Source: Nitrosococcus watsonii C-113 (lineage in GTDB: Bacteria; Pseudomonadota; Gammaproteobacteria; Nitrosococcales; Nitrosococcaceae). From it: a DNA stretch of 64,000 nucleotides. Every line of letters begins with the position of its first letter. Positions within the stretch are counted from its first letter, which is position 1. Below, piece after piece: positions 1 to 64,000 of this stretch. The notes below the pieces were generated by a model. It was not told the origin of the DNA, did not search any database, and was given only the letters and a program-made list of their open reading frames with translations. The stretch lies in assembly GCF_000143085.1 (NCBI RefSeq), contig NC_014315.1:732307-796306 (forward strand). Direction: 5' to 3'. A program made the position numbers and the translations under genes.

Positions 1-48
1 ATGCCCTCAGTGTAGTGGGGATTAGAAGCCCGGCAGGGCGAGAGGGTG

Positions 49-939
49 ATGAAATTCGGTAACGGGATCGCTCGGTCTTATCTTGCGAGTTTACTGGCAG
101 CCTGGATAGGATGCTGGAGTCCTTATGCTTATACTGCGGACCCTCTTCCTGTCTTTGTTAGTATTTTGCCGCAAAAGTATTTTGTAGAGCGAATTGGTGG
201 TCAGCGGGTACAGGTTTCGGTAATGGTGAGGCAAGGCCAGAGCCCTGAGACTTACGAACCTACTCCCCGGCAGATGGCAAAACTAGCTCAAGCTAAGCTT
301 TATTTTCGTATTGGCATCCCCTTTGAGAATATCTGGCTGGAGCGAATGATTGCTGCTAATCCAAAGATGGAGGTAGTGGATTGCCGACAGGGCATCTCCT
401 TATTGCCGGTGATGCAGAACCATTCCATCTTGGAGGCAGGAGATCATCATGGAATGGCTGATCCCCATATTTGGACGAGTCCCCCTTTAGTAAAAATTAT
501 GGCGGCCCATATTCGAAATGCGCTGATTGCCGTAAAGCCAGTGTTTAGTAGCCAATTTGAGAAAAACTATCAGGCATTTATTCAGGATCTTAACCAGCTT
601 GATCAATATATCCGTCAAACCCTGGCTGGGATTACTCATCGCCACTTTATGGTCTTCCATCCGGCTTGGAGTTATTTTGCCCGTACGTATGGGTTGGAAG
701 AAATTCCTATCGAACAGGCAGGCAAGGAACCTGGCGCCAAATCTTTAGCTGCGCTGATTGAGCGGGGTCGCCAGGAAGGGTTTCGAGCTATTTTTGTACA
801 GAAGCAGTCTAGTCGAAGCAATGCGGAGCTGGTTGCCCGCGCTATTGGCGCCAAGGTTATCGTGCTCGATCCCTTAGCAGAAGATTATGGGCGCAATCTG
901 CGTCATGTGGCCAGTGTGTTGGCAAAGGTACTCCGGTGA
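49..939 (+). CDS. znuA: Zn/Mn-type ABC transporter substrate-binding protein (ZnuA/TroA family)
   Basis: Periplasmic metal-binding protein that should deliver Zn2+ (or Mn2+) to the ZnuCB importer encoded just downstream. The N-terminus has a hydrophobic signal peptide (about residues 10-30), and the mature part opens with the family-type FVSILPQKYFVERIGG stretch. Likely metal ligands are His in HHGMADPHIW (about 134-141), the VFHPAW His, the Glu of GKEPGAK and the Asp of VLDPLAEDY. The loop that normally carries the first ligand His (GxDPHxYEP) reads QSPETYEP, so that His is replaced by Glu; metal preference may differ from classic ZnuA. A GTG three bases upstream is an alternative start. The stop overlaps the next gene (TGATG), so the three genes form an operon. 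Confidence 0.85.
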   Translation: MKFGNGIARSYLASLLAAWIGCWSPYAYTADPLPVFVSILPQKYFVERIGGQRVQVSVMVRQGQSPETYEPTPRQMAKLAQAKLYFRIGIPFENIWLERMIAANPKMEVVDCRQGISLLPVMQNHSILEAGDHHGMADPHIWTSPPLVKIMAAHIRNALIAVKPVFSSQFEKNYQAFIQDLNQLDQYIRQTLAGITHRHFMVFHPAWSYFARTYGLEEIPIEQAGKEPGAKSLAALIERGRQEGFRAIFVQKQSSRSNAELVARAIGAKVIVLDPLAEDYGRNLRHVASVLAKVLR

Positions 940-1670
940 TGAAACAGGAGTTAGCCATTTCGATTAAAGATGTTTGCTTTTCTTATTCTGGTCCTAGAGT
1001 ACTGGAACATATTAATCTTGAGGTGTATCGGGGCGAATTCTTAGGACTGGTAGGCCCTAATGGAGGGGGGAAGAGTACCCTACTTAAGATAATTCTAGGA
1101 TTATTGAGGCCCCTATCCGGCCAAGTCTCCGTGTTAGGTTTGTCGCCTAAGCGAGGACGGGCAGCAATAGGTTATGTACCCCAACATACCGTTTTTCCTG
1201 AAGATTTTCCGATTTCAGTAGAAGCGGCTGTCCTTCAGGGACGGTTAGGTAAAACCCGGCTTATTGGTGGCTATACGCGGGAGGATCGAGCCTTTGCCCG
1301 ACGTGCCATGGAGCAGGTGGAAATTTTGGAGCTTAGCGCCTGTCCTTTAGCCGCTCTTTCTGGGGGGCAGTGCCAGCGGGTACTGATTGCGCGGGCTTTG
1401 GCTATGGAACCTGAAATTTTGATCCTGGATGAGCCGACTGCCCATGTAGATCTGCGCTTAGAAGAGAATTTTTTTCACTTGCTTAGACAGCTTAACCAAC
1501 AGATGACCATTATTGTTGTTTCCCATGATGTTGGTTTTATTTCCCATTATGTCAACCGGGTTGCTTGTCTCAACCAGACCTTGATTTGCCATGAAACGGC
1601 GGCTGTCAGCGGAGAAATCATTAAGCAGCTCTATGGTGCTAGTGTGCGTATGATTGACCATACTCATTAA
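939..1670 (+). CDS. znuC: Zinc-type ABC transporter ATP-binding protein
   Basis: Cytoplasmic ATPase of the metal importer. About 243 residues with a complete ABC set: Walker A GPNGGGKST (about 39-47), signature LSGGQ, Walker B ILILDEP followed by the switch His in VVSHD. This is the normal size for ZnuC. The ATG used here overlaps the znuA stop; a GTG at 936 is also in frame. It lies between the binding protein and the permease in the standard znuACB-type order and is separated from znuB by only a few bases. A diverged copy of its last about 140 bases recurs at about 3.41-3.55 kb. Confidence 0.9.
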   Translation: MKQELAISIKDVCFSYSGPRVLEHINLEVYRGEFLGLVGPNGGGKSTLLKIILGLLRPLSGQVSVLGLSPKRGRAAIGYVPQHTVFPEDFPISVEAAVLQGRLGKTRLIGGYTREDRAFARRAMEQVEILELSACPLAALSGGQCQRVLIARALAMEPEILILDEPTAHVDLRLEENFFHLLRQLNQQMTIIVVSHDVGFISHYVNRVACLNQTLICHETAAVSGEIIKQLYGASVRMIDHTH

Positions 1671-1675
1671 TCTCT

Positions 1676-2506
1676 ATGGATTTTTGGGAGGCATTTGGCC
1701 ATGTCGCTTTTCTGCAAAATGCCCTAATCGCTGGAATTCTAGCGGGTTTGGGGTGTGGTGTCGTTGGCAGCTTTGTAGTGGTTAAGCGGATTGGCTTCCT
1801 GGCGGGAGGTATCGCTCATACGGTTTTGGGAGGTATGGGGGTAGCCTATTATCTAGGTAAAAGCCCTTTGTCAGGGGCTTTAGTTGCCGCTTTGCTAGCA
1901 GCCTTGCTTATTGGCTGGGTAAGCCTGCGATGGCGGGAACGGGAAGATACTTTAATTAGCGCATTTTGGTCCATGGGGATGGCGGTAGGGATGATTTTTA
2001 TCTCCCGCACGCCGGGTTATAATGTTGATCTGATGGGCTATCTATTTGGCAATATCCTGATGGTATCGCAGGCGCAACTTTACCTGATGGCTGCCGTGGA
2101 TGGAGTGATTATTCTTACTGTGGTGTTGTTCTATAAGCAGTTTCTTGCCCTTAGCTTTGATGAGGAATTTGCCCGCCTCAGGGGCGTTCCGGTCACTTTT
2201 TTCTACTTGCTGCTGCTTTGCATGGTAGCGCTCACGGTAGTTCTTTTAATTCAAGTGGTCGGTTTAATTCTGGTGATTGCTTTGTTAATGCTGCCTGCGG
2301 CCATTGCTGGTCAATATATGGGGTCTTTGGTCGGTATGATGTTGCTAGCATCTTTCTTAGGGATGTTGTTTGCTAGCACCGGTTTGGCCATTGCTTATGA
2401 GCCGGATTTACCAGCGGGCTCCACGATTGTGTTGGTGACAGGAGGCGCTTATTTATTCTCTACGGTAGGCACGGGACTGCGGCCACGCTGGCGAGCACAG
2501 CGCTAA
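1676..2506 (+). CDS. znuB: Zinc-type ABC transporter permease
   Basis: Integral membrane subunit of the znuACB metal importer, 276 residues, mostly hydrophobic with about eight predicted membrane helices. The N-terminal pattern (FLQNALIAGILAGLGCGVVGSFVVVKR, described here by ends only: FLQNAL to VVKR) and the LAGGIAHTVLGG segment match the ABC-3 permease family. It follows znuC directly. The beginning of this gene is repeated in diverged form at about 3.56-3.65 kb, evidence of an old local duplication. A GC-rich hairpin about 120 bp downstream may end the transcript. Confidence 0.9.
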   Translation: MDFWEAFGHVAFLQNALIAGILAGLGCGVVGSFVVVKRIGFLAGGIAHTVLGGMGVAYYLGKSPLSGALVAALLAALLIGWVSLRWREREDTLISAFWSMGMAVGMIFISRTPGYNVDLMGYLFGNILMVSQAQLYLMAAVDGVIILTVVLFYKQFLALSFDEEFARLRGVPVTFFYLLLLCMVALTVVLLIQVVGLILVIALLMLPAAIAGQYMGSLVGMMLLASFLGMLFASTGLAIAYEPDLPAGSTIVLVTGGAYLFSTVGTGLRPRWRAQR

Positions 2507-2819
2507 ATTTGGGTGTGGTGAGAGTGATTTTAGAAACATTTATCTTTCAATTGAAGGGTTTTGTGATGCTCTATTCATCCTTAGAATCGCGGTGTCGTCT
2601 TTAGCTTATCTCCCGGAGATAGTGTAGGGCGGGAAAGCGAACGCGCATCCCGCCTTTTAGGGGTTGTTTAATATAGCCCCTTAGGCCATCTTGTTGTGAG
2701 CTTCCCCAGAGTGGATAAGCGTGGCGCATTCACTACTCCCGGGATGAAGATGACTTTGATAGGTATGTGGATTACATCCATTAAAACTTGCTTAAGCAAC
2801 GGTGGTTACTTTATTTATT
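2507..2819. other. Intergenic stretch after znuB
   Basis: About 310 bases with no convincing gene on either strand. The only clear element is the GC-rich hairpin listed separately at 2628-2658. The region leads into the broken exported-protein gene on the minus strand. Confidence 0.5.
2628..2658 (+). terminator. GC-rich hairpin with T run downstream of znuB
   Basis: GGCGGGA (2628-2634) and TCCCGCC (2648-2654) form a perfect 7-bp stem with a 13-base loop, followed by TTTT. It could be the znuACB terminator. The surrounding wording (GTAGGGCGGG...CATCCCGCC) also resembles the small hairpin repeats scattered in many proteobacterial genomes, so it may be a dispersed repeat instead. Confidence 0.5.
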
Positions 2820-3365
2820 TTAATGGAAGGGCCAGAAATGTTTTGTTGGTTGCTTTTGACCAGTGCCTGATGCCATCGTATCCGGTGAAGTGCTGATCAT
2901 ATTAACCGTTGATCCACTGATGGTGTAAGCGAGTGACCTTTCCGAATCAGTATAAAGCACCGTGCCTTCAGCTACTAGATTAGCGTTAGAGGTTTTGATG
3001 ATTGTCCCAGTCGCTAAGAAGTTTATGGTGCCGGTGCATGTATTAGTGGAGTCTCGTATGACTACACCGCTAGATTGTATTTCACGAAGAAGAAGCCATA
3101 ATGGTTGTCCGCTATCACCAAAATTTGAGAATATAGAGATTTAACTTGCCTCCCCCAGTGTGAAATTCCCATCATTATCAACCGCGAAGAATCCCGTTTC
3201 TGTTAAAGGAACGGGGCCACTACTGGTATAGCTTGTTCCATTGTACAGATAACCATATGATCCAAGCAGGCGACATGATCTATTCGGATCGGCAAAAGCC
3301 GCGCAAGAGTAGAAAAAGATTACTGTTATAATCAAATTTACTGCTTTTGCTCTATTAATATCCAT
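2820..3365 (-). pseudogene. Exported hypothetical protein gene broken by one in-frame TAA
   Basis: A 75-codon minus-strand frame begins at 3365 with a good ribosome site (AGAGGG) and a signal peptide (VNLIITVIFFYSCAAFA), then meets TAA at 3143-3141 after GNFTLGEAS. In the same frame translation resumes for 106 codons to a TAA at 2820, with protein-like content including TNTCTGTINF, LVAEGTVLYTDSE and YTISGSTV. The joined product would be about 181 residues, a small secreted protein with a cysteine in each half (SCRLLG near the start, CTGTINF late). No frameshift is needed, only one nonsense codon. I do not recognise the family. It lies between the real znuCB and a diverged copy of their junction, in a patch that is plainly decaying. 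Confidence 0.65.
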
Positions 3366-3411
3366 GGATTCCCTCTTGACATGATGGGTTATCGTTTTTT
3401 CGCATAATATC

Positions 3412-3655
3412 AGCGTTATTTCCCATTATGCTAGCCGGCTTGCTTGACTTAACCAAGCTTTAAGGTGCCATGAGATGATGATCATTAGCGAAGCAATCAT
3501 CTAGTAGATCCATGGTGAGAATGCACCTATGACTAGATCATACCCGCTAATTTCTATGAATTTTTGGGAGGCACTTTAGCTAGCGTATTTTTTGCAAAAT
3601 CTCCTGATAGCGGGAATTTTAGCAAGTTTGGGGTACGGCGTTGTCGGATTTAATG
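3412..3655 (+). pseudogene. Diverged partial copy of the znuC 3' end and znuB 5' end
   Basis: This stretch aligns by eye, base for base with scattered changes, to about 1537-1775. Shared anchors are TTATTTCCCATTATG, GGTTGCTTG/GGCTTGCTTG, TTTTTGGGAGGCA, TTGCAAAAT and GCGGGxxTxGGGxTxxGG. The copy carries stops in both gene frames (for example the znuC-like part ends early and the znuB-like part reads GCACTTTAG), so it is not coding. It is best read as the remnant of a second znu operon or of a tandem duplication that was then deleted internally. Confidence 0.75.
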
Positions 3656-4258
3656 CTAGGTCGCGGTATTTTCTTAAAAAATCATTTTCCTATTGAATTG
3701 AGTGTGGCCAATAAAGAACCCATCAAGCCGCAAATCGTTGCTACGAAAACGGTCGCCAGGACGAGGTTGTTCCGGATAGAGACCGTCGATTTGTGTTTTG
3801 CCAACGGTGTTGAAACTCGCTATGAGCGCCTTAGAAGCGGAAGGCATGGTGCGGTTTTAATTGTGCCCTTGCTAGACCGGGAGACCGTGTTGCTTATTCG
3901 GGAATATGCGGTCGGTACCGAGCGCTATGAGCTGGCCTTGCCTAAGGGACGGGTTGAGACGGGAGAAACGCTATTCGCAGCGGCTAATCGGGAATTAATG
4001 GAAGAAGTGGGATATGGGGCTAGTCGCCTTACTTATCTCACTTCCTTGACGGTAGCGCCCGGTTATATAGAACATACCACTCATATAATCGTGGCGGAAA
4101 AACTTTATGAAGAACGCCGCCCAGGGGATGAACCCGAGGAGATCGGGGTGATGCCATGGCGTTTGGCGGAATTACCGGCGTTACTAGCTCGGGAGGATTG
4201 TACCGAAGCCCGCAGCATTGCCGCTTTGTTTATGGTAAAAGAAAAATTGAGCTTATGA
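3641..4258 (+). CDS. nudE: ADP compounds hydrolase (Nudix family, NudE-like)
   Basis: Nudix hydrolase that cleaves ADP-ribose, NADH or diadenosine polyphosphates. The Nudix box is visible as GRVETGETLF...RELMEEVGYG, and the protein resembles E. coli NudE from TVARTRLFRIETVDL onward, including REYAVGTERYELALPKG. The true start is uncertain: codons before about 3700 overlap the decayed znuB copy and have no counterpart in NudE; GTG at 3704 is a better candidate start. The stop overlaps the ATG of cysQ (ATGA), so the two genes are translationally coupled. Confidence 0.85.
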   Translation: MSDLMLGRGIFLKNHFPIELSVANKEPIKPQIVATKTVARTRLFRIETVDLCFANGVETRYERLRSGRHGAVLIVPLLDRETVLLIREYAVGTERYELALPKGRVETGETLFAAANRELMEEVGYGASRLTYLTSLTVAPGYIEHTTHIIVAEKLYEERRPGDEPEEIGVMPWRLAELPALLAREDCTEARSIAALFMVKEKLSL

Positions 4259-5094
4259 GTGAAATATCGATGCTTTTAGAAGAAAGCGATCCAACCCCAC
4301 TGCTTGATTCTATCCTAGCGATTGCAGTAGAAGCAGGGGAGAAGATTTTAGCTATTTATAATACTAACTTTACGGTAGCCCATAAGGAAGACCACTCGCC
4401 CTTAACAGAAGCGGATCTTCTCTCTCATAAGACTATTGTTCAGGGACTAAAAAAATTAACGCCGGGGGTACCGATACTGTCGGAAGAGTCCGGAGAAATA
4501 TCTTTTCTGGAGCGTCGGGATTGGCGCCGTTACTGGCTAGTTGATCCCTTGGACGGAACCCGGGAATTTGTCAAGCGTAATGGGGAATTTACGGTTAACA
4601 TCGCATTGATTGAGGATCATCGATCTATTTTGGGGGTGGTTTATGCGCCCGTGATGAACGCATTATATTACGCTTCCAAGGGCCAAGGCGCTTATCAAAA
4701 AGGAATGGATGGGGGCGTTACCAGACTCAAGGTACGCCCTTGGAAAGGGGAAACTGCTTTGGTAGCCGGGAGTCGTTCCCATGCAGGCGAATATCTTAAA
4801 ACTTTTCTGGATAAGGTGGGGAACTATGAATTAGTTTCCATGGGGAGTTCCTTAAAATTTTGCTTGGTTGCCGAGGGGAAGGCCGATATTTATCCCCGCT
4901 TTGGGCTGACTTCGGAATGGGATACGGCAGCAGCCCAGTGCGTGGTGGAAGAAGCCGGCGGGATTCTTGTCGACTTAAATAAAATGCCCCTTCGCTATAA
5001 TGCAAAGGAATCTTTGCTCAATCCCTCTTTTCTGGTGATTGCCGATTCTGCGGGTCAGTGGGAGCGGTTTATTCCAGAAGCGGCAAAATTGTAG
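4255..5094 (+). CDS. cysQ: 3'(2'),5'-bisphosphate nucleotidase CysQ
   Basis: Inositol-monophosphatase-fold enzyme that hydrolyses 3'-phosphoadenosine 5'-phosphate to AMP, recycling a by-product of sulfate activation. The metal-site motifs are present: EESGE (about residues 79-83), DPLDGTREF (about 101) and WDTAAAQCVVEE near the C-terminus. Length 279 residues is typical. The start was set at the ATG overlapping the nudE stop; a longer upstream reading exists but runs inside nudE. nudE-cysQ is a recurrent gammaproteobacterial pairing. Confidence 0.9.
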   Translation: MSEISMLLEESDPTPLLDSILAIAVEAGEKILAIYNTNFTVAHKEDHSPLTEADLLSHKTIVQGLKKLTPGVPILSEESGEISFLERRDWRRYWLVDPLDGTREFVKRNGEFTVNIALIEDHRSILGVVYAPVMNALYYASKGQGAYQKGMDGGVTRLKVRPWKGETALVAGSRSHAGEYLKTFLDKVGNYELVSMGSSLKFCLVAEGKADIYPRFGLTSEWDTAAAQCVVEEAGGILVDLNKMPLRYNAKESLLNPSFLVIADSAGQWERFIPEAAKL

Positions 5095-5193
5095 TGGAGA
5101 GTAGTAAATTGATAAGCACGGAATCGGAGAAAGCATGATTTTAGAAGCGCTAACGAATCCGCATGCGAGAATTTCTCGCGTTGGGCGTTGCTC

Positions 5194-6714
5194 TTACCAG
5201 TCGATTTGTGCGCGGAATTCTAGGATACTTGGATTAAGCCCGTTAAATTTAGCGATTGCTGGATTCGCTGCGCGGGTATTTATATCGACTACATATCCAT
5301 AGTTAGCCATGAAACGAACGTGGGGATTTACATACCAATTCAATGCTATAGTAGCGGTTTGGATATTTCCGCCATTGACATTATCGGTATTCATGTCTAG
5401 TTGATCCCAACGCACTGCTACCTCCCAGGCGCCCCAACCATTACCGAGATCGAAATTACGTTTTGGTTTTAGTCGGCCGAACGCCCCCCGTTTATTCTCA
5501 TAAACCCGCGATTCTCCGGTCAGAAAATAGCTAATAAAGGCATAATAGCCATCTAGCACATCATCTCCCGAATAGCCAATGCCAGACAAATTAACACGAG
5601 TATATTCGCTTTGGAACGAGAAGGGTCCATACACGCCCGCTAATTCAGCGCCGAACCGGCCGACCCTATCAAGTCTTTTATGATCGGGTCCTAATTTAGT
5701 AGTTAAAGGGCCCGTTGTTACCCAGGGCGTACGATCAACGTTAGTATATGGTTGCGAGGCAAAGATCAGAGGACTGTTTTTTAGCTCACCGGCGGCTGAG
5801 TCGAATGTATTGTTGACCCATGTATAAGCGCCTGATGCGCCTAGATGAAGTATCTGGGTTGGGCCGTTGTAGATAGGGAGAAAGGTGGTGCGACCAACTG
5901 CCTCATAACTCGTATCGCTAATGGAAGTATTACGCCCACTATTTTCGGTTTGGAAGGCAGTACGCACGGTCCATCTAGTGCCGTAGGATTCCGCGCTAAT
6001 GCCCAGTTTATAGGGGTTGGGAAATTCCACAAACGCATTGTTGAGCAGGGGACGTTCAATGAATGTTATAAAGCGGTTGCTAGTAACGCTTGCCAAGCTA
6101 AATGGTTCTTTGAATTGTCCCATTGTAATACTGAAAGGCTTGAAATGGGCGTATTGGAGCCAGGCGTCGGTGATCCCGGTGGCGGTAGGTCTGTTGCCCG
6201 CACGAGTAAAATCATATTCAAATTTATAGTTGAAATCTTTATACAAGGTACCGCCTACATGAATACGGGCACGGCGAATACTCGTCCCATTATAAAGGTG
6301 TGTATTAAGTGGGCCACTCTCATCGTTAAAGTTAGCCTGTGCATCTACCTGCAACCGGCCACCGATTTCCGCCTTAAAGTTGCCGTTGCGAGATTCTATT
6401 TCTAAACCATTTTCACCTAGTGTGATACTAGCACTTTCTTTCTTACTGTTTTTTTCCTTAGAGTTGGTAGTTGTTACAGTTGCTTGCTTAGTTTTTCTTT
6501 CTCCTTGCTCTCGTTTGGAGACTTTTTTCTCCTTATCGTCCTTGGCAGCATGCCGTAGTGCCTCAAATTCATTTTGACTAATGGTGCCTCGGTCTCGGAG
6601 AACCTTAAGCAGCTCCAGTAGCGCCTCGGTGCCTGCATCGGAGGGGGAAGCCAACATGCTGGCACAGCCTAAAACCGCCCCATGAACAAGCGGCTGCTTA
6701 ATTTTACATTTCAC
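5194..6714 (-). CDS. Phosphate-selective porin, OprO/OprP family
   Basis: Outer-membrane 16-strand porin for phosphate or polyphosphate. Residues 1-27 form a signal peptide; a short charged helical segment follows (LLELLKVLRDRGTISQNEFEAL), then a Lys/Glu/Ser-rich linker and, from about residue 95, the beta barrel opening with the OprP-type GGRLQVDAQANF stretch and ending in an aromatic residue (QIDW). GTG at 6714 was chosen because it has AAGGGG upstream and aligns with the start of the paralogous porin at 7073-8518; an ATG at 6759 gives a 521-residue version. A Pho-box-like direct repeat lies about 95 bp upstream. Substrate is inferred from family and location beside phoBR-pst. Confidence 0.85.
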   Translation of the reverse strand: MKCKIKQPLVHGAVLGCASMLASPSDAGTEALLELLKVLRDRGTISQNEFEALRHAAKDDKEKKVSKREQGERKTKQATVTTTNSKEKNSKKESASITLGENGLEIESRNGNFKAEIGGRLQVDAQANFNDESGPLNTHLYNGTSIRRARIHVGGTLYKDFNYKFEYDFTRAGNRPTATGITDAWLQYAHFKPFSITMGQFKEPFSLASVTSNRFITFIERPLLNNAFVEFPNPYKLGISAESYGTRWTVRTAFQTENSGRNTSISDTSYEAVGRTTFLPIYNGPTQILHLGASGAYTWVNNTFDSAAGELKNSPLIFASQPYTNVDRTPWVTTGPLTTKLGPDHKRLDRVGRFGAELAGVYGPFSFQSEYTRVNLSGIGYSGDDVLDGYYAFISYFLTGESRVYENKRGAFGRLKPKRNFDLGNGWGAWEVAVRWDQLDMNTDNVNGGNIQTATIALNWYVNPHVRFMANYGYVVDINTRAANPAIAKFNGLNPSILEFRAQIDW

Positions 6715-7072
6715 CCTCGTATCCCCTTTATATAAAGTTGCTGGAATAGTTATTTGCAACTTGATTTCTGCTTCTTCCTAGAAAGGGAAGACTCTACTGG
6801 GGCCTTATGACGAAAGTGTGAAAGTAAATTTACAAAACCGTTACAGGGAGGGAAGAGCTTGGCTTAATCACAAGAATTGGCTGCTTAAGAGAGAAAACCC
6901 ATTTATTCTGCGGCAACTATTAGGCCAACTAGAATATCCTGGAAGCGCCGGGTGGACGTCGTGGGTTAGAGGCTATGCAGTACAAGTTAAGGACAATGTT
7001 TAACCTTCGTATTAAGTTTTCTTTCTAACCCCGTAAATATTGTTTTCCCTGATGTAGAATAGCGCGGAGGAT
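6715..7072. other. Gap between the two porin genes
   Basis: About 360 bases without a supported gene. The only recognisable element is the minus-strand Pho-box-like repeat at 6807-6824, placed to drive the 5194-6714 porin. Confidence 0.4.
6807..6824 (-). promoter_or_regulatory. Putative Pho box upstream of the first porin
   Basis: On the minus strand: CTTTCAC, four bases, TCGTCAT. This is two 7-base repeats spaced 11 bases apart, the PhoB layout (consensus CTGTCAT, 4, CTGTCAT), matching five of seven positions in each half. It lies about 95 bp before the porin start. Confidence 0.5.
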
Positions 7073-8518
7073 TTAGAATGCGATTTGGCCTCGTAAAGTA
7101 TAAATGTCGAGTCCTCCCTCTATGCCTTCCAGTCTAGTCGCTTTGTCGATGAAATCAGTGCCAGCATGAATATAGTTGGCGCGGAATAAAATGCTAGGGG
7201 TCGCGTACCAGTTGAGTCCCACCGTGAAGTTATTTTCTACTCCGCCTAAGATCCCGTTATCGGTGAGGTCAAGGGTGCTATAGCGGAAAGCGAGTTCCCA
7301 GGCTCCCCAGCCGCCTTTGCCGACAATTCCGCTAGGATGAATCCGATTGTAGCGGCCTTTTGTAGGGTCGTAACTGCGGGACTCTCCGGTGAGAAAATAC
7401 CCGGCTTGAGCATACCAGCCGTTAAAATCAGGGTCGGGCAGGCCCTTTTTGCGGCCTACCTTGACATGGAGATATTCGCCCTGGGCGTGGAAGGGACCCC
7501 AAACGCCAGAAAGCTCCCCCCCCAACAATAAGATGTCCTCGGTTCCTGAAATCACACCGGTACTAATAAGGGGGGGTACTAGGTGAGCTTCAGGATGGGC
7601 CGTGAAAACTAATTCTGGCTCCTGTACGTAATTGCGATAATAGGCTGAAGCCCCAAAATGTAGCACCTGGGTCGCCTCAGCGATAGGGGCAAAAGTGACT
7701 CGCCCCATGGGTGCCCAGCTTTCTCTAAACCGACTCATACGCCCGACGCTTTCACTAAATATACCGGCATTTGCTGTCCAGTAGCGTCCATAGGTGCTTG
7801 CCCTGAAACCCAGACCGCGGCGCCCGATAACCTCATTTTGGATGAAACTGTTAAGCAGTGCCCGCTCCTGAAAGACCTGCCAGTTATTGCTGGTCCATGA
7901 CTGAAGGGTAAAGGGTAATTTTTGCTGGCCCAGGATAAAGCTAACTGGTTTGAATCCTGTGTATTCAATATAAGCGTTTTTTATCGCCGTCGTATAGTTT
8001 CCCGCAAAGTCCGCTTGCAATCGATAGCCCCAAATTTTCCACATGCTGCCTTGGACGTTGATGCGGGCACGGCGGATTTCTGTACCGCTTCTTCGCGGCG
8101 TTCTACCTTCGCCAGCAAAATTGGCATCCATTTGAAGTCGACCGCCTATACCGAATTTAAAGTCACCGTCGGCGGTTTCTACTGTCAACCCTTTGTAATT
8201 GGTTTTAACTTTTATGGAATCTTGTTCTAGGGAGTTAGGGTGGACTTTCGCTACTTCCTCTGTGGGCTTCTTCTTTTGCTCGGCAACTTCGGGGTTTCCA
8301 TTATGGGGTTGCCTCGGTTCAGAAGCTTCCTCCTCCTCAGCTTTGGCGGCATTGCGGAGCATTTCAAATTCATCTTGGCTGAGGGTGCCCCGATCTCGTA
8401 ATATCTTGAGTAGCTCAAGCATCGCCTTAGTACCCCCATGGGCTGGGGCAATGAATAAATTGATACAACAGATCAGAATAACGCCATAAAGAAGGCAATC
8501 TTTGGTTTGAAATTTCAA
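7073..8518 (-). CDS. Second phosphate-selective porin, OprO/OprP family
   Basis: Paralogue of the neighbouring porin with the same plan: signal peptide (about residues 1-28), a near-identical helical segment (MLELLKILRDRGTLSQDEFEML), a charged linker, then the barrel from GIGGRLQMDANF with conserved LTGESRSYDPTKG and WGAWELAFRYSTLDL, and a terminal aromatic residue (QIAF). 481 residues. The two genes run in the same direction with a 360-bp gap and clearly arose by duplication. Phosphate as substrate is inferred from family and from the phoBR-pst neighbourhood. Upstream, at 8592-8609, a weaker 11-bp-spaced repeat (CTTCATA, 4, CATCATA on the minus strand) might be a degenerate Pho box. Confidence 0.85.
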   Translation of the reverse strand: MKFQTKDCLLYGVILICCINLFIAPAHGGTKAMLELLKILRDRGTLSQDEFEMLRNAAKAEEEEASEPRQPHNGNPEVAEQKKKPTEEVAKVHPNSLEQDSIKVKTNYKGLTVETADGDFKFGIGGRLQMDANFAGEGRTPRRSGTEIRRARINVQGSMWKIWGYRLQADFAGNYTTAIKNAYIEYTGFKPVSFILGQQKLPFTLQSWTSNNWQVFQERALLNSFIQNEVIGRRGLGFRASTYGRYWTANAGIFSESVGRMSRFRESWAPMGRVTFAPIAEATQVLHFGASAYYRNYVQEPELVFTAHPEAHLVPPLISTGVISGTEDILLLGGELSGVWGPFHAQGEYLHVKVGRKKGLPDPDFNGWYAQAGYFLTGESRSYDPTKGRYNRIHPSGIVGKGGWGAWELAFRYSTLDLTDNGILGGVENNFTVGLNWYATPSILFRANYIHAGTDFIDKATRLEGIEGGLDIYTLRGQIAF

Positions 8519-8940
8519 AATTCCATTCTCTCGTTCAAAAATAACTAGCGCTATCGGCTAATAATCAAAAGGCGAAACCGTAACGGGAGTTTATGATGTT
8601 AATATGAAGTTAAACTTAATGAGATTCGCTCGAAATGCAAACTTGTGGGCGTTGAACAATCAGTAGATTAGCGGCATGCTGGTAGTGTTGTTAACACCTA
8701 TTATTCAATTGGATCAATCGCGTCCTAACAAATCCTGCTAGACGGCACTACGAGTTGACCATCATCTTTATAATGCTTGGGGGATGGTATGGAGGCACGG
8801 CTAAGGATGTGAAACGTCGATGGACTAGAAACGATTTGGATGGTTTGAACATCAGGAATATCATACTAATGTCATAATTCGAGTACCATAATTTTATATT
8901 TAGCTTGTGCTCTCTAGCTAGGATTTCTCTGGGGATGAAG
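8519..8940. other. Divergent control region between porin and phoB
   Basis: About 420 bases with no supported gene, lying between the leftward porin gene and the rightward phoB. It holds a good Pho-box-like repeat for phoB (8858-8875) and a weaker candidate facing the porin (8592-8609). Confidence 0.5.
8858..8875 (+). promoter_or_regulatory. Putative Pho box upstream of phoB
   Basis: ATATCAT, four bases, ATGTCAT: two 7-base direct repeats 11 bases apart, matching the PhoB-binding consensus in the core TCAT/GTCAT. It lies about 65-80 bp before the phoB start and implies autoregulation. Confidence 0.55.
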
Positions 8941-9630
8941 ATGGCCGCAACCATATTAATCGTTGATGATGAAGCCGCAATTCGCGAAATGCTGGGATTT
9001 GCCCTTACCCAGGAGGGGTATCATTATCAGGTGGCTGCCGATGGGGAGCAGGCATGGCAGCAGATCAACGAGTTCCGCCCGGATCTTATTTTGTTGGATT
9101 GGATGTTGCCGGGGATTAGCGGCGTGGATTTGGCCCGCCGCCTTAAGCGGGAACCCAGTACGCGAGAGCTCCCTGTGATCATGCTAACTGCCCGCGATGA
9201 AGAGGAAGATAAGGTTCGGGGCCTCAATGTGGGCGCCGATGATTATATTACCAAGCCCTTTTCACCAATGGAACTGATAGCCCGAATAAAAGCGGTGCTG
9301 CGGCGGAGTGCGCCATTGCTTAGCGGAGAGGTAATTGAAGTCAATGGGCTGAAGTTAGATCCAGACAGCCATCGCCTTAGTGTGGGAGGCGCACCCCTAG
9401 AGATGGGGCCTACGGAATTTCGCCTGCTCCACTTTTTCCTTACTCACCTAGAGCGGGTCTATAGTCGGGGGCAGCTGATTGATTACGTTTGGGGAAACAA
9501 TGTGTATGTCGAGGAACGCACAGTGGATGTCCATATCCGCCGTTTGCGCAAATCCTTAGAGCCGAGCGGTCATGATGGGCTTATCCAAACCGTGCGGGGC
9601 GTAGGGTACCGTTTTTCTACTCGTTCCTAA
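8941..9630 (+). CDS. phoB: Phosphate regulon response regulator PhoB
   Basis: DNA-binding response regulator of the phosphate-starvation response. The receiver domain shows the acidic pair DD (9-10), phospho-acceptor Asp53 in LLDWMLPG, Thr83 and Lys105 in TKPFSP. The C-terminal winged helix ends with the recognition-helix pattern [19 protein letters not shown]. 229 residues, standard for PhoB. ATG 8941 gives the canonical [11 protein letters not shown] start; ATG 8935 is two codons upstream. It is followed after four bases by phoR. Confidence 0.93.
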
Positions 9631-9634
9631 TTCC

Positions 9635-10948
9635 ATGCGCGGAGATCTTTGGCGTTTGGGAGGAGGACTGCTACTAGCCTTGTTGCTGGGGCTCATTCTG
9701 GGGCAGGTCTTTTTTTGGCTGTTTCTCTTTACCCTGGGTTATGTGCTGTGGCAGCAGCGCCAGCTTTATTATCTTTATCGTTGGCTGCAAAAACCAAAAC
9801 AGAGAAGATCCCCTGCTGAGGTAGGGATCATGGAAGAGGTTGTCCGTCAAATTGATTTTATGCGTCAGCGTCATCGCTCCCGTAAGGACAAGCTTTCCCA
9901 ATATCTCAAACGTTTTCAAAAGGCTACAGCGGCATTGCCCGATGCCACCGTGGTGCTTAATCAATATGATGAAATTGAATGGGCTAACGAGGCTAGTCGG
10001 CGGCTCCTGGGGCTAAAATCTCCATGGGATATTGGCCAGCGCATCAGTAATCTGATTCGTTACCCAGATTTTGTTGAACTAATGGCGCTTGACCGTAAGG
10101 TTTCCGGCATGGTCGAATTGCCATCGCCTATTAATCCGGCGCTGCATTTAAATATCCGCATTTTCCCCTACGGTGAGGGGCAACGTTTGTTAGTCGTACA
10201 AGATGTTACTCGGCTCCATCAGTTAGAACGGATGCGGCGTGACTTTATAGCTAGTGTGTCCCATGAGCTGCGGACGCCTTTAACGGTCCTCCGAGGTTAT
10301 TTGGAGGTGCTGGAGAAGAGAAAAAATGTCGGCTCGGAGAGCTGGAACCGCTCTTTTAAAACCATGGGAGAGCAGGTGGGGCGGATGCAGCATCTTGTCG
10401 AAGATCTCCTCATGCTCTCCCGTTTGGAGAGCCGGGATAAAAAACCAGCGGAAACCCCTGTGGCGGTTCCGAAAATGCTAGCGGAAATTTGCCAAGAAGC
10501 CCGAATACTTAGCGGTGACCGCCAGCACCACATTCACCTTGAGGCGGATGCTGGGTTATGGCTGCGAGGAAATGAGCAAGAATTGCATAGTGCTTTTTCT
10601 AACCTGGTCGTGAATGCTATTCGCTATACTCCAGCCCAAGGGAATATTACCCTCCATTGGTTCAAGCAGCAGGCAGGACGGCCTTGCTTGGAAGTGAGGG
10701 ATACCGGCGAGGGGATCGCCGCCGAACATCTTCCTCGGGTGACAGAACGTTTCTACCGGATTGATAAGGACCGTTCCCGGAAGAGGGGAGGAACTGGTTT
10801 AGGGCTTGCTATTGTCAAGCATGTTTTAAGCCATCACGAAGCCCATTTAGAGATCGAAAGTGAGTTGGGCAAAGGCAGCGTTTTTCGCTGCCTTTTTTCT
10901 AGCGGGCGGGGGCAGCCATCAAAAGTGCATCTCTCTAAAACAGGTTAG
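9635..10948 (+). CDS. phoR: Phosphate regulon sensor kinase PhoR
   Basis: Membrane-bound histidine kinase that phosphorylates PhoB when phosphate is scarce. Two closely spaced membrane helices (about residues 8-45) with almost no periplasmic loop, a basic linker, a PAS domain (about 95-200), the HisKA box SVSHELRTPL with the phosphorylated His, N box NLVVNAIRYTP, G1 DTGEGIA and G2 GGTGLGLAIVKH. 437 residues, typical. The lack of a sensor domain fits the known model in which PhoR reads the Pst transporter through PhoU, both encoded downstream. Confidence 0.93.
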   Translation: MRGDLWRLGGGLLLALLLGLILGQVFFWLFLFTLGYVLWQQRQLYYLYRWLQKPKQRRSPAEVGIMEEVVRQIDFMRQRHRSRKDKLSQYLKRFQKATAALPDATVVLNQYDEIEWANEASRRLLGLKSPWDIGQRISNLIRYPDFVELMALDRKVSGMVELPSPINPALHLNIRIFPYGEGQRLLVVQDVTRLHQLERMRRDFIASVSHELRTPLTVLRGYLEVLEKRKNVGSESWNRSFKTMGEQVGRMQHLVEDLLMLSRLESRDKKPAETPVAVPKMLAEICQEARILSGDRQHHIHLEADAGLWLRGNEQELHSAFSNLVVNAIRYTPAQGNITLHWFKQQAGRPCLEVRDTGEGIAAEHLPRVTERFYRIDKDRSRKRGGTGLGLAIVKHVLSHHEAHLEIESELGKGSVFRCLFSSGRGQPSKVHLSKTG

Positions 10949-10965
10949 CAGGTGGTATCGCCTAG

Positions 10966-10983
10966 CCGTCATACAAATGTCAT
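10966..10983 (+). promoter_or_regulatory. Putative Pho box upstream of pstS
   Basis: CCGTCAT, four bases, ATGTCAT: two direct 7-base repeats 11 bases apart, the best Pho-box match in the window. It lies about 95 bp upstream of pstS. Confidence 0.7.
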
Positions 10984-11078
10984 ATTATCGGCCCATACTG
11001 CTCGTATAATATGGTTCTCGCTGTTGCATATTAATAATATAGCCCTAGACGTATTCTAGGCTAAGGAGAATTGACTAA

Positions 11079-12077
11079 ATGCAGATTAGAACGCTGATTG
11101 GAGTTCTAGGGCCTGTTTTGGGTGTACTGCTTGCCGGCAACGGCATGGCTGCTAATTCGCTGGACCCCAACCTTACGGAATACAACAAAGCCAGCGGTGT
11201 GGCTGGTACCCTATCCAGTGTTGGCTCCGATACGTTGGCTAATCTAATGACTCTGTGGGCGGAAGAGTTTAAAAAACTTTATCCGAGTGTGAATATTCAA
11301 GTTCAGGCTGCTGGCTCTTCAACAGCTCCCCCCGCACTGACTGAAAATACTGCCAATATTGGTCCCATGAGTCGGAAAATGAAGGGTAATGAGGTAGAAG
11401 CCTTCGAAAACAAATATGGTTATAAGCCGACCCCCATCCGGGTAGCTATTGATGCCTTGGCCGTTTATGTTAACAAGGATAATCCCATCGAGAAAATCAC
11501 CCTGCCCCAGGTAGATGCGATTTTTTCCGCTACTCGCAAATGTGGTTACCCGGAAGATATCAAGGTTTGGGGAGATTTGGGTTTAGGGGGCGAGTGGCTT
11601 CATCGCCGCATCCAACTTTTTGGCCGCAATTCGGTTTCAGGCACTTATGGCTACTTTAAGAAAGCTGCCCTCTGCAAAGGTGATTTCAAGAATACGGTCA
11701 ACGAGCAGCCAGGTTCTGCCTCGGTGGTTCAGGGGGTGACCAAATCGATTAATGGGATTGGCTACTCTGGTATCGGTTATCAGACTTCTGGGGTACGTGC
11801 GCTTCCCCTTGCGACCAAGACGGGCGCGCCCTCCGTGGAGGCAACCGCGGAAAACGCAGTGAAGGGACAGTATCCCCTGACGCGCTTTCTTTACGTCTAT
11901 GTCAACAAGCATCCCAATGAACCTTTGTTGCCGCTAGAGCAGGAGTTTATCAAAATGGTACTCTCCAAAGTGGGTCAAAGAGTGGTGATTAAAGATGGTT
12001 ATATTCCGTTGACCGCCCCGATTGCGGCTAAGGATCTCGCTAAAATTGGAGTAAAGGGGTTAGGAACTGCTAATTAA
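11079..12077 (+). CDS. pstS: Phosphate ABC transporter substrate-binding protein PstS
   Basis: Periplasmic phosphate-binding protein, 332 residues with a signal peptide (about 1-24). Phosphate-binding loops are visible: VGSDTLANL near residue 48, [13 protein letters not shown], the GPMSRKMK segment and [13 protein letters not shown]. This belongs to the PstS group common in marine gammaproteobacteria. It is preceded by a strong Pho box and followed by a hairpin before pstC, so it is probably made in excess over the membrane subunits. Confidence 0.93.
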
Positions 12078-12100
12078 CGCGAGAAATCTCTATTCACTAG

Positions 12101-12130
12101 AAGCGCCTTGGGAAACGAGGCGCTTTTCTT
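12101..12130 (+). terminator. Hairpin between pstS and pstC
   Basis: AAGCGCCT (12101-12108) pairs with AGGCGCTT (12118-12125) around a 9-base loop, followed by TTCTTT. Because pstC starts only 39 bp later, it probably acts as a partial terminator or mRNA stabiliser that sets PstS above the other Pst subunits. Confidence 0.75.
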
Positions 12131-12163
12131 TCTGTATTTTTTGTTATTGTGTCTTAGACTAAA

Positions 12164-14455
12164 ATGGTTGCTAAAGCTTCAGAGACGGAAGAGCAGGTGG
12201 TTCCTTCCCCCCATTCGCCGGTGGCCATACGCCGCCGTCGCTGGCGTAACATCAAGGATCACTTAGCACGCTATTGCATTGCTGCCGGTGGTGTTAGCGT
12301 TATTATTGCCATCGTACTGATTTTCTTTTACCTCTTGTACGTGGTGATCCCCCTGTTTCGTCCTGCTCAGCTAGAGCCCGCTGCCCAGTATCCAGCCCCT
12401 GGGGACAATGGGGCGAATACGCTTCACTTAGCCTTGAATGAATATAACGATATGGGCTTACGCTTGACTGAGCAAGGGCAAGCGGTCTTCTTCTCTACTG
12501 AGGAGGGCAAGGTGGTTTTAGAAACCCCATTGCCCTTTCCCAATCCCAAGGAGGCAGCCGTGACTAGCTTTGCCGCCGGCGATCCGGCCGGCAAGGTAAT
12601 CGTCTATGGTCTATCCAATGGCCACGCCCTGCTGGCGCGCCATGCCTACCGCGTCTCCTATCCTGACAATGTACGCACTATTACGCCCCGATTAGAATAC
12701 CCCCTTGATAAAGCCCTGTTGGCGGTGGACCCTAAGGGGCAGCCCTTGCGCCTTATTAGTGCTCAATCGGATGAGGATCAGACTACCATCGCCGCAGTGA
12801 CCACAGATGGACGCTTGGTTTTAGTCAGTTTTACCGCACAGCAGTCCTTTCTCGATGATGAAATTACCGTTGAACAGACGACTGCCTCGCTAGATCTGTC
12901 TCCGCTGCAAGCGACGCATTTAGTGCTGGATGAGCAGCAAGAGGAATTATATGTGGCGGACTCGGAGGGTTATATTAATTACTATCAGCTCCGTGACAAG
13001 GAAACGCCGCACCTAGTGCAGCGGGTAAAGGCGGTTTCAGAAGAAGTTCGGATAACCGCCTTGTCTTTTCTTGCGGGCGGTATTTCTCTCCTGGTAGGGG
13101 ATTCTTCCGGCCAGATTGCCCAATGGTTCCCGGTGCGCAATGAAGGCAATCATTATACTTTGGAACAAATCCGCACCTTCAATACTCAACAGGCACCCAT
13201 TATGGCCATTGCCTCCGAGCATGCCCGGAAAGGTTTCTTGGCGGTGGATTCTTCTGGTCAGGTGGGTGTTTATCATACTACGGCTCACCAAACGCTGCGG
13301 GTTGCAAACATCAGCAAGGCCCCGCTGGTAACAGTAGCTATTGCGCCCCGGGCCGATGGGATGCTAGCCAGCGACTCTCAGGGCAAGATTTATTTCTTGA
13401 AGATAGAGAATCCGCATCCTGAGGTCTCTTGGCAAGCGCTATGGGGGAAAGTCTGGTATGAAAGCCGGGATAAGCCTGAGTTTCTCTGGCAATCCTCATC
13501 TGCGAGCGATGATTTCGAGCCAAAATTTAGCCTGACACCACTCACGTTTGGTACCTTCAAGGCTGCTTTTTATGCCATGTTATTCGCTGTTCCACTGGCC
13601 ATTTTAGGGGCGCTTTATACCGCTTATTTTATGAGCGCCAAGATGCGCGGGCTGGTCAAGCCCACCATCGAAATCATGGAGGCCCTTCCCACGGTTATTC
13701 TCGGTTTTTTAGCGGGTCTTTGGCTGGCGCCTTTGGTCGAGGATAATCTCCCAGGGGTCTTTGCTTTCTTGTTGCTATTGCCCGTGGGAGTCTTTATGGC
13801 TGCTTATTTATGGCGCTGCTTGCCTAGCTGGGTGCGCCAATGGGTTCCCGAGGGTTGGGAAGCCGCCTTGCTTCTTCCCGTGGTAGTGGGGCTAGGGATT
13901 CTTGCCGCGGCGCTAAGCCAGCCGCTGGAAGTGGCTTTGTTTAATGGCAATATGCCCCAGTGGCTCAGCACCCACCTGGGGATTGCTTATGATCAGCGTA
14001 ATTCCCTCGTGGTCGGGTTTGCCATGGGATTTGCCGTCATACCGACGATTTTTTCCATCTCCGAAGATGCTATTTTCAGTGTCCCCAAGCAGCTCACTTT
14101 TGGTTCCTTGGCGCTGGGTGCTACTCCTTGGCAGACTCTGGTGAGGGTGGTGCTTTTGACCGCAAGTCCCGGTATTTTCTCTGCGGTAATGATTGGTCTT
14201 GGCAGGGCAGTAGGCGAGACCATGATCGTCTTAATGGCGACGGGCAATACTCCTATTATGGATTTTAATCCTTTCCAAGGCTTCCGCGCCTTGTCCGCGA
14301 ATATTGCGGTGGAGATGCCTGAGTCCGAGGTTGATAGTACCCACTACCGTATTTTGTTTCTTGCCGCGTTAGTATTATTTATGGTGACTTTCGTTTTTAA
14401 TACGCTCGCTGAGATCGTGCGCCAGCGGCTACGAAAAAAATACAGCAGCTTGTAG
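12164..14455 (+). CDS. pstC: Phosphate ABC transporter permease PstC with large periplasmic insert
   Basis: Permease subunit of the phosphate importer. At 763 residues it is more than twice E. coli PstC. A cytoplasmic tail and first helix (about 45-67) are followed by about 380 residues that look like a beta-propeller (repeating short strands such as VLVSFTAQ, LYVADSEGYINYYQL, ISLLVGDSSGQIAQW, GFLAVDSSGQVGVYH), then the permease core from about residue 465 with the EAA-type loop SLALGATPWQTLVRVVLL near 655. The long form is known in some gammaproteobacteria; the role of the propeller is not established. Tandem with pstA and pstB. Confidence 0.9.
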   Translation: MVAKASETEEQVVPSPHSPVAIRRRRWRNIKDHLARYCIAAGGVSVIIAIVLIFFYLLYVVIPLFRPAQLEPAAQYPAPGDNGANTLHLALNEYNDMGLRLTEQGQAVFFSTEEGKVVLETPLPFPNPKEAAVTSFAAGDPAGKVIVYGLSNGHALLARHAYRVSYPDNVRTITPRLEYPLDKALLAVDPKGQPLRLISAQSDEDQTTIAAVTTDGRLVLVSFTAQQSFLDDEITVEQTTASLDLSPLQATHLVLDEQQEELYVADSEGYINYYQLRDKETPHLVQRVKAVSEEVRITALSFLAGGISLLVGDSSGQIAQWFPVRNEGNHYTLEQIRTFNTQQAPIMAIASEHARKGFLAVDSSGQVGVYHTTAHQTLRVANISKAPLVTVAIAPRADGMLASDSQGKIYFLKIENPHPEVSWQALWGKVWYESRDKPEFLWQSSSASDDFEPKFSLTPLTFGTFKAAFYAMLFAVPLAILGALYTAYFMSAKMRGLVKPTIEIMEALPTVILGFLAGLWLAPLVEDNLPGVFAFLLLLPVGVFMAAYLWRCLPSWVRQWVPEGWEAALLLPVVVGLGILAAALSQPLEVALFNGNMPQWLSTHLGIAYDQRNSLVVGFAMGFAVIPTIFSISEDAIFSVPKQLTFGSLALGATPWQTLVRVVLLTASPGIFSAVMIGLGRAVGETMIVLMATGNTPIMDFNPFQGFRALSANIAVEMPESEVDSTHYRILFLAALVLFMVTFVFNTLAEIVRQRLRKKYSSL

Positions 14456-14479
14456 TCGTTAAAGGGGAGAAAGGTTTAA

Positions 14480-16132
14480 ATGAAAGCGTGGTTTAAGTCA
14501 GGTGCGCCGTGGGTGTGGTTGACCGCGGGTACAGTCAGTATCAGTCTCATGATGGTCGTGGGTTTGTTGATATTGATTGCGGTCAAAGGATTGGCGCATT
14601 TTTGGCCAGCCCAAGTAGCGGAAATTCATTATACCCAGCAGGATGGGGAGAGAGTGCGTTTGATGGGTGAAGTCGTCAGCCAAGAGCGGGTTCCCCGTCA
14701 GCGTTTACTGGATAGAGGTTATACGCTGCCAGAGGGAGCTCCGCTGGTTACCCGCAGCTTGTTCAAAGTCGGTAACCGGGATTTTTTGGGTGCTGATTTT
14801 TTATGGATCGTGGCGCCATTGATTCACGATACCCATTATCCGCGAGCATTAATGGTCATTGAACGCCGAGAATGGGGCGATTTTTATGGTTACCTGAAAT
14901 CTGTCAAGGAGCAAGATAGGGTTGTTGCCGTAGGTAAAAATGCTTGGGAAGCATTGCAGCAACGGATGGCTAGAGCTAATGAACTGTACGCCCGAATTAA
15001 GACGATTGAAGAAGGTGATATTGGGGCCATCAATTATAAATTAGAACAGCTACGTTTGCGCCGCCGAGCGTTGGAACTGGAAGAAGAGCCTGCCCCGCAA
15101 GCTTATGCCCAAATCAAAGCGAGGGAAGCAGAGCTTCAAGGAACCTATGCCACGATTCAGAAAGAACTCAATGGACTTTACCAGCAAATCAGGCGAGATA
15201 GTTTAACGGCTGAGATTGCGGATGGCCAGGTAGTGGAAATCCCGTTAGAGAAGGTGGTACGGGCCTACCGCCCTAATGGGATGGGGATAGGAGAAAAGAT
15301 CCGTTTTTACGTCACAAAGCTCATTGAATTTGTGACGGAGGATCCCCGTGAGGCCAACACGGAAGGAGGAATCTTTCCCGCCATTTTTGGGACGGTGATG
15401 ATGGTCCTTATCATGTCGGTCATCGTCACTCCTTTTGGGGTAGTGGCCGCGGTTTATTTACGGGAATATGCGCAACAAGGATTGTTGATACGTATTATCC
15501 GGATCGCGGTCAATAATCTAGCCGGTGTGCCTTCTATCGTTTATGGCGTATTTGGCCTGGGATTTTTTGTTTATTTCTTGGGAGGTAATGTGGATCGTTG
15601 GTTTTTCCCGGAAGCATTACCGGCGCCGACCTTCGGTACTCCAGGTTTACTTTGGGCCTCCCTGACCTTGGCTATTCTGACGATGCCCGTGGTTATCGTG
15701 GCAACGGAGGAGGGATTATCGCGTATTCCACGCTCCATTCGGGAGGGGAGCCTAGCATTGGGGGCCACCCGGGCAGAAACCTTATGGCGTACCGTATTGC
15801 CCATGGCCGTTCCCGCCATGATGACGGGGCTTATTTTGGCGGTGGCGCGGGCCGCCGGTGAAGTAGCGCCCCTGATGATGGTGGGGGTAGTCAAGCTGGC
15901 TCCTTCCTTGCCTCTGGATGGGAATTTTCCATTCTTGCATCTGGATCGTAAATTCATGCACTTAGGCTTTCATATCTATGATGTGGGCTTCCAAAGTCCG
16001 AATGTGGAAGCTGCCCGCCCTTTAGTATATGCAACGGCTTTGTTGCTGATTCTGATTATCGTGGCCCTCAACCTCGCCGCGATTATGATTCGTAACCGAC
16101 TCCGGGAAAAATACCGTGCCGCAGAGACTTAA
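14480..16132 (+). CDS. pstA: Phosphate ABC transporter permease PstA with coiled-coil insert
   Basis: Second permease subunit, 550 residues against about 300 in E. coli. After one N-terminal helix (about 14-38) comes a periplasmic insert with a probable coiled coil (about 155-245, rich in Glu/Arg/Leu: [17 protein letters not shown]). The permease core starts at about 290 and contains the EAA-type loop [18 protein letters not shown] near 430. It pairs with the enlarged PstC, so both subunits carry extra periplasmic domains that may contact each other or PstS. Confidence 0.9.
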
Positions 16133-16148
16133 AAAAAAGACGAAAACC

Positions 16149-17000
16149 ATGAACCAGGAGACTCATGATAAAACACCGCGAACCCATGGGATGGATATTT
16201 CTTTAATCGAGCGCGGCGTTAAAAAACTTAAGCTAAAAGATGAAACTTGCTGTTTGCAGGTCAAACAATTCAATTTCTATTACAACCAGCATACTCAGGC
16301 GCTTAAAAGCATTAATCTCATTATTCCGGAACGCCGGGTGACTGCATTTATCGGTCCGAGCGGATGCGGCAAATCCACCCTGCTGCGTTGCTTTAACCGC
16401 ATGAACGATCTGATTGATGGAGCCCGTATCGAAGGAGAAATGTTGCTTAACAAGCAAGATATTTATGGCAAAAATGTTAATGTGCCTGATCTGCGACGCC
16501 GGGTTGGCATGGTGTTTCAAAAACCTAATCCTTTCCCCAAGTCCATTTACGAGAATGTCGCTTACGGGCTGCGTTTACAGGGAGTCAAGAACCGCCGTAC
16601 CCTGGATAAGGTCGTGGAAAAATCCCTTAGAAGTGCCGCTTTATGGGATGAGGTTAAAGATCGTCTGGACGATAATGCGGTGGGTCTTTCCGGCGGCCAG
16701 CAGCAGCGGTTGGTCATTGCCAGGGCCATTGCCATTGAACCGGAGGTCTTGCTACTGGATGAGCCTGCTTCAGCCCTGGACCCTATCTCCACCCTTAAAA
16801 TCGAAGAATTGATCTATGATTTGAAGGATAAATATACGATTGTGATTGTTACCCATAATATGCAGCAAGCAGCGCGGGTTTCTGACTATACAGCGTTTAT
16901 GTATTTAGGCGAATTGATTGAGTTTGGCGACACCGGTACATTATTTACTAATCCGAAAAAGAAACAGACCGAGGATTACATTACCGGTCGCTATGGCTGA
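16149..17000 (+). CDS. pstB: Phosphate ABC transporter ATP-binding protein PstB
   Basis: ATPase of the phosphate importer. Walker [10 protein letters not shown], signature LSGGQQQR, Walker [14 protein letters not shown] and the switch His in VTHNM are all present. ATG 16149 was chosen; an earlier ATG at 16116 would overlap the end of pstA. About 283 residues with a roughly 30-residue N-terminal extension before the ABC fold, longer than E. coli PstB. Confidence 0.93.
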
Positions 17001-17036
17001 TGGTTTTTGGTAATTTTAAGACACAAGGAGTGGATA

Positions 17037-17750
17037 ATGGCCCATAGCACGACCCCCCATACTTACCGGCAGTATGATAAGGAATTAGAGGATATTCGGA
17101 CTCGCGTTCTGGCCATGGGCGGACTGGTGGAACGGCAGATCGCCGAGGCCGTGGATGCCTTGGTGAGTGGAGACGTGGAAAAGGCCGAAGCGGTGATCAG
17201 CCAGGATTACCGGGTCAATGCCATGGATGTTTCCATTGACGAGGAATGCACCCAGATTTTAGCCCGCCGCCAACCGACGGCGGGTGATTTGCGGTTGGTA
17301 ATGGCGGTGATTAAAACCATTGCCGATCTGGAACGGATTGGGGATGGGGCTGAACGCATAGGCCGCACGACGGTTCGCCTATCGGAACGGGAGAAGCCGG
17401 CGAATATTTTTGATTCCATAAGTTCCCTCTCTAGTCACGCCTTAGGAATACTCCGGGATTCCCTGGATGCCTTTGCCCGTATGGATGCTGAGGCGGCTCT
17501 TGCCGTAGCGGCGAGAGATACTCAGGTGGACGCCCGGTACGAGAGTATTTTGCGTCAACTGATTACCTACATGATGGAGGACCCCCGCAATATTTCCTGG
17601 GCGGTAGAACTGATTTGGGTAGCCCGGGCCCTGGAACGAATTGGCGATCATGCTTGTAATATCTGCGAGTACGTTATTTATTTAGTCAAAGGCAAGGATG
17701 TGCGCCATACCAGCTTGGAAGGGATGGAGCAGATCGTTCGCGAAAAATAA
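17037..17750 (+). CDS. phoU: Phosphate transport regulator PhoU
   Basis: Cytoplasmic negative regulator linking PstB to PhoR. Two PhoU repeats of three-helix bundles are visible, each with the metal-binding E/DxxxD-type pattern (TIADLERIGDGAERI in the first, WVARALERIGDHACNI in the second). 237 residues. ATG 17037 is preceded by AAGGAG at the right distance; the longer in-frame version starting at 17007 lacks a ribosome site. It closes the pst operon. Confidence 0.93.
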   Translation: MAHSTTPHTYRQYDKELEDIRTRVLAMGGLVERQIAEAVDALVSGDVEKAEAVISQDYRVNAMDVSIDEECTQILARRQPTAGDLRLVMAVIKTIADLERIGDGAERIGRTTVRLSEREKPANIFDSISSLSSHALGILRDSLDAFARMDAEAALAVAARDTQVDARYESILRQLITYMMEDPRNISWAVELIWVARALERIGDHACNICEYVIYLVKGKDVRHTSLEGMEQIVREK

Positions 17751-17851
17751 TTTTTTCCTCCTCCTCTCGCCTAGACGCCGCTTAAGGGGTTGGTGGCTCA
17801 TCTGGAGTTACCGGACAATAGCGTGATTACGGTAAAAACGGAGTTTAATGA

Positions 17852-19357
17852 ATGTTAAGCCAGCGGCACCCTGATACCTTGGCTGCCATCGATCTGGGCT
17901 CCAATAGCTTTCATATGATCATTGCCCGCGTAGTCAGGGAAGGCCAGCTACAGGTTTTGGACCGTTTGCGGGAGATGGTTCAATTGGCCGCTGGCCTGGA
18001 TGAGGCAGGATGCCTGAGTGAAACAGCCCAGGAGCGCGCCCTGAATTGCCTGGCGCGATTTGGTCAGCGGTTGCGGCACCTTCCTCCCTGGGCTATTCGG
18101 GCCGTGGGCACCAATACCCTGCGGCAGGCAAAAAATGCAGATGAATTCTTAAAGCGGGCCTCCGCTGCCTTGGATCATCCCATTGAAGTGATTGCCGGAG
18201 ATGAGGAGGCCCGCTTGATTTATTTAGGCGTTTCCCATGCCCTGGATTTTGATAATGTCCGGCGGTTAGTGGTGGATATTGGGGGGGGAAGCACGGAATT
18301 CATTATTGGTGAGGGCGCTGAGGAAGGTCGTTACCGGCAAAGCATTGAAATGGGTTGCGTTCGCTATAGCCGCCGCTTTTTCCCTCAGGGGGAGCTGAAT
18401 AAAGCCGCGATGAGGCAAGCCGAAATTGCCGCCCGTACAATGTTGCAAGACTTTGAGCAGTCTTTTCGCCATCTGGGATGGGAGGAGGCTATCGGGGCTT
18501 CAGGGACAATCCGGACGGTGGCCCGGGTGGTCGCTGCCCAGGGTTGGTGTGGGAGTGGCACGATCACGGCCGCCTCCCTGAAAGCCCTGGCTGATCTTAT
18601 GGTGGATGCGGGACAGGTCAAACGCCTTAAGCTTGAAGGGCTCAGTGCTGAGCGGGGACCCGTATTTCCGGGAGGTGTAGCAGTGCTCAAAGGGGCTTTT
18701 GAAAGCTTGGGAATTAAACGCATGACGGTTTCGGATGGTGCCTTGCGGGAGGGACTGCTCTACGATCTCATTGGCCGGATTCGCCATGAAGATGTGCGTG
18801 ACCGTACGGTCGCTGATTTAGCCCAGCGCTATCATGTGGATGAGTCCCATGCTTCTCGTGTTAAAGATACCGCCTTGGTATTGCTGGAAACGGTGGCTTC
18901 CACATGGAAGTTCGAGGAAGAGCATTTTTTGCTTTTAAAGTGGGCAGCAATATTGCATGAGGTGGGCCTTGCCCTCTCCCATAGTCAGTACCATAAGCAT
19001 GGCGCCTATCTGCTAGCCTATAGTGATCTGCCCGGCTTTTCCCAACAAGAGCAGCAAGTCCTGGCATTTTTGGTACGGGGGCATCGCCGCAAGCTGTCGG
19101 CTGCCAAATTGGATTTGCTGCCCGAAGATCTCCGCCAGCCTACGCTGCGTCTTTGCCTGCTGTTGCGGCTGGCGGTTGTACTTAACCGTAATCGTTCACC
19201 GGCGGCGCTGCCTTGCCTGCTATTCAAGGTAGATAAAAATATTTTAAAGCTCAAGTTCCCTGACGGATGGTTGCTCCAGCATCCGTTGACCGAAGCTGAT
19301 CTAGCGCAAGAGACCGCCTATATTAAGGTTGCCGGTTACCGCCTAAAGGCCAAATAA
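17852..19357 (+). CDS. ppx: Exopolyphosphatase / pppGpp phosphohydrolase (Ppx/GppA family)
   Basis: Releases phosphate from inorganic polyphosphate (or acts on pppGpp). ASKHA-fold motifs: AIDLGSNSFHM at the N-terminus, the catalytic Glu in IAGDEEARLIY and VDIGGGSTEF; the C-terminal half is the HD-like helical domain (ILHEVGLALSHSQYHKHGAYLL). 501 residues, full length. It lies about 100 bp after phoU and abuts the CYTH gene, so phosphate import and polyphosphate turnover are grouped. Confidence 0.9.
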   Translation: MLSQRHPDTLAAIDLGSNSFHMIIARVVREGQLQVLDRLREMVQLAAGLDEAGCLSETAQERALNCLARFGQRLRHLPPWAIRAVGTNTLRQAKNADEFLKRASAALDHPIEVIAGDEEARLIYLGVSHALDFDNVRRLVVDIGGGSTEFIIGEGAEEGRYRQSIEMGCVRYSRRFFPQGELNKAAMRQAEIAARTMLQDFEQSFRHLGWEEAIGASGTIRTVARVVAAQGWCGSGTITAASLKALADLMVDAGQVKRLKLEGLSAERGPVFPGGVAVLKGAFESLGIKRMTVSDGALREGLLYDLIGRIRHEDVRDRTVADLAQRYHVDESHASRVKDTALVLLETVASTWKFEEEHFLLLKWAAILHEVGLALSHSQYHKHGAYLLAYSDLPGFSQQEQQVLAFLVRGHRRKLSAAKLDLLPEDLRQPTLRLCLLLRLAVVLNRNRSPAALPCLLFKVDKNILKLKFPDGWLLQHPLTEADLAQETAYIKVAGYRLKAK

Positions 19358-20320
19358 GTGCCAACAGAAAGCGAAATCAAGTTGCGGTTGTCTCTAGGGC
19401 AACTTTCCAAATTCAGCGCCCACCTCTGGGTGAAAGAGCATGGGAAACAGGGTCCAACGCGTAAGCATTTACACAGCACCTATTTTGATACGCCTGATTT
19501 GCGCCTTCTGGACCAAGGGGTAGGACTTCGGGTGCGGCGAATGGACCATCGCTGGGTTCAGACACTCAAGGGAGATAATTCTGGGAAGGCAGGCCTCCAG
19601 CGGCGCCAGGAATGGGAAGGTGAAGTAGAACATAATGCCCCCGATCTGGAGCGGCTAGCGGCAGAAGCCAAAATCGGAGTGCTTAAGGAGTCAGATCTCG
19701 CGTCCCGTTTAATCCCGGTGTTTGAAACAGATTTTTCTCGCACCATCTGGCTTTTGTGGCTAGGGGATGCGGTGGCTGAATTGGCCTTGGACGAAGGGCA
19801 TATTCGTGCTCATGGCCGCACTGAGCCCTTATCTGAGTTGGAACTGGAGCTGAAACAGGGGGCCGAAAAAGATCTCTATTCAGCCGCTTTACATCTAACC
19901 GAGATTTTTCCCCTTGCCGTGGAACATGCCAGCAAGGCTGAGCGGGGTTACCGGCTTTACACTCAGCAATTTTCTCCTCTCTCTGCGCCAGGGTTTGTAC
20001 CTGTTGAGGCTGTTTCCGATGTCCAGTCGTTAAGCTATTGGTTGGCCCACTTGCAATACGGTGAGCGGTTACTGCTCGAGCGATGCGATTCCCAAGGGAG
20101 CAGTCACCTGCGGGCAGCAGCTGAAGGTTTGCGTGGGGTGATAATAGCGGCGGGACAGAAAGTAGAAATCTCCCTGCAAGAGGATTTGGATTGGCTGACC
20201 AAGGGGCTGCAGGCAAGCAAAGACTTTTCTGAAATCAGTACCCTGGTGGCTGCTCCCCACTATAGCCGATTATTATTGCGCTTGGGGAAGTATTTAGCGG
20301 AGTTGGAAGAAAAGCAGTAA
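19358..20320 (+). CDS. CYTH-domain protein, probable inorganic triphosphatase
   Basis: CYTH-fold enzyme likely to hydrolyse inorganic triphosphate. The family ExExK signature is at the N-terminus (ESEIKLRL), followed by YFDTPDLRLLDQGVGLRVR, the Lys/Arg strands, and ELELELKQG near residue 160. Residues from about 215 onward are helical and look like a short, incomplete CHAD-type tail. Start is GTG directly after the ppx stop, giving an obvious ppx-CYTH unit for polyphosphate metabolism. Substrate is inferred. Confidence 0.8.
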   Translation: MPTESEIKLRLSLGQLSKFSAHLWVKEHGKQGPTRKHLHSTYFDTPDLRLLDQGVGLRVRRMDHRWVQTLKGDNSGKAGLQRRQEWEGEVEHNAPDLERLAAEAKIGVLKESDLASRLIPVFETDFSRTIWLLWLGDAVAELALDEGHIRAHGRTEPLSELELELKQGAEKDLYSAALHLTEIFPLAVEHASKAERGYRLYTQQFSPLSAPGFVPVEAVSDVQSLSYWLAHLQYGERLLLERCDSQGSSHLRAAAEGLRGVIIAAGQKVEISLQEDLDWLTKGLQASKDFSEISTLVAAPHYSRLLLRLGKYLAELEEKQ

Positions 20321-20368
20321 TTTTTTTGCTAGCCTAACCTGTATCCTCTTACGATAAAGGAGGCGTCT

Positions 20369-20917
20369 ATGATGAATTACGGAATTTCGATAGCGTTGAT
20401 AGTTGGTTTCGCTTTTGCCGGCGGCGCCATGGCGGCAGGTGGCTCCCAGCAAAAGTTGGCGATTCAAAGCGCTGGGCAAATACACCCGGTGCCACAAGCC
20501 GCTTATCAGCCGGACCGGAAGGCCACCTACAAGGTAGTGTTCGATCTGACCCAGGCCGCCGCCAAGCCCAACCAGTTAAGTCCCGCCCTAGAGCGCGTGG
20601 CGCGCACGGTGAATTTGTACGCCAGCGCTGGCGTGCCGCTGGAGCACTTAAAATTTGTTGCGGTTGCCCACGGTCCTGCCACTTCCATCGCTTTGGACGA
20701 GGTCCACTACCGGGAGCAATATGGTACCGCCAATCCCAATTTGCTGGTGATTGAGGAGCTGCGTAAGGCGGGGGTGGATATTGCCGTATGCGGCCAAGCG
20801 GTGGTGGAACATCATTACGCTTATGAATGGGTTGATCCCCGCGTTACCTTGGCCTTGTCTGCTTTGACGACCATTATGGATTTACAGCAACAGGGCTACG
20901 CTCTCATGCCTCTCTAG
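20369..20917 (+). CDS. Exported DsrE-family protein
   Basis: 182 residues with a signal peptide (about 1-23) and a DsrE/DsrF-like alpha/beta domain: KVVFDLTQAA, ERVARTVNLYASAGVPLEHLKFVAVAHG, and IAVCGQAVVEH with a single conserved-type cysteine. Cytoplasmic DsrE proteins carry sulfur on such a Cys; this one appears periplasmic. Strong AAGGAGG ribosome site. First gene of a five-gene run ending in a thiosulfate dehydrogenase, consistent with handling sulfur species, but its activity is not shown. Confidence 0.8.
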   Translation: MMNYGISIALIVGFAFAGGAMAAGGSQQKLAIQSAGQIHPVPQAAYQPDRKATYKVVFDLTQAAAKPNQLSPALERVARTVNLYASAGVPLEHLKFVAVAHGPATSIALDEVHYREQYGTANPNLLVIEELRKAGVDIAVCGQAVVEHHYAYEWVDPRVTLALSALTTIMDLQQQGYALMPL

Positions 20918-20943
20918 TGTATTCATGAAAAGGAGAATGCACC

Positions 20944-21909
20944 ATGCCCCCTTTTATTTTGCCACGGCTGTTGCTGGTAATCCTCCTTGTGGTGAGTTCT
21001 GCCAGCACTTCCCTTCTGGCGGCGGAGAAGGCCGACGACTATCTGCCGCCTTGGAATCCGCCGCCGCCAGGAGGAGTATCCTTCGCTGTGCCGCCCGTGA
21101 ATGCGATTGCCGATTTGCATGGGGATATTATTGATCCACAGCTGGTGGTGTTCTTTGCCGGTAACCAATTCATGGTGGTTCATGATTTGATGGTGGCCTT
21201 CAAGCAGGCTCATCCCCAGTACCAGCGGGTGTTCGTGGAAACGCTACCGCCAGGCATTGAAGCCAAGCAGATCGAAACCGGTTCCCTGGTGATGGGTAAC
21301 TTGCGCATCACGCTGAAACCCGATGTCTATACGGCTGGCAAGGGCGCCATTGCTGAGCTTCAGCAACAGCATGGCTGGTTCGCGGAAACCTATGATTACG
21401 CCCGCAATCCGCTTGCGATCATGGTGGCCAAGGGCAACCCTAAGCATATTAAAAGCCTAGCCGATCTGGGCCGTCCCGACGTGCGGGTCGCCATGCCCAA
21501 CCCTAAATGGGAGGGTATCGGAAAGCAGATCATCGCCAGCTATCGTAAGGCTGGCGGCGAGGCGCTTGAGCGTGCCATCATGGAAACCAAGGTAGCGGAC
21601 GGTAGCACCTATCTGACTTATATGCATCACCGCCAATCACCGTTGCGCGTGCTCCAGGGCCAATCCGATGCGGCGCCGGTGTGGTCGACCGAGCCGTATT
21701 TCCAACAGCAGATCCTGCGACACCCCGTGGAAACGGTACCGATACCACCGGAACAGAATACCATCGCCACCTATACCGCCGCCCGCCTCAAGGATGCTCC
21801 CCACGAGCAGGCTGCGTGGGATTTTTTCGCTTTTATGAAGAGCCCCGCAGCCCAGGCCGTCTATAAGAAATACGGCTTCCAGCCACCGCGCTCCGGGGAG
21901 TCGCCATGA
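20944..21909 (+). CDS. Periplasmic solute-binding protein, ModA/anion-binding type
   Basis: 321 residues with a cleavable signal peptide (about 1-26), then a Pro-rich stretch and a type II periplasmic-binding fold: VVFFAGNQFMVVHDLMVAF, ARNPLAIMVAKGNPKHIKSLADLGRPDVRVAMPNPKWEGIG, and AAWDFFAFMKSPAAQAVYKKYGF at the end (each described by fragments of the segment). This resembles molybdate/sulfate-type binding proteins. No ABC permease or ATPase lies nearby, so it may bind an anion for an enzyme rather than for import. Its stop overlaps the start of the next gene (ATGA). Confidence 0.75.
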   Translation: MPPFILPRLLLVILLVVSSASTSLLAAEKADDYLPPWNPPPPGGVSFAVPPVNAIADLHGDIIDPQLVVFFAGNQFMVVHDLMVAFKQAHPQYQRVFVETLPPGIEAKQIETGSLVMGNLRITLKPDVYTAGKGAIAELQQQHGWFAETYDYARNPLAIMVAKGNPKHIKSLADLGRPDVRVAMPNPKWEGIGKQIIASYRKAGGEALERAIMETKVADGSTYLTYMHHRQSPLRVLQGQSDAAPVWSTEPYFQQQILRHPVETVPIPPEQNTIATYTAARLKDAPHEQAAWDFFAFMKSPAAQAVYKKYGFQPPRSGESP

Positions 21910-22685
21910 AGTTTTTATCGTTGATCGTGATGTGGGCACTGGCTTTCAGCGCCCATGGAGTTGACTTATACGTATATGGTCCTGGCGGCCCGGCTCCGGC
22001 GATGAAGGCCGCAGCGGCTGCTTTTGAAAAGGCTTCCGGAACGAAAGTGGTGGTTACGGCTGGTCCCACCCCAACTTGGATTGAGGCCGCGCGGGGCAAT
22101 GCCGATCTGCTCTATAGCGGCTCGGAGCACATGATGTCGGACTTTCTCGTTATGCTGGGATCGATGCTGGCAGCAGATACGGTGCGGCCGATGTATTTAC
22201 GGCCAGCGGCGATCCTGGTGCGGCCGGGCAATCCCGCCGGCATCGGCGGTTTGGTGGATCTTCTCAAACCTGGCCACCGCATACTGGTGGTCCATGGCGC
22301 GGGCCAAGTTGGCTTGTGGGAAGATATTGTGGGCCGCGACGGCGACATCACCACTTTACGGGCGCTGCGCAGCAATATCGTGCACTACGCCACAAACACA
22401 GGCGCAGCTAAGGAGCGCTGGCTGACGGACCCAAAAATCGATGCCTGGATTGTTTATAATATTTGGGCTATCGCCAATCCTGGCATTGCCGACGTGGTTC
22501 CCTTGGAGCCCCACTATCGCATCTACCGTGATTGTGGAATAGTGCTTACCGAGCGCTCCCGCGCCAAACCGGAGGCACAAGCCTTTACTCGCTTTCTCGA
22601 AAGCGACCAGGGCCGCGCGATCTTTGAGCGGTTTGGCTGGGTGAGGCGCGATGCCGAGGCTGCTGCAGCCAAGGAGGGGTTCTGA
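21906..22685 (+). CDS. acfC: AcfC-like periplasmic binding protein
   Basis: 259 residues, signal peptide about 1-19, then a type II binding-protein fold with the features I associate with AcfC (accessory colonization factor, related to sulfate-binding proteins): VYGPGGPAPAMK, AGPTPTWIE, YSGSEHMMSDF, LYLRPAAILVRPGNP-like text and GAGQVGLWED. Known AcfC proteins have no settled substrate. Overlaps both neighbours (ATGA upstream, TGATG downstream). Placement between a second binding protein and thiosulfate-oxidising cytochromes suggests a sulfur oxyanion, which is inference. Confidence 0.8.
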   Translation: MKFLSLIVMWALAFSAHGVDLYVYGPGGPAPAMKAAAAAFEKASGTKVVVTAGPTPTWIEAARGNADLLYSGSEHMMSDFLVMLGSMLAADTVRPMYLRPAAILVRPGNPAGIGGLVDLLKPGHRILVVHGAGQVGLWEDIVGRDGDITTLRALRSNIVHYATNTGAAKERWLTDPKIDAWIVYNIWAIANPGIADVVPLEPHYRIYRDCGIVLTERSRAKPEAQAFTRFLESDQGRAIFERFGWVRRDAEAAAAKEGF

Positions 22686-23368
22686 TGCCTGCCATATTGA
22701 TATCTTTACGCTGGCTTACGGTTTTGCCGCTTTTGCTCGGGTTACCGTGGGCTGCTGTCCAGGCGCTTGATGCCGCTACTATCGCCGCCCAGGGCAATGG
22801 CCGGGGCGCCGCGCCTTGCGTTACTTGTCATGGCGTTGATGGCGTGGGCCAGGCTGCTATGAGTTCTCCGCGGTTGGCTGGTCTTAATGCCGCCTATCTT
22901 TTGAAGCAGCTCGATGATTTTGCCAGTGGCGCGCGCGACAATCCCATCATGACCCCCCTGGCAACGGCTCTTGGTACCGATGAGCGGCAAGCCCTGGCGG
23001 AATATTACAGCCAACTGCCCCTGCCAGAAGCGTTGAGAGCTTCCAACAACATTACCCAAGCGTCTATTGATAGCGTTGGCGCGATTCTGGCTACACGGGG
23101 GCGCTGGTCGGATAGCATTCCTGCCTGCGAGCAGTGTCATGGTCCACGGGGTATCGGCGTGGGCGCGCATTTTCCGCCCCTGGCGGGGCAGCCGTCCAGC
23201 TACCTTGCCTCCCAACTCCGTGCCTGGAAGGAGGGGCAGCGGCGTAATGATCCCTTGGGGCTAATGGGGCATATTGCCGAGAAGCTTAGTGACTCCGATA
23301 TTGATGCCGTGGCTAACTGGTTCGCCTTCGTTACCCGACCTATTGGCGACAAGGAGGAAACGCCATGA
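22685..23368 (+). CDS. tsdB: Diheme cytochrome c (c4/TsdB type)
   Basis: 227 residues with signal peptide (about 1-28) and two class I cytochrome c domains, with heme sites CVTCH (about 45-49) and CEQCH (about 148-152), each followed by a PxLAG-type loop and later Met candidates. The two-domain plan is that of cytochrome c4 and of TsdB, the electron acceptor of thiosulfate dehydrogenase. Its stop overlaps the ATG of the tsdA-like gene, so partner production is coupled. Confidence 0.85.
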   Translation: MPAILISLRWLTVLPLLLGLPWAAVQALDAATIAAQGNGRGAAPCVTCHGVDGVGQAAMSSPRLAGLNAAYLLKQLDDFASGARDNPIMTPLATALGTDERQALAEYYSQLPLPEALRASNNITQASIDSVGAILATRGRWSDSIPACEQCHGPRGIGVGAHFPPLAGQPSSYLASQLRAWKEGQRRNDPLGLMGHIAEKLSDSDIDAVANWFAFVTRPIGDKEETP

Positions 23369-24270
23369 TCCCACTACCTCGTTCGTTCCGTGTTCTATTT
23401 ACTCCCGTATTCACGCTGTTGGTGCTTGCCAGTGGCCTTTCCCTGGGGCAGGAAAATGCCGCGGGGACGGAACCCAGCTTTGCGCCGCCGTCTGAAACGG
23501 CGATTCCCGACAATGAATTTGGCGCCATGGTGCGGCGAGGCCGGGATATTTTCCTCCATACCCGCCAAAAGGCCAGGGCCTATGTGGGTAATGGTCTTAG
23601 CTGCGTCAATTGCCATCTGGACGCCGGTCGGCTTGAGGATTCAGCGCCCCTTTGGGGAGCCTATGGCCGGTATCCCCAGTTCCGCTCCAAAAACGATCAC
23701 GTCAACAATTTCACCGAGCGGCTGCAAGGCTGCTTTATGTACAGCATGAACGGCAAAGCGCCACCCGCCGGCAGCGAGGTGCTGATAGCTCTGGAAACCT
23801 ACGCTTACTGGCTGGCCAGCGGCGCGCCCATTGGTGTTACCTTGCAGGGTGCTGGTTTCCCGAAGCATTTCAAGCCGCCGCAGCCTCCTGATTATGCCCG
23901 CGGCCAGCAAGTTTTCAACGCCCAATGCGCCCTCTGTCACGGTAGTGATGGACAAGGCCAGAAAGCGGCCGGCGAATACGTTTTTCCACCCCTGTGGGGT
24001 AACGATTCCTATAACTGGGGAGCCGGCATGCACCAGCTTGATAATGCCGCCGGTTTTATTAAGGCGAATATGCCCCTGGGATTAGGGAATAGTCTGAGCG
24101 ATCAGGAAGCGTGGGATGTGGCCCTATTTATCAACGCCCACGAGCGGCCGCAAGATCCCCGCTATACGGGCGATTTGGCGGAAACCCGCAAGCTGTACCA
24201 TGATACGCCAAACTCTTTGTATGGCCTTGAGATAAAGGGTCGGTTGCTGGGGTTCGCGCCAGGGAAATAG
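23365..24270 (+). CDS. tsdA: Thiosulfate dehydrogenase TsdA (diheme cytochrome c)
   Basis: Periplasmic enzyme joining two thiosulfates to tetrathionate (reversible in some species). 301 residues; signal peptide, heme 1 CVNCH (80-84), heme 2 CALCH (188-192). The TsdA hallmark is present: Cys123 in RLQGCFMYSMNG, which in characterised TsdA is the unusual cysteine ligand of the active-site heme. Further family text: KNDHVNNF, ALETYAYWLASGAP, NWGAGMHQ, KANMPLGLG with the likely Met ligand of heme 2, and HERPQDPR. Last gene of the 20.4-24.3 kb operon. Confidence 0.9.
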   Translation: MIPLPRSFRVLFTPVFTLLVLASGLSLGQENAAGTEPSFAPPSETAIPDNEFGAMVRRGRDIFLHTRQKARAYVGNGLSCVNCHLDAGRLEDSAPLWGAYGRYPQFRSKNDHVNNFTERLQGCFMYSMNGKAPPAGSEVLIALETYAYWLASGAPIGVTLQGAGFPKHFKPPQPPDYARGQQVFNAQCALCHGSDGQGQKAAGEYVFPPLWGNDSYNWGAGMHQLDNAAGFIKANMPLGLGNSLSDQEAWDVALFINAHERPQDPRYTGDLAETRKLYHDTPNSLYGLEIKGRLLGFAPGK

Positions 24271-24463
24271 ATCGAAAAGTCCTATTTTTATTGATTAGAC
24301 TATAACTCTTTGCGATCTTTGCTACTTTGTCGTTCTCAGCCTGATTGCTTCGGCCTGAATGTGCGTATATGCGTATTGGCTGCGCCCCTGGTTGATAAAC
24401 GTTTGCTCACTGTGTGACTTTAGCCGCCATGGAGCGGATGCCAAGTTGTATTTTTAACGGTGG

Positions 24464-24862
24464 TCATTGGTTTTTCCGGGTAAAACGAATAATTTGGCGG
24501 CGATCCCGTTTAGAGGGACGGCCTTGGGCAGTGGGTTCCTGGTATTCACGTGCCTCTCTTAATTGCGTAGCCAGGGCTTGCCGCTTTGCTTCACTGGCTT
24601 CGCTTTCCTGGTAAAGCAGCGAGGCTTCGGTTGCGGGGCGGCGTTGTTTGGATAACTTATCAATGGTGACTTCATATTCGAAGTGACCACGGCGAATGAT
24701 TAAACTATCACCAACGGCAACCCGTTGACCTGCTTTAACCCGGCGGCCATTAAGGTGAACTTTACCGCCATTGATTGCTTCCACCGCGAGACTGCGGGTT
24801 TTGAAAAAGCGGGCGGCCCAGAGCCATTTATCGAGGCGGATTTTTTCGACTTCGGAGGTCAT
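24464..24862 (-). CDS. hslR: Ribosome-associated heat-shock protein 15 (S4 domain)
   Basis: 132-residue S4-domain RNA-binding protein. HslR binds stalled 50S subunits still carrying nascent chains and helps recycle them. The S4 core is residues 8-70 (IRLDKWLWAARFFKTR, AVEAINGGKVHLNGRR, VAVGDSLIIRRG), with a basic Arg/Lys-rich tail as usual. Its ATG overlaps the stop of the upstream DUF2934 gene. Confidence 0.88.
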   Translation of the reverse strand: MTSEVEKIRLDKWLWAARFFKTRSLAVEAINGGKVHLNGRRVKAGQRVAVGDSLIIRRGHFEYEVTIDKLSKQRRPATEASLLYQESEASEAKRQALATQLREAREYQEPTAQGRPSKRDRRQIIRFTRKNQ

Positions 24863-25257
24863 GGCTGCCCATCGGCTTGCTTTTGGGCTGCTGCCAGCAT
24901 GGTATCAATTTGCGTCTCCGCCTGGAGCCAATCTTTCTCCGGACTGCCATTTTGTAGCCTCCGTTTTTCAGCAATATAATAAGCCGCTTCCGCGATCATC
25001 TTCCAGCGTTCTTCAGGGCTAACAGGACGTGGTCCAGGTTTCGCCAAGCTGGTTTTATCGGGATCGGCGGCAGCTTTTTGAGGCGTTTCCGGCGTCTTGG
25101 TTCCCCCCGTAGGCGCAGGAGGGGGATGTGTATCTGAAGCGGAGTTCTCTAAACTTATTTCCTCTAGCTTAGCGAGAATCCGGTTGAGTTGTTGAGCGGC
25201 CGTTTTTGACAGTTTAGCGGCTACCGTTGCGATGATATCTTTGAATGTTTGACTCAT
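24859..25257 (-). CDS. DUF2934-type small protein
   Basis: 132 residues. The N-terminal third is helical (SQTFKDIIATVAAKLSKTAAQQL), the middle is a Pro/Thr/Lys-rich disordered linker, and the C-terminus has the DUF2934 pattern ERWKMIAEAAYYIAEKR followed by DWLQAETQID. Function unknown. The start at 25257 is preceded by AAGGA; the frame can be extended seven codons upstream without a better site. Overlaps hslR by the ATGA arrangement. Confidence 0.7.
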   Translation of the reverse strand: MSQTFKDIIATVAAKLSKTAAQQLNRILAKLEEISLENSASDTHPPPAPTGGTKTPETPQKAAADPDKTSLAKPGPRPVSPEERWKMIAEAAYYIAEKRRLQNGSPEKDWLQAETQIDTMLAAAQKQADGQP

Positions 25258-25339
25258 AGCAATAATCCTTGTCGCCATTAGACGAAGCGAGTTGCTGATT
25301 GACTAAGTAAGGATGCAGAAACGAGCCGCGTGTTACTCA

Positions 25340-26338
25340 TTACCCACTGGCCAGGGCTGCTGTCCCCGGAATTTCAGTCTCTAAATATAGACTAAGAAAC
25401 TCTGGAATTCTTTCCTCCAACCAATACTGGGGGCGCCACGGCCAGGGACCGCCAATAAATCCCACGTGCCCCCCTCGCGTGCTGAGTTCCAGTTGGACGC
25501 AGCGGGAGAGATCCGAGGCCGAAGGAATGGCATCCTGGGGCAAAAAGGGATCGTCCACGCTGTGTAGAAGCAGCGTGGGAATTTGGATTTTGCGCAGAAA
25601 GGGGCGGCAACTGGAGCGCCGCCAATAGTCATCGGCATCAGCAAATCCATTGAGGGGAGCGGTCACTAAATTATCGAATTCCTTAAACGTCCGCACTTCT
25701 TTTAGGGATTTAAGATCGAAGGGGCAGTCTGGGTGGTGAAGTTTATATCGCACGGAGCGTTGCAGCGCCTTCACCAAAGACCACTGGTAGGCGCGGGAGA
25801 GCCCCTGTTCTAGCTGCCAGGCCGCCCGGGCCAGATCAAAGGGAACGGAAACCCCAACTGCGGCTCTGAGATTGGCCTGGGAGCCGGTTTCTCCAAGCCA
25901 TTTGAGCAGAATATTACCCCCCAGGGAATAGCCGACCGCTGCTAAAGGGGTAGCGGGTTCCCGCTGGCGCAGACTGGTAAGCAGCGTTTGAAAATCCCCC
26001 GTATCGCCGGAGTGGTAGCTGCGGGTTAGCCGGTTGGGTTCGCCGCTGCAACCGCGCAGGTGCAGCAGCACCCCGCGCCAGCCCCGCCGGGCAATAGCTT
26101 TGAGAATGCCAGAAGCGTAACGGGAGCGATAGGACCCTTCAAGTCCGTGAATGACAATGACGATAGGACCTTTTCCCTTACCGCTCCAAGCGAGATCTAC
26201 AAAATCCCCATCTGGCAATTCTAGCCGTTCCCACAAAACCTCTATCCGGGAAGGGGGGCGAAAACGCGACCCCCATACCGTTTGAATATGGGGGCCAGGC
26301 AGCCACCAGGCGGGTTGGAACTCGCTGGGGACGATCAT
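25340..26338 (-). CDS. YheT-family alpha/beta hydrolase
   Basis: 332-residue hydrolase of the YheT/ABHD1-3 group. Features: PAWWLPGPHIQTVWGS at the N-terminus typical of the family, oxyanion HGLEG, nucleophile elbow GYSLGGN, acid in HSVDDPFLP and His in RGGHVGF. The natural substrate is unknown. ATG 26338, eight bases after the acs stop, was chosen because family similarity begins there; the open frame extends another 48 codons into acs. Confidence 0.82.
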   Translation of the reverse strand: MIVPSEFQPAWWLPGPHIQTVWGSRFRPPSRIEVLWERLELPDGDFVDLAWSGKGKGPIVIVIHGLEGSYRSRYASGILKAIARRGWRGVLLHLRGCSGEPNRLTRSYHSGDTGDFQTLLTSLRQREPATPLAAVGYSLGGNILLKWLGETGSQANLRAAVGVSVPFDLARAAWQLEQGLSRAYQWSLVKALQRSVRYKLHHPDCPFDLKSLKEVRTFKEFDNLVTAPLNGFADADDYWRRSSCRPFLRKIQIPTLLLHSVDDPFLPQDAIPSASDLSRCVQLELSTRGGHVGFIGGPWPWRPQYWLEERIPEFLSLYLETEIPGTAALASG

Positions 26339-26345
26339 AGTCGCG

Positions 26346-28316
26346 CTACGCTTTGCCCTGAAGCTGAGCGAGAATCGCTTCGCTTTCCAGGGTCGAGGTA
26401 TCCTGAGTAATGGTTTCACCCCGGGCGATAGTTCGAAGCAAGCGGCGCATAATTTTGCCGGAGCGGGTTTTCGGCAGGCCATCTACAAACCGGATTTCGT
26501 CCGGTTTAGCGATAGGGCCAATTTGTTCGGCTACCCAAGCCCGCAGTTCTTCAGCTAAGGGGGCGCCTCCGTTTCCATCTTTGGCGGGGCGATTGCCTTT
26601 CAGAATGACATAGGCCAGGATAGATTCTCCCTTGATATCGTCAGGGCGGCCCACCACGGCTGCTTCCGCCACCTTGGGGTGGGCTACCAAGGCGGATTCG
26701 ATTTCCATGGTCCCCAGGCGGTGTCCCGAGACATTCAAGACATCGTCCGTTCGTCCCATGATCCAGAAATAGCCATCTTCATCCCGGCGGGCGCTATCGC
26801 CGGCCACATAGTATTTGCCGCCGAATTGGCGCCAATAGGTTTCGTAGTAGCGCTGATCATCCCCCCAAATGGTGCGAAGCATGGCAGGCCAAGGCCGGGT
26901 AATGACCAAGTACCCGCCCCGATCGGCGGTGGTAATGGGCTCTCCTTGTTCATCCACCACTGCGGCGCTCACGCCTGGCAGAGGGAGTGTGCAGGAGCCG
27001 GGTTTAGTGGGAATGGCGCCAGGAACCGGGGAGATCATGTGAACACCCGTCTCTGTTTGCCACCAGGTATCTACAATGGGGCAACGCTCGTTGCCGATAA
27101 TGCGGTGATACCACATCCAGGCTTCCGGATTAATAGGTTCCCCGACGGTGCCTAGCAATCTTAGCTGGGATAAGTCATAGCCGGCGGGGATATCATCTCC
27201 CCATTTCATCAAGGCGCGGATCGCCGTGGGGGCAGTGTAGAAAATGGTCACCTTATGATCTTGGCAGAGCTTCCAAAAGCGGCCAGCATCGGGAAAAGTG
27301 GGGACTCCTTCATACATAACCAGGGTAGCGCCTACCGCAAGCGGTCCATAGGTCGTATAACTGTGGCCCGTCACCCAGCCTACATCGGCGGTGCACCAAA
27401 AGATATCGTCGTCGCGAATATCAAAGACCCACTTCATAGTGGTAGCGGTACCAAGTAGATAACCGGCGCTGGCATGTTGAATGCCCTTGGGTTTACCCGT
27501 AGAGCCGGAAGTGTACAGCAGGAATAGAGGATGCTCGGCGTTTACCCATACTGGTTCACAATGGCTATCCGCCTTGGCCTCCATTTCATGCCACCATAGA
27601 TCCCGTCCGCTGGTCATGGCGATCTCGTGGCCCGTGCGTTGTAGGACAATAACGCGCTGAATGCTTGCACAGCCTTCCTGTAAGGCGCGATCAGCAGCGG
27701 CTTTGAGTGCTACGGTACGTCCTCCTCGATGGCCGCCATCGGCGGTAATAAGCAGTTTTGCTTCTGCATCCTCGATGCGGCCTTTTAGGGATTCAGCGGA
27801 GAAGCCGCCGAATACCACTGAATGAATAGCGCCAATACGGGCGCAAGCCTGCATGGCAATGACCGCTTCGGGGACCATGGGCAGATAGATAACGACCCGG
27901 TCACCTGGAACAATACCCTGTCCTTTAAGGACATTAGCGAAGCGGCAAACCCGCTGGTGCAATTGGCGATAGGTTAGGGTTGTTACCTCCCCCGGCTCTC
28001 CCTCAAAAATAATGGCCGTCTTATTGCCCTTGTCTTCCAAATGCCGGTCTAGGCAGTTGAAGGAGACATTCAGCTCACCTTCGGTAAACCACCGATAGTA
28101 AGGCGGGTTGGTAGCGTCCAGGACGGTTTCGAAGGGCTTATGCCAGGTAAGTTCCGCCTTTGCCTGAACTGCCCAAAAACCTTCGAAATTCTCGTTGGCG
28201 GCTTGCACCAGGGAATCGAAGGCGGCCCTATCGGGAATGCGGGCTTTGGCGGAAAATTCAGCCGAAGGGGGGGAAAAGGCGTTCTTCACATAAAGTGGAC
28301 CGAATATTTTTTTCAT
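26346..28316 (-). CDS. acs: Acetyl-CoA synthetase
   Basis: Converts acetate, ATP and CoA to acetyl-CoA via acetyl-AMP. 656 residues, normal length. Motifs: P-loop [11 protein letters not shown], the WWQTETG core motif, and the C-terminal [12 protein letters not shown] containing the lysine that is acetylated in Acs homologues. In an obligate autotroph it would salvage acetate. Likely co-transcribed with the downstream yheT-like gene. Confidence 0.95.
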
Positions 28317-28920
28317 TCATAAACTTCTCCTGGCGCAGGGACTCCTTGATTTATGGGAGAAGGAGCGCCTCTTAGTAAAATAAATTTTCTGCCAAAGCGC
28401 AAGGTGTTTGCCGAGTAGATTGTTTTGGCGCGGCTTTGATCTGTCCTTAATCTCCGGTACAGAAAATATCAGAGAATTATAGATGCAAGCCTTGGACTTT
28501 AGAGAGAATTCCCTTGTGTTTCCTTTTTCATTCTACCAAGGATGAGAAGTTTAGATGGGAGATCGCCTAACGCTTACGCAAGCGTAACTGTGCCAAATTT
28601 ACGTCCCGATGGAAGTAGGTGCTTAGGACGGTTGCGCAAGCATGAGTTGGGGTAAGCTAAAATGGGCGAGGCGTACTGCGGGGATACAGCGCTATTAAGG
28701 TGGCGGCAGAACAGAAGGCTGCCGCAAAGGCGGGGTGTTGGTAAAATTCCGTCGGCAGGCTTTGCAGAGGTAACGTTGATGTCCTTGTACTTTCCATTTC
28801 TAGCGCAAGAAGCAGGCTGGCAGGGTTTGCCGCCAAATCACCCGCGGCTAACCTTCCGATGAAACTATAATCCGCATAGTGTCTTATCCTTCAATTTATC
28901 TTAAATTAACGCTTTCCGTA
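28317..28920. other. Gene-poor gap between acs and the Zorya-like locus
   Basis: About 600 bases without a supported gene. A short inverted repeat (CGCTTACGCAAGCG, about 28570) is the only symmetric element I see. A 66-codon plus-strand frame at 28662 has no family features or ribosome site. The left border of the defence island probably lies here, but I found no copy of the tRNA-Arg 3' end. Confidence 0.4.
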
Positions 28921-29763
28921 TCATAGGCACTGTTCTCGGCGTAGGCGATTGAGCGTTTGCCTATCCTCCGGGGATATATATAAATGCCCATGATGGGGCT
29001 GTTGCCGATGGCAGGCCGCGCACAGCGCCATGAGGTTGCTCTCTTGGTTTTGACTCTTGACGCCATTGCGGTGATGACTGTGGAGAAGCCGCTTGTGGGT
29101 ATTTAAGTCGAGCTGGCAGCGTTCACAAGTATAGTTTTTGCTAGCTCTGTATTGCCTGCTAGCCTCATCCCAATCAGCAGTGTAATCTTCTTGGTTTCCT
29201 TGGCCCGCCTGGCGCTGTGGCAGGTGGCTGAAGAAAGAACTGTAAGTCGAGAAAAATTCTTGGATATCGAAAGTTTGGACGATCTCATGTGCTCGTCCGT
29301 GCCGCGCGCCCTTGTAATTCAGAGTTTCAAGGCAGTTCTGGCAAACCTGAAGCTGGGCACGCCCCTCTATTTTCTGCCTAGTGTACCGGTCTTTTCCAAA
29401 CACATAAAATTTACCTTCGAGGCTATTGGTGACTACGTACCGTTCAAACCTGCCTTTTGTTTTCATGTTTTTGAGCGTCTTGCAGTCGGCGACATGGAAT
29501 TTGTTCCCTTTCGAGCCTTCCTCTAGTAGCTTTTTTATCCGATTACCGTGGTCCTGGATATAGAGCAGTACCTGCCGTCCCTGGTAGCTAAGCAGGCCAT
29601 TATGGATCTCGACCTCATTGAGGGGTAACGCAATGCCCTCTTCCAGCTTTATATCAATCGAATCCAGAGGTTTGGCTTGACGCTCCAGTGAAAATGCTAC
29701 AGGTTCCGCGCCCATGCGCCGGACGGCGGCGTGCAGGGCGCTCAGGTCAGCATTCAACTTCAT
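28921..29763 (-). CDS. zorE: HNH endonuclease, ZorE-like (type II Zorya)
   Basis: 280 residues. The C-terminal HNH nuclease domain shows CERC (213-216), HSHHRNG (228-234), then an Asn in ESNLMALC and CAACH (248-252): the zinc-ribbon form of the ββα-metal fold. A second Cys pair (CQNC, 141-144) lies upstream, and the N-terminal half has no recognised domain. In type II Zorya defence (zorA, zorB, zorE) an HNH protein follows zorB exactly as here; its start overlaps the zorB stop (TAATG). DNA degradation or nicking as effector is known for the system; the assignment here rests on domain and gene order. Confidence 0.75.
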   Translation of the reverse strand: MKLNADLSALHAAVRRMGAEPVAFSLERQAKPLDSIDIKLEEGIALPLNEVEIHNGLLSYQGRQVLLYIQDHGNRIKKLLEEGSKGNKFHVADCKTLKNMKTKGRFERYVVTNSLEGKFYVFGKDRYTRQKIEGRAQLQVCQNCLETLNYKGARHGRAHEIVQTFDIQEFFSTYSSFFSHLPQRQAGQGNQEDYTADWDEASRQYRASKNYTCERCQLDLNTHKRLLHSHHRNGVKSQNQESNLMALCAACHRQQPHHGHLYISPEDRQTLNRLRREQCL

Positions 29764-30476
29764 TACAATGGCTCCTCGATGATCTTGCGGATTTGCATCT
29801 CGGCATTGGTGATTACCCGGAAGCTGACGCGCCGGGAGCGGGCGCGATCTTCATTGCCTTGGGCATCCAGCACCAGTCGCGAGGAGGAAAAGCCCACGGC
29901 TGCAAAATGCCGCTTGACCCAGTCCCGATCTCTTTCCACCGCCGGCAGTTCATACACGTAATGGAGCACCGAGCGGGTCCTGCCCTGGGACAGCAACATA
30001 TTAAGAAAATAAGCTTTAGTCTCGCTGACCCGGTTATTCCAGATGCTACTGGTATGGCCTTCGATACGGATCTCGTCGATGGAATCTTTATAGTGCTTTA
30101 AAATCACCAGATAGCGGGGAAAAAAGTCTGAAAGAATCTCTTTGAAGCGCTGCCGTATTTCCGTTGAGCCCGTGGCGAAAAGCACCTCCGGGGACAGGAA
30201 CTCGAAAGCCAGGGTATCGGGATCAACTCTGGCGTCCCAGCGTTTAAGGTCCTTCTCGAACTCCTTCATCAGCGACTCATAAATAGCGACCTGATTTTCC
30301 TGATAGGCCACCGCGATTTCCTTGATCCGGTCGCGCTCCATAAAGGCGTCTCGCATCAGGGCAATAGCAATGAACATGAACACTATCATGAGCCCGGCCA
30401 TCAGATCCGAGACCGAGAGCCAGTGGGCGCCTTCGCCCTCGCCGCCGGTGCGTGATTTGCCGAATATCGTTTCCAT
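29763..30476 (-). CDS. zorB: ZorB-like membrane protein (MotB/OmpA-type)
   Basis: 237 residues. One membrane helix (about 25-43, SDLMAGLMIVFMFIAIALM) begins with an Asp (Asp24) in the position of the MotB/ZorB proton-channel aspartate. A helical linker follows, then a peptidoglycan-binding OmpA-like domain (LFATGSTEIRQRF, IRIEGHTSS, SETKAYFLNMLLSQGRTRSVLHYV). In Zorya, ZorA5-ZorB2 forms a proton-driven motor anchored to the wall. The gene appears intact, and lies between the broken zorA and the HNH gene with 8-bp or shorter gaps. Confidence 0.8.
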   Translation of the reverse strand: METIFGKSRTGGEGEGAHWLSVSDLMAGLMIVFMFIAIALMRDAFMERDRIKEIAVAYQENQVAIYESLMKEFEKDLKRWDARVDPDTLAFEFLSPEVLFATGSTEIRQRFKEILSDFFPRYLVILKHYKDSIDEIRIEGHTSSIWNNRVSETKAYFLNMLLSQGRTRSVLHYVYELPAVERDRDWVKRHFAAVGFSSSRLVLDAQGNEDRARSRRVSFRVITNAEMQIRKIIEEPL

Positions 30477-30484
30477 GGCTTGCC

Positions 30485-31888
30485 TCAGTTACTTGCTCTT
30501 CGCCGACTGTCGAAGCCCCGCGCTTGGGAAACCACATGGGCCATTTGCTCGGTGAGCTGGGAGTAGTCGTCCACGAAACGCCCGCTTATCGCGGCTAAAG
30601 CGCGGCCCATTTCGTTCATGACCCGCTCCACCTCTTGTTGCATAGTTCTATCGATGGCCTCGAGCTGTTTGTTGACGGCCTCCCCGGTGGTATTTACGGA
30701 TTTGCGAAGTTCGTCCTCTACGGCCTGGAAGGAGCGGGCAATCGCTCGGGTTTGGGCTTGGAAGACCTCTTCCAGCGCGCCCTCCAGACGTTTTTGCATC
30801 GTTTCCATGGAGTCGGTGACCTGAAATTGCGCCTCCTTGAGGTGGGTCTCCAGCACCTTGTGGGCGTTTACCAGGGTATCGCCCACCGTCTTGGTGTTTT
30901 CTGCCACGCCCGTCGCCATGTTCCGGACCTGATCGTTGATTTCCTTGACTGTGTCTTCCATCTGCTCGCGGATGCGCACGCTGTTATTGGCGAGTTGGTC
31001 CGAGGCGTTTGCTAAATTTTCGTTAGTTCGGTGCACCCGATCTTCGAATTACTTGGCTCCTTCTACGATAGTTTGATTAACGACTTAGCTGGCGGTCACA
31101 ATTTGCTCACCGGCGCCCTTGACCGCCGAGGAAACCTCATTGACCATGGTGTCCATCTGCTCACGGATTTGGGGGACCGCCTCTACCGCCCGGTCGCGCA
31201 TATCGCGGAAACCCCCCAGGTGACGTTCAAGCTCCGCAAGCTGATGTTGAGTGGTGCTAAGCACGGTTCTCAGCTCGCCCATGGTCATTGGAATTTGCTT
31301 GGACTCCTCGCTGATATGCGCCACGGCCGCCTCAGTTTGGGTGATGGCCTGCACGCCCTGGGCGTACTGGCCAATCATCTGGCCAATTTGCTCCCGGTAA
31401 TTCTCCTGCCACTGGACCAGCTTCTCCACGGCGGCGTTCAGGGCCTTGAAGTTATCGCCGAACTGCTCGGTAAGATTTTGGTTGAAGTCGGCGATGACCT
31501 CCTGTAGGGCATTGATGACCTGCTCGGTGGCTGACTTGGAGAGCATCTCCGCGAACTCATCCAGCTTTTTCCACAAATCGGTGCTGAACTGATCGAATTG
31601 TTGGCGCTGAAAAACTAATGTGCCGTAAATTTGCCCCTGGCATTCAGTAAAATTCAGCAGGCCAATGACAATGCCTGCGAAGGTGCCGAATATACCGAGC
31701 GACGTGAGAAGATTTGGCGTGTAATGCACAAACCCAAGGCCCCAAGCTCTAACCCTAAATCGGTTAGCAATTAAAATGATCAGGGCGACTATAAATATAG
31801 CGATCAGGCAAATGAGAATACCATTGGTCACCGAAACTGCAGGCCACTGATACAATTGCCCCTCGATTATCCCACCCAAGTTATACAT
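30485..31888 (-). pseudogene. zorA: ZorA-like motor subunit, interrupted by two in-frame TAA codons
   Basis: A single frame of 468 codons runs from ATG 31888 to a stop at 30485, broken by TAA at 31087-31085 and TAA at 31051-31049. The first segment (267 aa) has two membrane helices (22-41 and 60-79; TPNLLTSLGIFGTFAGIVIGLL is the MotA/ExbB-type part) then a long coiled coil. The 12 codons between the stops and the last segment (from GTG 31036, 183 aa) continue the coiled coil in the same register. Both stops differ from CAA (Gln) by one base. The usual third MotA-type helix after GLLNFT is not seen. Alternatively the two open segments could be separate proteins; decay is more likely. Confidence 0.7.
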
Positions 31889-32268
31889 ACATGCTCCTCA
31901 AAAAATCCCCAGACTGTCCTTCAAAAAAATTTAGGCAAAGCAATTTCTTTGCCCGGGCAGCAGAGAAAGGCGTGCGGTATTTAAAGGATCTCTCTAAGAA
32001 CACCGGGCGAGATATCGTCTATAAACACCTTGCTAACGGTTTTTTCTGGAGGATCTTTAAGATGTCTTCTCAGCGAGGGGGAAGGCGATTTTAGCCCGGT
32101 TGGAGTCGTATTAGCCCGGCGTAGTCCGTTAAACGAAAAAACGGTTATGAGCTTGATTAGGCAGGAGTGCGTGAAGAGAGTTGATTAAGAGTTGATGAAA
32201 TGGACGCAGCCGTAAGGGTCCGTATTTTTGCGTTGATGCGGCCCTACCTCTAAATTAAGTTGATTTAT

Positions 32269-32345
32269 TGGCGCCCCGGATACGATTCGAACGTATGACC
32301 TTCCCCTTAGGAGGGGGATGCTCTATCCAGCTGAGCTACCGGGGC
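32269..32345 (-). tRNA. tRNA-Arg (anticodon CCT)
   Basis: Cloverleaf readable on the minus strand: acceptor GCCCCGG (5', ending at 32345) pairs with CCGGGGC, D-arm AGCTCAGCTGGATAGAGC, anticodon loop CTCCTAA inside a CCCCC-type stem, T-arm with GTTCGAATC, and an encoded CCA end. Anticodon CCT reads AGG (Arg). Its 3' end faces the Zorya-like locus, the usual geometry for an island inserted at a tRNA. Confidence 0.93.
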
Positions 32346-32844
32346 AGAGATAATGCAGAGATAATATTGTTGGGAGCTAAGTAGGGTTTGGTGGGCTCTG
32401 CCATTTTCATGGGTGAATAAAACCCCGTTTAACATATTCCCGCTCTCTCTCGCGGAAGGGTAAATTTGACTATACATTTGGCGAATAGTAACCCACATTT
32501 TACCCTATGAGACTTGGGGAGTGAAGAGGGTTAGATTTATATTTAAGTGTGTTTACCCCGTTATCCATGTAGGAGGAGGGGCAAGTTTTCGCAAAGCGGT
32601 GGATGTATCTAAGCCCCGGCGGATTACTCTAGCCAATACACGCCCTTTTTATACGTGCATTTATAAGAGCGGTTGAACCGTATAATTAGGACTTTCTTCC
32701 CGGTAAAATCCTTATGGAGATGATTATGAGTATAATGGCAGGTATCGTGCTGAGATCAAAACCTATTCGGGATGGGGGGGTAGATGCCAAAGATTTATAA
32801 ATCCCTTGACATTTGTAAGTATTTGGGTGCTTACTATAGGCATT

Positions 32845-33056
32845 ACTTGGAATGGAGATGGAAAAAAACGGGAAGACCCCATACATTATGTCCTTAAGCT
32901 GATGAGGCTTCCCGCGTCTGCGATATAAAAATAAAAATAAGAGGCTTTGCTTGTAGGTGTTGGTTTTGAAAACGCCTTCAGAACCAGCCCTTGGGTTAAG
33001 CGAAAGCCTTTACTAAATCATATAGACCACGCTCTTAGGGCGTGGTTCCTTTTTTT
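32845..33056 (+). ncRNA. Candidate structured small RNA with terminator
   Basis: About 210 bases with three stems in line: CGGGAAG/CTTCCCG (32869-32875 with 32908-32914); a compound hairpin AGGCTTTGCTT/AAGCGAAAGCCT (32942-32952 with 32998-33009) enclosing TGGTTTTG/CAGAACCA (32961-32968 with 32979-32986); and a rho-independent terminator ACCACGC/GCGTGGT (33026-33032 with 33040-33046) followed by TCCTTTTTTT. A TTGACA at 32806 could be the -35 box, with a poorly spaced -10 (TACTAT). No open reading frame fits. It does not resemble 6S, tmRNA, RNase P or SRP RNA as I know them. Confidence 0.45.
33026..33056 (+). terminator. Strong rho-independent terminator without an upstream gene
   Basis: Perfect 7-bp stem ACCACGC/GCGTGGT with a 7-base loop, then TCCTTTTTTT. 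No protein gene ends nearby, which is the main reason to suspect a small RNA upstream. Confidence 0.8.
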
Positions 33057-33397
33057 GCGAAAAATAAACTCTTACCAGAGTACATGTTAAGCCTCGCCCA
33101 AATCAAATGCAGCCGGGGAGTGCTAGTTTGGCCGCAGCATAAAATAAAATATTGCTTGTAATTGCCATATCCTTGGCTAGGGGCGACGAACTCATCCTTG
33201 TAGTTTATAGCGTCAAACGGAATAATTTGGGGTGCACCTGAAGGTGGGTGGCCTGCATAAAGCAGGGAAACCCATTCCCCTAACTACAAATATCAGGGGA
33301 ATAGGTTAACATCTAGGTTTTCGAATCCTTAGCAGGGAAATTTAGATATTTTCCCAGTAAATTGCATGTTGATAATCTATCAAAAGGAGAACATTTT

Positions 33398-33997
33398 GTG
33401 AGCATATTGGTTACACAAGTTGCCCCTGATTTTTCTGCTCCCGCCGTGATGGCTGATGGCACCATTAAAGAAAATTTCCGCCTTTCTGATATGCGCGGCA
33501 AATATGTCGTTCTGTTTTTCTATCCTCTGGATTTTACTTTTGTGTGTCCTTCGGAAATCCTGGCCCATAACAATCGTTTGGAGGACTTCAAAGAGCGCGG
33601 TGTAGAGGTCATTGGTGTTTCTGTTGACTCTCAATATAGCCATTATGCCTGGCGTAATACGCCAGTGGCGAATGGCGGGATCGGTGCCATTGGGTTCCCG
33701 TTGGTGGCCGATTTAAACCATGATATTACCCGTGCTTATGGGGTTGAACATCCTGATGGTGTAGCCCTGCGCGCCTCCTTTCTTATTGATAAAAATGGCG
33801 TGGTCCAGCATCAGGTTGTTAACAACCTTCCCCTTGGCCGTGCTGTAGAAGAAATGCTGCGCGTAGTAGATGCTTTACAATTTACGGAAGAGCATGGCGA
33901 AGTATGTCCAGCAGGGTGGCGCAAGGGAGAAGAGGCAATCCGTCCTGACGCCGAGGGTGTAGCCGAATATTTGAGTAAACATGCAAGCGCCCTATAG
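33398..33997 (+). CDS. 2-Cys peroxiredoxin (AhpC/Prx1 type)
   Basis: Thiol peroxidase reducing H2O2 and organic peroxides. 199 residues; peroxidatic Cys in DFTFVCPSE (about residue 51), resolving Cys in GEVCPAGW near the C-terminus, catalytic Thr/Arg pattern PLDFTF. GTG 33398 is chosen because AAAGGAG lies about 8 bases upstream and family similarity starts there; an ATG at 33362 is in frame but lacks a ribosome site. Followed by a good terminator. Useful against oxidants produced during nitrification. Confidence 0.92.
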   Translation: MSILVTQVAPDFSAPAVMADGTIKENFRLSDMRGKYVVLFFYPLDFTFVCPSEILAHNNRLEDFKERGVEVIGVSVDSQYSHYAWRNTPVANGGIGAIGFPLVADLNHDITRAYGVEHPDGVALRASFLIDKNGVVQHQVVNNLPLGRAVEEMLRVVDALQFTEEHGEVCPAGWRKGEEAIRPDAEGVAEYLSKHASAL

Positions 33998-34090
33998 TGG
34001 TCGCCATAGAAATAGAGCAATCTGTATTTTATTTTGCTTACTGGCCGAAACTCTGTGAATTTTTGCCTAGGCAGGTACTGGGAGGTTTTT

Positions 34091-34125
34091 GTGCCCCGCC
34101 CAAAGGGACGGGGCACGGCTTTTTA
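34091..34125 (+). terminator. Terminator after the peroxiredoxin gene
   Basis: GTGCCCCG (34091-34098) pairs with CGGGGCAC (34109-34116), followed by GGCTTTTTA. It lies just before the converging end of dksA. Confidence 0.85.
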
Positions 34126-34126
34126 A

Positions 34127-34564
34127 TCAGGCCCGTTGTTTCTCTTTGATTTCGTCTAGGGTTTTGCAATCAATACAGAGGGTGGCCGTGGGACGGGCCT
34201 CAAGGCGCCGAATGCCAATTTCGGCCCCACAGCCATCGCAGTATCCGTAATCGCCTATATCAAGGCTCCGCAGGCGTTCATTGATCTTTCCGATAAGCTT
34301 ACGTTCCCGATCTCTGGCCCGTAGCGCTAACGTAAATTCTTCTTCCTGTGAGGCACGATCACTGGGATCGGGGAAGTTTGCAGCTTCATCCTGCATCTGG
34401 TGAACAGTCCGATCAACCTCTTCCATGAGCCGCTGCCTCCAGTTCAGCAAGAGTTCTTGAAAATGTTCAATCTGCGGTTCGCTCATGTATTCTTCCCCCT
34501 TTTTTTGTTGATAGGGAGTAAATTCTTGGACAGATTGCACCTGATTCCTGTCATTAATGGCCAT
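34127..34564 (-). CDS. dksA: RNA polymerase-binding transcription factor DksA
   Basis: Secondary-channel factor that works with ppGpp. 145 residues: coiled-coil tip motif DPSDRASQEEE and a Cys4 zinc finger (CDGC...CIDC). ATG 34564 has GGAG eight bases upstream; the frame can be read 30 codons further without a ribosome site. In many gammaproteobacteria dksA lies near pcnB-folK-panBC, which follow here after three inserted genes and a tRNA. Confidence 0.93.
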   Translation of the reverse strand: MAINDRNQVQSVQEFTPYQQKKGEEYMSEPQIEHFQELLLNWRQRLMEEVDRTVHQMQDEAANFPDPSDRASQEEEFTLALRARDRERKLIGKINERLRSLDIGDYGYCDGCGAEIGIRRLEARPTATLCIDCKTLDEIKEKQRA

Positions 34565-34781
34565 ATTTTGGCTCCTCAAGTACGACAAAAAATAGTCGCG
34601 GATATATACCAGAACCTTTTTGAAAGCACAATAAACGCTTGTCCCTATTGACAACTACTGGGTTTTTAGGATTAAGAATCCGCCTGATTTTATCATAATA
34701 AAAAATTATATGTTCACGCTTTTAATGAGCCTGATCCATCTCTAGGGAAATAAGTTTAATATTATTTGTTGGGAATGAGTG

Positions 34782-35549
34782 ATGAAACTTAAAGCATTAA
34801 TTTTTGATCTTGACGGAACCCTTGCCGAGACGGAGCGGGATGGGCATCGGGTGGCGTTTAACCGAGCCTTTGACGAAGCGGGGATAGGGTGGCATTGGGA
34901 CGGGGTTCTTTATGGCCAATTGTTAACGGTGACGGGTGGTAAGGAGCGCATTCGTTATTACTTAGAACAGTATCAGCAGGACTTCTGTCCTCCAGAGGCA
35001 TTAGATGAATTTATTGCTAAGCTGCATCAGGCTAAAACCCAGCATTATATAGAATTATTGAAAAAGCGGGGAGTTCCCCTCCGTCCAGGGATATTGCGGC
35101 TTTTCCATACGGCTCGGGAGCAGGGCTTACGGCTGGCCATTGCCACTACCACTACGCCAGAAAACGTAACTGCTTTGCTGAGTACCAGTATCGGCCGCCA
35201 TGCGCTCGATTGGTTTGATTGTATTGCCGCGGGAGATGTGGTGAAGGCCAAGAAACCGGCGCCGGATATTTATAGTTACTGTTTGGAGCAGTTACAACTC
35301 GAAGCTAGCGAATGTCTTGCTTTTGAGGATTCAGCTAACGGTGTTCGCGCGGCGGTAGAGGCGGGGGTCAAAGTCGTAGTTACCGTTAACGACTATACTC
35401 GTGACGAAGATTTTACGGGGGCGGCGTTGATATTGAATCACCTTGGAGAACCGGACCAACCTTGCCAGATATTAAATGGAAAGTTAAATGGTTTTGCCTA
35501 CGTGACTGTGGAATTCTTGCGGCGCTTATCCGGGGAGACTGAGCAGTGA
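34782..35549 (+). CDS. HAD-superfamily phosphatase, CbbY type
   Basis: 255-residue haloacid dehalogenase-fold hydrolase. Motif I FDLDGTLAETE, motif II in IATTTTPENV, motif III Lys in VKAKKPAPDIY, motif IV FEDSANGVRAA. The N-terminal cap is of the CbbY/phosphoglycolate-phosphatase-like group, and its length and LLTVTGGKERI segment match CbbY, a xylulose-1,5-bisphosphatase that protects RuBisCO in autotrophs. That specific role is inference. Stop overlaps the next gene. Confidence 0.8.
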   Translation: MKLKALIFDLDGTLAETERDGHRVAFNRAFDEAGIGWHWDGVLYGQLLTVTGGKERIRYYLEQYQQDFCPPEALDEFIAKLHQAKTQHYIELLKKRGVPLRPGILRLFHTAREQGLRLAIATTTTPENVTALLSTSIGRHALDWFDCIAAGDVVKAKKPAPDIYSYCLEQLQLEASECLAFEDSANGVRAAVEAGVKVVVTVNDYTRDEDFTGAALILNHLGEPDQPCQILNGKLNGFAYVTVEFLRRLSGETEQ

Positions 35550-36706
35550 GCGATGGAATAGCGCGGCGGATGGAAGATATTAAGCCATTCCAGGTAATGG
35601 CGTTATTAGCGCGGGCAAGGGAACTAGAGGCTCAGGGGCGCAGTATTGTCCATCTGGAAATCGGCGAGCCTGATTTCAATACACCCCAGCCTATCGTGGA
35701 GGCTGGAATTGCGGCTTTGCGTGCAGGGCAAGTTCACTATACTCCGGCGGTTGGGTTAGCTGCCTTGCGAGAAGCGATTGCAAATTGGTATAGCAAGGGC
35801 GCTGGGATTACGGTATCGCCGGAGCGCATTATTGTGACGCCAGGTGCTTCCGGAGCTTTGTTGCTGGCTATGGCGGTCTTGCTCAATCCGGGAGAGGCAG
35901 TGCTTATGGCTGATCCGGGTTATCCGTGCAATCGCTACTTTGCTCGGCTTTTAGAGGGGAAAACTATAGGTATCCCGGTAACGGAAGCAAGCGATTATCA
36001 GCTTAGTTCGAACCATATGGATTCCTATTGGACTCCGGAAACGCGAGTTGCGCTGGTTGCCTCACCGGCTAACCCGACGGGGACTCTCCTTTCTCAAGCG
36101 GGACTAGCAGCCCTAATCAAAAGCGTTGAATCCCGGAAGGGGACTCTTATCGTTGATGAAATTTATCATGGCTTGGTTTATGAAGGCAGAGCAGCTACTG
36201 CCCTCGGGCTTTCGGACCATGTATTGGTAATCAACAGCTTCTCAAAATACTTCGGGATGACGGGATGGCGATTAGGATGGTTAGTCGTGCCCAACAACTT
36301 TATTGAGGCCGCTGAGAAATTAGCCCAGAATCTATTTCTCGCTGCTTCTACGCCAGCTCAATACGCCGCCCTTGCCGCTTTTAAGCCTGAGACGTTGGAA
36401 ATTTTAGAGGCGCGCCGGGTGGAATTTCAGCAACGGCGGGATTTCCTTTTGCCTGGTTTGAGGAGCCTTGGTTTCTATGTTCCGGTAACTCCGCAAGGAG
36501 CGTTTTATATTTATGCGAATTGCTCTCGATTTTCGACAGACAGTTTCGCGTTTGCCCAGGAGCTGCTGGAGAAAACCGGAGTTGCCGTTACTCCAGGTAT
36601 AGATTTTGGTTGCAATGCTCCGCAGCAGCATCTGCGCTTTGCTTATACCACCTCAACAGAGCAATTGCAGGAAGGGCTCAAACGTCTCCAGGCTTATTTA
36701 AACTAA
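35546..36706 (+). CDS. Class I/II aminotransferase (aspartate/alanine type)
   Basis: PLP-dependent aminotransferase, 386 residues. PLP lysine in NSFSKYFGMTGWRLGW, substrate Arg near FAYTTS at the C-terminus, and the class I motifs GEPDFNTP and SPANPTGT. The precise amino acid is not decided by sequence. GTG start overlaps the stop of the upstream phosphatase gene. Confidence 0.85.
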   Translation: MSDGIARRMEDIKPFQVMALLARARELEAQGRSIVHLEIGEPDFNTPQPIVEAGIAALRAGQVHYTPAVGLAALREAIANWYSKGAGITVSPERIIVTPGASGALLLAMAVLLNPGEAVLMADPGYPCNRYFARLLEGKTIGIPVTEASDYQLSSNHMDSYWTPETRVALVASPANPTGTLLSQAGLAALIKSVESRKGTLIVDEIYHGLVYEGRAATALGLSDHVLVINSFSKYFGMTGWRLGWLVVPNNFIEAAEKLAQNLFLAASTPAQYAALAAFKPETLEILEARRVEFQQRRDFLLPGLRSLGFYVPVTPQGAFYIYANCSRFSTDSFAFAQELLEKTGVAVTPGIDFGCNAPQQHLRFAYTTSTEQLQEGLKRLQAYLN

Positions 36707-37314
36707 GTTCCTTCATTGCTAGTGCCCGTGCTCTTACTATCTCCATGGTCCTCATGTCCATGTTTGGCAGCGGAGGCATGAGGGTCAACAGATTCGGTGT
36801 GTCCATGTTCGTGGTGGTGATGTTTGTCCGTTTCTATCTCTTTTTCCGCAGCAGGTGTTAAAGTAGGAAGAAACCGCAATAGGGCCCATATTTCTTTATC
36901 CGTCAAAATTGCATCGAAGTTAGGCATGGTTGATCCTGGAATACCATGTTTAATGACCCAGAAAATTTCTCCTTGGCTATGGTGTAGCCAGGTGGGGTGT
37001 TCCTGAAAGTTGCGCGGGGGAGGATTTAAGCCCGCGGCCATGGGTCCATCGCCGCCGCCGGTTGAACCGTGGCAGTTAGCGCACCCACCTTTTCCGGCAT
37101 AAATTTCCGCGCCCTTTGCTACGGTTTCGGGTGAGTTGGGCAAAGGGTTTTCTAAGGCGCGTATTTCCTCAACTTTATCGCTGGAAAGGTCTCCAAGGAG
37201 GCTGCGGTGGGCATTTTGAGGGTGTTGATGCTGCTCTGCGAATAAAAGGGGAGCGGTAGAGAATGCAATCACTATCGTTGATATTAGTAAAAGACGTTTT
37301 GATTTCAGCACCAT
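36703..37314 (-). CDS. Monoheme cytochrome c with His-rich tail
   Basis: 203 residues: signal peptide (about 1-26), a class I cytochrome c domain with CANCHGSTGGGDGP heme site and STMPNF containing the likely Met ligand, then a tail with many His (KHHHHEHGHTE, KHGHEDHGD). The tail could bind Cu, Ni or Zn. ATG 37314 has GAGGAG upstream; the frame extends five codons further. The gene ends against the converging aminotransferase gene with a 4-bp overlap. Electron-transfer partner unknown. Confidence 0.82.
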   Translation of the reverse strand: MVLKSKRLLLISTIVIAFSTAPLLFAEQHQHPQNAHRSLLGDLSSDKVEEIRALENPLPNSPETVAKGAEIYAGKGGCANCHGSTGGGDGPMAAGLNPPPRNFQEHPTWLHHSQGEIFWVIKHGIPGSTMPNFDAILTDKEIWALLRFLPTLTPAAEKEIETDKHHHHEHGHTESVDPHASAAKHGHEDHGDSKSTGTSNEGT

Positions 37315-37517
37315 ACGGAATCTCCTCATCGCAAGGCCATTGGGGTGTATGCAGTATGTAAATAGGTAAAATATGCTTGATAACTATAGTTTGCAGATGT
37401 TAAGGCAGTTGAGGTACAGCGGTCAATTCTGAAGTAGGGAACAAGGAAATCTCAGGATTTAATTGGAACTTTGTTTCCAGTTTAGGGAAGCTATTTATAA
37501 TAAGCGCTTGTGGTAAA

Positions 37518-37592
37518 TGGCGCTCCCAAGGGGAATCGAACCCCTGTTACCGCCTTGAGAGGGCGGTGTCCTGACCGCTAGACGATGGGAGC
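37518..37592 (-). tRNA. tRNA-Glu (anticodon CTC)
   Basis: Minus-strand cloverleaf: acceptor GCTCCCA pairs with TGGGAGC, anticodon loop CTCTCAA on a CCGCC/GGCGG stem, T-arm CAGGGGTTCGATTCCCCTT, and encoded CCA. Anticodon CTC reads GAG (Glu). Confidence 0.93.
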
Positions 37593-37855
37593 TAGTGACG
37601 ATAAACGCCAAGAATAACAACCTGATATTATACACATTCTCACTGCTTGCTCAAGCAGAGGCCGCCCTTGGGGTGAGGCGTTACTCTACCTAAAATGCCC
37701 AAGCATATTCAAAATATAATGATAGTATAAGGGGGCGTGAAGAGATATTTAGGAGTTTATTAAAACAGGGGTAAGGGTATTATACAGCCTCTAAAGCGTT
37801 TAGTTTATTTTTAACAGAGGTTATACGAGTTATAGCTACCAATCCGCCTACAATC

Positions 37856-39118
37856 ATTCCTCGTTCTGAGCATATAATTTCACGTGCCAATATCAGTGAG
37901 CCCGCTCTTAATGTGTTATATCGCTTAAAGAAAGCAGGCTTTAGCGCCTACTTGGTAGGAGGTTGTGTGCGCGATTTGCTATTGGGTCGTGAGCCCAAGG
38001 ATTTTGACGTAACGACAGACGCGAGGCCAGAGCAAATTCGAGATTTATTTCGTAGTTGTCGATTAGTGGGACGCCGATTTCGTTTGGCTCATTTGCGTTT
38101 CGGACGGGAAATCATTGAAACAGCGACCTTTCGCGGTCCTCCGGAAGAGGGATTGAGCGAAAATGGACGTATTGTGAGTGATAATGTGTATGGAACTCTG
38201 GAACAGGACGCCTGGCGGCGGGATTTCTCGGTTAATGCTTTATATTACGACATCAGGGATTTCTCCGTTGTGGATTATACGGGGGGCATGGAAGATCTTG
38301 AGGCTGGCCGACTTCGCTTGATTGGTGATCCGGTAACCCGCTACCGGGAAGATCCGGTGCGGATGTTGCGGGCGGTTCGATTTGCCGCAAAGCTAGGGTT
38401 TACCCTTCATGCTGACAGTGAAGCGCCGATTTGGGAGCTTGCCTCTTCCCTGCAAGAGATACCTTCGGCAAGACTATTTGAAGAAATACTAAAGCTGTTC
38501 CTTGGCGGTTGTGCTGTACAGACCTTCGAGTTACTTCGCCGTTTTAATCTATTCCAATGGCTATTTCCACAAACCGAATCTTGTTTGGAAGAGGAAGAGC
38601 AGGGATTTCCCCGGATCTTTTTAGCCCAGGCACTAAGCAATACGGATGCCCGGATTGCAGCGGGTAAGCCGGTAACACCGGCGTTTCTTTTTGCCGCTTT
38701 GCTATGGGAGCCTGTCCGAAAGCTTAGCGAGCGTTATCGGCAAGAAGGGATTCCAGAATTCCAGGCGATACGGGAGGCGGCAGAAACTGTACTAGTTAAT
38801 CAGTCTAGTCATGTGGCCTTACCTCGGCGGTTCTCGTTGCCTATGCGTGAGATTTGGTATTTACAGCCACGTTTTGCTTATCGTCGGGGTAAGCGTCCTC
38901 TGCGTTTGCTTCAGCACCCTCGCTTTCGGGCTGCTTATGATTTCCTATTGCTACGGGTACAAGCTGGTGAGGATCAGGAAGAGCTTTGCCAATGGTGGAC
39001 TGAATTTCAGGAGGTAGGAGAAAAAGAACGTTTACGCCGTGTCAGAGTCTCGACCAAATCCCGCCGCCGAAAGCCTAGGAAGCGGGCGAATAAGCCAGCA
39101 GCGCCAACGGAGGTTTAG
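37856..39118 (+). CDS. pcnB: Poly(A) polymerase I
   Basis: Adds 3' poly(A) tails that mark RNA for decay. Nucleotidyltransferase motifs GGCVRDLLLG and DFDVTT (catalytic Asp pair), the RRDFSVNAL and RYREDPVRMLRAVRF family blocks, and a basic C-terminus. Similarity to E. coli PcnB reaches upstream of GTG 37913 into IPRSEHIISRANISEPAL, yet between the in-frame TAA at 37772 and 37913 there is no ATG, GTG or TTG. The start must be a rare codon: ATT 37856 or ATA 37832 (AGAGG 11 bases upstream) are candidates. E. coli pcnB is known to start with AUU, which limits its expression. Confidence 0.88.
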   Translation: MPRSEHIISRANISEPALNVLYRLKKAGFSAYLVGGCVRDLLLGREPKDFDVTTDARPEQIRDLFRSCRLVGRRFRLAHLRFGREIIETATFRGPPEEGLSENGRIVSDNVYGTLEQDAWRRDFSVNALYYDIRDFSVVDYTGGMEDLEAGRLRLIGDPVTRYREDPVRMLRAVRFAAKLGFTLHADSEAPIWELASSLQEIPSARLFEEILKLFLGGCAVQTFELLRRFNLFQWLFPQTESCLEEEEQGFPRIFLAQALSNTDARIAAGKPVTPAFLFAALLWEPVRKLSERYRQEGIPEFQAIREAAETVLVNQSSHVALPRRFSLPMREIWYLQPRFAYRRGKRPLRLLQHPRFRAAYDFLLLRVQAGEDQEELCQWWTEFQEVGEKERLRRVRVSTKSRRRKPRKRANKPAAPTEV

Positions 39119-39122
39119 AAGC

Positions 39123-39614
39123 ATGATCCGGGCTTACATTGGGTTGGGAAGCAATCTTAATCAGCCCCGTCGGCAAGTAGGTCAAGCTCTGACTGAACTT
39201 GCTGCTTTGCCCCAAACCAAGTGTGTAGGACACTCTAAATTTTACCGAAGTGCTCCCCTAGGCCCCCAAGATCAGCCCGATTATATTAATGCCGTTGCAG
39301 CCTTGGATACTGTACTGGAACCCTATGATTTGCTTGCTAGGCTACAAACTATAGAGCAAAGTCATCATCGTGTCCGGAAGCGCCATTGGGGAGAGCGCAC
39401 CTTAGATCTTGATTTGCTCTTGTATGGCGATTTAGAAATTGCTACGGAGAGATTGACGATACCTCATGCCAGCTTGCATGAGCGGGCATTTGTACTTTAT
39501 CCGCTAGCGGAAATCGCCCCTCATACGGTGGTACCAGGAAGAGGAAGGGTCGTTGCGCTTGCCCATTGCTGTTCCCCTGGGGGGCTGCAGTGCTTGGAAA
39601 ATGATGGCATTTAA
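39123..39614 (+). CDS. folK: 2-amino-4-hydroxy-6-hydroxymethyldihydropteridine pyrophosphokinase
   Basis: Folate-synthesis enzyme transferring pyrophosphate from ATP to 6-hydroxymethyl-dihydropterin. 163 residues with YIGLGSNL at the N-terminus, the loop RKRHWGERTLDLDLLLYGD carrying the metal-binding Asp pair, and IPHASLHERAFVLYPLAEIAP. ATG 39123 gives the normal start; the longer frame runs inside pcnB. Order pcnB-folK-panB-panC is standard. Confidence 0.92.
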   Translation: MIRAYIGLGSNLNQPRRQVGQALTELAALPQTKCVGHSKFYRSAPLGPQDQPDYINAVAALDTVLEPYDLLARLQTIEQSHHRVRKRHWGERTLDLDLLLYGDLEIATERLTIPHASLHERAFVLYPLAEIAPHTVVPGRGRVVALAHCCSPGGLQCLENDGI

Positions 39615-39641
39615 ACTTTATGGTTGGAAAGGGCCAATTTG

Positions 39642-40436
39642 ATGGGGCGTTTGACTCTTACTAAATTGCGGAAAATGAAGCGGCAGGGTGAGAAAATTGC
39701 CATGCTGACGGCTTATGACGCCAGCTTTGCCGCCCTGTTAGAAGCTGCCGGAGTGGAGGTATTGCTGGTAGGAGATTCCTTGGGCATGGTGCTCCAGGGG
39801 CAAGAGAGCACCTTACCGGTCACCATGGACGATATGGTTTACCATTGCCGGAACGTGGCCCGGGGAAGTCAGCGTGCTTTTATGCTGGCGGATATGCCAT
39901 TTATGAGTTACGCCACCCCCATCCAGGCAGCGGATAATGCTGCTCGGCTCATGCGTGAGGGGGGTGTGCAAATGGTAAAATTCGAAGGGGGACGTTTATT
40001 GGCTGAGACTGTGGAGTATCTGACGGCGCGCGGTATTCCTGTGTGCGCTCATTTAGGACTGTTGCCGCAATCAGTCCATCGGATGGGTGGTTATCGGGTA
40101 CAAGGGCGGGGCGAAACCTCAGCACAACAGATTCACGACGATGCTATGATTTTGCAGGAGGCAGGAGCGGATATGCTGATTTTAGAGTGCGTACCCGCCC
40201 GCCTTGGTAACGAGATCACGGATGTCTTAAAGATTCCTGTTATTAGTTGTGGTGCTGGCCCTTATTGTGATGGCCAGGTGCTAGTGCTTTACGATATGTT
40301 GGGCATCAGTCGTGGAAAGCCACCAAGCTTTAGCCACAATTTTCTCGAGGGAACAAACAATATTCCAGACGCGATCCAAGCTTATGTCAGCGCTGTGAAA
40401 AAAAAAGAATTTCCTCCTCTTGAGCTAAGCTACTAA
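39642..40436 (+). CDS. panB: 3-methyl-2-oxobutanoate hydroxymethyltransferase
   Basis: First step of pantothenate synthesis: adds a hydroxymethyl group to ketoisovalerate from methylene-tetrahydrofolate. 264 residues; family blocks MLTAYDASFA, LLVGDSLGMV, MPFMSY, KFEGG and AHLGLLPQSVHRMGGYRVQGR. ATG 39642 chosen; a TTG at 39624 is possible. The stop overlaps the panC start (TAATG). Confidence 0.94.
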   Translation: MGRLTLTKLRKMKRQGEKIAMLTAYDASFAALLEAAGVEVLLVGDSLGMVLQGQESTLPVTMDDMVYHCRNVARGSQRAFMLADMPFMSYATPIQAADNAARLMREGGVQMVKFEGGRLLAETVEYLTARGIPVCAHLGLLPQSVHRMGGYRVQGRGETSAQQIHDDAMILQEAGADMLILECVPARLGNEITDVLKIPVISCGAGPYCDGQVLVLYDMLGISRGKPPSFSHNFLEGTNNIPDAIQAYVSAVKKKEFPPLELSY

Positions 40437-41287
40437 TGCGAGTCTTGCGGACTGTTGCCGCAGTGCGTACTACAGTGGAAGACTGGCGAGCCTCCCGGGA
40501 AAGAGTTGCGCTAGTGCCAACCATGGGTAATCTTCATAAAGGTCATCTAGCTTTGGTTGAGCGGGCTGCTCAATTGGCGGATCGCGTGATCGTCAGCATC
40601 TTTGTCAATCCGCTCCAGTTTAATGACCAGGATGATTATTCGCGTTATCCTCGGACCTTTAAGAAAGATCAGCAATACTTAGCCGAGTATGGGGTAGCGA
40701 TGGTTTTTGCTCCATCGCTGGAAGATATCTATCCGCAGCGATTGGAAAGCGTAACTCAGGTTGAGGTACCTGGACTTTCAGATATTTTAGAAGGAGCTTC
40801 CCGGTTAGGACATTTCAGAGGGGTGACCACGGTTGTGGCGGCATTATTTAATATTATACAGCCCCAGGTTGCGGTATTTGGAGAAAAAGATTATCAGCAG
40901 CTGCTTATTATTCGGCGTATGGTCGCAGATCTCGTCATGCCTGTAGAGGTTGAGAGCATAGCTACGGTGCGAGATAAGGATGGTTTGGCATTGAGCTCGC
41001 GTAATAATTATCTTACTCAAGAGGAGCGGACGAGGGCTCCGATACTTTTTGGTGCCCTTAGACATGCTGCGGAAGCCATTGAAAAGGGACGGCGTAATTT
41101 CCCGATTTTAGAAGAAGAAGGCCGCCAAAGGTTGGTGGAAGCTGGTTTTCGTCCTGATTATTTTTATATTCGAAGGGCTGAAGATTTAGCTGAACCAGGG
41201 GAAGGCAAAAATAATATAGCGATTTTGGCGGCTGCTTATTTAGGGAGAGCCCGCCTTATCGATAACGTGCTGGTTCAGTTAAAGTAA
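40436..41287 (+). CDS. panC: Pantothenate synthetase
   Basis: Condenses pantoate and beta-alanine with ATP. 283 residues. The HIGH-like motif PTMGNLHKGHLAL and the KxSxS-like loop in ALSSRNNYL are present, together with FGEKDYQQLLIIRRMV. Translationally coupled to panB. Confidence 0.94.
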   Translation: MRVLRTVAAVRTTVEDWRASRERVALVPTMGNLHKGHLALVERAAQLADRVIVSIFVNPLQFNDQDDYSRYPRTFKKDQQYLAEYGVAMVFAPSLEDIYPQRLESVTQVEVPGLSDILEGASRLGHFRGVTTVVAALFNIIQPQVAVFGEKDYQQLLIIRRMVADLVMPVEVESIATVRDKDGLALSSRNNYLTQEERTRAPILFGALRHAAEAIEKGRRNFPILEEEGRQRLVEAGFRPDYFYIRRAEDLAEPGEGKNNIAILAAAYLGRARLIDNVLVQLK

Positions 41288-41495
41288 GCCGATTAAAGCG
41301 TCATAATTAATAAAAATATTATTGAGTACTTAAGGGTTGTTCAGTTTATCAGGATAATCGAAATGCTATCCTCCATACGAGGAATACCACTTCAGTTCAA
41401 GCTGCTTGAAAGCTGTTTCAGCTCCTTAATATTTTTGTTTGAAAATCTTGTTTTAGATTTCTGCTAGTAGAAAGATATAAGAGTAGGGGGCAGAG

Positions 41496-41768
41496 GTGGT
41501 TGTTGCGTGTGTACGATGCCTAATTGCTGGTCGAGTTCAAGGAGTAGGGTTTCGTGCTTCTACCCGGGAGAAAGCAATGGAGTTGGGTGTCCGGGGGTGG
41601 GTGCGTAATTTACCTGATGGTAGGGTAGAAGCCTTGCTGCAAGGGGAAGTTGGGGCGGTTGGAGCGCTTAAAGAGTGGTTATGGCAGGGTCCGCCTTTAG
41701 CACAGGTGACTGATGTGCAATCTGAGATGGTAGAAATTCCAGAAATTCAGATGTTTGAGGTGCGTTAG
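41496..41768 (+). CDS. acyP: Acylphosphatase
   Basis: Small (90 aa) enzyme hydrolysing acyl phosphates. Active-site loop [12 protein letters not shown] contains the catalytic Arg, and the Asn in [17 protein letters not shown] is the second catalytic residue. Start is GTG. Stands alone, about 210 bp after panC. Confidence 0.9.
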
Positions 41769-42098
41769 ATTGCTGCTGTTATGTGGTAAAGGGCTAGAAG
41801 TTCTCTGCGCTTTTTGAAGAAAGTCATAGGTAAGCAGAAAATTTATTTTTTTACTTGACATTTTTTTATTTGGGTATACAATTAACTCATAAGATGTATT
41901 TTATATACCTTTTCATGTCATGGGAAATGCATATTGAATACGTCTTTCTCTTTACCCTAAAAGAGGCAAATAAAATACCTTTTTTGGTAAGTAAATTTTC
42001 TTAATGTTATAGGTTTTTAAAGTAACGATTTTTTATACAAATTTTTGCGTCTTATAGAATGAAAGCATTTGTAATGAAAGCATAATGGAGATAATCAA
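41769..42098. other. AT-rich control region before the cupredoxin gene
   Basis: About 330 AT-rich bases with no gene. It contains a good promoter (41855-41882) and then an unusually long leader of roughly 210 bases before the cupredoxin ATG. Confidence 0.5.
41855..41882 (+). promoter_or_regulatory. Sigma-70-type promoter for the cupredoxin gene
   Basis: TTGACA (41855-41860, perfect -35) and TACAAT (41877-41882, good -10) with a 16-base spacer. Confidence 0.6.
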
Positions 42099-42554
42099 AT
42101 GAAACTTCTCAATACTATATGGAATAATGTTCGACAACCTGGAGGCCAATTTTTGAGTGGGTCTATTTTAATTTTACTGGGGATGTTTTTATCCACTCAA
42201 CAAACTTGGGCAAAAGAGTGGGTGTTTACCGTTCCCATTGGTGAGATAAGCGTGCTTTCTTCCGGTAAGCAGAGTGAGAGCGCCGTCGTTCATGTTAATA
42301 AAGGTGATAATGTTGTTATTCACGTAAAAAACAATACCCCTGTTGATCACACCGTTCGTTGGCATGGTGTTCATGAGATGAATCACGAGCACAAGGATGG
42401 AGCGTTGGAAAAGTCGAAAAGGTTTTTATCTATACAAGAAGCTGTTGAAGCTGGCGGGAATTTTACTTACCGTTGGAAAGCAGAAAAAACAGGTGCCTTT
42501 TGGTATCACTGCCATATTAATGCCAATGAGCAGGTGGCGAGGATAGACATGTAA
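42099..42554 (+). CDS. Small exported single-domain cupredoxin (multicopper-oxidase-like)
   Basis: 151 residues, signal peptide about 1-38, then one cupredoxin domain. Copper-type motifs recall multicopper oxidases: RWHGVH (87-92) and FWYHCHIN (134-141) with Cys138 flanked by His137 and His139; a Met ends the chain (151). The HCHI text resembles a type 1 site, WHG resembles a type 2/3 site, yet only one domain is present. It does not look like nitrosocyanin, whose Cys-His spacing differs. A periplasmic redox or NO/nitrite-linked copper protein is plausible beside P460 and hao, but the role is unknown. Confidence 0.75.
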   Translation: MKLLNTIWNNVRQPGGQFLSGSILILLGMFLSTQQTWAKEWVFTVPIGEISVLSSGKQSESAVVHVNKGDNVVIHVKNNTPVDHTVRWHGVHEMNHEHKDGALEKSKRFLSIQEAVEAGGNFTYRWKAEKTGAFWYHCHINANEQVARIDM

Positions 42555-42587
42555 CGATAAATGATTTTATAACTATAATGTAGACAA

Positions 42588-42617
42588 AAAGAGGGGGTAT
42601 TTAAATACCCCCTCTTT
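42588..42617. terminator. Bidirectional terminator between cupredoxin and P460 genes
   Basis: Perfect inverted repeat AAAGAGGGGGTATTT/AAATACCCCCTCTTT with T runs on the exit side of both strands; it serves both converging genes. Confidence 0.92.
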
Positions 42618-42646
42618 TTGTTTTGTTGACTCCTTACTTTTGCCTA

Positions 42647-43243
42647 CTATTTATTAGGCTTTGCGGCTTGAAGGACCGGGTAATATTGAGTAAAAACCCA
42701 ATCGTCTTCGGCATTGTTTTGGTGACATGCATTGCATTCAGCAGTAGGTTTGGCTGTAGCTTTACGCGGCAGGGGGTATTTCATGCCATACATAAAATAG
42801 GCCCAGTTGCCTGGCTCGTCGGGAAATCGTTTGGAGTTTTTTACGGCCGCCTCTAAACCGGTAAACTCCCCCATGAAGTAACCATTACCCGTCAACGCCT
42901 TTTTGGCGCCTACGCTGAGAAGTTCTTTCACTACCATGGTCCCGTCTCGAAATTGGCCAGTTTTTTTCCAGTGGGTAAAGCTTTTCGGATCGATATAAAT
43001 ATTATGAAATTCGGGAACTTCGGCTTTGCCATTGTTCATATCATCGGGTGTTACCGTGGTGCCGACATAAACCCACTCTCTATAACCTTCTGGCTGGAGA
43101 AGCTCGTTATTAACGTTAAAAAGTGCTGGAGACGAATCCGCCGCGTGCGTCATTGGGCTGAAGGCTGTATAACTAATCAAGGCGAAGCTAGCAATTTTCC
43201 ATAAGCAGTGGATTTTATGGTAGATGGAATTAGGTTGATTCAT
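42647..43243 (-). CDS. cytL: Cytochrome P460
   Basis: Periplasmic monoheme enzyme oxidising hydroxylamine (to N2O or nitrite depending on conditions) through a heme cross-linked to lysine. 198 residues; signal peptide about 1-34; heme site CNACH (170-174). By recalled alignment to the Nitrosomonas protein, the cross-linking Lys is Lys106 in TMVVKEL and the catalytic second-shell Glu is Glu131 in FTGLEA; both are kept. The position of Arg44 in that protein is His80 here. Flanking text YREWVYVGT, HWKKTGQFRDGT and FPDEPGNWAYF is typical. Ribosome site AGAGG. Transcribed toward the cupredoxin gene. Confidence 0.93.
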   Translation of the reverse strand: MNQPNSIYHKIHCLWKIASFALISYTAFSPMTHAADSSPALFNVNNELLQPEGYREWVYVGTTVTPDDMNNGKAEVPEFHNIYIDPKSFTHWKKTGQFRDGTMVVKELLSVGAKKALTGNGYFMGEFTGLEAAVKNSKRFPDEPGNWAYFMYGMKYPLPRKATAKPTAECNACHQNNAEDDWVFTQYYPVLQAAKPNK

Positions 43244-43294
43244 GGGTACCTCTTAGTGATAAAAATTGATCTTATAGATTTTGTAGAGATGGCT

Positions 43295-44815
43295 TCAATT
43301 AGTTTGAGAAGCCAGTTTGGGTTTTGTTGAGGGGTGGCCTAGCTCCTTTAAAAATGCCGCTGCTACTTTGGCGATTCCCGCACAAATTTGGGCTTCGGCA
43401 AGAGAGGAATAACCAAGGAGGAGGATACGTTCACTATATTCTTTATGGCCATAATCATAGGCACCTCCGCTCTCTAAGGCATAAATCCCGACTCCTGCTT
43501 TCCGAGCAATTGCTTGCATTTCGATAGCTGTAGGAAAATTGGGGGGCAGGTGCCAAACAAGATGCATTCCTCCCTCTAACCCCGATAGCTTAACCTCTCC
43601 GAAATGGGATTTTAAGGCGGCTATTAGGCAGTCACGGCGCCGGAGATACATTCGCCGTATTTGCCGCAAGTGCTTGGCGTAGCCACCGTCGGAGATAAAA
43701 TCAGCCAGGATTGCCTGATCGAGCCAGGGATTACCGTTATCTAGTAAGGCCTTGACTGTCTTTGCCGGTTCCATTAACTCTCCCGGAAATAAAACATAGC
43801 CAAGACGAAGTCCAGCACCAATTGATTTTGACACCGTTCCCATATAAATCACGCAGTCATAAGGATCCAACCCTGCTAAAGCCGTCAATGGGGAGCCATT
43901 ATGCCGGAAGTCGCTATCGTAATCATCTTCAATCAAGTACGCACCGACTTGCCCAGCCCAGTCCAATAATTGAACCCGGCGTTTTAGGGAAAGGGTTGAT
44001 CCCATGGGATATTGGTGGGAAGGGGTGACATAAGCCAAACTCGCGGGCGCAAGGGGAAGTTTTGAAACCTGTAGTCCATATTGATCTACCGGCACAGGGT
44101 GGAGTTGGGCGCCATAGCTCTCAAATACATAAGCAGCTCCCTGGTAGCAGGGGCATTCTGTGACCACACGGGTTCCTTGAGCTATCAATAAACGAGCGAC
44201 AATGTTTAGGGCTTGCTGGCTGCCGCTGACAACAATAATTTGTTCTGGGGTAACGGCAATACCTCTAGCAGGTCCTAGGTGGTTAGCTACCGCTTCTCGC
44301 AGGGCCACAATCCCAATGGGGTTACGATACTCTGTTAGATTGGACCCACTCGCGTTCAGATGGCGTAAAATTAAGCGACGCCAAGTTTTAGTGGGAAAAG
44401 AGTGAGGATCCAGACGTCCTACTCGAAAATCTATGGCAAGACCGCTCCGCTGAGAGTTGGCTACTCTTTGAGCCCGGCCTTGAAACAACACGGGATGCCG
44501 TTTTGACTGGGGCTTTTCAGGAAGCATGAGCGGTTGCGTGGGAGCCTTGAGGACAAGAGAGTCTGATGGTAAGTAGGAGTTGACATAGGTTCCCACTGCT
44601 TCTTGCGTTTGAAGGTAATCCTCGGCAATGAGGCGATCATACGCCAAAAGTACCGTATTACGGGAAACTCCTAGTTGCTCGCTTAAAGATCGGGTGGCGG
44701 GCATGAGCGTACCGGGCTTTAGTTTACCACTTAAAATCAGGCTACGAATCTGTTCGAAAAGCTGGTTTTGTAAGGTCTGTTTGCTCTGGCGTTCTAGCTT
44801 TAGCGGTAATTGCAT
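43295..44815 (-). CDS. MocR/PdxR-type regulator (GntR HTH plus aminotransferase domain)
   Basis: Transcription factor with a GntR winged helix (about residues 8-78, LFEQIRSLILSGKLKPGTLMPATRSLSEQLGVSRNTVLLAYDRL) fused to an aminotransferase-like domain (about 115-500) with PLP lysine in GTVSKSIGAGLRLGY. 506 residues from ATG 44815, where family similarity starts; the frame runs 28 codons further upstream. MocR proteins sense PLP or its adducts; targets are often adjacent. It lies between P460 (same strand, 50 bp downstream) and hao (divergent), so control of one of them is possible but unproved. Confidence 0.82.
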   Translation of the reverse strand: MQLPLKLERQSKQTLQNQLFEQIRSLILSGKLKPGTLMPATRSLSEQLGVSRNTVLLAYDRLIAEDYLQTQEAVGTYVNSYLPSDSLVLKAPTQPLMLPEKPQSKRHPVLFQGRAQRVANSQRSGLAIDFRVGRLDPHSFPTKTWRRLILRHLNASGSNLTEYRNPIGIVALREAVANHLGPARGIAVTPEQIIVVSGSQQALNIVARLLIAQGTRVVTECPCYQGAAYVFESYGAQLHPVPVDQYGLQVSKLPLAPASLAYVTPSHQYPMGSTLSLKRRVQLLDWAGQVGAYLIEDDYDSDFRHNGSPLTALAGLDPYDCVIYMGTVSKSIGAGLRLGYVLFPGELMEPAKTVKALLDNGNPWLDQAILADFISDGGYAKHLRQIRRMYLRRRDCLIAALKSHFGEVKLSGLEGGMHLVWHLPPNFPTAIEMQAIARKAGVGIYALESGGAYDYGHKEYSERILLLGYSSLAEAQICAGIAKVAAAFLKELGHPSTKPKLASQTN

Positions 44816-45342
44816 AAGCTTTAAGTTAGTACTTGGTTTTTCATAGAATATATTTGGATCTATTCTAAATTGATTTCCTGCGATCACAAATAGGGCCAAT
44901 TGTAAGTATCTTTAGATTGGCGCCATTTTAAACATAGACTCTTGTATTGCATGGTTACGGTATTTGGATGGTTCGTCGCAAAACATCTCTACCATGGCTT
45001 TGTTGCAATGAACTATTTTGTTGTTATACTCAACGCTAGTTGCAGCGTGTGGTAGTGGAGCTTTGCTGATCTAGGCTATACTTTAATAAGCTTAAGTCGT
45101 CATGATTATTTAGTTAGAGAATTTGTAGTTCTGCTACATTATCAATAATTTAATTAACTTTGCTCGCAGCTATGCCCAGTATTTTAGAAACAATAATTGG
45201 TACCATGCTGCAATATTAAACTGGCTCTATTGGTCTCCTTGTTTTTCATGTAAGTGGTACTTTTCATTGAGGCCAGTAAACCATATAACCACAAAAAACA
45301 TAGCATTTATGCTTTAGGACTCCAGGTGCGAAGGAGGTCAAT
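44816..45342. other. Divergent control region between the MocR gene and hao
   Basis: About 525 bases without a supported gene. It carries a candidate rightward promoter (45003-45030) and leads to the duplicated translation start of hao. The remaining AT-rich sequence shows no clear repeats. Confidence 0.5.
45003..45030 (+). promoter_or_regulatory. Candidate promoter for hao operon
   Basis: TTGCAA (45003-45008) and TATACT (45025-45030) separated by 16 bases, close to the sigma-70 consensus. It would give an about 300-base leader before hao. Confidence 0.45.
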
Positions 45343-45389
45343 ATGAGTGACAGTGCAATTAGAGGTCAATTATGAGTGACAGTATAATT
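45332..45389 (+). repeat. 29-bp tandem duplication of the hao ribosome site and start
   Basis: AGGTCAAT(A)TATGAGTGACAG and following AATTA occur twice, with ATG at 45343 and ATG at 45372, 29 bases apart. The two copies differ at a few positions (for example GTGCAATTAG against GTATAATTAA). Confidence 0.85.
45343..45375 (+). CDS. 10-residue leader peptide overlapping the hao start
   Basis: ATG 45343 has the stronger ribosome site (AAGGAGG, 45331-45337) and encodes MSDSAIRGQL, ending at TGA 45373-45375, which overlaps the hao ATG (ATGA). It arose by duplication of the hao start. Ribosomes loading here would reach the hao start by coupling. Whether the peptide matters is unknown. Confidence 0.5.
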   Translation: MSDSAIRGQL

Positions 45390-47114
45390 AAAAGGCTCTT
45401 GCGAGCCATTGCTGCGGTTTTTAGCGTAAGCTTGTTATTCGTGGGCAATGCAAGTGCTGATATCCCGGATGAGCTTTATGAAGCTCTCGGCGTGGATAAA
45501 TATAAAGCTTCGCCCAAAGAGTTGTACGAGGCAATAACAGAACGTTATTACGATCCAGCCCAAGGGCATGGGGAGGGTAAGTATGCTGAATATTGGGAGC
45601 CTCTTCCCTTTAGCCAGTATTTGGACCCTTATACTTATTATTCGCCGCCCGCTCAACCAGCTAAGGTGGCCACCCGTGAGGAATGTATAGAATGCCACGA
45701 AGATGAAACTCGGGGGTGGGTTCATGCCTGGAGAAAGAGTGTCCACGCGAATTTAGACGAAATCCGTAATTTACCTAAAGACGATTCCCGTTACTATAAG
45801 AAAAAACTTATAAAAGAGGTGGAAGATAACCTCCGCTCAATGGGTAAGCTGGAAAAGAACGAGAATCTGAAAGAAGTGAGCTGTATCGATTGCCATGTTG
45901 GTGTTGGTGCTGAAAAAGGCCACCATAATCAGGATCTTCGTCTTCCCGATGCTGCCGTTTGTGGAACTTGCCACTTGCAACAGTTTGCCGAACGGGAATC
46001 GGAGCGTGATACCATCGTCTGGCCAGACACGGATGTAAAAGGTAATAAAATTGATCCGGTTTGGCCGCCGGGACGCCCCTCTCACGCGCTTGATTATCAA
46101 GCTAATGTGGATCTTGCCACCTGGGCGGCAATGGAAGATCGGGAAGTTGCGGATGGCTGCACCATGTGCCATATCAACCAAAATCGCTGCGACACTTGTC
46201 ATACCCGCCACCAGTTCTCAGCAGTGGAAGCCCGTAAGCCCGATGCCTGTGGTAATTGCCATAATGGGGCGGATCACAACGAGTATGAAAACTACTTAAT
46301 GTCTAAGCACGGCACTACCTACCTGATGCTAGGAGATACCTGGGATTGGGAGGTGCCGCTTAAGGATGCTATTGCGGAAAATGAGCAAACCGCACCAACC
46401 TGTGCTTTCTGCCATATGGAGTACAAAGGCAGATTTGGCCACAATGTGGTGCGTAAGGTACGGTGGGCCTTCAATCCCCAAGAGAAAATCGCCAATAATC
46501 TCGAGCATGAGTGGTATGAGAAGCGTAACGAGGCGTGGATAGAAACTTGTACTAATTGCCATTCCGCTACTTTTGCTGAATCTTACCTTGAGTTTGTGGA
46601 TAATGGCATTATCTCGGGACTTAAAAAGCAGCTGGAGGCGAAACAAATCGTTGAGGCGTTATATGAGGATGGCTTGCTGCCTGGTCAGAAAACTAACCGT
46701 CCTGCTCCACCTAAGCCTGAGCATGATGCCCCCGGGGAGTTCTTCCAACTATTTATTGCAAAGGGAAACAACCCCACTACCGTAGAGTTGCAATATTCAA
46801 AAATGTGGGAGCAGGATCTGCTCAAGCATTATAAGGCGCTGGCCCACGTAAACCCGGGTTTTTGGACTTACACAGAAGGCTGGGGACCATTACTGGAGCG
46901 CTATACCAATATCCAAGATGCAAATACCCAGCTCAGGGCGTTTGCTAAGCTAAAAAGCCAGGTTGCTATGCTGGAAGGTGATATAAAAGCGGCAAAGCTA
47001 TTAAATCTGGATAGCCAGGTAGAACGAGCCGTCGTGGGTGGTCTAGGTGGCGGTATGGTACTTGCCGGTGTGGGTTTGGTAGCCTGGCGGCGCAAGCAAA
47101 AAACGGAGGGTTAA
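45372..47114 (+). CDS. hao: Hydroxylamine dehydrogenase/oxidoreductase (octaheme HAO)
   Basis: Periplasmic trimeric enzyme of ammonia oxidisers that removes electrons from hydroxylamine. 580 residues; signal peptide about 1-29; eight CxxCH sites at residues 105, 171, 197, 263, 273, 293, 344 and 393, the fourth (CTMCH, 263) in the P460-heme position. Tyr487 in KHYKALAHVNPG fits the tyrosine that cross-links to the neighbouring subunit's P460 heme. A C-terminal helix (about 555-571) followed by RRKQK suggests a membrane anchor. First gene of hao-haoB-cycA-cycB, with a duplicated start region upstream. Confidence 0.96.
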   Translation: MSDSIIKRLLRAIAAVFSVSLLFVGNASADIPDELYEALGVDKYKASPKELYEAITERYYDPAQGHGEGKYAEYWEPLPFSQYLDPYTYYSPPAQPAKVATREECIECHEDETRGWVHAWRKSVHANLDEIRNLPKDDSRYYKKKLIKEVEDNLRSMGKLEKNENLKEVSCIDCHVGVGAEKGHHNQDLRLPDAAVCGTCHLQQFAERESERDTIVWPDTDVKGNKIDPVWPPGRPSHALDYQANVDLATWAAMEDREVADGCTMCHINQNRCDTCHTRHQFSAVEARKPDACGNCHNGADHNEYENYLMSKHGTTYLMLGDTWDWEVPLKDAIAENEQTAPTCAFCHMEYKGRFGHNVVRKVRWAFNPQEKIANNLEHEWYEKRNEAWIETCTNCHSATFAESYLEFVDNGIISGLKKQLEAKQIVEALYEDGLLPGQKTNRPAPPKPEHDAPGEFFQLFIAKGNNPTTVELQYSKMWEQDLLKHYKALAHVNPGFWTYTEGWGPLLERYTNIQDANTQLRAFAKLKSQVAMLEGDIKAAKLLNLDSQVERAVVGGLGGGMVLAGVGLVAWRRKQKTEG

Positions 47115-47120
47115 GCGCCT

Positions 47121-48173
47121 GTGTCTGTGGCTGAAAATACTATGCCACCTTCCTCAAAAGAAGGAACGAATAAAGCTCTCCCGCTTATTGGCATAATGCT
47201 GATAGCGGGGGGGCTTCTCCTCTTGGGCTGGCTTGCCTGGGCATTACTGAGTCCAGCTGGCGGTGAGAAAGCGCCATACCAATATAAAAAGGTGGCAGAA
47301 GGCAAAGTGGAAGTATTTCCCGAGCTAGGGCTTGATGCTTACGAGGGAATAACCGTCCGTAAATATGAATTACTTGCCGAGGAAGTGCAAAAGGAACCTT
47401 TAGTAGAGCTATATACAGGTTCTAAGGGCAATCGGGCTCCAGTGTTGCTGGAGTGGAAGAATAACCTTATTGAACCCCTGCTAGCGATTAGTAGCACTAT
47501 TGAAGATCTAACTAAATTGGCTCGAGGAATCGCTACACATGTACCCTCTGAAGCTATGGTACTAAGTTGGTGGGATACCTCTCGCCGGCTTGAATTACTT
47601 ACCGGGGTAAATACTCTATTCAATGGAAATCTAGCAGAACCGCTATTAATCCCGGCTCCTTGGGCTGATCAGCGAAAGGCGATTGAAAGTTTAGAGCATG
47701 AGTTTTGGCAAGTAACCAATTCAAGCGAGGCGAAGACTCGCCAAAAGCGTGTTGCAGAAGCCTTATTAGCCAGTGAAACTGAGGGTGCATCGATACTAAG
47801 GGAATTGTCAGGGGGGCAGGAGGCCTATGTTGTTGTGCACTGGTCGGATGCCTATAAATTAGGCGCGATGGAGCCTAAGCGTTTCGGCATTGGTTATAAG
47901 GATTTTCCCGGTGGCAGACAAATTCATGGATTAATTCCCCACGTTAAGGACTGGATAACGGAAAATGGCTATGAGTCATATTTAGTGCATCGTTCAGATG
48001 AGGACACGATCCGCACCTATTTTTTGACTGGCGGTACTGATAAGAATGCTCTAATAGTCAAGTTGCTACCGTTTAGTACCTCAAACCCAATGGAGCTTGA
48101 AGTGCTCAAGTTGGTCGCTCAGTATGGCAGTTATTGGGTTTATTCGTTGCCGCCTGCTAATGATGCTGGTTAA
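47121..48173 (+). CDS. haoB: HaoB, hao-cluster membrane protein
   Basis: 350 residues with one N-terminal membrane helix (about 22-45) and a large periplasmic domain without heme sites. It is the conserved orf2 of bacterial hao clusters, always between hao and cycA; its function is not established. Start is GTG, seven bases after the hao stop. No cysteine-rich or metal motif is visible. Confidence 0.85.
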   Translation: MSVAENTMPPSSKEGTNKALPLIGIMLIAGGLLLLGWLAWALLSPAGGEKAPYQYKKVAEGKVEVFPELGLDAYEGITVRKYELLAEEVQKEPLVELYTGSKGNRAPVLLEWKNNLIEPLLAISSTIEDLTKLARGIATHVPSEAMVLSWWDTSRRLELLTGVNTLFNGNLAEPLLIPAPWADQRKAIESLEHEFWQVTNSSEAKTRQKRVAEALLASETEGASILRELSGGQEAYVVVHWSDAYKLGAMEPKRFGIGYKDFPGGRQIHGLIPHVKDWITENGYESYLVHRSDEDTIRTYFLTGGTDKNALIVKLLPFSTSNPMELEVLKLVAQYGSYWVYSLPPANDAG

Positions 48174-48202
48174 TTAGTGTTTTCCTCTAAAGGAGAAAAG
48201 TT

Positions 48203-48925
48203 ATGAACCAGATAATTAGATATATATTTTTTTATGCTCTGTTGGCGATCGCTATGGGAACAGCGTGGGCCCAGGGGGAACCACCCTACGATGGCCTTAA
48301 GAAATGTAAGAGTTGCCATGAGTCTCAGTATCATTCATGGCTTGAGACGGATCATGGACAGGCGATGAAGTCTTTAGAGCCTGGCGAAGAAGTAGAAGCC
48401 AAGGAAAAAGCAGGACTGGACCCTGATGAGGATTATACTGAAGATCCTGATTGCGTCGGTTGCCATGTGACGGGGTTTAGGAAAGATGGGGGCTACGAAA
48501 TCGATCTCTCCAAACGCTTGAAAAAGTATTTACAGGGCGTTGGCTGCGAATCCTGCCATGGTCCTGGGTCTAGGTATAAGCATATCCATAAGGATGCAGC
48601 CGAGAAGTTTGAGGAATCCCAGGAAACGACTCCTCGGCAGGAACTTGCAGTAGCTGGGCAGGTTTTTACTGATAAGGCATTTGAAGAGCGCTGCAATGCT
48701 TGTCACCTTAACTACGAGGGTTCTCCTTGGCCTCATGCTAAAGAGCCCTATACTCCCTTTACCCCTGAAGTAGATCCGAAATATGAGTTCAATTTTGAGG
48801 AAGCGGTGCATAATGATGAAGCGATGCACAAGCATTATAAGCTAGAGGGTGTTTTTTCTGGTGATCCGGTCGCATCGTTCCATGAAGAATTCCAAAAGCA
48901 TGCTGCGCCACCGCAGAAAAAATAA
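48203..48925 (+). CDS. cycA: Tetraheme cytochrome c554
   Basis: Periplasmic electron carrier from HAO to cM552. 240 residues, signal peptide about 1-24, four heme sites CKSCH (35), CVGCH (84), CESCH (115) and CNACH (164). Spacing and the GxSRYKHIHK segment match c554 of ammonia oxidisers. Ribosome site AAGGAG. Confidence 0.95.
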   Translation: MNQIIRYIFFYALLAIAMGTAWAQGEPPYDGLKKCKSCHESQYHSWLETDHGQAMKSLEPGEEVEAKEKAGLDPDEDYTEDPDCVGCHVTGFRKDGGYEIDLSKRLKKYLQGVGCESCHGPGSRYKHIHKDAAEKFEESQETTPRQELAVAGQVFTDKAFEERCNACHLNYEGSPWPHAKEPYTPFTPEVDPKYEFNFEEAVHNDEAMHKHYKLEGVFSGDPVASFHEEFQKHAAPPQKK

Positions 48926-48944
48926 ATGGTAGGAGTAAAATAAT

Positions 48945-49604
48945 ATGCTATCTAAATTAAAACAATGGTGGCAAGCCATTGTTGAGTATTTTAAAGTTCA
49001 TTGGCGCCCGGTTGCGGTCGGAGCGGGGGGGCTATTTGGTCTCATTGTTATCGTTTTTGGAGGCGAGGCGGCGTTATCAACGACCACCTTTTGCACTAGT
49101 TGTCATTCTATGTCTTATCCGTATGAAGAATTGCAGGAGTCTGCTCATTATGGCAGATTTGGCTTTGAGCCCCAATGTAAGGATTGCCATATTCCTCAGG
49201 GGTTAGGGAACTTTCATAAAGCGGTCTACACTCATGTGGTGGATGGGGCACGAGAACTTTATTTAGAACTTGTTAACGATTATTCCACGCTTGAAAAATT
49301 TAATGAGCGCCGGCAAGAAATGGCCCATCATGCCCGAATGAATCTAAAGGGATGGGATAGCGTGACTTGCCGAGATTGCCACCAGGATCCACAACCGGCA
49401 GCTAAATCCGGCCAGCGAGCTCACAAAAAGCTTGATGAAGGTTGGACCTGCATTGATTGTCATCAAAATCTTGTGCATGCTCCTGTGGAGCATACTGATC
49501 TTGATGCAAGTGAACGGCGCGGCGAGATGGTTATTATGGAAGAGATAGATTGGACAGACCGTAATCCGTTGGCCGGAGTGGAGACTCGTTCGGTAAGAAA
49601 TTAA
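48945..49604 (+). CDS. cycB: Tetraheme quinone-reducing cytochrome cM552 (NapC/NirT family)
   Basis: Membrane-anchored cytochrome passing electrons between c554 and the quinone pool. 219 residues; one N-terminal helix (about 24-45), then four heme sites CTSCH (50), CKDCH (78), CRDCH (142) and CIDCH (169), with the NapC-type SMSYPYEELQ segment after the first. Last gene of the hao operon; a strong terminator follows. Confidence 0.95.
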   Translation: MLSKLKQWWQAIVEYFKVHWRPVAVGAGGLFGLIVIVFGGEAALSTTTFCTSCHSMSYPYEELQESAHYGRFGFEPQCKDCHIPQGLGNFHKAVYTHVVDGARELYLELVNDYSTLEKFNERRQEMAHHARMNLKGWDSVTCRDCHQDPQPAAKSGQRAHKKLDEGWTCIDCHQNLVHAPVEHTDLDASERRGEMVIMEEIDWTDRNPLAGVETRSVRN

Positions 49605-49645
49605 ATATAAACGCGATTGCAGTATTTTTTTGTGTTAGATTTTAT

Positions 49646-49676
49646 AAAAGCCCCAGCTAAAACTGGGGCTTTTTTG
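49646..49676 (+). terminator. Terminator of the hao operon
   Basis: AAAAGCCCCAG (49646-49656) pairs with CTGGGGCTTTT (49663-49673) around a 6-base loop, ending in a T run. Confidence 0.92.
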
Positions 49677-49700
49677 AACCGACGAGCGGGAAAATACCTA

Positions 49701-50267
49701 TTACTGCCAATGGTGGAGGGCTTTATAGACCCGGTCTGGATACCATGCTTTTCCGATACTGCCATTATAGCGGGCTAGAGCGCGGGTAAGATCACCTTTT
49801 TCACGGTTAATGTAGCGCCGAAGAATAGTGCAACCAAAACGCAGATTGGTTGCAATGTCCATAAGGTTATCTTCTTTATGGCCAATTTCTTTGAGCCAAA
49901 AAGGCATGATTTGCATAAGGCCGCGGGCACCCGCTTCAGAAATAGCAAAGCGGTTAAAGTTACTTTCTACCTCAATAACGGCGAGTACAAGTTCAGGAGC
50001 TAGCTTTGCCTGGATCGCTTCACGGTGGGCTAAACGTAGGAGCGTCAAGCGCTCTTTTATCTGAGGAATGCGGATTTTAAGACGGCGTTCCATATCCAAT
50101 AACCAGACTTGGGCATGAAACGTGTCTTTAAACCCATCCTTCTTTCCGATGGCGGAGATAAGCTGTTGCCGCATCTGTTTATTATTGGATGGCTCAATAG
50201 AAGTAGTACCCAGCAGGATAGGAAAAGAGACTAAAATAAATAATCGAATATAATATAGGAGTTTCAT
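49701..50267 (-). CDS. Lytic transglycosylase (SLT/GEWL domain)
   Basis: 188-residue exported murein lyase. Signal peptide (about 1-20), then the SLT fold with catalytic Glu in VLAVIEVESNFN, ASGARGLMQI-like text (SEAGARGLMQIMPFW), NLRFGCTIL and ALARYNG. Start overlaps the proS stop (TAATG), with AGGAGG supplied by the end of proS. Confidence 0.88.
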   Translation of the reverse strand: MKLLYYIRLFILVSFPILLGTTSIEPSNNKQMRQQLISAIGKKDGFKDTFHAQVWLLDMERRLKIRIPQIKERLTLLRLAHREAIQAKLAPELVLAVIEVESNFNRFAISEAGARGLMQIMPFWLKEIGHKEDNLMDIATNLRFGCTILRRYINREKGDLTRALARYNGSIGKAWYPDRVYKALHHWQ

Positions 50268-51991
50268 TACCTCCTAGGTATCGGAGTTTTTAATTGGTCC
50301 TTGAGTCCGGAAATAAAGTTATCTAACTGAATAACACAAGTTTTTCCATCCTGACGCCGCTTATATTCGACAGTACTATTTTCTAATCCCCGCTCACTGA
50401 TCACTAAACGATGGGGAATACCGATTAGATCCATATCAGCGAATATTACGCCAGGGCGTAATTGTCGGTCATCGAGCAGTACCTCAAATCCTGCTGCTTG
50501 TAGCTCGGTATAGAGCTGGTCACTCATTTCCTTTACCCGCACTGATTTATGTGCATTAATAGGAACGAGCGCTAATTGGAAGGGAGCAATGGGCGCAGGC
50601 CAGATAATACCGTGCTCATCATGATTTTGCTCAATAGCGGCAGCTACCACGCGAGAAACGCCAATACCATAACAGCCCATTGCCAAGTTGATAGCTCGAC
50701 CTGCTTCATCTAACACAGTAGCATTCATGGCCTGGCTATATTTTTTGCCAAGCTGAAAAATATGGCCTACTTCGATACCCCGAGCAATGGATAAGGTTCC
50801 CTCTCCATCAGGGCTTGGATCTCCATCGACTACATTGCGAATATCCGCTGTGGTGGGCTCTGGTAAATCCCGCCCCCAATTAACTCCGGTGAAGTGTTTA
50901 CCCTCCATATTAGCACCGCAGACAAAATCCGCTAACTGAGCCGCGCTGTGATCCACAATAAGGGAGATCTCAAGACCCTTGGGGCCTATGGAACCGATAG
51001 AGGCATTGCAAGTTTCCCATACCTGTTCGGGTGTGGCAAATTGAAGAGGGTTGGCTACTTGAGGAAGTTTTTGCGCTTTCACCGCATTGAGTTCATGGTC
51101 ACCCCGTAGTGCGAGAGCTACTAACTCTCCCTCGCTGCCTTGCACTAACAGGGTTTTGATGCAGCGCGAGGATGGAATGTTAAGGAATTGGCTGATTTCT
51201 CTAATAGTGCACTGCCCTGGTGTTTCTATTAAAGAAAGTGTTTCTTTTGGCGTGGCTGGTTTATCGGTAGGGGGGAGGGCAACCGCTAATTCTACATTGG
51301 CGGCATAGGCACTTTTATCCGAGAAGGCAATGGCATCTTCACCAGAGGTAGCCAGCACATGAAACTCATGGGATGTTTTGCCGCCAATCATTCCAGTATC
51401 AGCTTGTACCGCTCGGAAGGTTAATCCGATTCGATCAAAGATACAAGAATAGGTTTCATACATTTGGTGATAGGTTTGACCTAATGATGTTTGGTCTGTA
51501 TGGAAAGAATAGGCGTCCTTCATTAAAAATTCCCGTGATCGCATGACCCCAAATCGAGGTCGGATTTCATCTCTGAATTTCAACTGTATTTGGTAAAAAT
51601 TGGCAGGCAGCTGTTTATAACTCTGTATCTCACGGCGGATGAGATCAGTAATGACTTCCTCGTGAGTAGGGCCAAAGCAGAAAAATCGTTGATGACGATC
51701 AGTAAAACGCAATAACTCTGACCCATATTGCTCCCAGCGTCCTGTTTCTCGCCATAGCTCAGCAGGCTGTACTGCTGGCATTAATACTTCCTGGGCACCA
51801 GCTTTATCCATTTCTTCACGGATAATATTTTCAACCTTGCGCAGTACGCGTAAGCCCAGGGGGAGCCAGGTATAGAGGCCTGCTGCAAGTCGGCGGATAA
51901 AACTTCCCCTAAGCATCAACTGATGGCTGATTATCTCGGCGTCAGCTGGGGTTTCGCGGGTGGTAGTAAGCAAATATTGAGAGGTACGCAT
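50267..51991 (-). CDS. proS: Prolyl-tRNA synthetase
   Basis: Class II synthetase of the bacterial type, 574 residues. Motif 2 [26 protein letters not shown], the editing INS domain (about 225-385) and motif 3 [20 protein letters not shown] are visible. Full length. The lytic transglycosylase is coupled downstream. Confidence 0.96.
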
Positions 51992-52191
51992 ATCTATTAA
52001 CGGAGTATTATTAGCCTCAATTAAATCATAGAGGCTGTTTATGGTAATAATTGTGCGCTATCTAAAAGCTATTTTAAGATTGTCTTTTATTGTGGGTGCC
52101 CTTAATTTTATGGTGTTTTTAGATATTCTTCGCTAGACTTGTAGCGCCCAAAAATCATTTTTAAAATTTTTCAATCCTGAAGCGCTGGCAT

Positions 52192-52659
52192 TCAATCACA
52201 ATTTTCCTCAATTTGTTGTTTTGCTTCGGTAATATGGGCGTGCCGTTCCTTCTCGTTTAAACGGGTATAGTTGCCACTGCTGTCACCAATGCGCAAACGA
52301 GGATTTCCCTTGTATAATGTTAAATTTTTGCGAGCTGCTTCGCAGTTGTGCTTACGGGCAGCCTGCTGCTTTTCCTCTTGCGCTTGTTGCTTTGCTGCCC
52401 TTTCTCGTGCAGCCTGTTCTTGCTCCAAGCGTTCAAGGCGCATATTTAAAGATTCGGCAGGCATTTTTAGCTTATCTGGAGCAGGTGGCGAAGCCATCTT
52501 TTTAGTTTCCCGATCAGGTGGCGGCCGTTGAGAGTAGTGAGTAACTCCCTTCTCATCCACCCATTTGTAGGCGCTATCTGCTGCTATAGGGACTGCTAAG
52601 CTCATAAAAAGCATGGCGATGAATGTTAACAGAAGGAATATCGGCATTTTTGGAGCCAT
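52192..52659 (-). CDS. DUF4124-domain exported protein
   Basis: 155 residues: signal peptide (about 1-26), DUF4124 core SAYKWVDEKGVTHYSQRPP, then a Glu/Gln/Ala-rich coiled coil (about 75-105) and a C-terminal segment with paired Cys (HNCEAARKNL ... EENCD). Common and uncharacterised in gammaproteobacteria. Confidence 0.85.
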   Translation of the reverse strand: MAPKMPIFLLLTFIAMLFMSLAVPIAADSAYKWVDEKGVTHYSQRPPPDRETKKMASPPAPDKLKMPAESLNMRLERLEQEQAARERAAKQQAQEEKQQAARKHNCEAARKNLTLYKGNPRLRIGDSSGNYTRLNEKERHAHITEAKQQIEENCD

Positions 52660-52864
52660 ATTGGTATTGGGTATGTTATTTTATTACACTCAGAATTATA
52701 ATTTGGAATTATGAAAAGCGTTTGCTATTAAAGGTAAAGACTTCAAATATCTATGAAGTTTATATTGTTCTGGGCATAAGCGCTGGCTAAGATGATATAA
52801 TTTATTTCCAGGGAATTCTTTACTTTTATTGAAATTCTTTGCCTTCCAAAGGAGCATAGTATAA

Positions 52865-53299
52865 ATGGCGATTGAGCGCACCCTCTCCATTATTAAGCCA
52901 GATGCGGTTGCCAAGAATATCATCGGGGAGATTTATACCCGCTTTGAAAAAGCGGGTCTACGGATTGTAGCGGCTCGCATGTTCCACTTGTCAAAGGAGC
53001 AAGCCCAGGGGTTTTATGCGGTCCATAAGGAGCGGCCTTTTTATAATGATTTGGTTGGGTTTATGACCTCGGGTCCAGTCATGGTGCAGGTTTTAGAGGG
53101 AGAGAATGCTATTGCTAAAAATAGGGAGATAATGGGGGCAACCAACCCTAAAGAAGCCGATCCAGGCACAATACGCGCCGATTTTGCGGAAAATATTGAT
53201 GCTAACGCGGTTCACGGCTCTGATGGATCAGGGACGGCTGAGCAGGAAATCAATTTTTTCTTCAAACCAGAAGAAATTTGTCCGCGGATCATTGGCTAA
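52865..53299 (+). CDS. ndk: Nucleoside diphosphate kinase
   Basis: Transfers gamma-phosphate between nucleotides through a phosphohistidine. 144 residues with the catalytic NAVHGSDG motif and N-terminal [12 protein letters not shown]. First gene of the ndk-rlmN-pilF run. Confidence 0.96.
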
Positions 53300-53320
53300 A
53301 GGGCAAAGCTTCTTACGATC

Positions 53321-54439
53321 ATGACCGACTCCAGAACTAATCTGCTTAATCTGGATCGAGCTGGGTTGGAAGCCTTTTTTACCTGCCTCGGTGAAAAACC
53401 GTTTCGTGCCCGCCAGGTGCTTCGTTGGATCTATCAGCGGTTTGTCACTGATTTTAGCGCCATGACTGATCTTAACAAGTCGCTACGGAAACGTTTGGCG
53501 GAGAGTGCGGTGATATCTCTTCCGGAGATAGTTCAGCAGCATCGCTCGGCTGATGGAACCCGTAAATGGTTGTTACGCATACATGGGAACAACTGTATTG
53601 AAACGGTGTTCATCCCTGAAGAAGATCGGGGTACATTATGTATTTCATCCCAGGTAGGCTGTATTCTGGATTGTTCTTTTTGTGCTACGGGAAAGCAAGG
53701 ATTTAACCGTAATTTAGCAATCTCTGAAATTATTGGCCAGCTGTGGCTAGCGAATAAAATCTTAGGACGAACTCCCAAAGGTGAGCGCATCATCACTAAT
53801 GTGGTGATGATGGGTATGGGAGAGCCTCTTGCTAATTTCAATAATGTTGTTGCCGCCATGAATTTAATGCTAGATGATTTTTCTTACGGATTATCGTGGC
53901 GTCGTGTAACTCTTAGCACTGCGGGGATGGTTCCCGCAATAGATCGGCTACGAGCTGTTTGCCCGGTTAGCCTTGCGGTTTCTCTTCATGCGCCTACCGA
54001 TAAGCTGCGCGATGAACTTGTTCCCTTAAATAAAAAATATCCTTTGGAGGATTTGCTATCAGCATGTCGGCGCTATGTTGCTGGGGATAGAAGGCGCGCC
54101 GTGACCTTCGAGTATGTCATGTTGGCTGATGTGAATGATTCCTTTTCGCATGCCCGTGCTTTGCTGCGGTTATTACAAGGTTTGCCTGCCAAGGTTAATC
54201 TCATCCCTTTCAATCCTTTTCCGGGTAGTGTTTATCGTCGTTCTGATGCCGAGACTATTGACCGCTTTCGAGAAAAATTGTTACGGGGAGGAATTATGAC
54301 TGTTACCCGTAAAACTCGCGGTGATGATATTGCAGCTGCCTGTGGTCAGCTGGCAGGCCAGGTTCAAGATCGTACCCGCCGCACCATGGATAGGCAGCGT
54401 TTGGTGGGTGCCTTACCCCGGTCTTCATTAGTGTTATGA
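53321..54439 (+). CDS. rlmN: 23S rRNA/tRNA adenine-C2 methyltransferase RlmN
   Basis: Radical-SAM enzyme methylating A2503 of 23S rRNA and A37 of some tRNAs. 372 residues; cluster motif [22 protein letters not shown], and the C-terminal Cys near AAACGQL that forms the protein-RNA intermediate. Stop overlaps pilF (ATGA). Confidence 0.95.
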
Positions 54440-55209
54440 AGCTCGGAATGATCGGTGTATTTACTATTACACTACTTGCCCTCGCAGGCTGTGCCTCAAT
54501 CTTCTCCTCTCAAGAGCAGGTTACACCCTCGATTGACAAGGAGAAAGCAGCCAAGATTAATGTTCAGTTGGGAGTAGAGTATTTTAAGCAAGGCGAGTTG
54601 GAGCAGGCGTTGAAAAAGCTAGAGCGCGCTATCCAGCAAGATCCGGACATTCCTAGTGCCTACAATGCTATGGCTCTTCTCAAGCAACGCTTAGGCCAGA
54701 CAGAGGAGGCAGAAAAATATTTTCAGCGGGCTATAAAGTTGGATCCGGCGTACTCGGAAGCTCAAAACAACTATGGAGTTTTTCTTTATAATCAGGGGCA
54801 TTATGGAGATGCGGAGGCGCGCTTTTTAGAAGCCGTTAAGAATCCTTTATATGGCACACCGGAACTAGCCTACGAGAATGCAGGGATGGCCGCCCAAAAA
54901 CTAGCGGAATTTGATAAAGCAGAGAGATATTATCGCAAAGCCTTGCAGCTTGAGCCAAGATTACCCAAGTCTTTATACCATATGGCTGAAATAAATTTTG
55001 AGAAAGGCCATTACCAACGAGCGCAGGAATATTTGCAACGTTATCGGGTGGGAGCTCGGCATACCCCCAAATCCTTATGGCTTGGCATCAAAATTGAGCG
55101 TGAACTGGGCAATGAGGATGCAGTGTCTAGCTATGCTTTATTGTTGAGGCGGAATTTTCCCGATTCCCCGGAAACTAAGCTACTGCAAAAAAGCTTAGAT
55201 AGGCAGTAG
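54436..55209 (+). CDS. pilF: Type IV pilus biogenesis TPR lipoprotein PilF/PilW
   Basis: Outer-membrane pilotin for the PilQ secretin. 257 residues: lipoprotein signal with LALAGCAS, then tandem TPR repeats ([49 protein letters not shown] and so on). The order rlmN-pilF is standard; the usual rodZ and ispG that follow pilF elsewhere are missing before hisS. Confidence 0.9.
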
Positions 55210-55355
55210 GGGATTGTGATAGATGGCGTTGCTACTAGCATTCCATGCATGCTGAAACTCGCGCGGATACCTTTCTGTCAGAGGACGCAAAAGCGCTCTC
55301 ATAGCCAAACTTGTGGCTGCCTGGGGATTTTTCCTCTAAATAAGGTTTAGGTGTA

Positions 55356-58303
<2,948 letters not shown>

Positions 58304-58321
58304 GCGCCTTATTTTCCTGGG

Positions 58322-60559
58322 TTAAGGAGAGTTAGTAGTGGGCATTTTGTTTGTCAGCGGCTTTAACTGCAGCACGATTCCTGCCAACGGAGGCACCGTA
58401 ATATTGATGGAATAGGGCTGTCCCATCCAGGTCATATCATCAGTCTGGATGGTTTGGCTATTACCCATATTACTGCCACCATAGTAAGTAGAGTCCGAGT
58501 TGAAGCACTCTAAATAAATCCCAGCTTTTGGAACCCCAAGGCGGTAATTAGTGCGAGGCACCGGGGTAAAATTTAATACCACAATCACAAAATCCCCATC
58601 CTTTAGACGTAGATAACTTAATACCGATTGAGCAGAATCATGGCAGTCAATCCACTCAAAACCTTCTCCAGCGAAATCATAGTAATGAAGGGCAGAGAGA
58701 CTGCGGTAGAGGTGATTAAGATCCTTGATAGCTGTTTGTACCCCTTGATGAACAGGATAATCCAGCAAGTACCAATCTAGGGCTCGGGATTCGTTCCATT
58801 CTTCTCCCTGTCCGAATTCACAGCCCATGAATAACAGCTTTTTGCCGGGATAGGTAAACATCATAGTATAAAGTAGGCGAAGATTGGCAAATCGCTGCCA
58901 TTCATCTCCAGGCATTTTGTAGAGTAAAGATTGCTTACCATGGACCACTTCGTCATGAGATAAAGGTAGCATGAAGTTTTCGTTAAAGGCATACAGCAGC
59001 CCAAAGGTAAGGGCATCGTGATGGTAATGGCGGTAAATAGGATCTTGGCTCATGTAAGAAAGAGTGTCATTCATCCAGCCCATATTCCATTTCATGGAGA
59101 AGCCTAGACCTCCAAGATAGATTGGGCGGGAAACCATAGGCCAGGAAGTTGATTCTTCTGCGATGACCAGAACCCCCGGATGTTGTGCATGAAGCACTTT
59201 ATTCAGTTCCCGTAGAAAGTCGATGGCTTCAAGATTCTCGCGGCCTCCATATTTGTTAGGTATCCAATCCCCTTCTTGACGGGAATAATCTAGATATAAC
59301 ATCGAAGCTACTGCATCTACCCGTAGACCGTCGATATGGAATTCTTCGAGCCAATAGAGGGCGGAAGAAAGCAGGAAATTTTTTACTTCATGGCGGCCGT
59401 AGTTAAAAATAAGTGTTCCCCAGTCCCGATGTTCTCCTAAGCGGGGATCTTCGTGCTCGTATAGGGCGCTGCCATCAAATCGGGCTAAACCATGGGCGTC
59501 TTTTGGAAAATGCCCCGGCACCCAATCCATAAGTACGCCAATGCCATGGAGGTGACAGTAATCTACAAAGTAGCGGAACTCATCAGGTTTGCCGAAGCGG
59601 CTCGTAGGCGCGAAATAGCCGGTTGTCTGGTAGCCCCAGGAGGCATCCAAGGGGTGCTCGGTGACTGGTAGAAGTTCAATGTGGGTAAACCCTGTTTTTA
59701 GGACATAATCTACAAGTTGTCGGGCTAGTTGGCGATAGTTAAGGAAAGTACCATTTTCGTCCCGTTGCCAGGATCCTAGGTGAACCTCATAGACTGAAAT
59801 TGGCTGATGTAGCCAATCGAACTGCTTGCGTTGGTGCATCCATTTCTTATCTTGCCATAGGTAGTTATTTTTGGCGGCTACAATAGAGGCCGTGTGAGGG
59901 CGCTGTTCGAATCGTTGCCCGTAAGGATCAGATTTGAGATGAATTGATTTATGGTTGCGATTACGAAGTTCATACTTATAGAGAGTTCCCGGTTTCAAAC
60001 CAGGAATGAAGAGCTCCCAGACTCCGGTCAAACCTCGAAGTCGCATGGGGTGGCAGCGGCCATCCCAGCGATTGAAGTCTCCTACTACGCTTACTCGCTC
60101 AGCCTCGGGCGCCCATGTGGCAAATAAAATACCACTGATTCCATCCACGCTTACAGGATGAGCGCCGAGAATACGGTAGACATGCCAGTGTTTCCCTTCT
60201 CCAAAAAGATGAAGATCGTAGTCGGAAAGCTGTGGCGGGAAGCAGTAGGGATCGTATTCATGGTGGGTAAATCCCATCTTGTCCTCCCATAAAATTTGAT
60301 AGGGCAAGGGGAGATTCTTAGGGTTTCCATGCCATTCGAATAAATGTAGTACCGAGGAGCGCGCCATTTCCTGGGGAGGCTCGCTTCCAACCCATGCCCG
60401 GATCGCGTGGGGGAGATAGGCCCGCACAACGATACCTTTTCTATAGGGGTGAGGTCCTAGTACCCTAAAAGGATCTGAATAGCAAGCATTTACGAGTTTC
60501 TCGATTGCTTCTGAAAATTCCGGAGCTATGGGTTGCGTGGAATACTGGGAATCGTTCAT
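58322..60559 (-). CDS. glgB: 1,4-alpha-glucan branching enzyme
   Basis: GH13 enzyme forming alpha-1,6 branches in glycogen. 745 residues: two N-terminal beta domains ([22 protein letters not shown]), catalytic barrel with VYEVHLGSW, nucleophile Asp in [15 protein letters not shown], acid Glu in [10 protein letters not shown] and [12 protein letters not shown]. Transcribed away from glgC. Confidence 0.96.
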
Positions 60560-60658
60560 GATGCACTTATATTTTGAAGGTTATACGCTATACTATATTT
60601 TAAAAGGTAGGGGATAAAGGTTTAAGGGATAAGGATGCCCCGCTAAGGTTTTTAACTA

Positions 60659-61930
60659 ATGACAAAAAATTATAGCGCACGTTTTGTTAGTCGGCTTACA
60701 CGTGATACTTTGGCGCTAATTCTCGCTGGAGGGCGAGGTTCTCGGTTAAAGCATTTGACGGCATGGCGAGCTAAGCCCGCGGTACCTATCGGAGGAAAAT
60801 TCCGCATTATCGATTTTCCTCTTTCTAACTGCGTTAACTCCGGCGTCCGCCGTATTGGCGTATTAACACAATATAAAGCCCATTCGCTGGTTCGCCATAT
60901 TCAGCAAGGTTGGGGATTTATGCGGGGTTACCTAGGCGAGTTTGTGGAATTAATGCCGGCCTCGCAACGAATTGAAGATTCCTGGTATGCAGGCACTGCT
61001 GATGCAGTATACCAAAATCTCGATATTGTTCGCTCCCATAACCCGGAATATGTACTCATTCTAGCAGGCGATCATGTCTACAAGATGGATTATGGAGATA
61101 TGCTAGCTTACCATGTGGAGCGCGAAGCCGATATGACCGTTGGTTGTATCCATGTCCCACTTAAGGAGGCTAAGGCTTTTGGCGTTATGAGTGTAGACGA
61201 GGATTTTCGAGTAACGGAGTTTATGGAGAAGCCAGAGCACCCCCAGCCCTCACCAGGGCGATCTGACGAAACCTTGGCCTCTATGGGTATTTACGTTTTT
61301 AATGCCGCTTTTCTTTATGAGCAGCTGATTAAAAATGCAGATACTTCTAGTTCCTCTCATGACTTTGGTAAGGATATTATTCCATCCATTCTGCGTAGCC
61401 ACTATCGAGTAATTGCTTTTCCTTTCAGCGATGTCCAGGGAGGGGATCCTGGCTATTGGCGCGACGTGGGGACAGTGGATGCCTTTTGGAACGCTAATCT
61501 TGAGTTGATTGGAGTCAGTCCGGAATTGAACCTCTATGATGAGGATTGGCCGATATGGACCTACCAGGCTCAGCTGCCTCCCGCAAAATTTATTTTTGAT
61601 AACGAAGATCGGCGAGGAATGGCTGTAGATTCTATGGTTTCGGGGGGGTGCATTATCGCTGGCGCGCGGATAGGTCATTCATTATTATTCTCCAATGTAT
61701 GCGTCCAATCTCATACGGAGGTAGTTAGCAGTGTAATATTGCCGGATGTGAAGATAGGTAAGCATTGCCATATTAGGAAGGTGATCTTGGATAAGGGATG
61801 TAACGTACCTGATGGTACGGTGATTGGTGAAGATCTGGAAGAAGATAAAAGACGTTTCTATGTTACGGAGGAAGGGGTGGTCTTAGTAACCCCGGAGATG
61901 CTGGGTCAAAAATACCGCTATATCCGTTGA
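60659..61930 (+). CDS. glgC: Glucose-1-phosphate adenylyltransferase
   Basis: Makes ADP-glucose for glycogen. 423 residues; nucleotide loop LILAGGRGSRL, the KPAVPIGGKFRIIDFPLSNCVNSG block, VLILAGDHVYKMDY, and a C-terminal left-handed beta-helix. Divergent from glgB with about 100 bp between. Confidence 0.96.
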   Translation: MTKNYSARFVSRLTRDTLALILAGGRGSRLKHLTAWRAKPAVPIGGKFRIIDFPLSNCVNSGVRRIGVLTQYKAHSLVRHIQQGWGFMRGYLGEFVELMPASQRIEDSWYAGTADAVYQNLDIVRSHNPEYVLILAGDHVYKMDYGDMLAYHVEREADMTVGCIHVPLKEAKAFGVMSVDEDFRVTEFMEKPEHPQPSPGRSDETLASMGIYVFNAAFLYEQLIKNADTSSSSHDFGKDIIPSILRSHYRVIAFPFSDVQGGDPGYWRDVGTVDAFWNANLELIGVSPELNLYDEDWPIWTYQAQLPPAKFIFDNEDRRGMAVDSMVSGGCIIAGARIGHSLLFSNVCVQSHTEVVSSVILPDVKIGKHCHIRKVILDKGCNVPDGTVIGEDLEEDKRRFYVTEEGVVLVTPEMLGQKYRYIR

Positions 61931-62189
61931 CGGTGGATAAAAGACTGTTTATCCTGCATCACTAATTTTGATGCCAGAATCTAGGAAAGGCATTTTATCG
62001 CTAGTGTTTCTCTACTCATAAATCCTCAAATTAATAGCCCATAGTGGATAGCTTTGCCCGCTTCGATGGGCGTTTGTAGTTTGCCGGCATAAATGGGAAC
62101 TAAGCTAGCGCGAATTTAATGATTAATAATCTTTTTGCTTCTCCATGGGTAGGGGTTTTCTTACCTTCCGCTACCCATGAAAATCATAG

Positions 62190-63671
62190 ATGCGGGCAAT
62201 TCTTGTTGAGGGGATGAGGGGGGTGAAAGCTAGGCCATTTCAACGGCGGCATGGGGGGGTTTTACTTCATGTCACGTCTTTGCCAGGCAGCAATCTAGGT
62301 ATAGACGCTTACCGTTTTGTGGATTTTCTAGTGGAAGCCGGGATTACTGTTTGGCAGATTCTTCCACTAGGGCCAACCCACGAGGATCTATCTCCCTATC
62401 AATGTCTCTCGGTTCATGCCGGTAATCCAAAATTGATCTCTTTGCGATGCTTGGTTGAGGAGCCTTGGTTTGGTATCTGTGATATCGATTTGAACGATTG
62501 TGGGGCTGCGCTATGGCAAGGTTATCGCCGCTTCACTCTCTATGCTAGCCAGGCGATGCAGGCTGAATTTGCTGCTTTTTGTCGTGAGCAAGCTTTTTGG
62601 CTAGAGGATTACGTTTTATTTCAAGCCTTGCGGGAGACTCAGGATAATGCTCCTTGGTTTGAATGGCCTCAAAAGCTGCACGGACATGCGTTCAAGGAGC
62701 TTGGAGTGGTGGGGAAGGAGCTAGAGACTCTGATGGATCGTAACCGCTTCGAGCAATTCATTTTCTTTCGACAATGGTCAAGGCTTAAAAATTACGCTAA
62801 CGGGCATGGGGTATTTATCTTTGGTGATATGCCTATTTTTGTTGCTCACGATAGTGCTGATGTTTGGGCTCAACCAGAATATTTCACCGTGGATAAGGGG
62901 GGTCAGTTAACGGTAATGGCGGGAGTGCCCCCCGATTATTTTTCAGCAACTGGCCAGTGCTGGGGTAACCCTTTATACCAATGGGATCGTCTTGAGGATG
63001 ACGGCTTTGGTTGGTGGTTAGAACGGGTGCGCACCCAGTTAAGGTTGTGCGATATTATTCGTATTGACCATTTTCGTGGCCTTGAGTCCTACTGGGAAAT
63101 CCCGGCTAGTAGCAAAACAGCGGTTAAGGGGCGTTGGGTAAAAGCGCCTGGCGAAGCCCTGTTTCGCGCCCTAGAGGATTCTTATGGATCTTTGCCATTG
63201 GTAGCTGAAGATTTAGGGATTATTACCCCAGCGGTAGATGCATTACGGGATCAGTTTCATTTACCTGGAATGAAAGTTTTACAATTTGCTTTTGAGGGCG
63301 GATCGGATAATCCTTACCTTCCTGAGAACTATTTGGAAAATTGCGTAGTGTATACAGGCACTCATGATAACGATACTACCTTGGGCTGGTTCAACAAGCT
63401 CTCTGAAGATAAGCGCCACTATATTTATGAATACCTAGGATTTCCATCTGAGCCTATGCCGTGGGCGCTAATTGAATGTGCTTTCCAGTCAATAGCTAAG
63501 CATGCGGTAGTGCCAATGCAAGATCTTTTGGAGTTGGGCAGCGAGGGGCGCATGAATTTACCTGGAATGATCGACAATAATAATTGGCGCTGGCATTTTA
63601 ATTGGCCACAGGTAAAACCCGATCTAGCAGCACGCATACGATATTTGGTTAGGCATTATGACCGGCTATAA
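62190..63671 (+). CDS. malQ: 4-alpha-glucanotransferase (amylomaltase)
   Basis: GH77 disproportionating enzyme processing malto-oligosaccharides from glycogen. 493 residues; GVLLHVTSLPG, LPLGPTHEDLSPYQC, nucleophile in IIRIDHFRGLESYWEIP, acid in VAEDLGIITP and YTGTHDNDTTLGWF. The start is uncertain: GTG 62223, preceded by GAGGGG at 9 bases, fits family length better than ATG 62190. Confidence 0.92.
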   Translation: MRAILVEGMRGVKARPFQRRHGGVLLHVTSLPGSNLGIDAYRFVDFLVEAGITVWQILPLGPTHEDLSPYQCLSVHAGNPKLISLRCLVEEPWFGICDIDLNDCGAALWQGYRRFTLYASQAMQAEFAAFCREQAFWLEDYVLFQALRETQDNAPWFEWPQKLHGHAFKELGVVGKELETLMDRNRFEQFIFFRQWSRLKNYANGHGVFIFGDMPIFVAHDSADVWAQPEYFTVDKGGQLTVMAGVPPDYFSATGQCWGNPLYQWDRLEDDGFGWWLERVRTQLRLCDIIRIDHFRGLESYWEIPASSKTAVKGRWVKAPGEALFRALEDSYGSLPLVAEDLGIITPAVDALRDQFHLPGMKVLQFAFEGGSDNPYLPENYLENCVVYTGTHDNDTTLGWFNKLSEDKRHYIYEYLGFPSEPMPWALIECAFQSIAKHAVVPMQDLLELGSEGRMNLPGMIDNNNWRWHFNWPQVKPDLAARIRYLVRHYDRL

Positions 63672-63702
63672 GTAAGATAATAATTGAAATTAGGAGAGAG
63701 TT

Positions 63703-64000
63703 ATGAGCGAGATTCCCGCAGAGTTAAAATATACCAAGTCTCATGAGTGGATTCGGCAAGAAGGGCAGGGTGACTTGACGGTAGGTATTACAGATCAGGC
63801 CCAAGAGATGCTAGGTGATATAGTTTACGTTGAACTACCGGAAGTCGGTACTACTGTCCGTGCTGGCGTGGAGTGCATGGTCATTGAATCGGTGAAAGCG
63901 GCATCTGATGTCTATGCCCCAGTGGAAGGAGAAGTTATTGAAGTGAATACTTCGCTTACGGATCAGCCGGAACTCATTAATCAGAAATCCTACGATGAGG
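63703..64000 (+). CDS. gcvH: Glycine cleavage system H protein (partial, cut by window end)
   Basis: Lipoyl carrier of the glycine cleavage complex. Starts at ATG 63703 with GGAGAGAG upstream. Visible text includes [32 protein letters not shown] and the lipoylation lysine in [13 protein letters not shown]. About 99 codons are present; the C-terminus lies beyond the window. Confidence 0.95.

What the first reader, a model, noticed from the sequence alone, without database searches (positions are those of the whole stretch)
20369..24270. Coupled operon of DsrE-like, two anion-binding proteins and thiosulfate dehydrogenase TsdBA
Five genes; the last four joined by 1- or 4-base overlaps, all products exported. 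TsdA keeps the hallmark cysteine heme ligand (Cys123). The two solute-binding proteins (one ModA-like, one AcfC-like) have no transporter partner here. Inference: they may capture or deliver a sulfur oxyanion such as thiosulfate or tetrathionate to the cytochromes, with the DsrE-like Cys protein as sulfur carrier. I know of no described system with this composition, and it links sulfur oxidation to an ammonia oxidiser.
Basis: partly seen in the sequence, partly recalled or inferred. Interest (0 to 1): 0.75.

Follow-up and report, generated by a model that had tools for sequence, protein, structure and literature searches.

The report
Thiosulfate enzyme operon with binding proteins
Five exported proteins sit in one operon: a thiosulfate-oxidising enzyme pair, an anion-binding protein and a sulfur-carrier-like protein that recur together in distant bacteria, plus a second binding protein that joins them more rarely, so the set looks like a real but little-described sulfur-handling module.

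Summary
In detail: DsrE–SBP1–AcfC–TsdB–TsdA at 20369–24270, last four genes overlapping by 4, 1 and 4 bases. The would-be refuter ('no conserved linkage') fails. A scan with SBP1 alone kept its 80 best loci (mostly Pseudomonadota and Bacteroidota, two Desulfarculaceae MAGs); TsdA lies within 5 kb on the same strand in 78, a DsrE-type gene in 78, in three gene orders. Among 79 Hymenobacter-related genomes SBP1 occurs in 11, each with TsdA under 1 kb away. Of 29 other TsdA loci read up to 5 kb each way, 2 have a DsrE-type gene and none a close SBP1. More distant SBP1 relatives sit beside DoxDA, an unrelated thiosulfate-to-tetrathionate enzyme; this order (tsd–sbp–doxDA) is described in Acidithiobacillus ferrooxidans. 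AcfC is optional (18 of 80). SBP1 folds like sulfate/molybdate binders; DsrE keeps one invariant Cys. Best reading: a periplasmic thiosulfate/tetrathionate module in which SBP1 binds the sulfur oxyanion and DsrE carries it on cysteine; ligand, direction and transfer are untested. The nearest genome lost tsdBA by deletion but keeps the other three genes.

The parts
20369..20917 (+). Exported DsrE/DsrF-like protein, one cysteine (Cys141)
   Evidence: PF02635 3.4e-11; Cys141 in 41 of 41 aligned rows, window included; AF2 pLDDT 89.6, nearest folds DsrE/DsrF-like proteins, DsrEFH, YchN
20944..21909 (+). SBP1, type II solute-binding protein of the sulfate/molybdate-binder group, conserved partner of TsdA
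   Evidence: PF13531 1.3e-44; AF2 pLDDT 90.5, nearest solved folds ModA, WtpA, SubI, Sbp, AcfC, PEB3, VIA Z 19.5-22.7; TsdA within 5 kb in 78 of 80 loci
21906..22685 (+). AcfC/PEB3-like solute-binding protein; overlaps SBP1 by 4 bases
   Evidence: PDB 4jb7 1.2e-51, PEB3 entries about 6e-48; within 5 kb of SBP1 in 18 of 80 loci, all Bacteroidota, directly downstream in 15
22685..23368 (+). TsdB, di-heme cytochrome c, likely electron partner of TsdA; overlaps AcfC by 1 base
   Evidence: two cytochrome c stretches; with SBP1 and TsdA in 34 of 80 loci
23365..24270 (+). TsdA, di-heme cytochrome c thiosulfate dehydrogenase/tetrathionate reductase; overlaps TsdB by 4 bases
   Evidence: PF21342 1.1e-9; 5lo9 2.5e-81, 4wq7 2.1e-54; two CxxCH, Cys123, Arg119, Ser127, Met236

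Best explanation
A periplasmic thiosulfate/tetrathionate module. TsdA converts thiosulfate to tetrathionate (or back) at its Cys-ligated heme and exchanges electrons through TsdB with the respiratory chain (inferred from the family). SBP1 is an oxyanion-binding protein dedicated to this chemistry: it binds thiosulfate, tetrathionate or a related sulfur oxyanion in the periplasm and supplies it to, or takes it from, the enzyme, without an ABC transporter. The exported DsrE-like protein reacts through its single conserved cysteine with the sulfur oxyanion (for example as Cys-S-thiosulfonate from tetrathionate) and carries it on. AcfC is a second, optional binding protein, found in the window's operon, in its nearest relative and in some Bacteroidota operons. 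Shown: gene set, linkage, predicted folds, conserved catalytic residues. Inferred: ligand, direction, transfer.
For: Scan with SBP1 only: TsdA near it in 78 of 80 loci, DsrE-type gene in 78 of 80, same strand. Three orders: DsrE-SBP1-TsdB-TsdA, TsdA-DsrE-SBP1(-AcfC), DsrE-TsdA-SBP1. Hymenobacter relatives: SBP1 in 11 of 79 genomes, TsdA in 25 of 79, all 11 SBP1 under 1 kb from a TsdA; Fisher on co-occurrence 5e-7, but the genomes are related and the centre, G359, was picked from the SBP1 scan. Control: of 29 other TsdA loci read up to 5 kb each way, none has a close SBP1, one a weak SBP hit (L193), two a DsrE-type gene (L218, L219). SBP1 relatives of another clade sit beside DoxDA: L044, L046, L047 (L047 is the same place as L185) and L187-L190. 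DoxD/DoxA domains in L044 and L047. In A. ferrooxidans the SBP gene AFE_0043 and doxDA AFE_0044 are higher on sulfur than on iron (PMC2754497 passages). The fold group includes binders of tetrahedral oxyanions. DsrE Cys in 41 of 41; Bacteroidota version 42 of 42, the two aligned by hhalign prob 94. Precedent: DsrE3A takes thiosulfonate from tetrathionate (PMC4175335 abstract). V. cholerae AcfC bound sulfated polymers more than hyaluronic acid (PMC5976639 passages).
Against: No ligand is known for any member; the fold group also holds iron and citrate binders at Z 19-20. AcfC relatives bind other things: PDB titles give D-aspartic acid for AcfC and L-phospholactate for PEB3. The nearest genome, G002, has lost tsdBA and keeps DsrE, SBP1, AcfC, so these may serve without TsdA, or the loss is young. 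In family members G004 and G005 TsdA stands without SBP1. L101 and L126 have SBP1 without TsdA; L043 and L045 have neither enzyme. G243 has the Tat-type TSD without SBP1 or DoxDA in 18 kb. The 80 loci come from few genera, so they are far fewer independent cases. 24 more distant SBP1-like loci show no TsdA, TsdB, DoxDA or TSD in about 1.5 kb each side; a DsrE-type hit is near in 2 of them, L021 and L024, and in one wider stretch, L060.
Confidence: 0.5

Rival explanations
1. SBP1 and AcfC are sensors or uptake proteins: they bind a sulfur oxyanion and report to a regulator or feed a transporter coded elsewhere, while TsdBA works alone.
For: LysR-type genes flank SBP1 loci L044, L046 and L119 (read by eye, not counted over all loci); V. 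cholerae AcfC was linked to chemotaxis (PMC5976639 passages). DsrE-SBP1-AcfC persist in G002 without TsdBA.
Against: pst-type PstS, PstC and PstA have no match in the 80 loci; PstB finds an ABC ATPase in 9, eight of them a gene starting about 1.7-1.8 kb after the SBP1 match start in Sphingobacterium, one 7 kb away. Other transporter types were not searched for systematically.
Confidence: 0.22
2. The binding proteins have a ligand unrelated to sulfur (molybdate, phosphate, an organic acid) and the cluster reflects common regulation or hitch-hiking.
For: pho/pst-type genes lie directly upstream in the window (read by eye); PEB3 is solved with L-phospholactate (PDB title).
Against: PstS, PstC, PstA, PhoU, Ppx and CYTH have no match in the 80 named loci; linkage to two unrelated thiosulfate enzymes and several gene orders is hard to get by hitch-hiking. 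The best curated family scores of SBP1 are thiosulfate, molybdate and sulfate binders, all below cut-off.
Confidence: 0.15
3. The module runs in reverse in the cell, reducing tetrathionate as an electron sink or to detoxify it, with SBP1 capturing tetrathionate.
For: TsdA enzymes are bidirectional and the residue before the heme-2 Met is Asn (Asn235), as in the C. jejuni reductase (PMC5146829 passages).
Against: The same Asn stands in M. purpuratum TsdBA (alignment to 5lo9; organism by recall), an enzyme with oxidative bias (PMC5146829 passage); SBP1 relatives pair with DoxDA; Hymenobacter L138 has a COX1 gene after AcfC.
Confidence: 0.13

Closest known systems
Acidithiobacillus ferrooxidans tsd–sbp–doxDA cluster (AFE_0042-0044 and AFE_0048-0050)
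   Same: A Tat-type protein (AFE_0042, identified as a thiosulfate dehydrogenase), a periplasmic sulfate/molybdate-type SBP and doxDA in one cluster (PMC6335251 section 11; PMC2621215 passage).
   Different: Enzymes are DoxDA and the TSD, not TsdBA; the first gene is a Tat-type protein, related to DsrE only tentatively (hhalign prob 67). AFE sequences themselves were not compared; the match is by gene order.
TsdBA thiosulfate dehydrogenases (Marichromatium purpuratum TsdBA, Allochromatium vinosum TsdA)
   Same: Two CxxCH, Cys heme ligand, Arg119, Ser127, heme-2 Met.
   Different: None of 29 other class TsdA loci has a close SBP1 within about 5 kb and only 2 a DsrE-type gene; Arg109 of A. vinosum is Lys here.
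AcfC / PEB3 / Paa proteins
   Same: Fold and sequence family of AcfC and PEB3; Paa as named in PMC5976639.
   Different: Known ones are studied in gut pathogens as colonisation proteins (PMC5976639 passages), not with thiosulfate enzymes.
DsrE3A/TusA thiosulfonate transfer of Metallosphaera cuprina
   Same: DsrE-family protein that takes thiosulfonate on Cys (abstract).
   Different: Cytoplasmic by recall; here the protein has an export-like N-terminus and no TusA gene was noticed in the operon.
CysP/Sbp and ModA binding proteins
   Same: Fold.
   Different: Scores far below curated cut-offs; no transporter gene in the operon.

Membership tests
TsdA | Two c-type heme sites (CxxCH) | tested here: met
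   C80/C83/H84 and C188/C191/H192; conserved at 99-100% of 80 rows
TsdA | Cys ligand of active-site heme, with Arg119 and Ser127 | tested here: met
   C123, R119, S127 in 79 of 80 rows, the other a gap (L087); residues named in PMC4423706 passages
TsdA | Arg109 (needed in A. vinosum) | tested here: inconclusive
   Lys109 in window; Arg 44, Lys 35, gap 1 of 80; Lys also in 5lo9
TsdA | Thiosulfate/tetrathionate activity | not testable with these tools
   needs enzyme assay
TsdB | Di-heme cytochrome gene directly before tsdA | tested here: met
   22685-23368, two cytochrome c stretches
ModA molybdate-binding protein (TIGR01256) | Score above curated cut-off 62.5 | tested here: not met
   SBP1 32.9, AcfC-like 25.7 bits
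CysP / sulfate-binding protein (NF008106, TIGR00971) | Score above curated cut-off 308 / 155.5 | tested here: not met
   SBP1 32.5 / 28.1 bits
AcfC/PEB3 family | Full-length sequence similarity | tested here: met
   4jb7 residues 23-255, 1.2e-51
AcfC/PEB3 family | Ligand of known members | not testable with these tools
   needs binding assay
DsrE/DsrF-like family | Pfam domain above cut-off | tested here: met
   PF02635 43.8 bits, cut-off 22.7
DsrE/DsrF-like family | Conserved Cys in the position of sulfur-carrying members | tested here: inconclusive
   Cys141 in 41 of 41 rows; its match to the active Cys of characterised DsrE was not aligned here
A. ferrooxidans-type tsd–sbp–doxDA cluster | SBP beside DoxDA | tested here: not met
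   window has TsdBA instead; no DoxDA in the operon

The most novel reading that the evidence does not exclude
Exported DsrE plus SBP1 form a portable substrate-handling pair that plugs into unrelated thiosulfate-to-tetrathionate enzymes (TsdA or DoxDA): SBP1 presents the oxyanion, DsrE takes it as a cysteine thiosulfonate, and the TSD of Acidithiobacillus is a distant member of the same DsrE-like family. This would be a transporter-free, enzyme-dedicated use of binding proteins in sulfur metabolism.
Probability: 0.3. Interest if true: 0.78.

Novelty: new variant of a known kind. Interest (0 to 1): 0.6.

Why it matters
Thiosulfate dehydrogenases are treated mostly as enzyme plus electron partner (recalled view). 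A binding protein and an exported DsrE that travel with one branch of them across phyla, and with the unrelated DoxDA elsewhere, point to a missing substrate-handling step that can be tested with purified proteins. It would also give a likely role to many 'substrate-binding' and 'DsrE family' proteins in Bacteroidota and Rhodanobacteraceae, and a sulfur side-activity to a Nitrosococcus-type genome (genus by recall).

Tried and rejected
Rejected: 'no conserved linkage'. Rejected: AcfC–TsdA as the core pair; AcfC is optional and the one close class homologue, G316, has no other operon gene on its 11-kb contig. Rejected: SBP1 as ordinary ModA or CysP. Rejected: the pst transporter as general partner. 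Considered: TSD (Tat protein of L047) as a DsrE relative; profile comparison prob 67 with DsrE and 6.5 with the Bacteroidota version, so open. Led nowhere: promoter/terminator scan, counts not above shuffles; searches on Nitrosococcus and thiosulfate or tetrathionate listed nothing on this operon (the one passage followed, PMC4109375, names a Nitrosococcus watsonii sulfur dioxygenase homologue). The first gene caller chose antisense ORFs in GC-rich loci and was replaced, which still missed some genes; counts rest on tblastn. My TsdB profile also hits TsdA, so it was not used for counts. The first control (3.1-3.9 kb loci, 0 of 29) was too narrow for a DsrE gene at the window's distance from tsdA, so it was repeated with up to 5 kb each side: DsrE-type 2 of 29, close SBP1 0 of 29, one weak SBP/AcfC-profile hit (3.5e-7, L193); four of these stretches are cut short by contig ends or starts.

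Not-in-print claim: searches (open-licence PMC only). Searches showed only 20 of 63, 20 of 93 and 10 of 97 papers; listings were read, not the papers, apart from the passages cited. None listed joins TsdA with an SBP or exported DsrE as a module.

L106 starts at its contig end, so its missing DsrE is uninformative. TsdA in 38 of 321 class genomes at E<1e-30 is my count from the listing; only the own genome among them has SBP1 above 200 bits. The Hymenobacter genomes probably overlap the 14 Hymenobacter loci. dN/dS spans the whole time since the split and cannot show selection after the deletion.
Full report
What is there. Window 20369-24270 holds five genes on the + strand: DsrE-like (182 aa), SBP1 (321 aa), AcfC-like (259 aa), TsdB (227 aa) and TsdA (301 aa). 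The last four are joined by overlaps of 4, 1 and 4 bases. Pfam and PDB searches support the labels. All five start with a hydrophobic stretch typical of export by a simple rule. TsdA has two CxxCH, Cys123, Arg119, Ser127 and Met236 with Asn235 before it.

Is it conserved? tblastn of the operon's proteins found TsdA within 5 kb on the same strand in 78 of 80, a DsrE-type gene in 78 of 80, TsdB in 34 of 80, AcfC in 18 of 80 (directly after SBP1 in 15), DoxDA in none. The orders are DsrE-SBP1-TsdB-TsdA (33 loci: Rhodanobacteraceae, Pseudomonadota without a family name, and two MAGs of other label), TsdA-DsrE-SBP1 (24) and TsdA-DsrE-SBP1-AcfC (18) in Bacteroidota, and DsrE-TsdA-SBP1 in two Desulfarculaceae MAGs. 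The other three: L101 (DsrE and SBP1 only), L126 (SBP1 only), L106 (SBP1-TsdB-TsdA, contig starts inside SBP1). The set is rich in a few genera, so independent cases are far fewer than 80; the change of order is the stronger sign.

A second sample: 79 Hymenobacter-related genomes, gathered around G359, a genome picked from the SBP1 scan. SBP1 is in 11, TsdA at E<=1e-20 in 25, and in all 11 SBP1 genomes (10 of 10 without the centre) a TsdA lies under 1 kb from SBP1 by the listed coordinates. The unlinked TsdA copies are another type (41-49% against 76-100% identity to the query). In 321 class genomes, TsdA at E<1e-30 is in 38 by my count of the listing, close SBP1 (over 200 bits) in 6, both only in the own genome. 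Of the 29 best other TsdA loci, read up to 5 kb each side, none has a close SBP1, one (L193) a weak SBP/AcfC-profile hit and two (L218, L219) a DsrE-type gene. So the module belongs to one branch of TsdA, and DsrE-type genes sometimes accompany TsdA without SBP1.

The DoxDA parallel. Of the five close SBP1 homologues in other class families (40-50% identity), three have DoxDA directly downstream (L044, L046, L047), two of these with DsrE upstream; L045 has a DsrE-type gene, L043 nothing. DoxD and DoxA domains were confirmed in L044 and L047. In L047 the gene before SBP1 is a Tat-signal-like protein (P0001). It is in 2 of 321 class genomes and 5 of 117 relatives of G044; those 5 carry it with SBP1 and DoxDA, while G243 has it with neither in 18 kb. 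This is the order tsd–sbp–doxDA described in A. [quoted passage not shown] PMC2621215 passage) and the SBP and doxDA genes are higher on sulfur than on iron (PMC2754497 passages). In the tree the three DoxDA-linked SBPs form one clade (100/98), and the 24 distant SBPs lie far outside; these have no TsdA, TsdB, DoxDA or TSD in about 1.5 kb each side, and a DsrE-type hit in 2 of 24.

Proteins. The SBP1 model (pLDDT 90.5) is nearest to ModA, WtpA, sulfate-binding SubI and Sbp, AcfC and PEB3 (Z 19.5-22.7; neighbours under 1 apart are ties); iron and citrate binders follow at 19-20. Residues kept in both the TsdA clade and the distant SBPs include G73 N74, T100, P102-G104, N155, P185-P187, E190, H228 H229 R230, W247, E250; whether they line the cleft was not examined. 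DsrE (pLDDT 89.6) resembles DsrE/DsrF-like proteins. Its single Cys141 is in 41 of 41 rows; the shorter Bacteroidota version has one in 42 of 42 and the two align with hhalign probability 94. DsrE3A of Metallosphaera takes thiosulfonate from tetrathionate (PMC4175335, abstract), which is TsdA's product; A. vinosum TsdA works through a Cys-S-thiosulfonate (PMC4423706 passages).

Relatives. G002, the nearest genome, keeps DsrE, SBP1 and AcfC (157/181, 295/320 and 236/259 identical residues; dN/dS 0.112, 0.079, 0.225) but lacks the stretch equal to about window 22758-24249: the start of tsdB runs into the end of tsdA, and its only TsdA match is a 41-residue cytochrome stretch. Two other genomes of the genus have no SBP1 and only weak cytochrome-domain matches to TsdA. 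G005 of the same family has DsrE (48%) and TsdA (63%) with one gene between and no SBP1; G004 has TsdA alone.

Verdict. The operon is real, and the link of DsrE, SBP1 and TsdA is a conserved module in Pseudomonadota and Bacteroidota, with two further loci in Thermodesulfobacteriota MAGs. That the binding proteins serve a sulfur oxyanion is the best-supported reading but rests on association, fold and precedent. It is a new variant of a known kind: a thiosulfate-to-tetrathionate enzyme with dedicated binding and DsrE-type proteins, for which the Acidithiobacillus DoxDA cluster is the only described parallel my searches showed.

Noticed in passing
L055 (G002) about 8268-8297, matching the ends at window 22757 and 24250: tsdBA is lost by a deletion of about 1.49 kb in the nearest genome; the start of tsdB and the end of tsdA remain while the three upstream genes stay open.
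   Followed up: partly
L085 and L103: SBP1 loci labelled Eremiobacteraeota and Myxococcales MAGs nest inside the Rhodanobacteraceae clade; likely binning errors.
   Followed up: no
L125 and L127: In Desulfarculaceae MAGs the TsdA ORF carries four CxxCH; in L125 its N-terminal part reads like a di-heme peroxidase and bd-oxidase-like genes lie upstream (by eye).
   Followed up: no
L074 5761-9148: MFS-like gene, DsrE, a purine-phosphorylase-like gene and TsdA are closely packed in G005 (names by eye).
   Followed up: no
L138 4174-11595: Hymenobacter operon is preceded by a LysR-like fragment and a PF03601 membrane protein (YeiH-type by recall) and followed by COX1.
   Followed up: partly
window 8905-20320: phoB/phoR-, pst-, phoU-, ppx- and CYTH-type genes run in the same direction directly upstream; only 48 bases separate the CYTH gene from dsrE (some names by eye).
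   Followed up: partly
L009-L032: A separate group of SBP1-like proteins with the same GNQF, PPG and HHR motifs, without thiosulfate enzymes in the near flanks, occurs in many Gammaproteobacteria; function unknown.
   Followed up: partly
L218 7409-7834 and L219 7560-8021: DsrE-type genes about 1.7-1.9 kb after TsdA in two genomes without a close SBP1.
   Followed up: no
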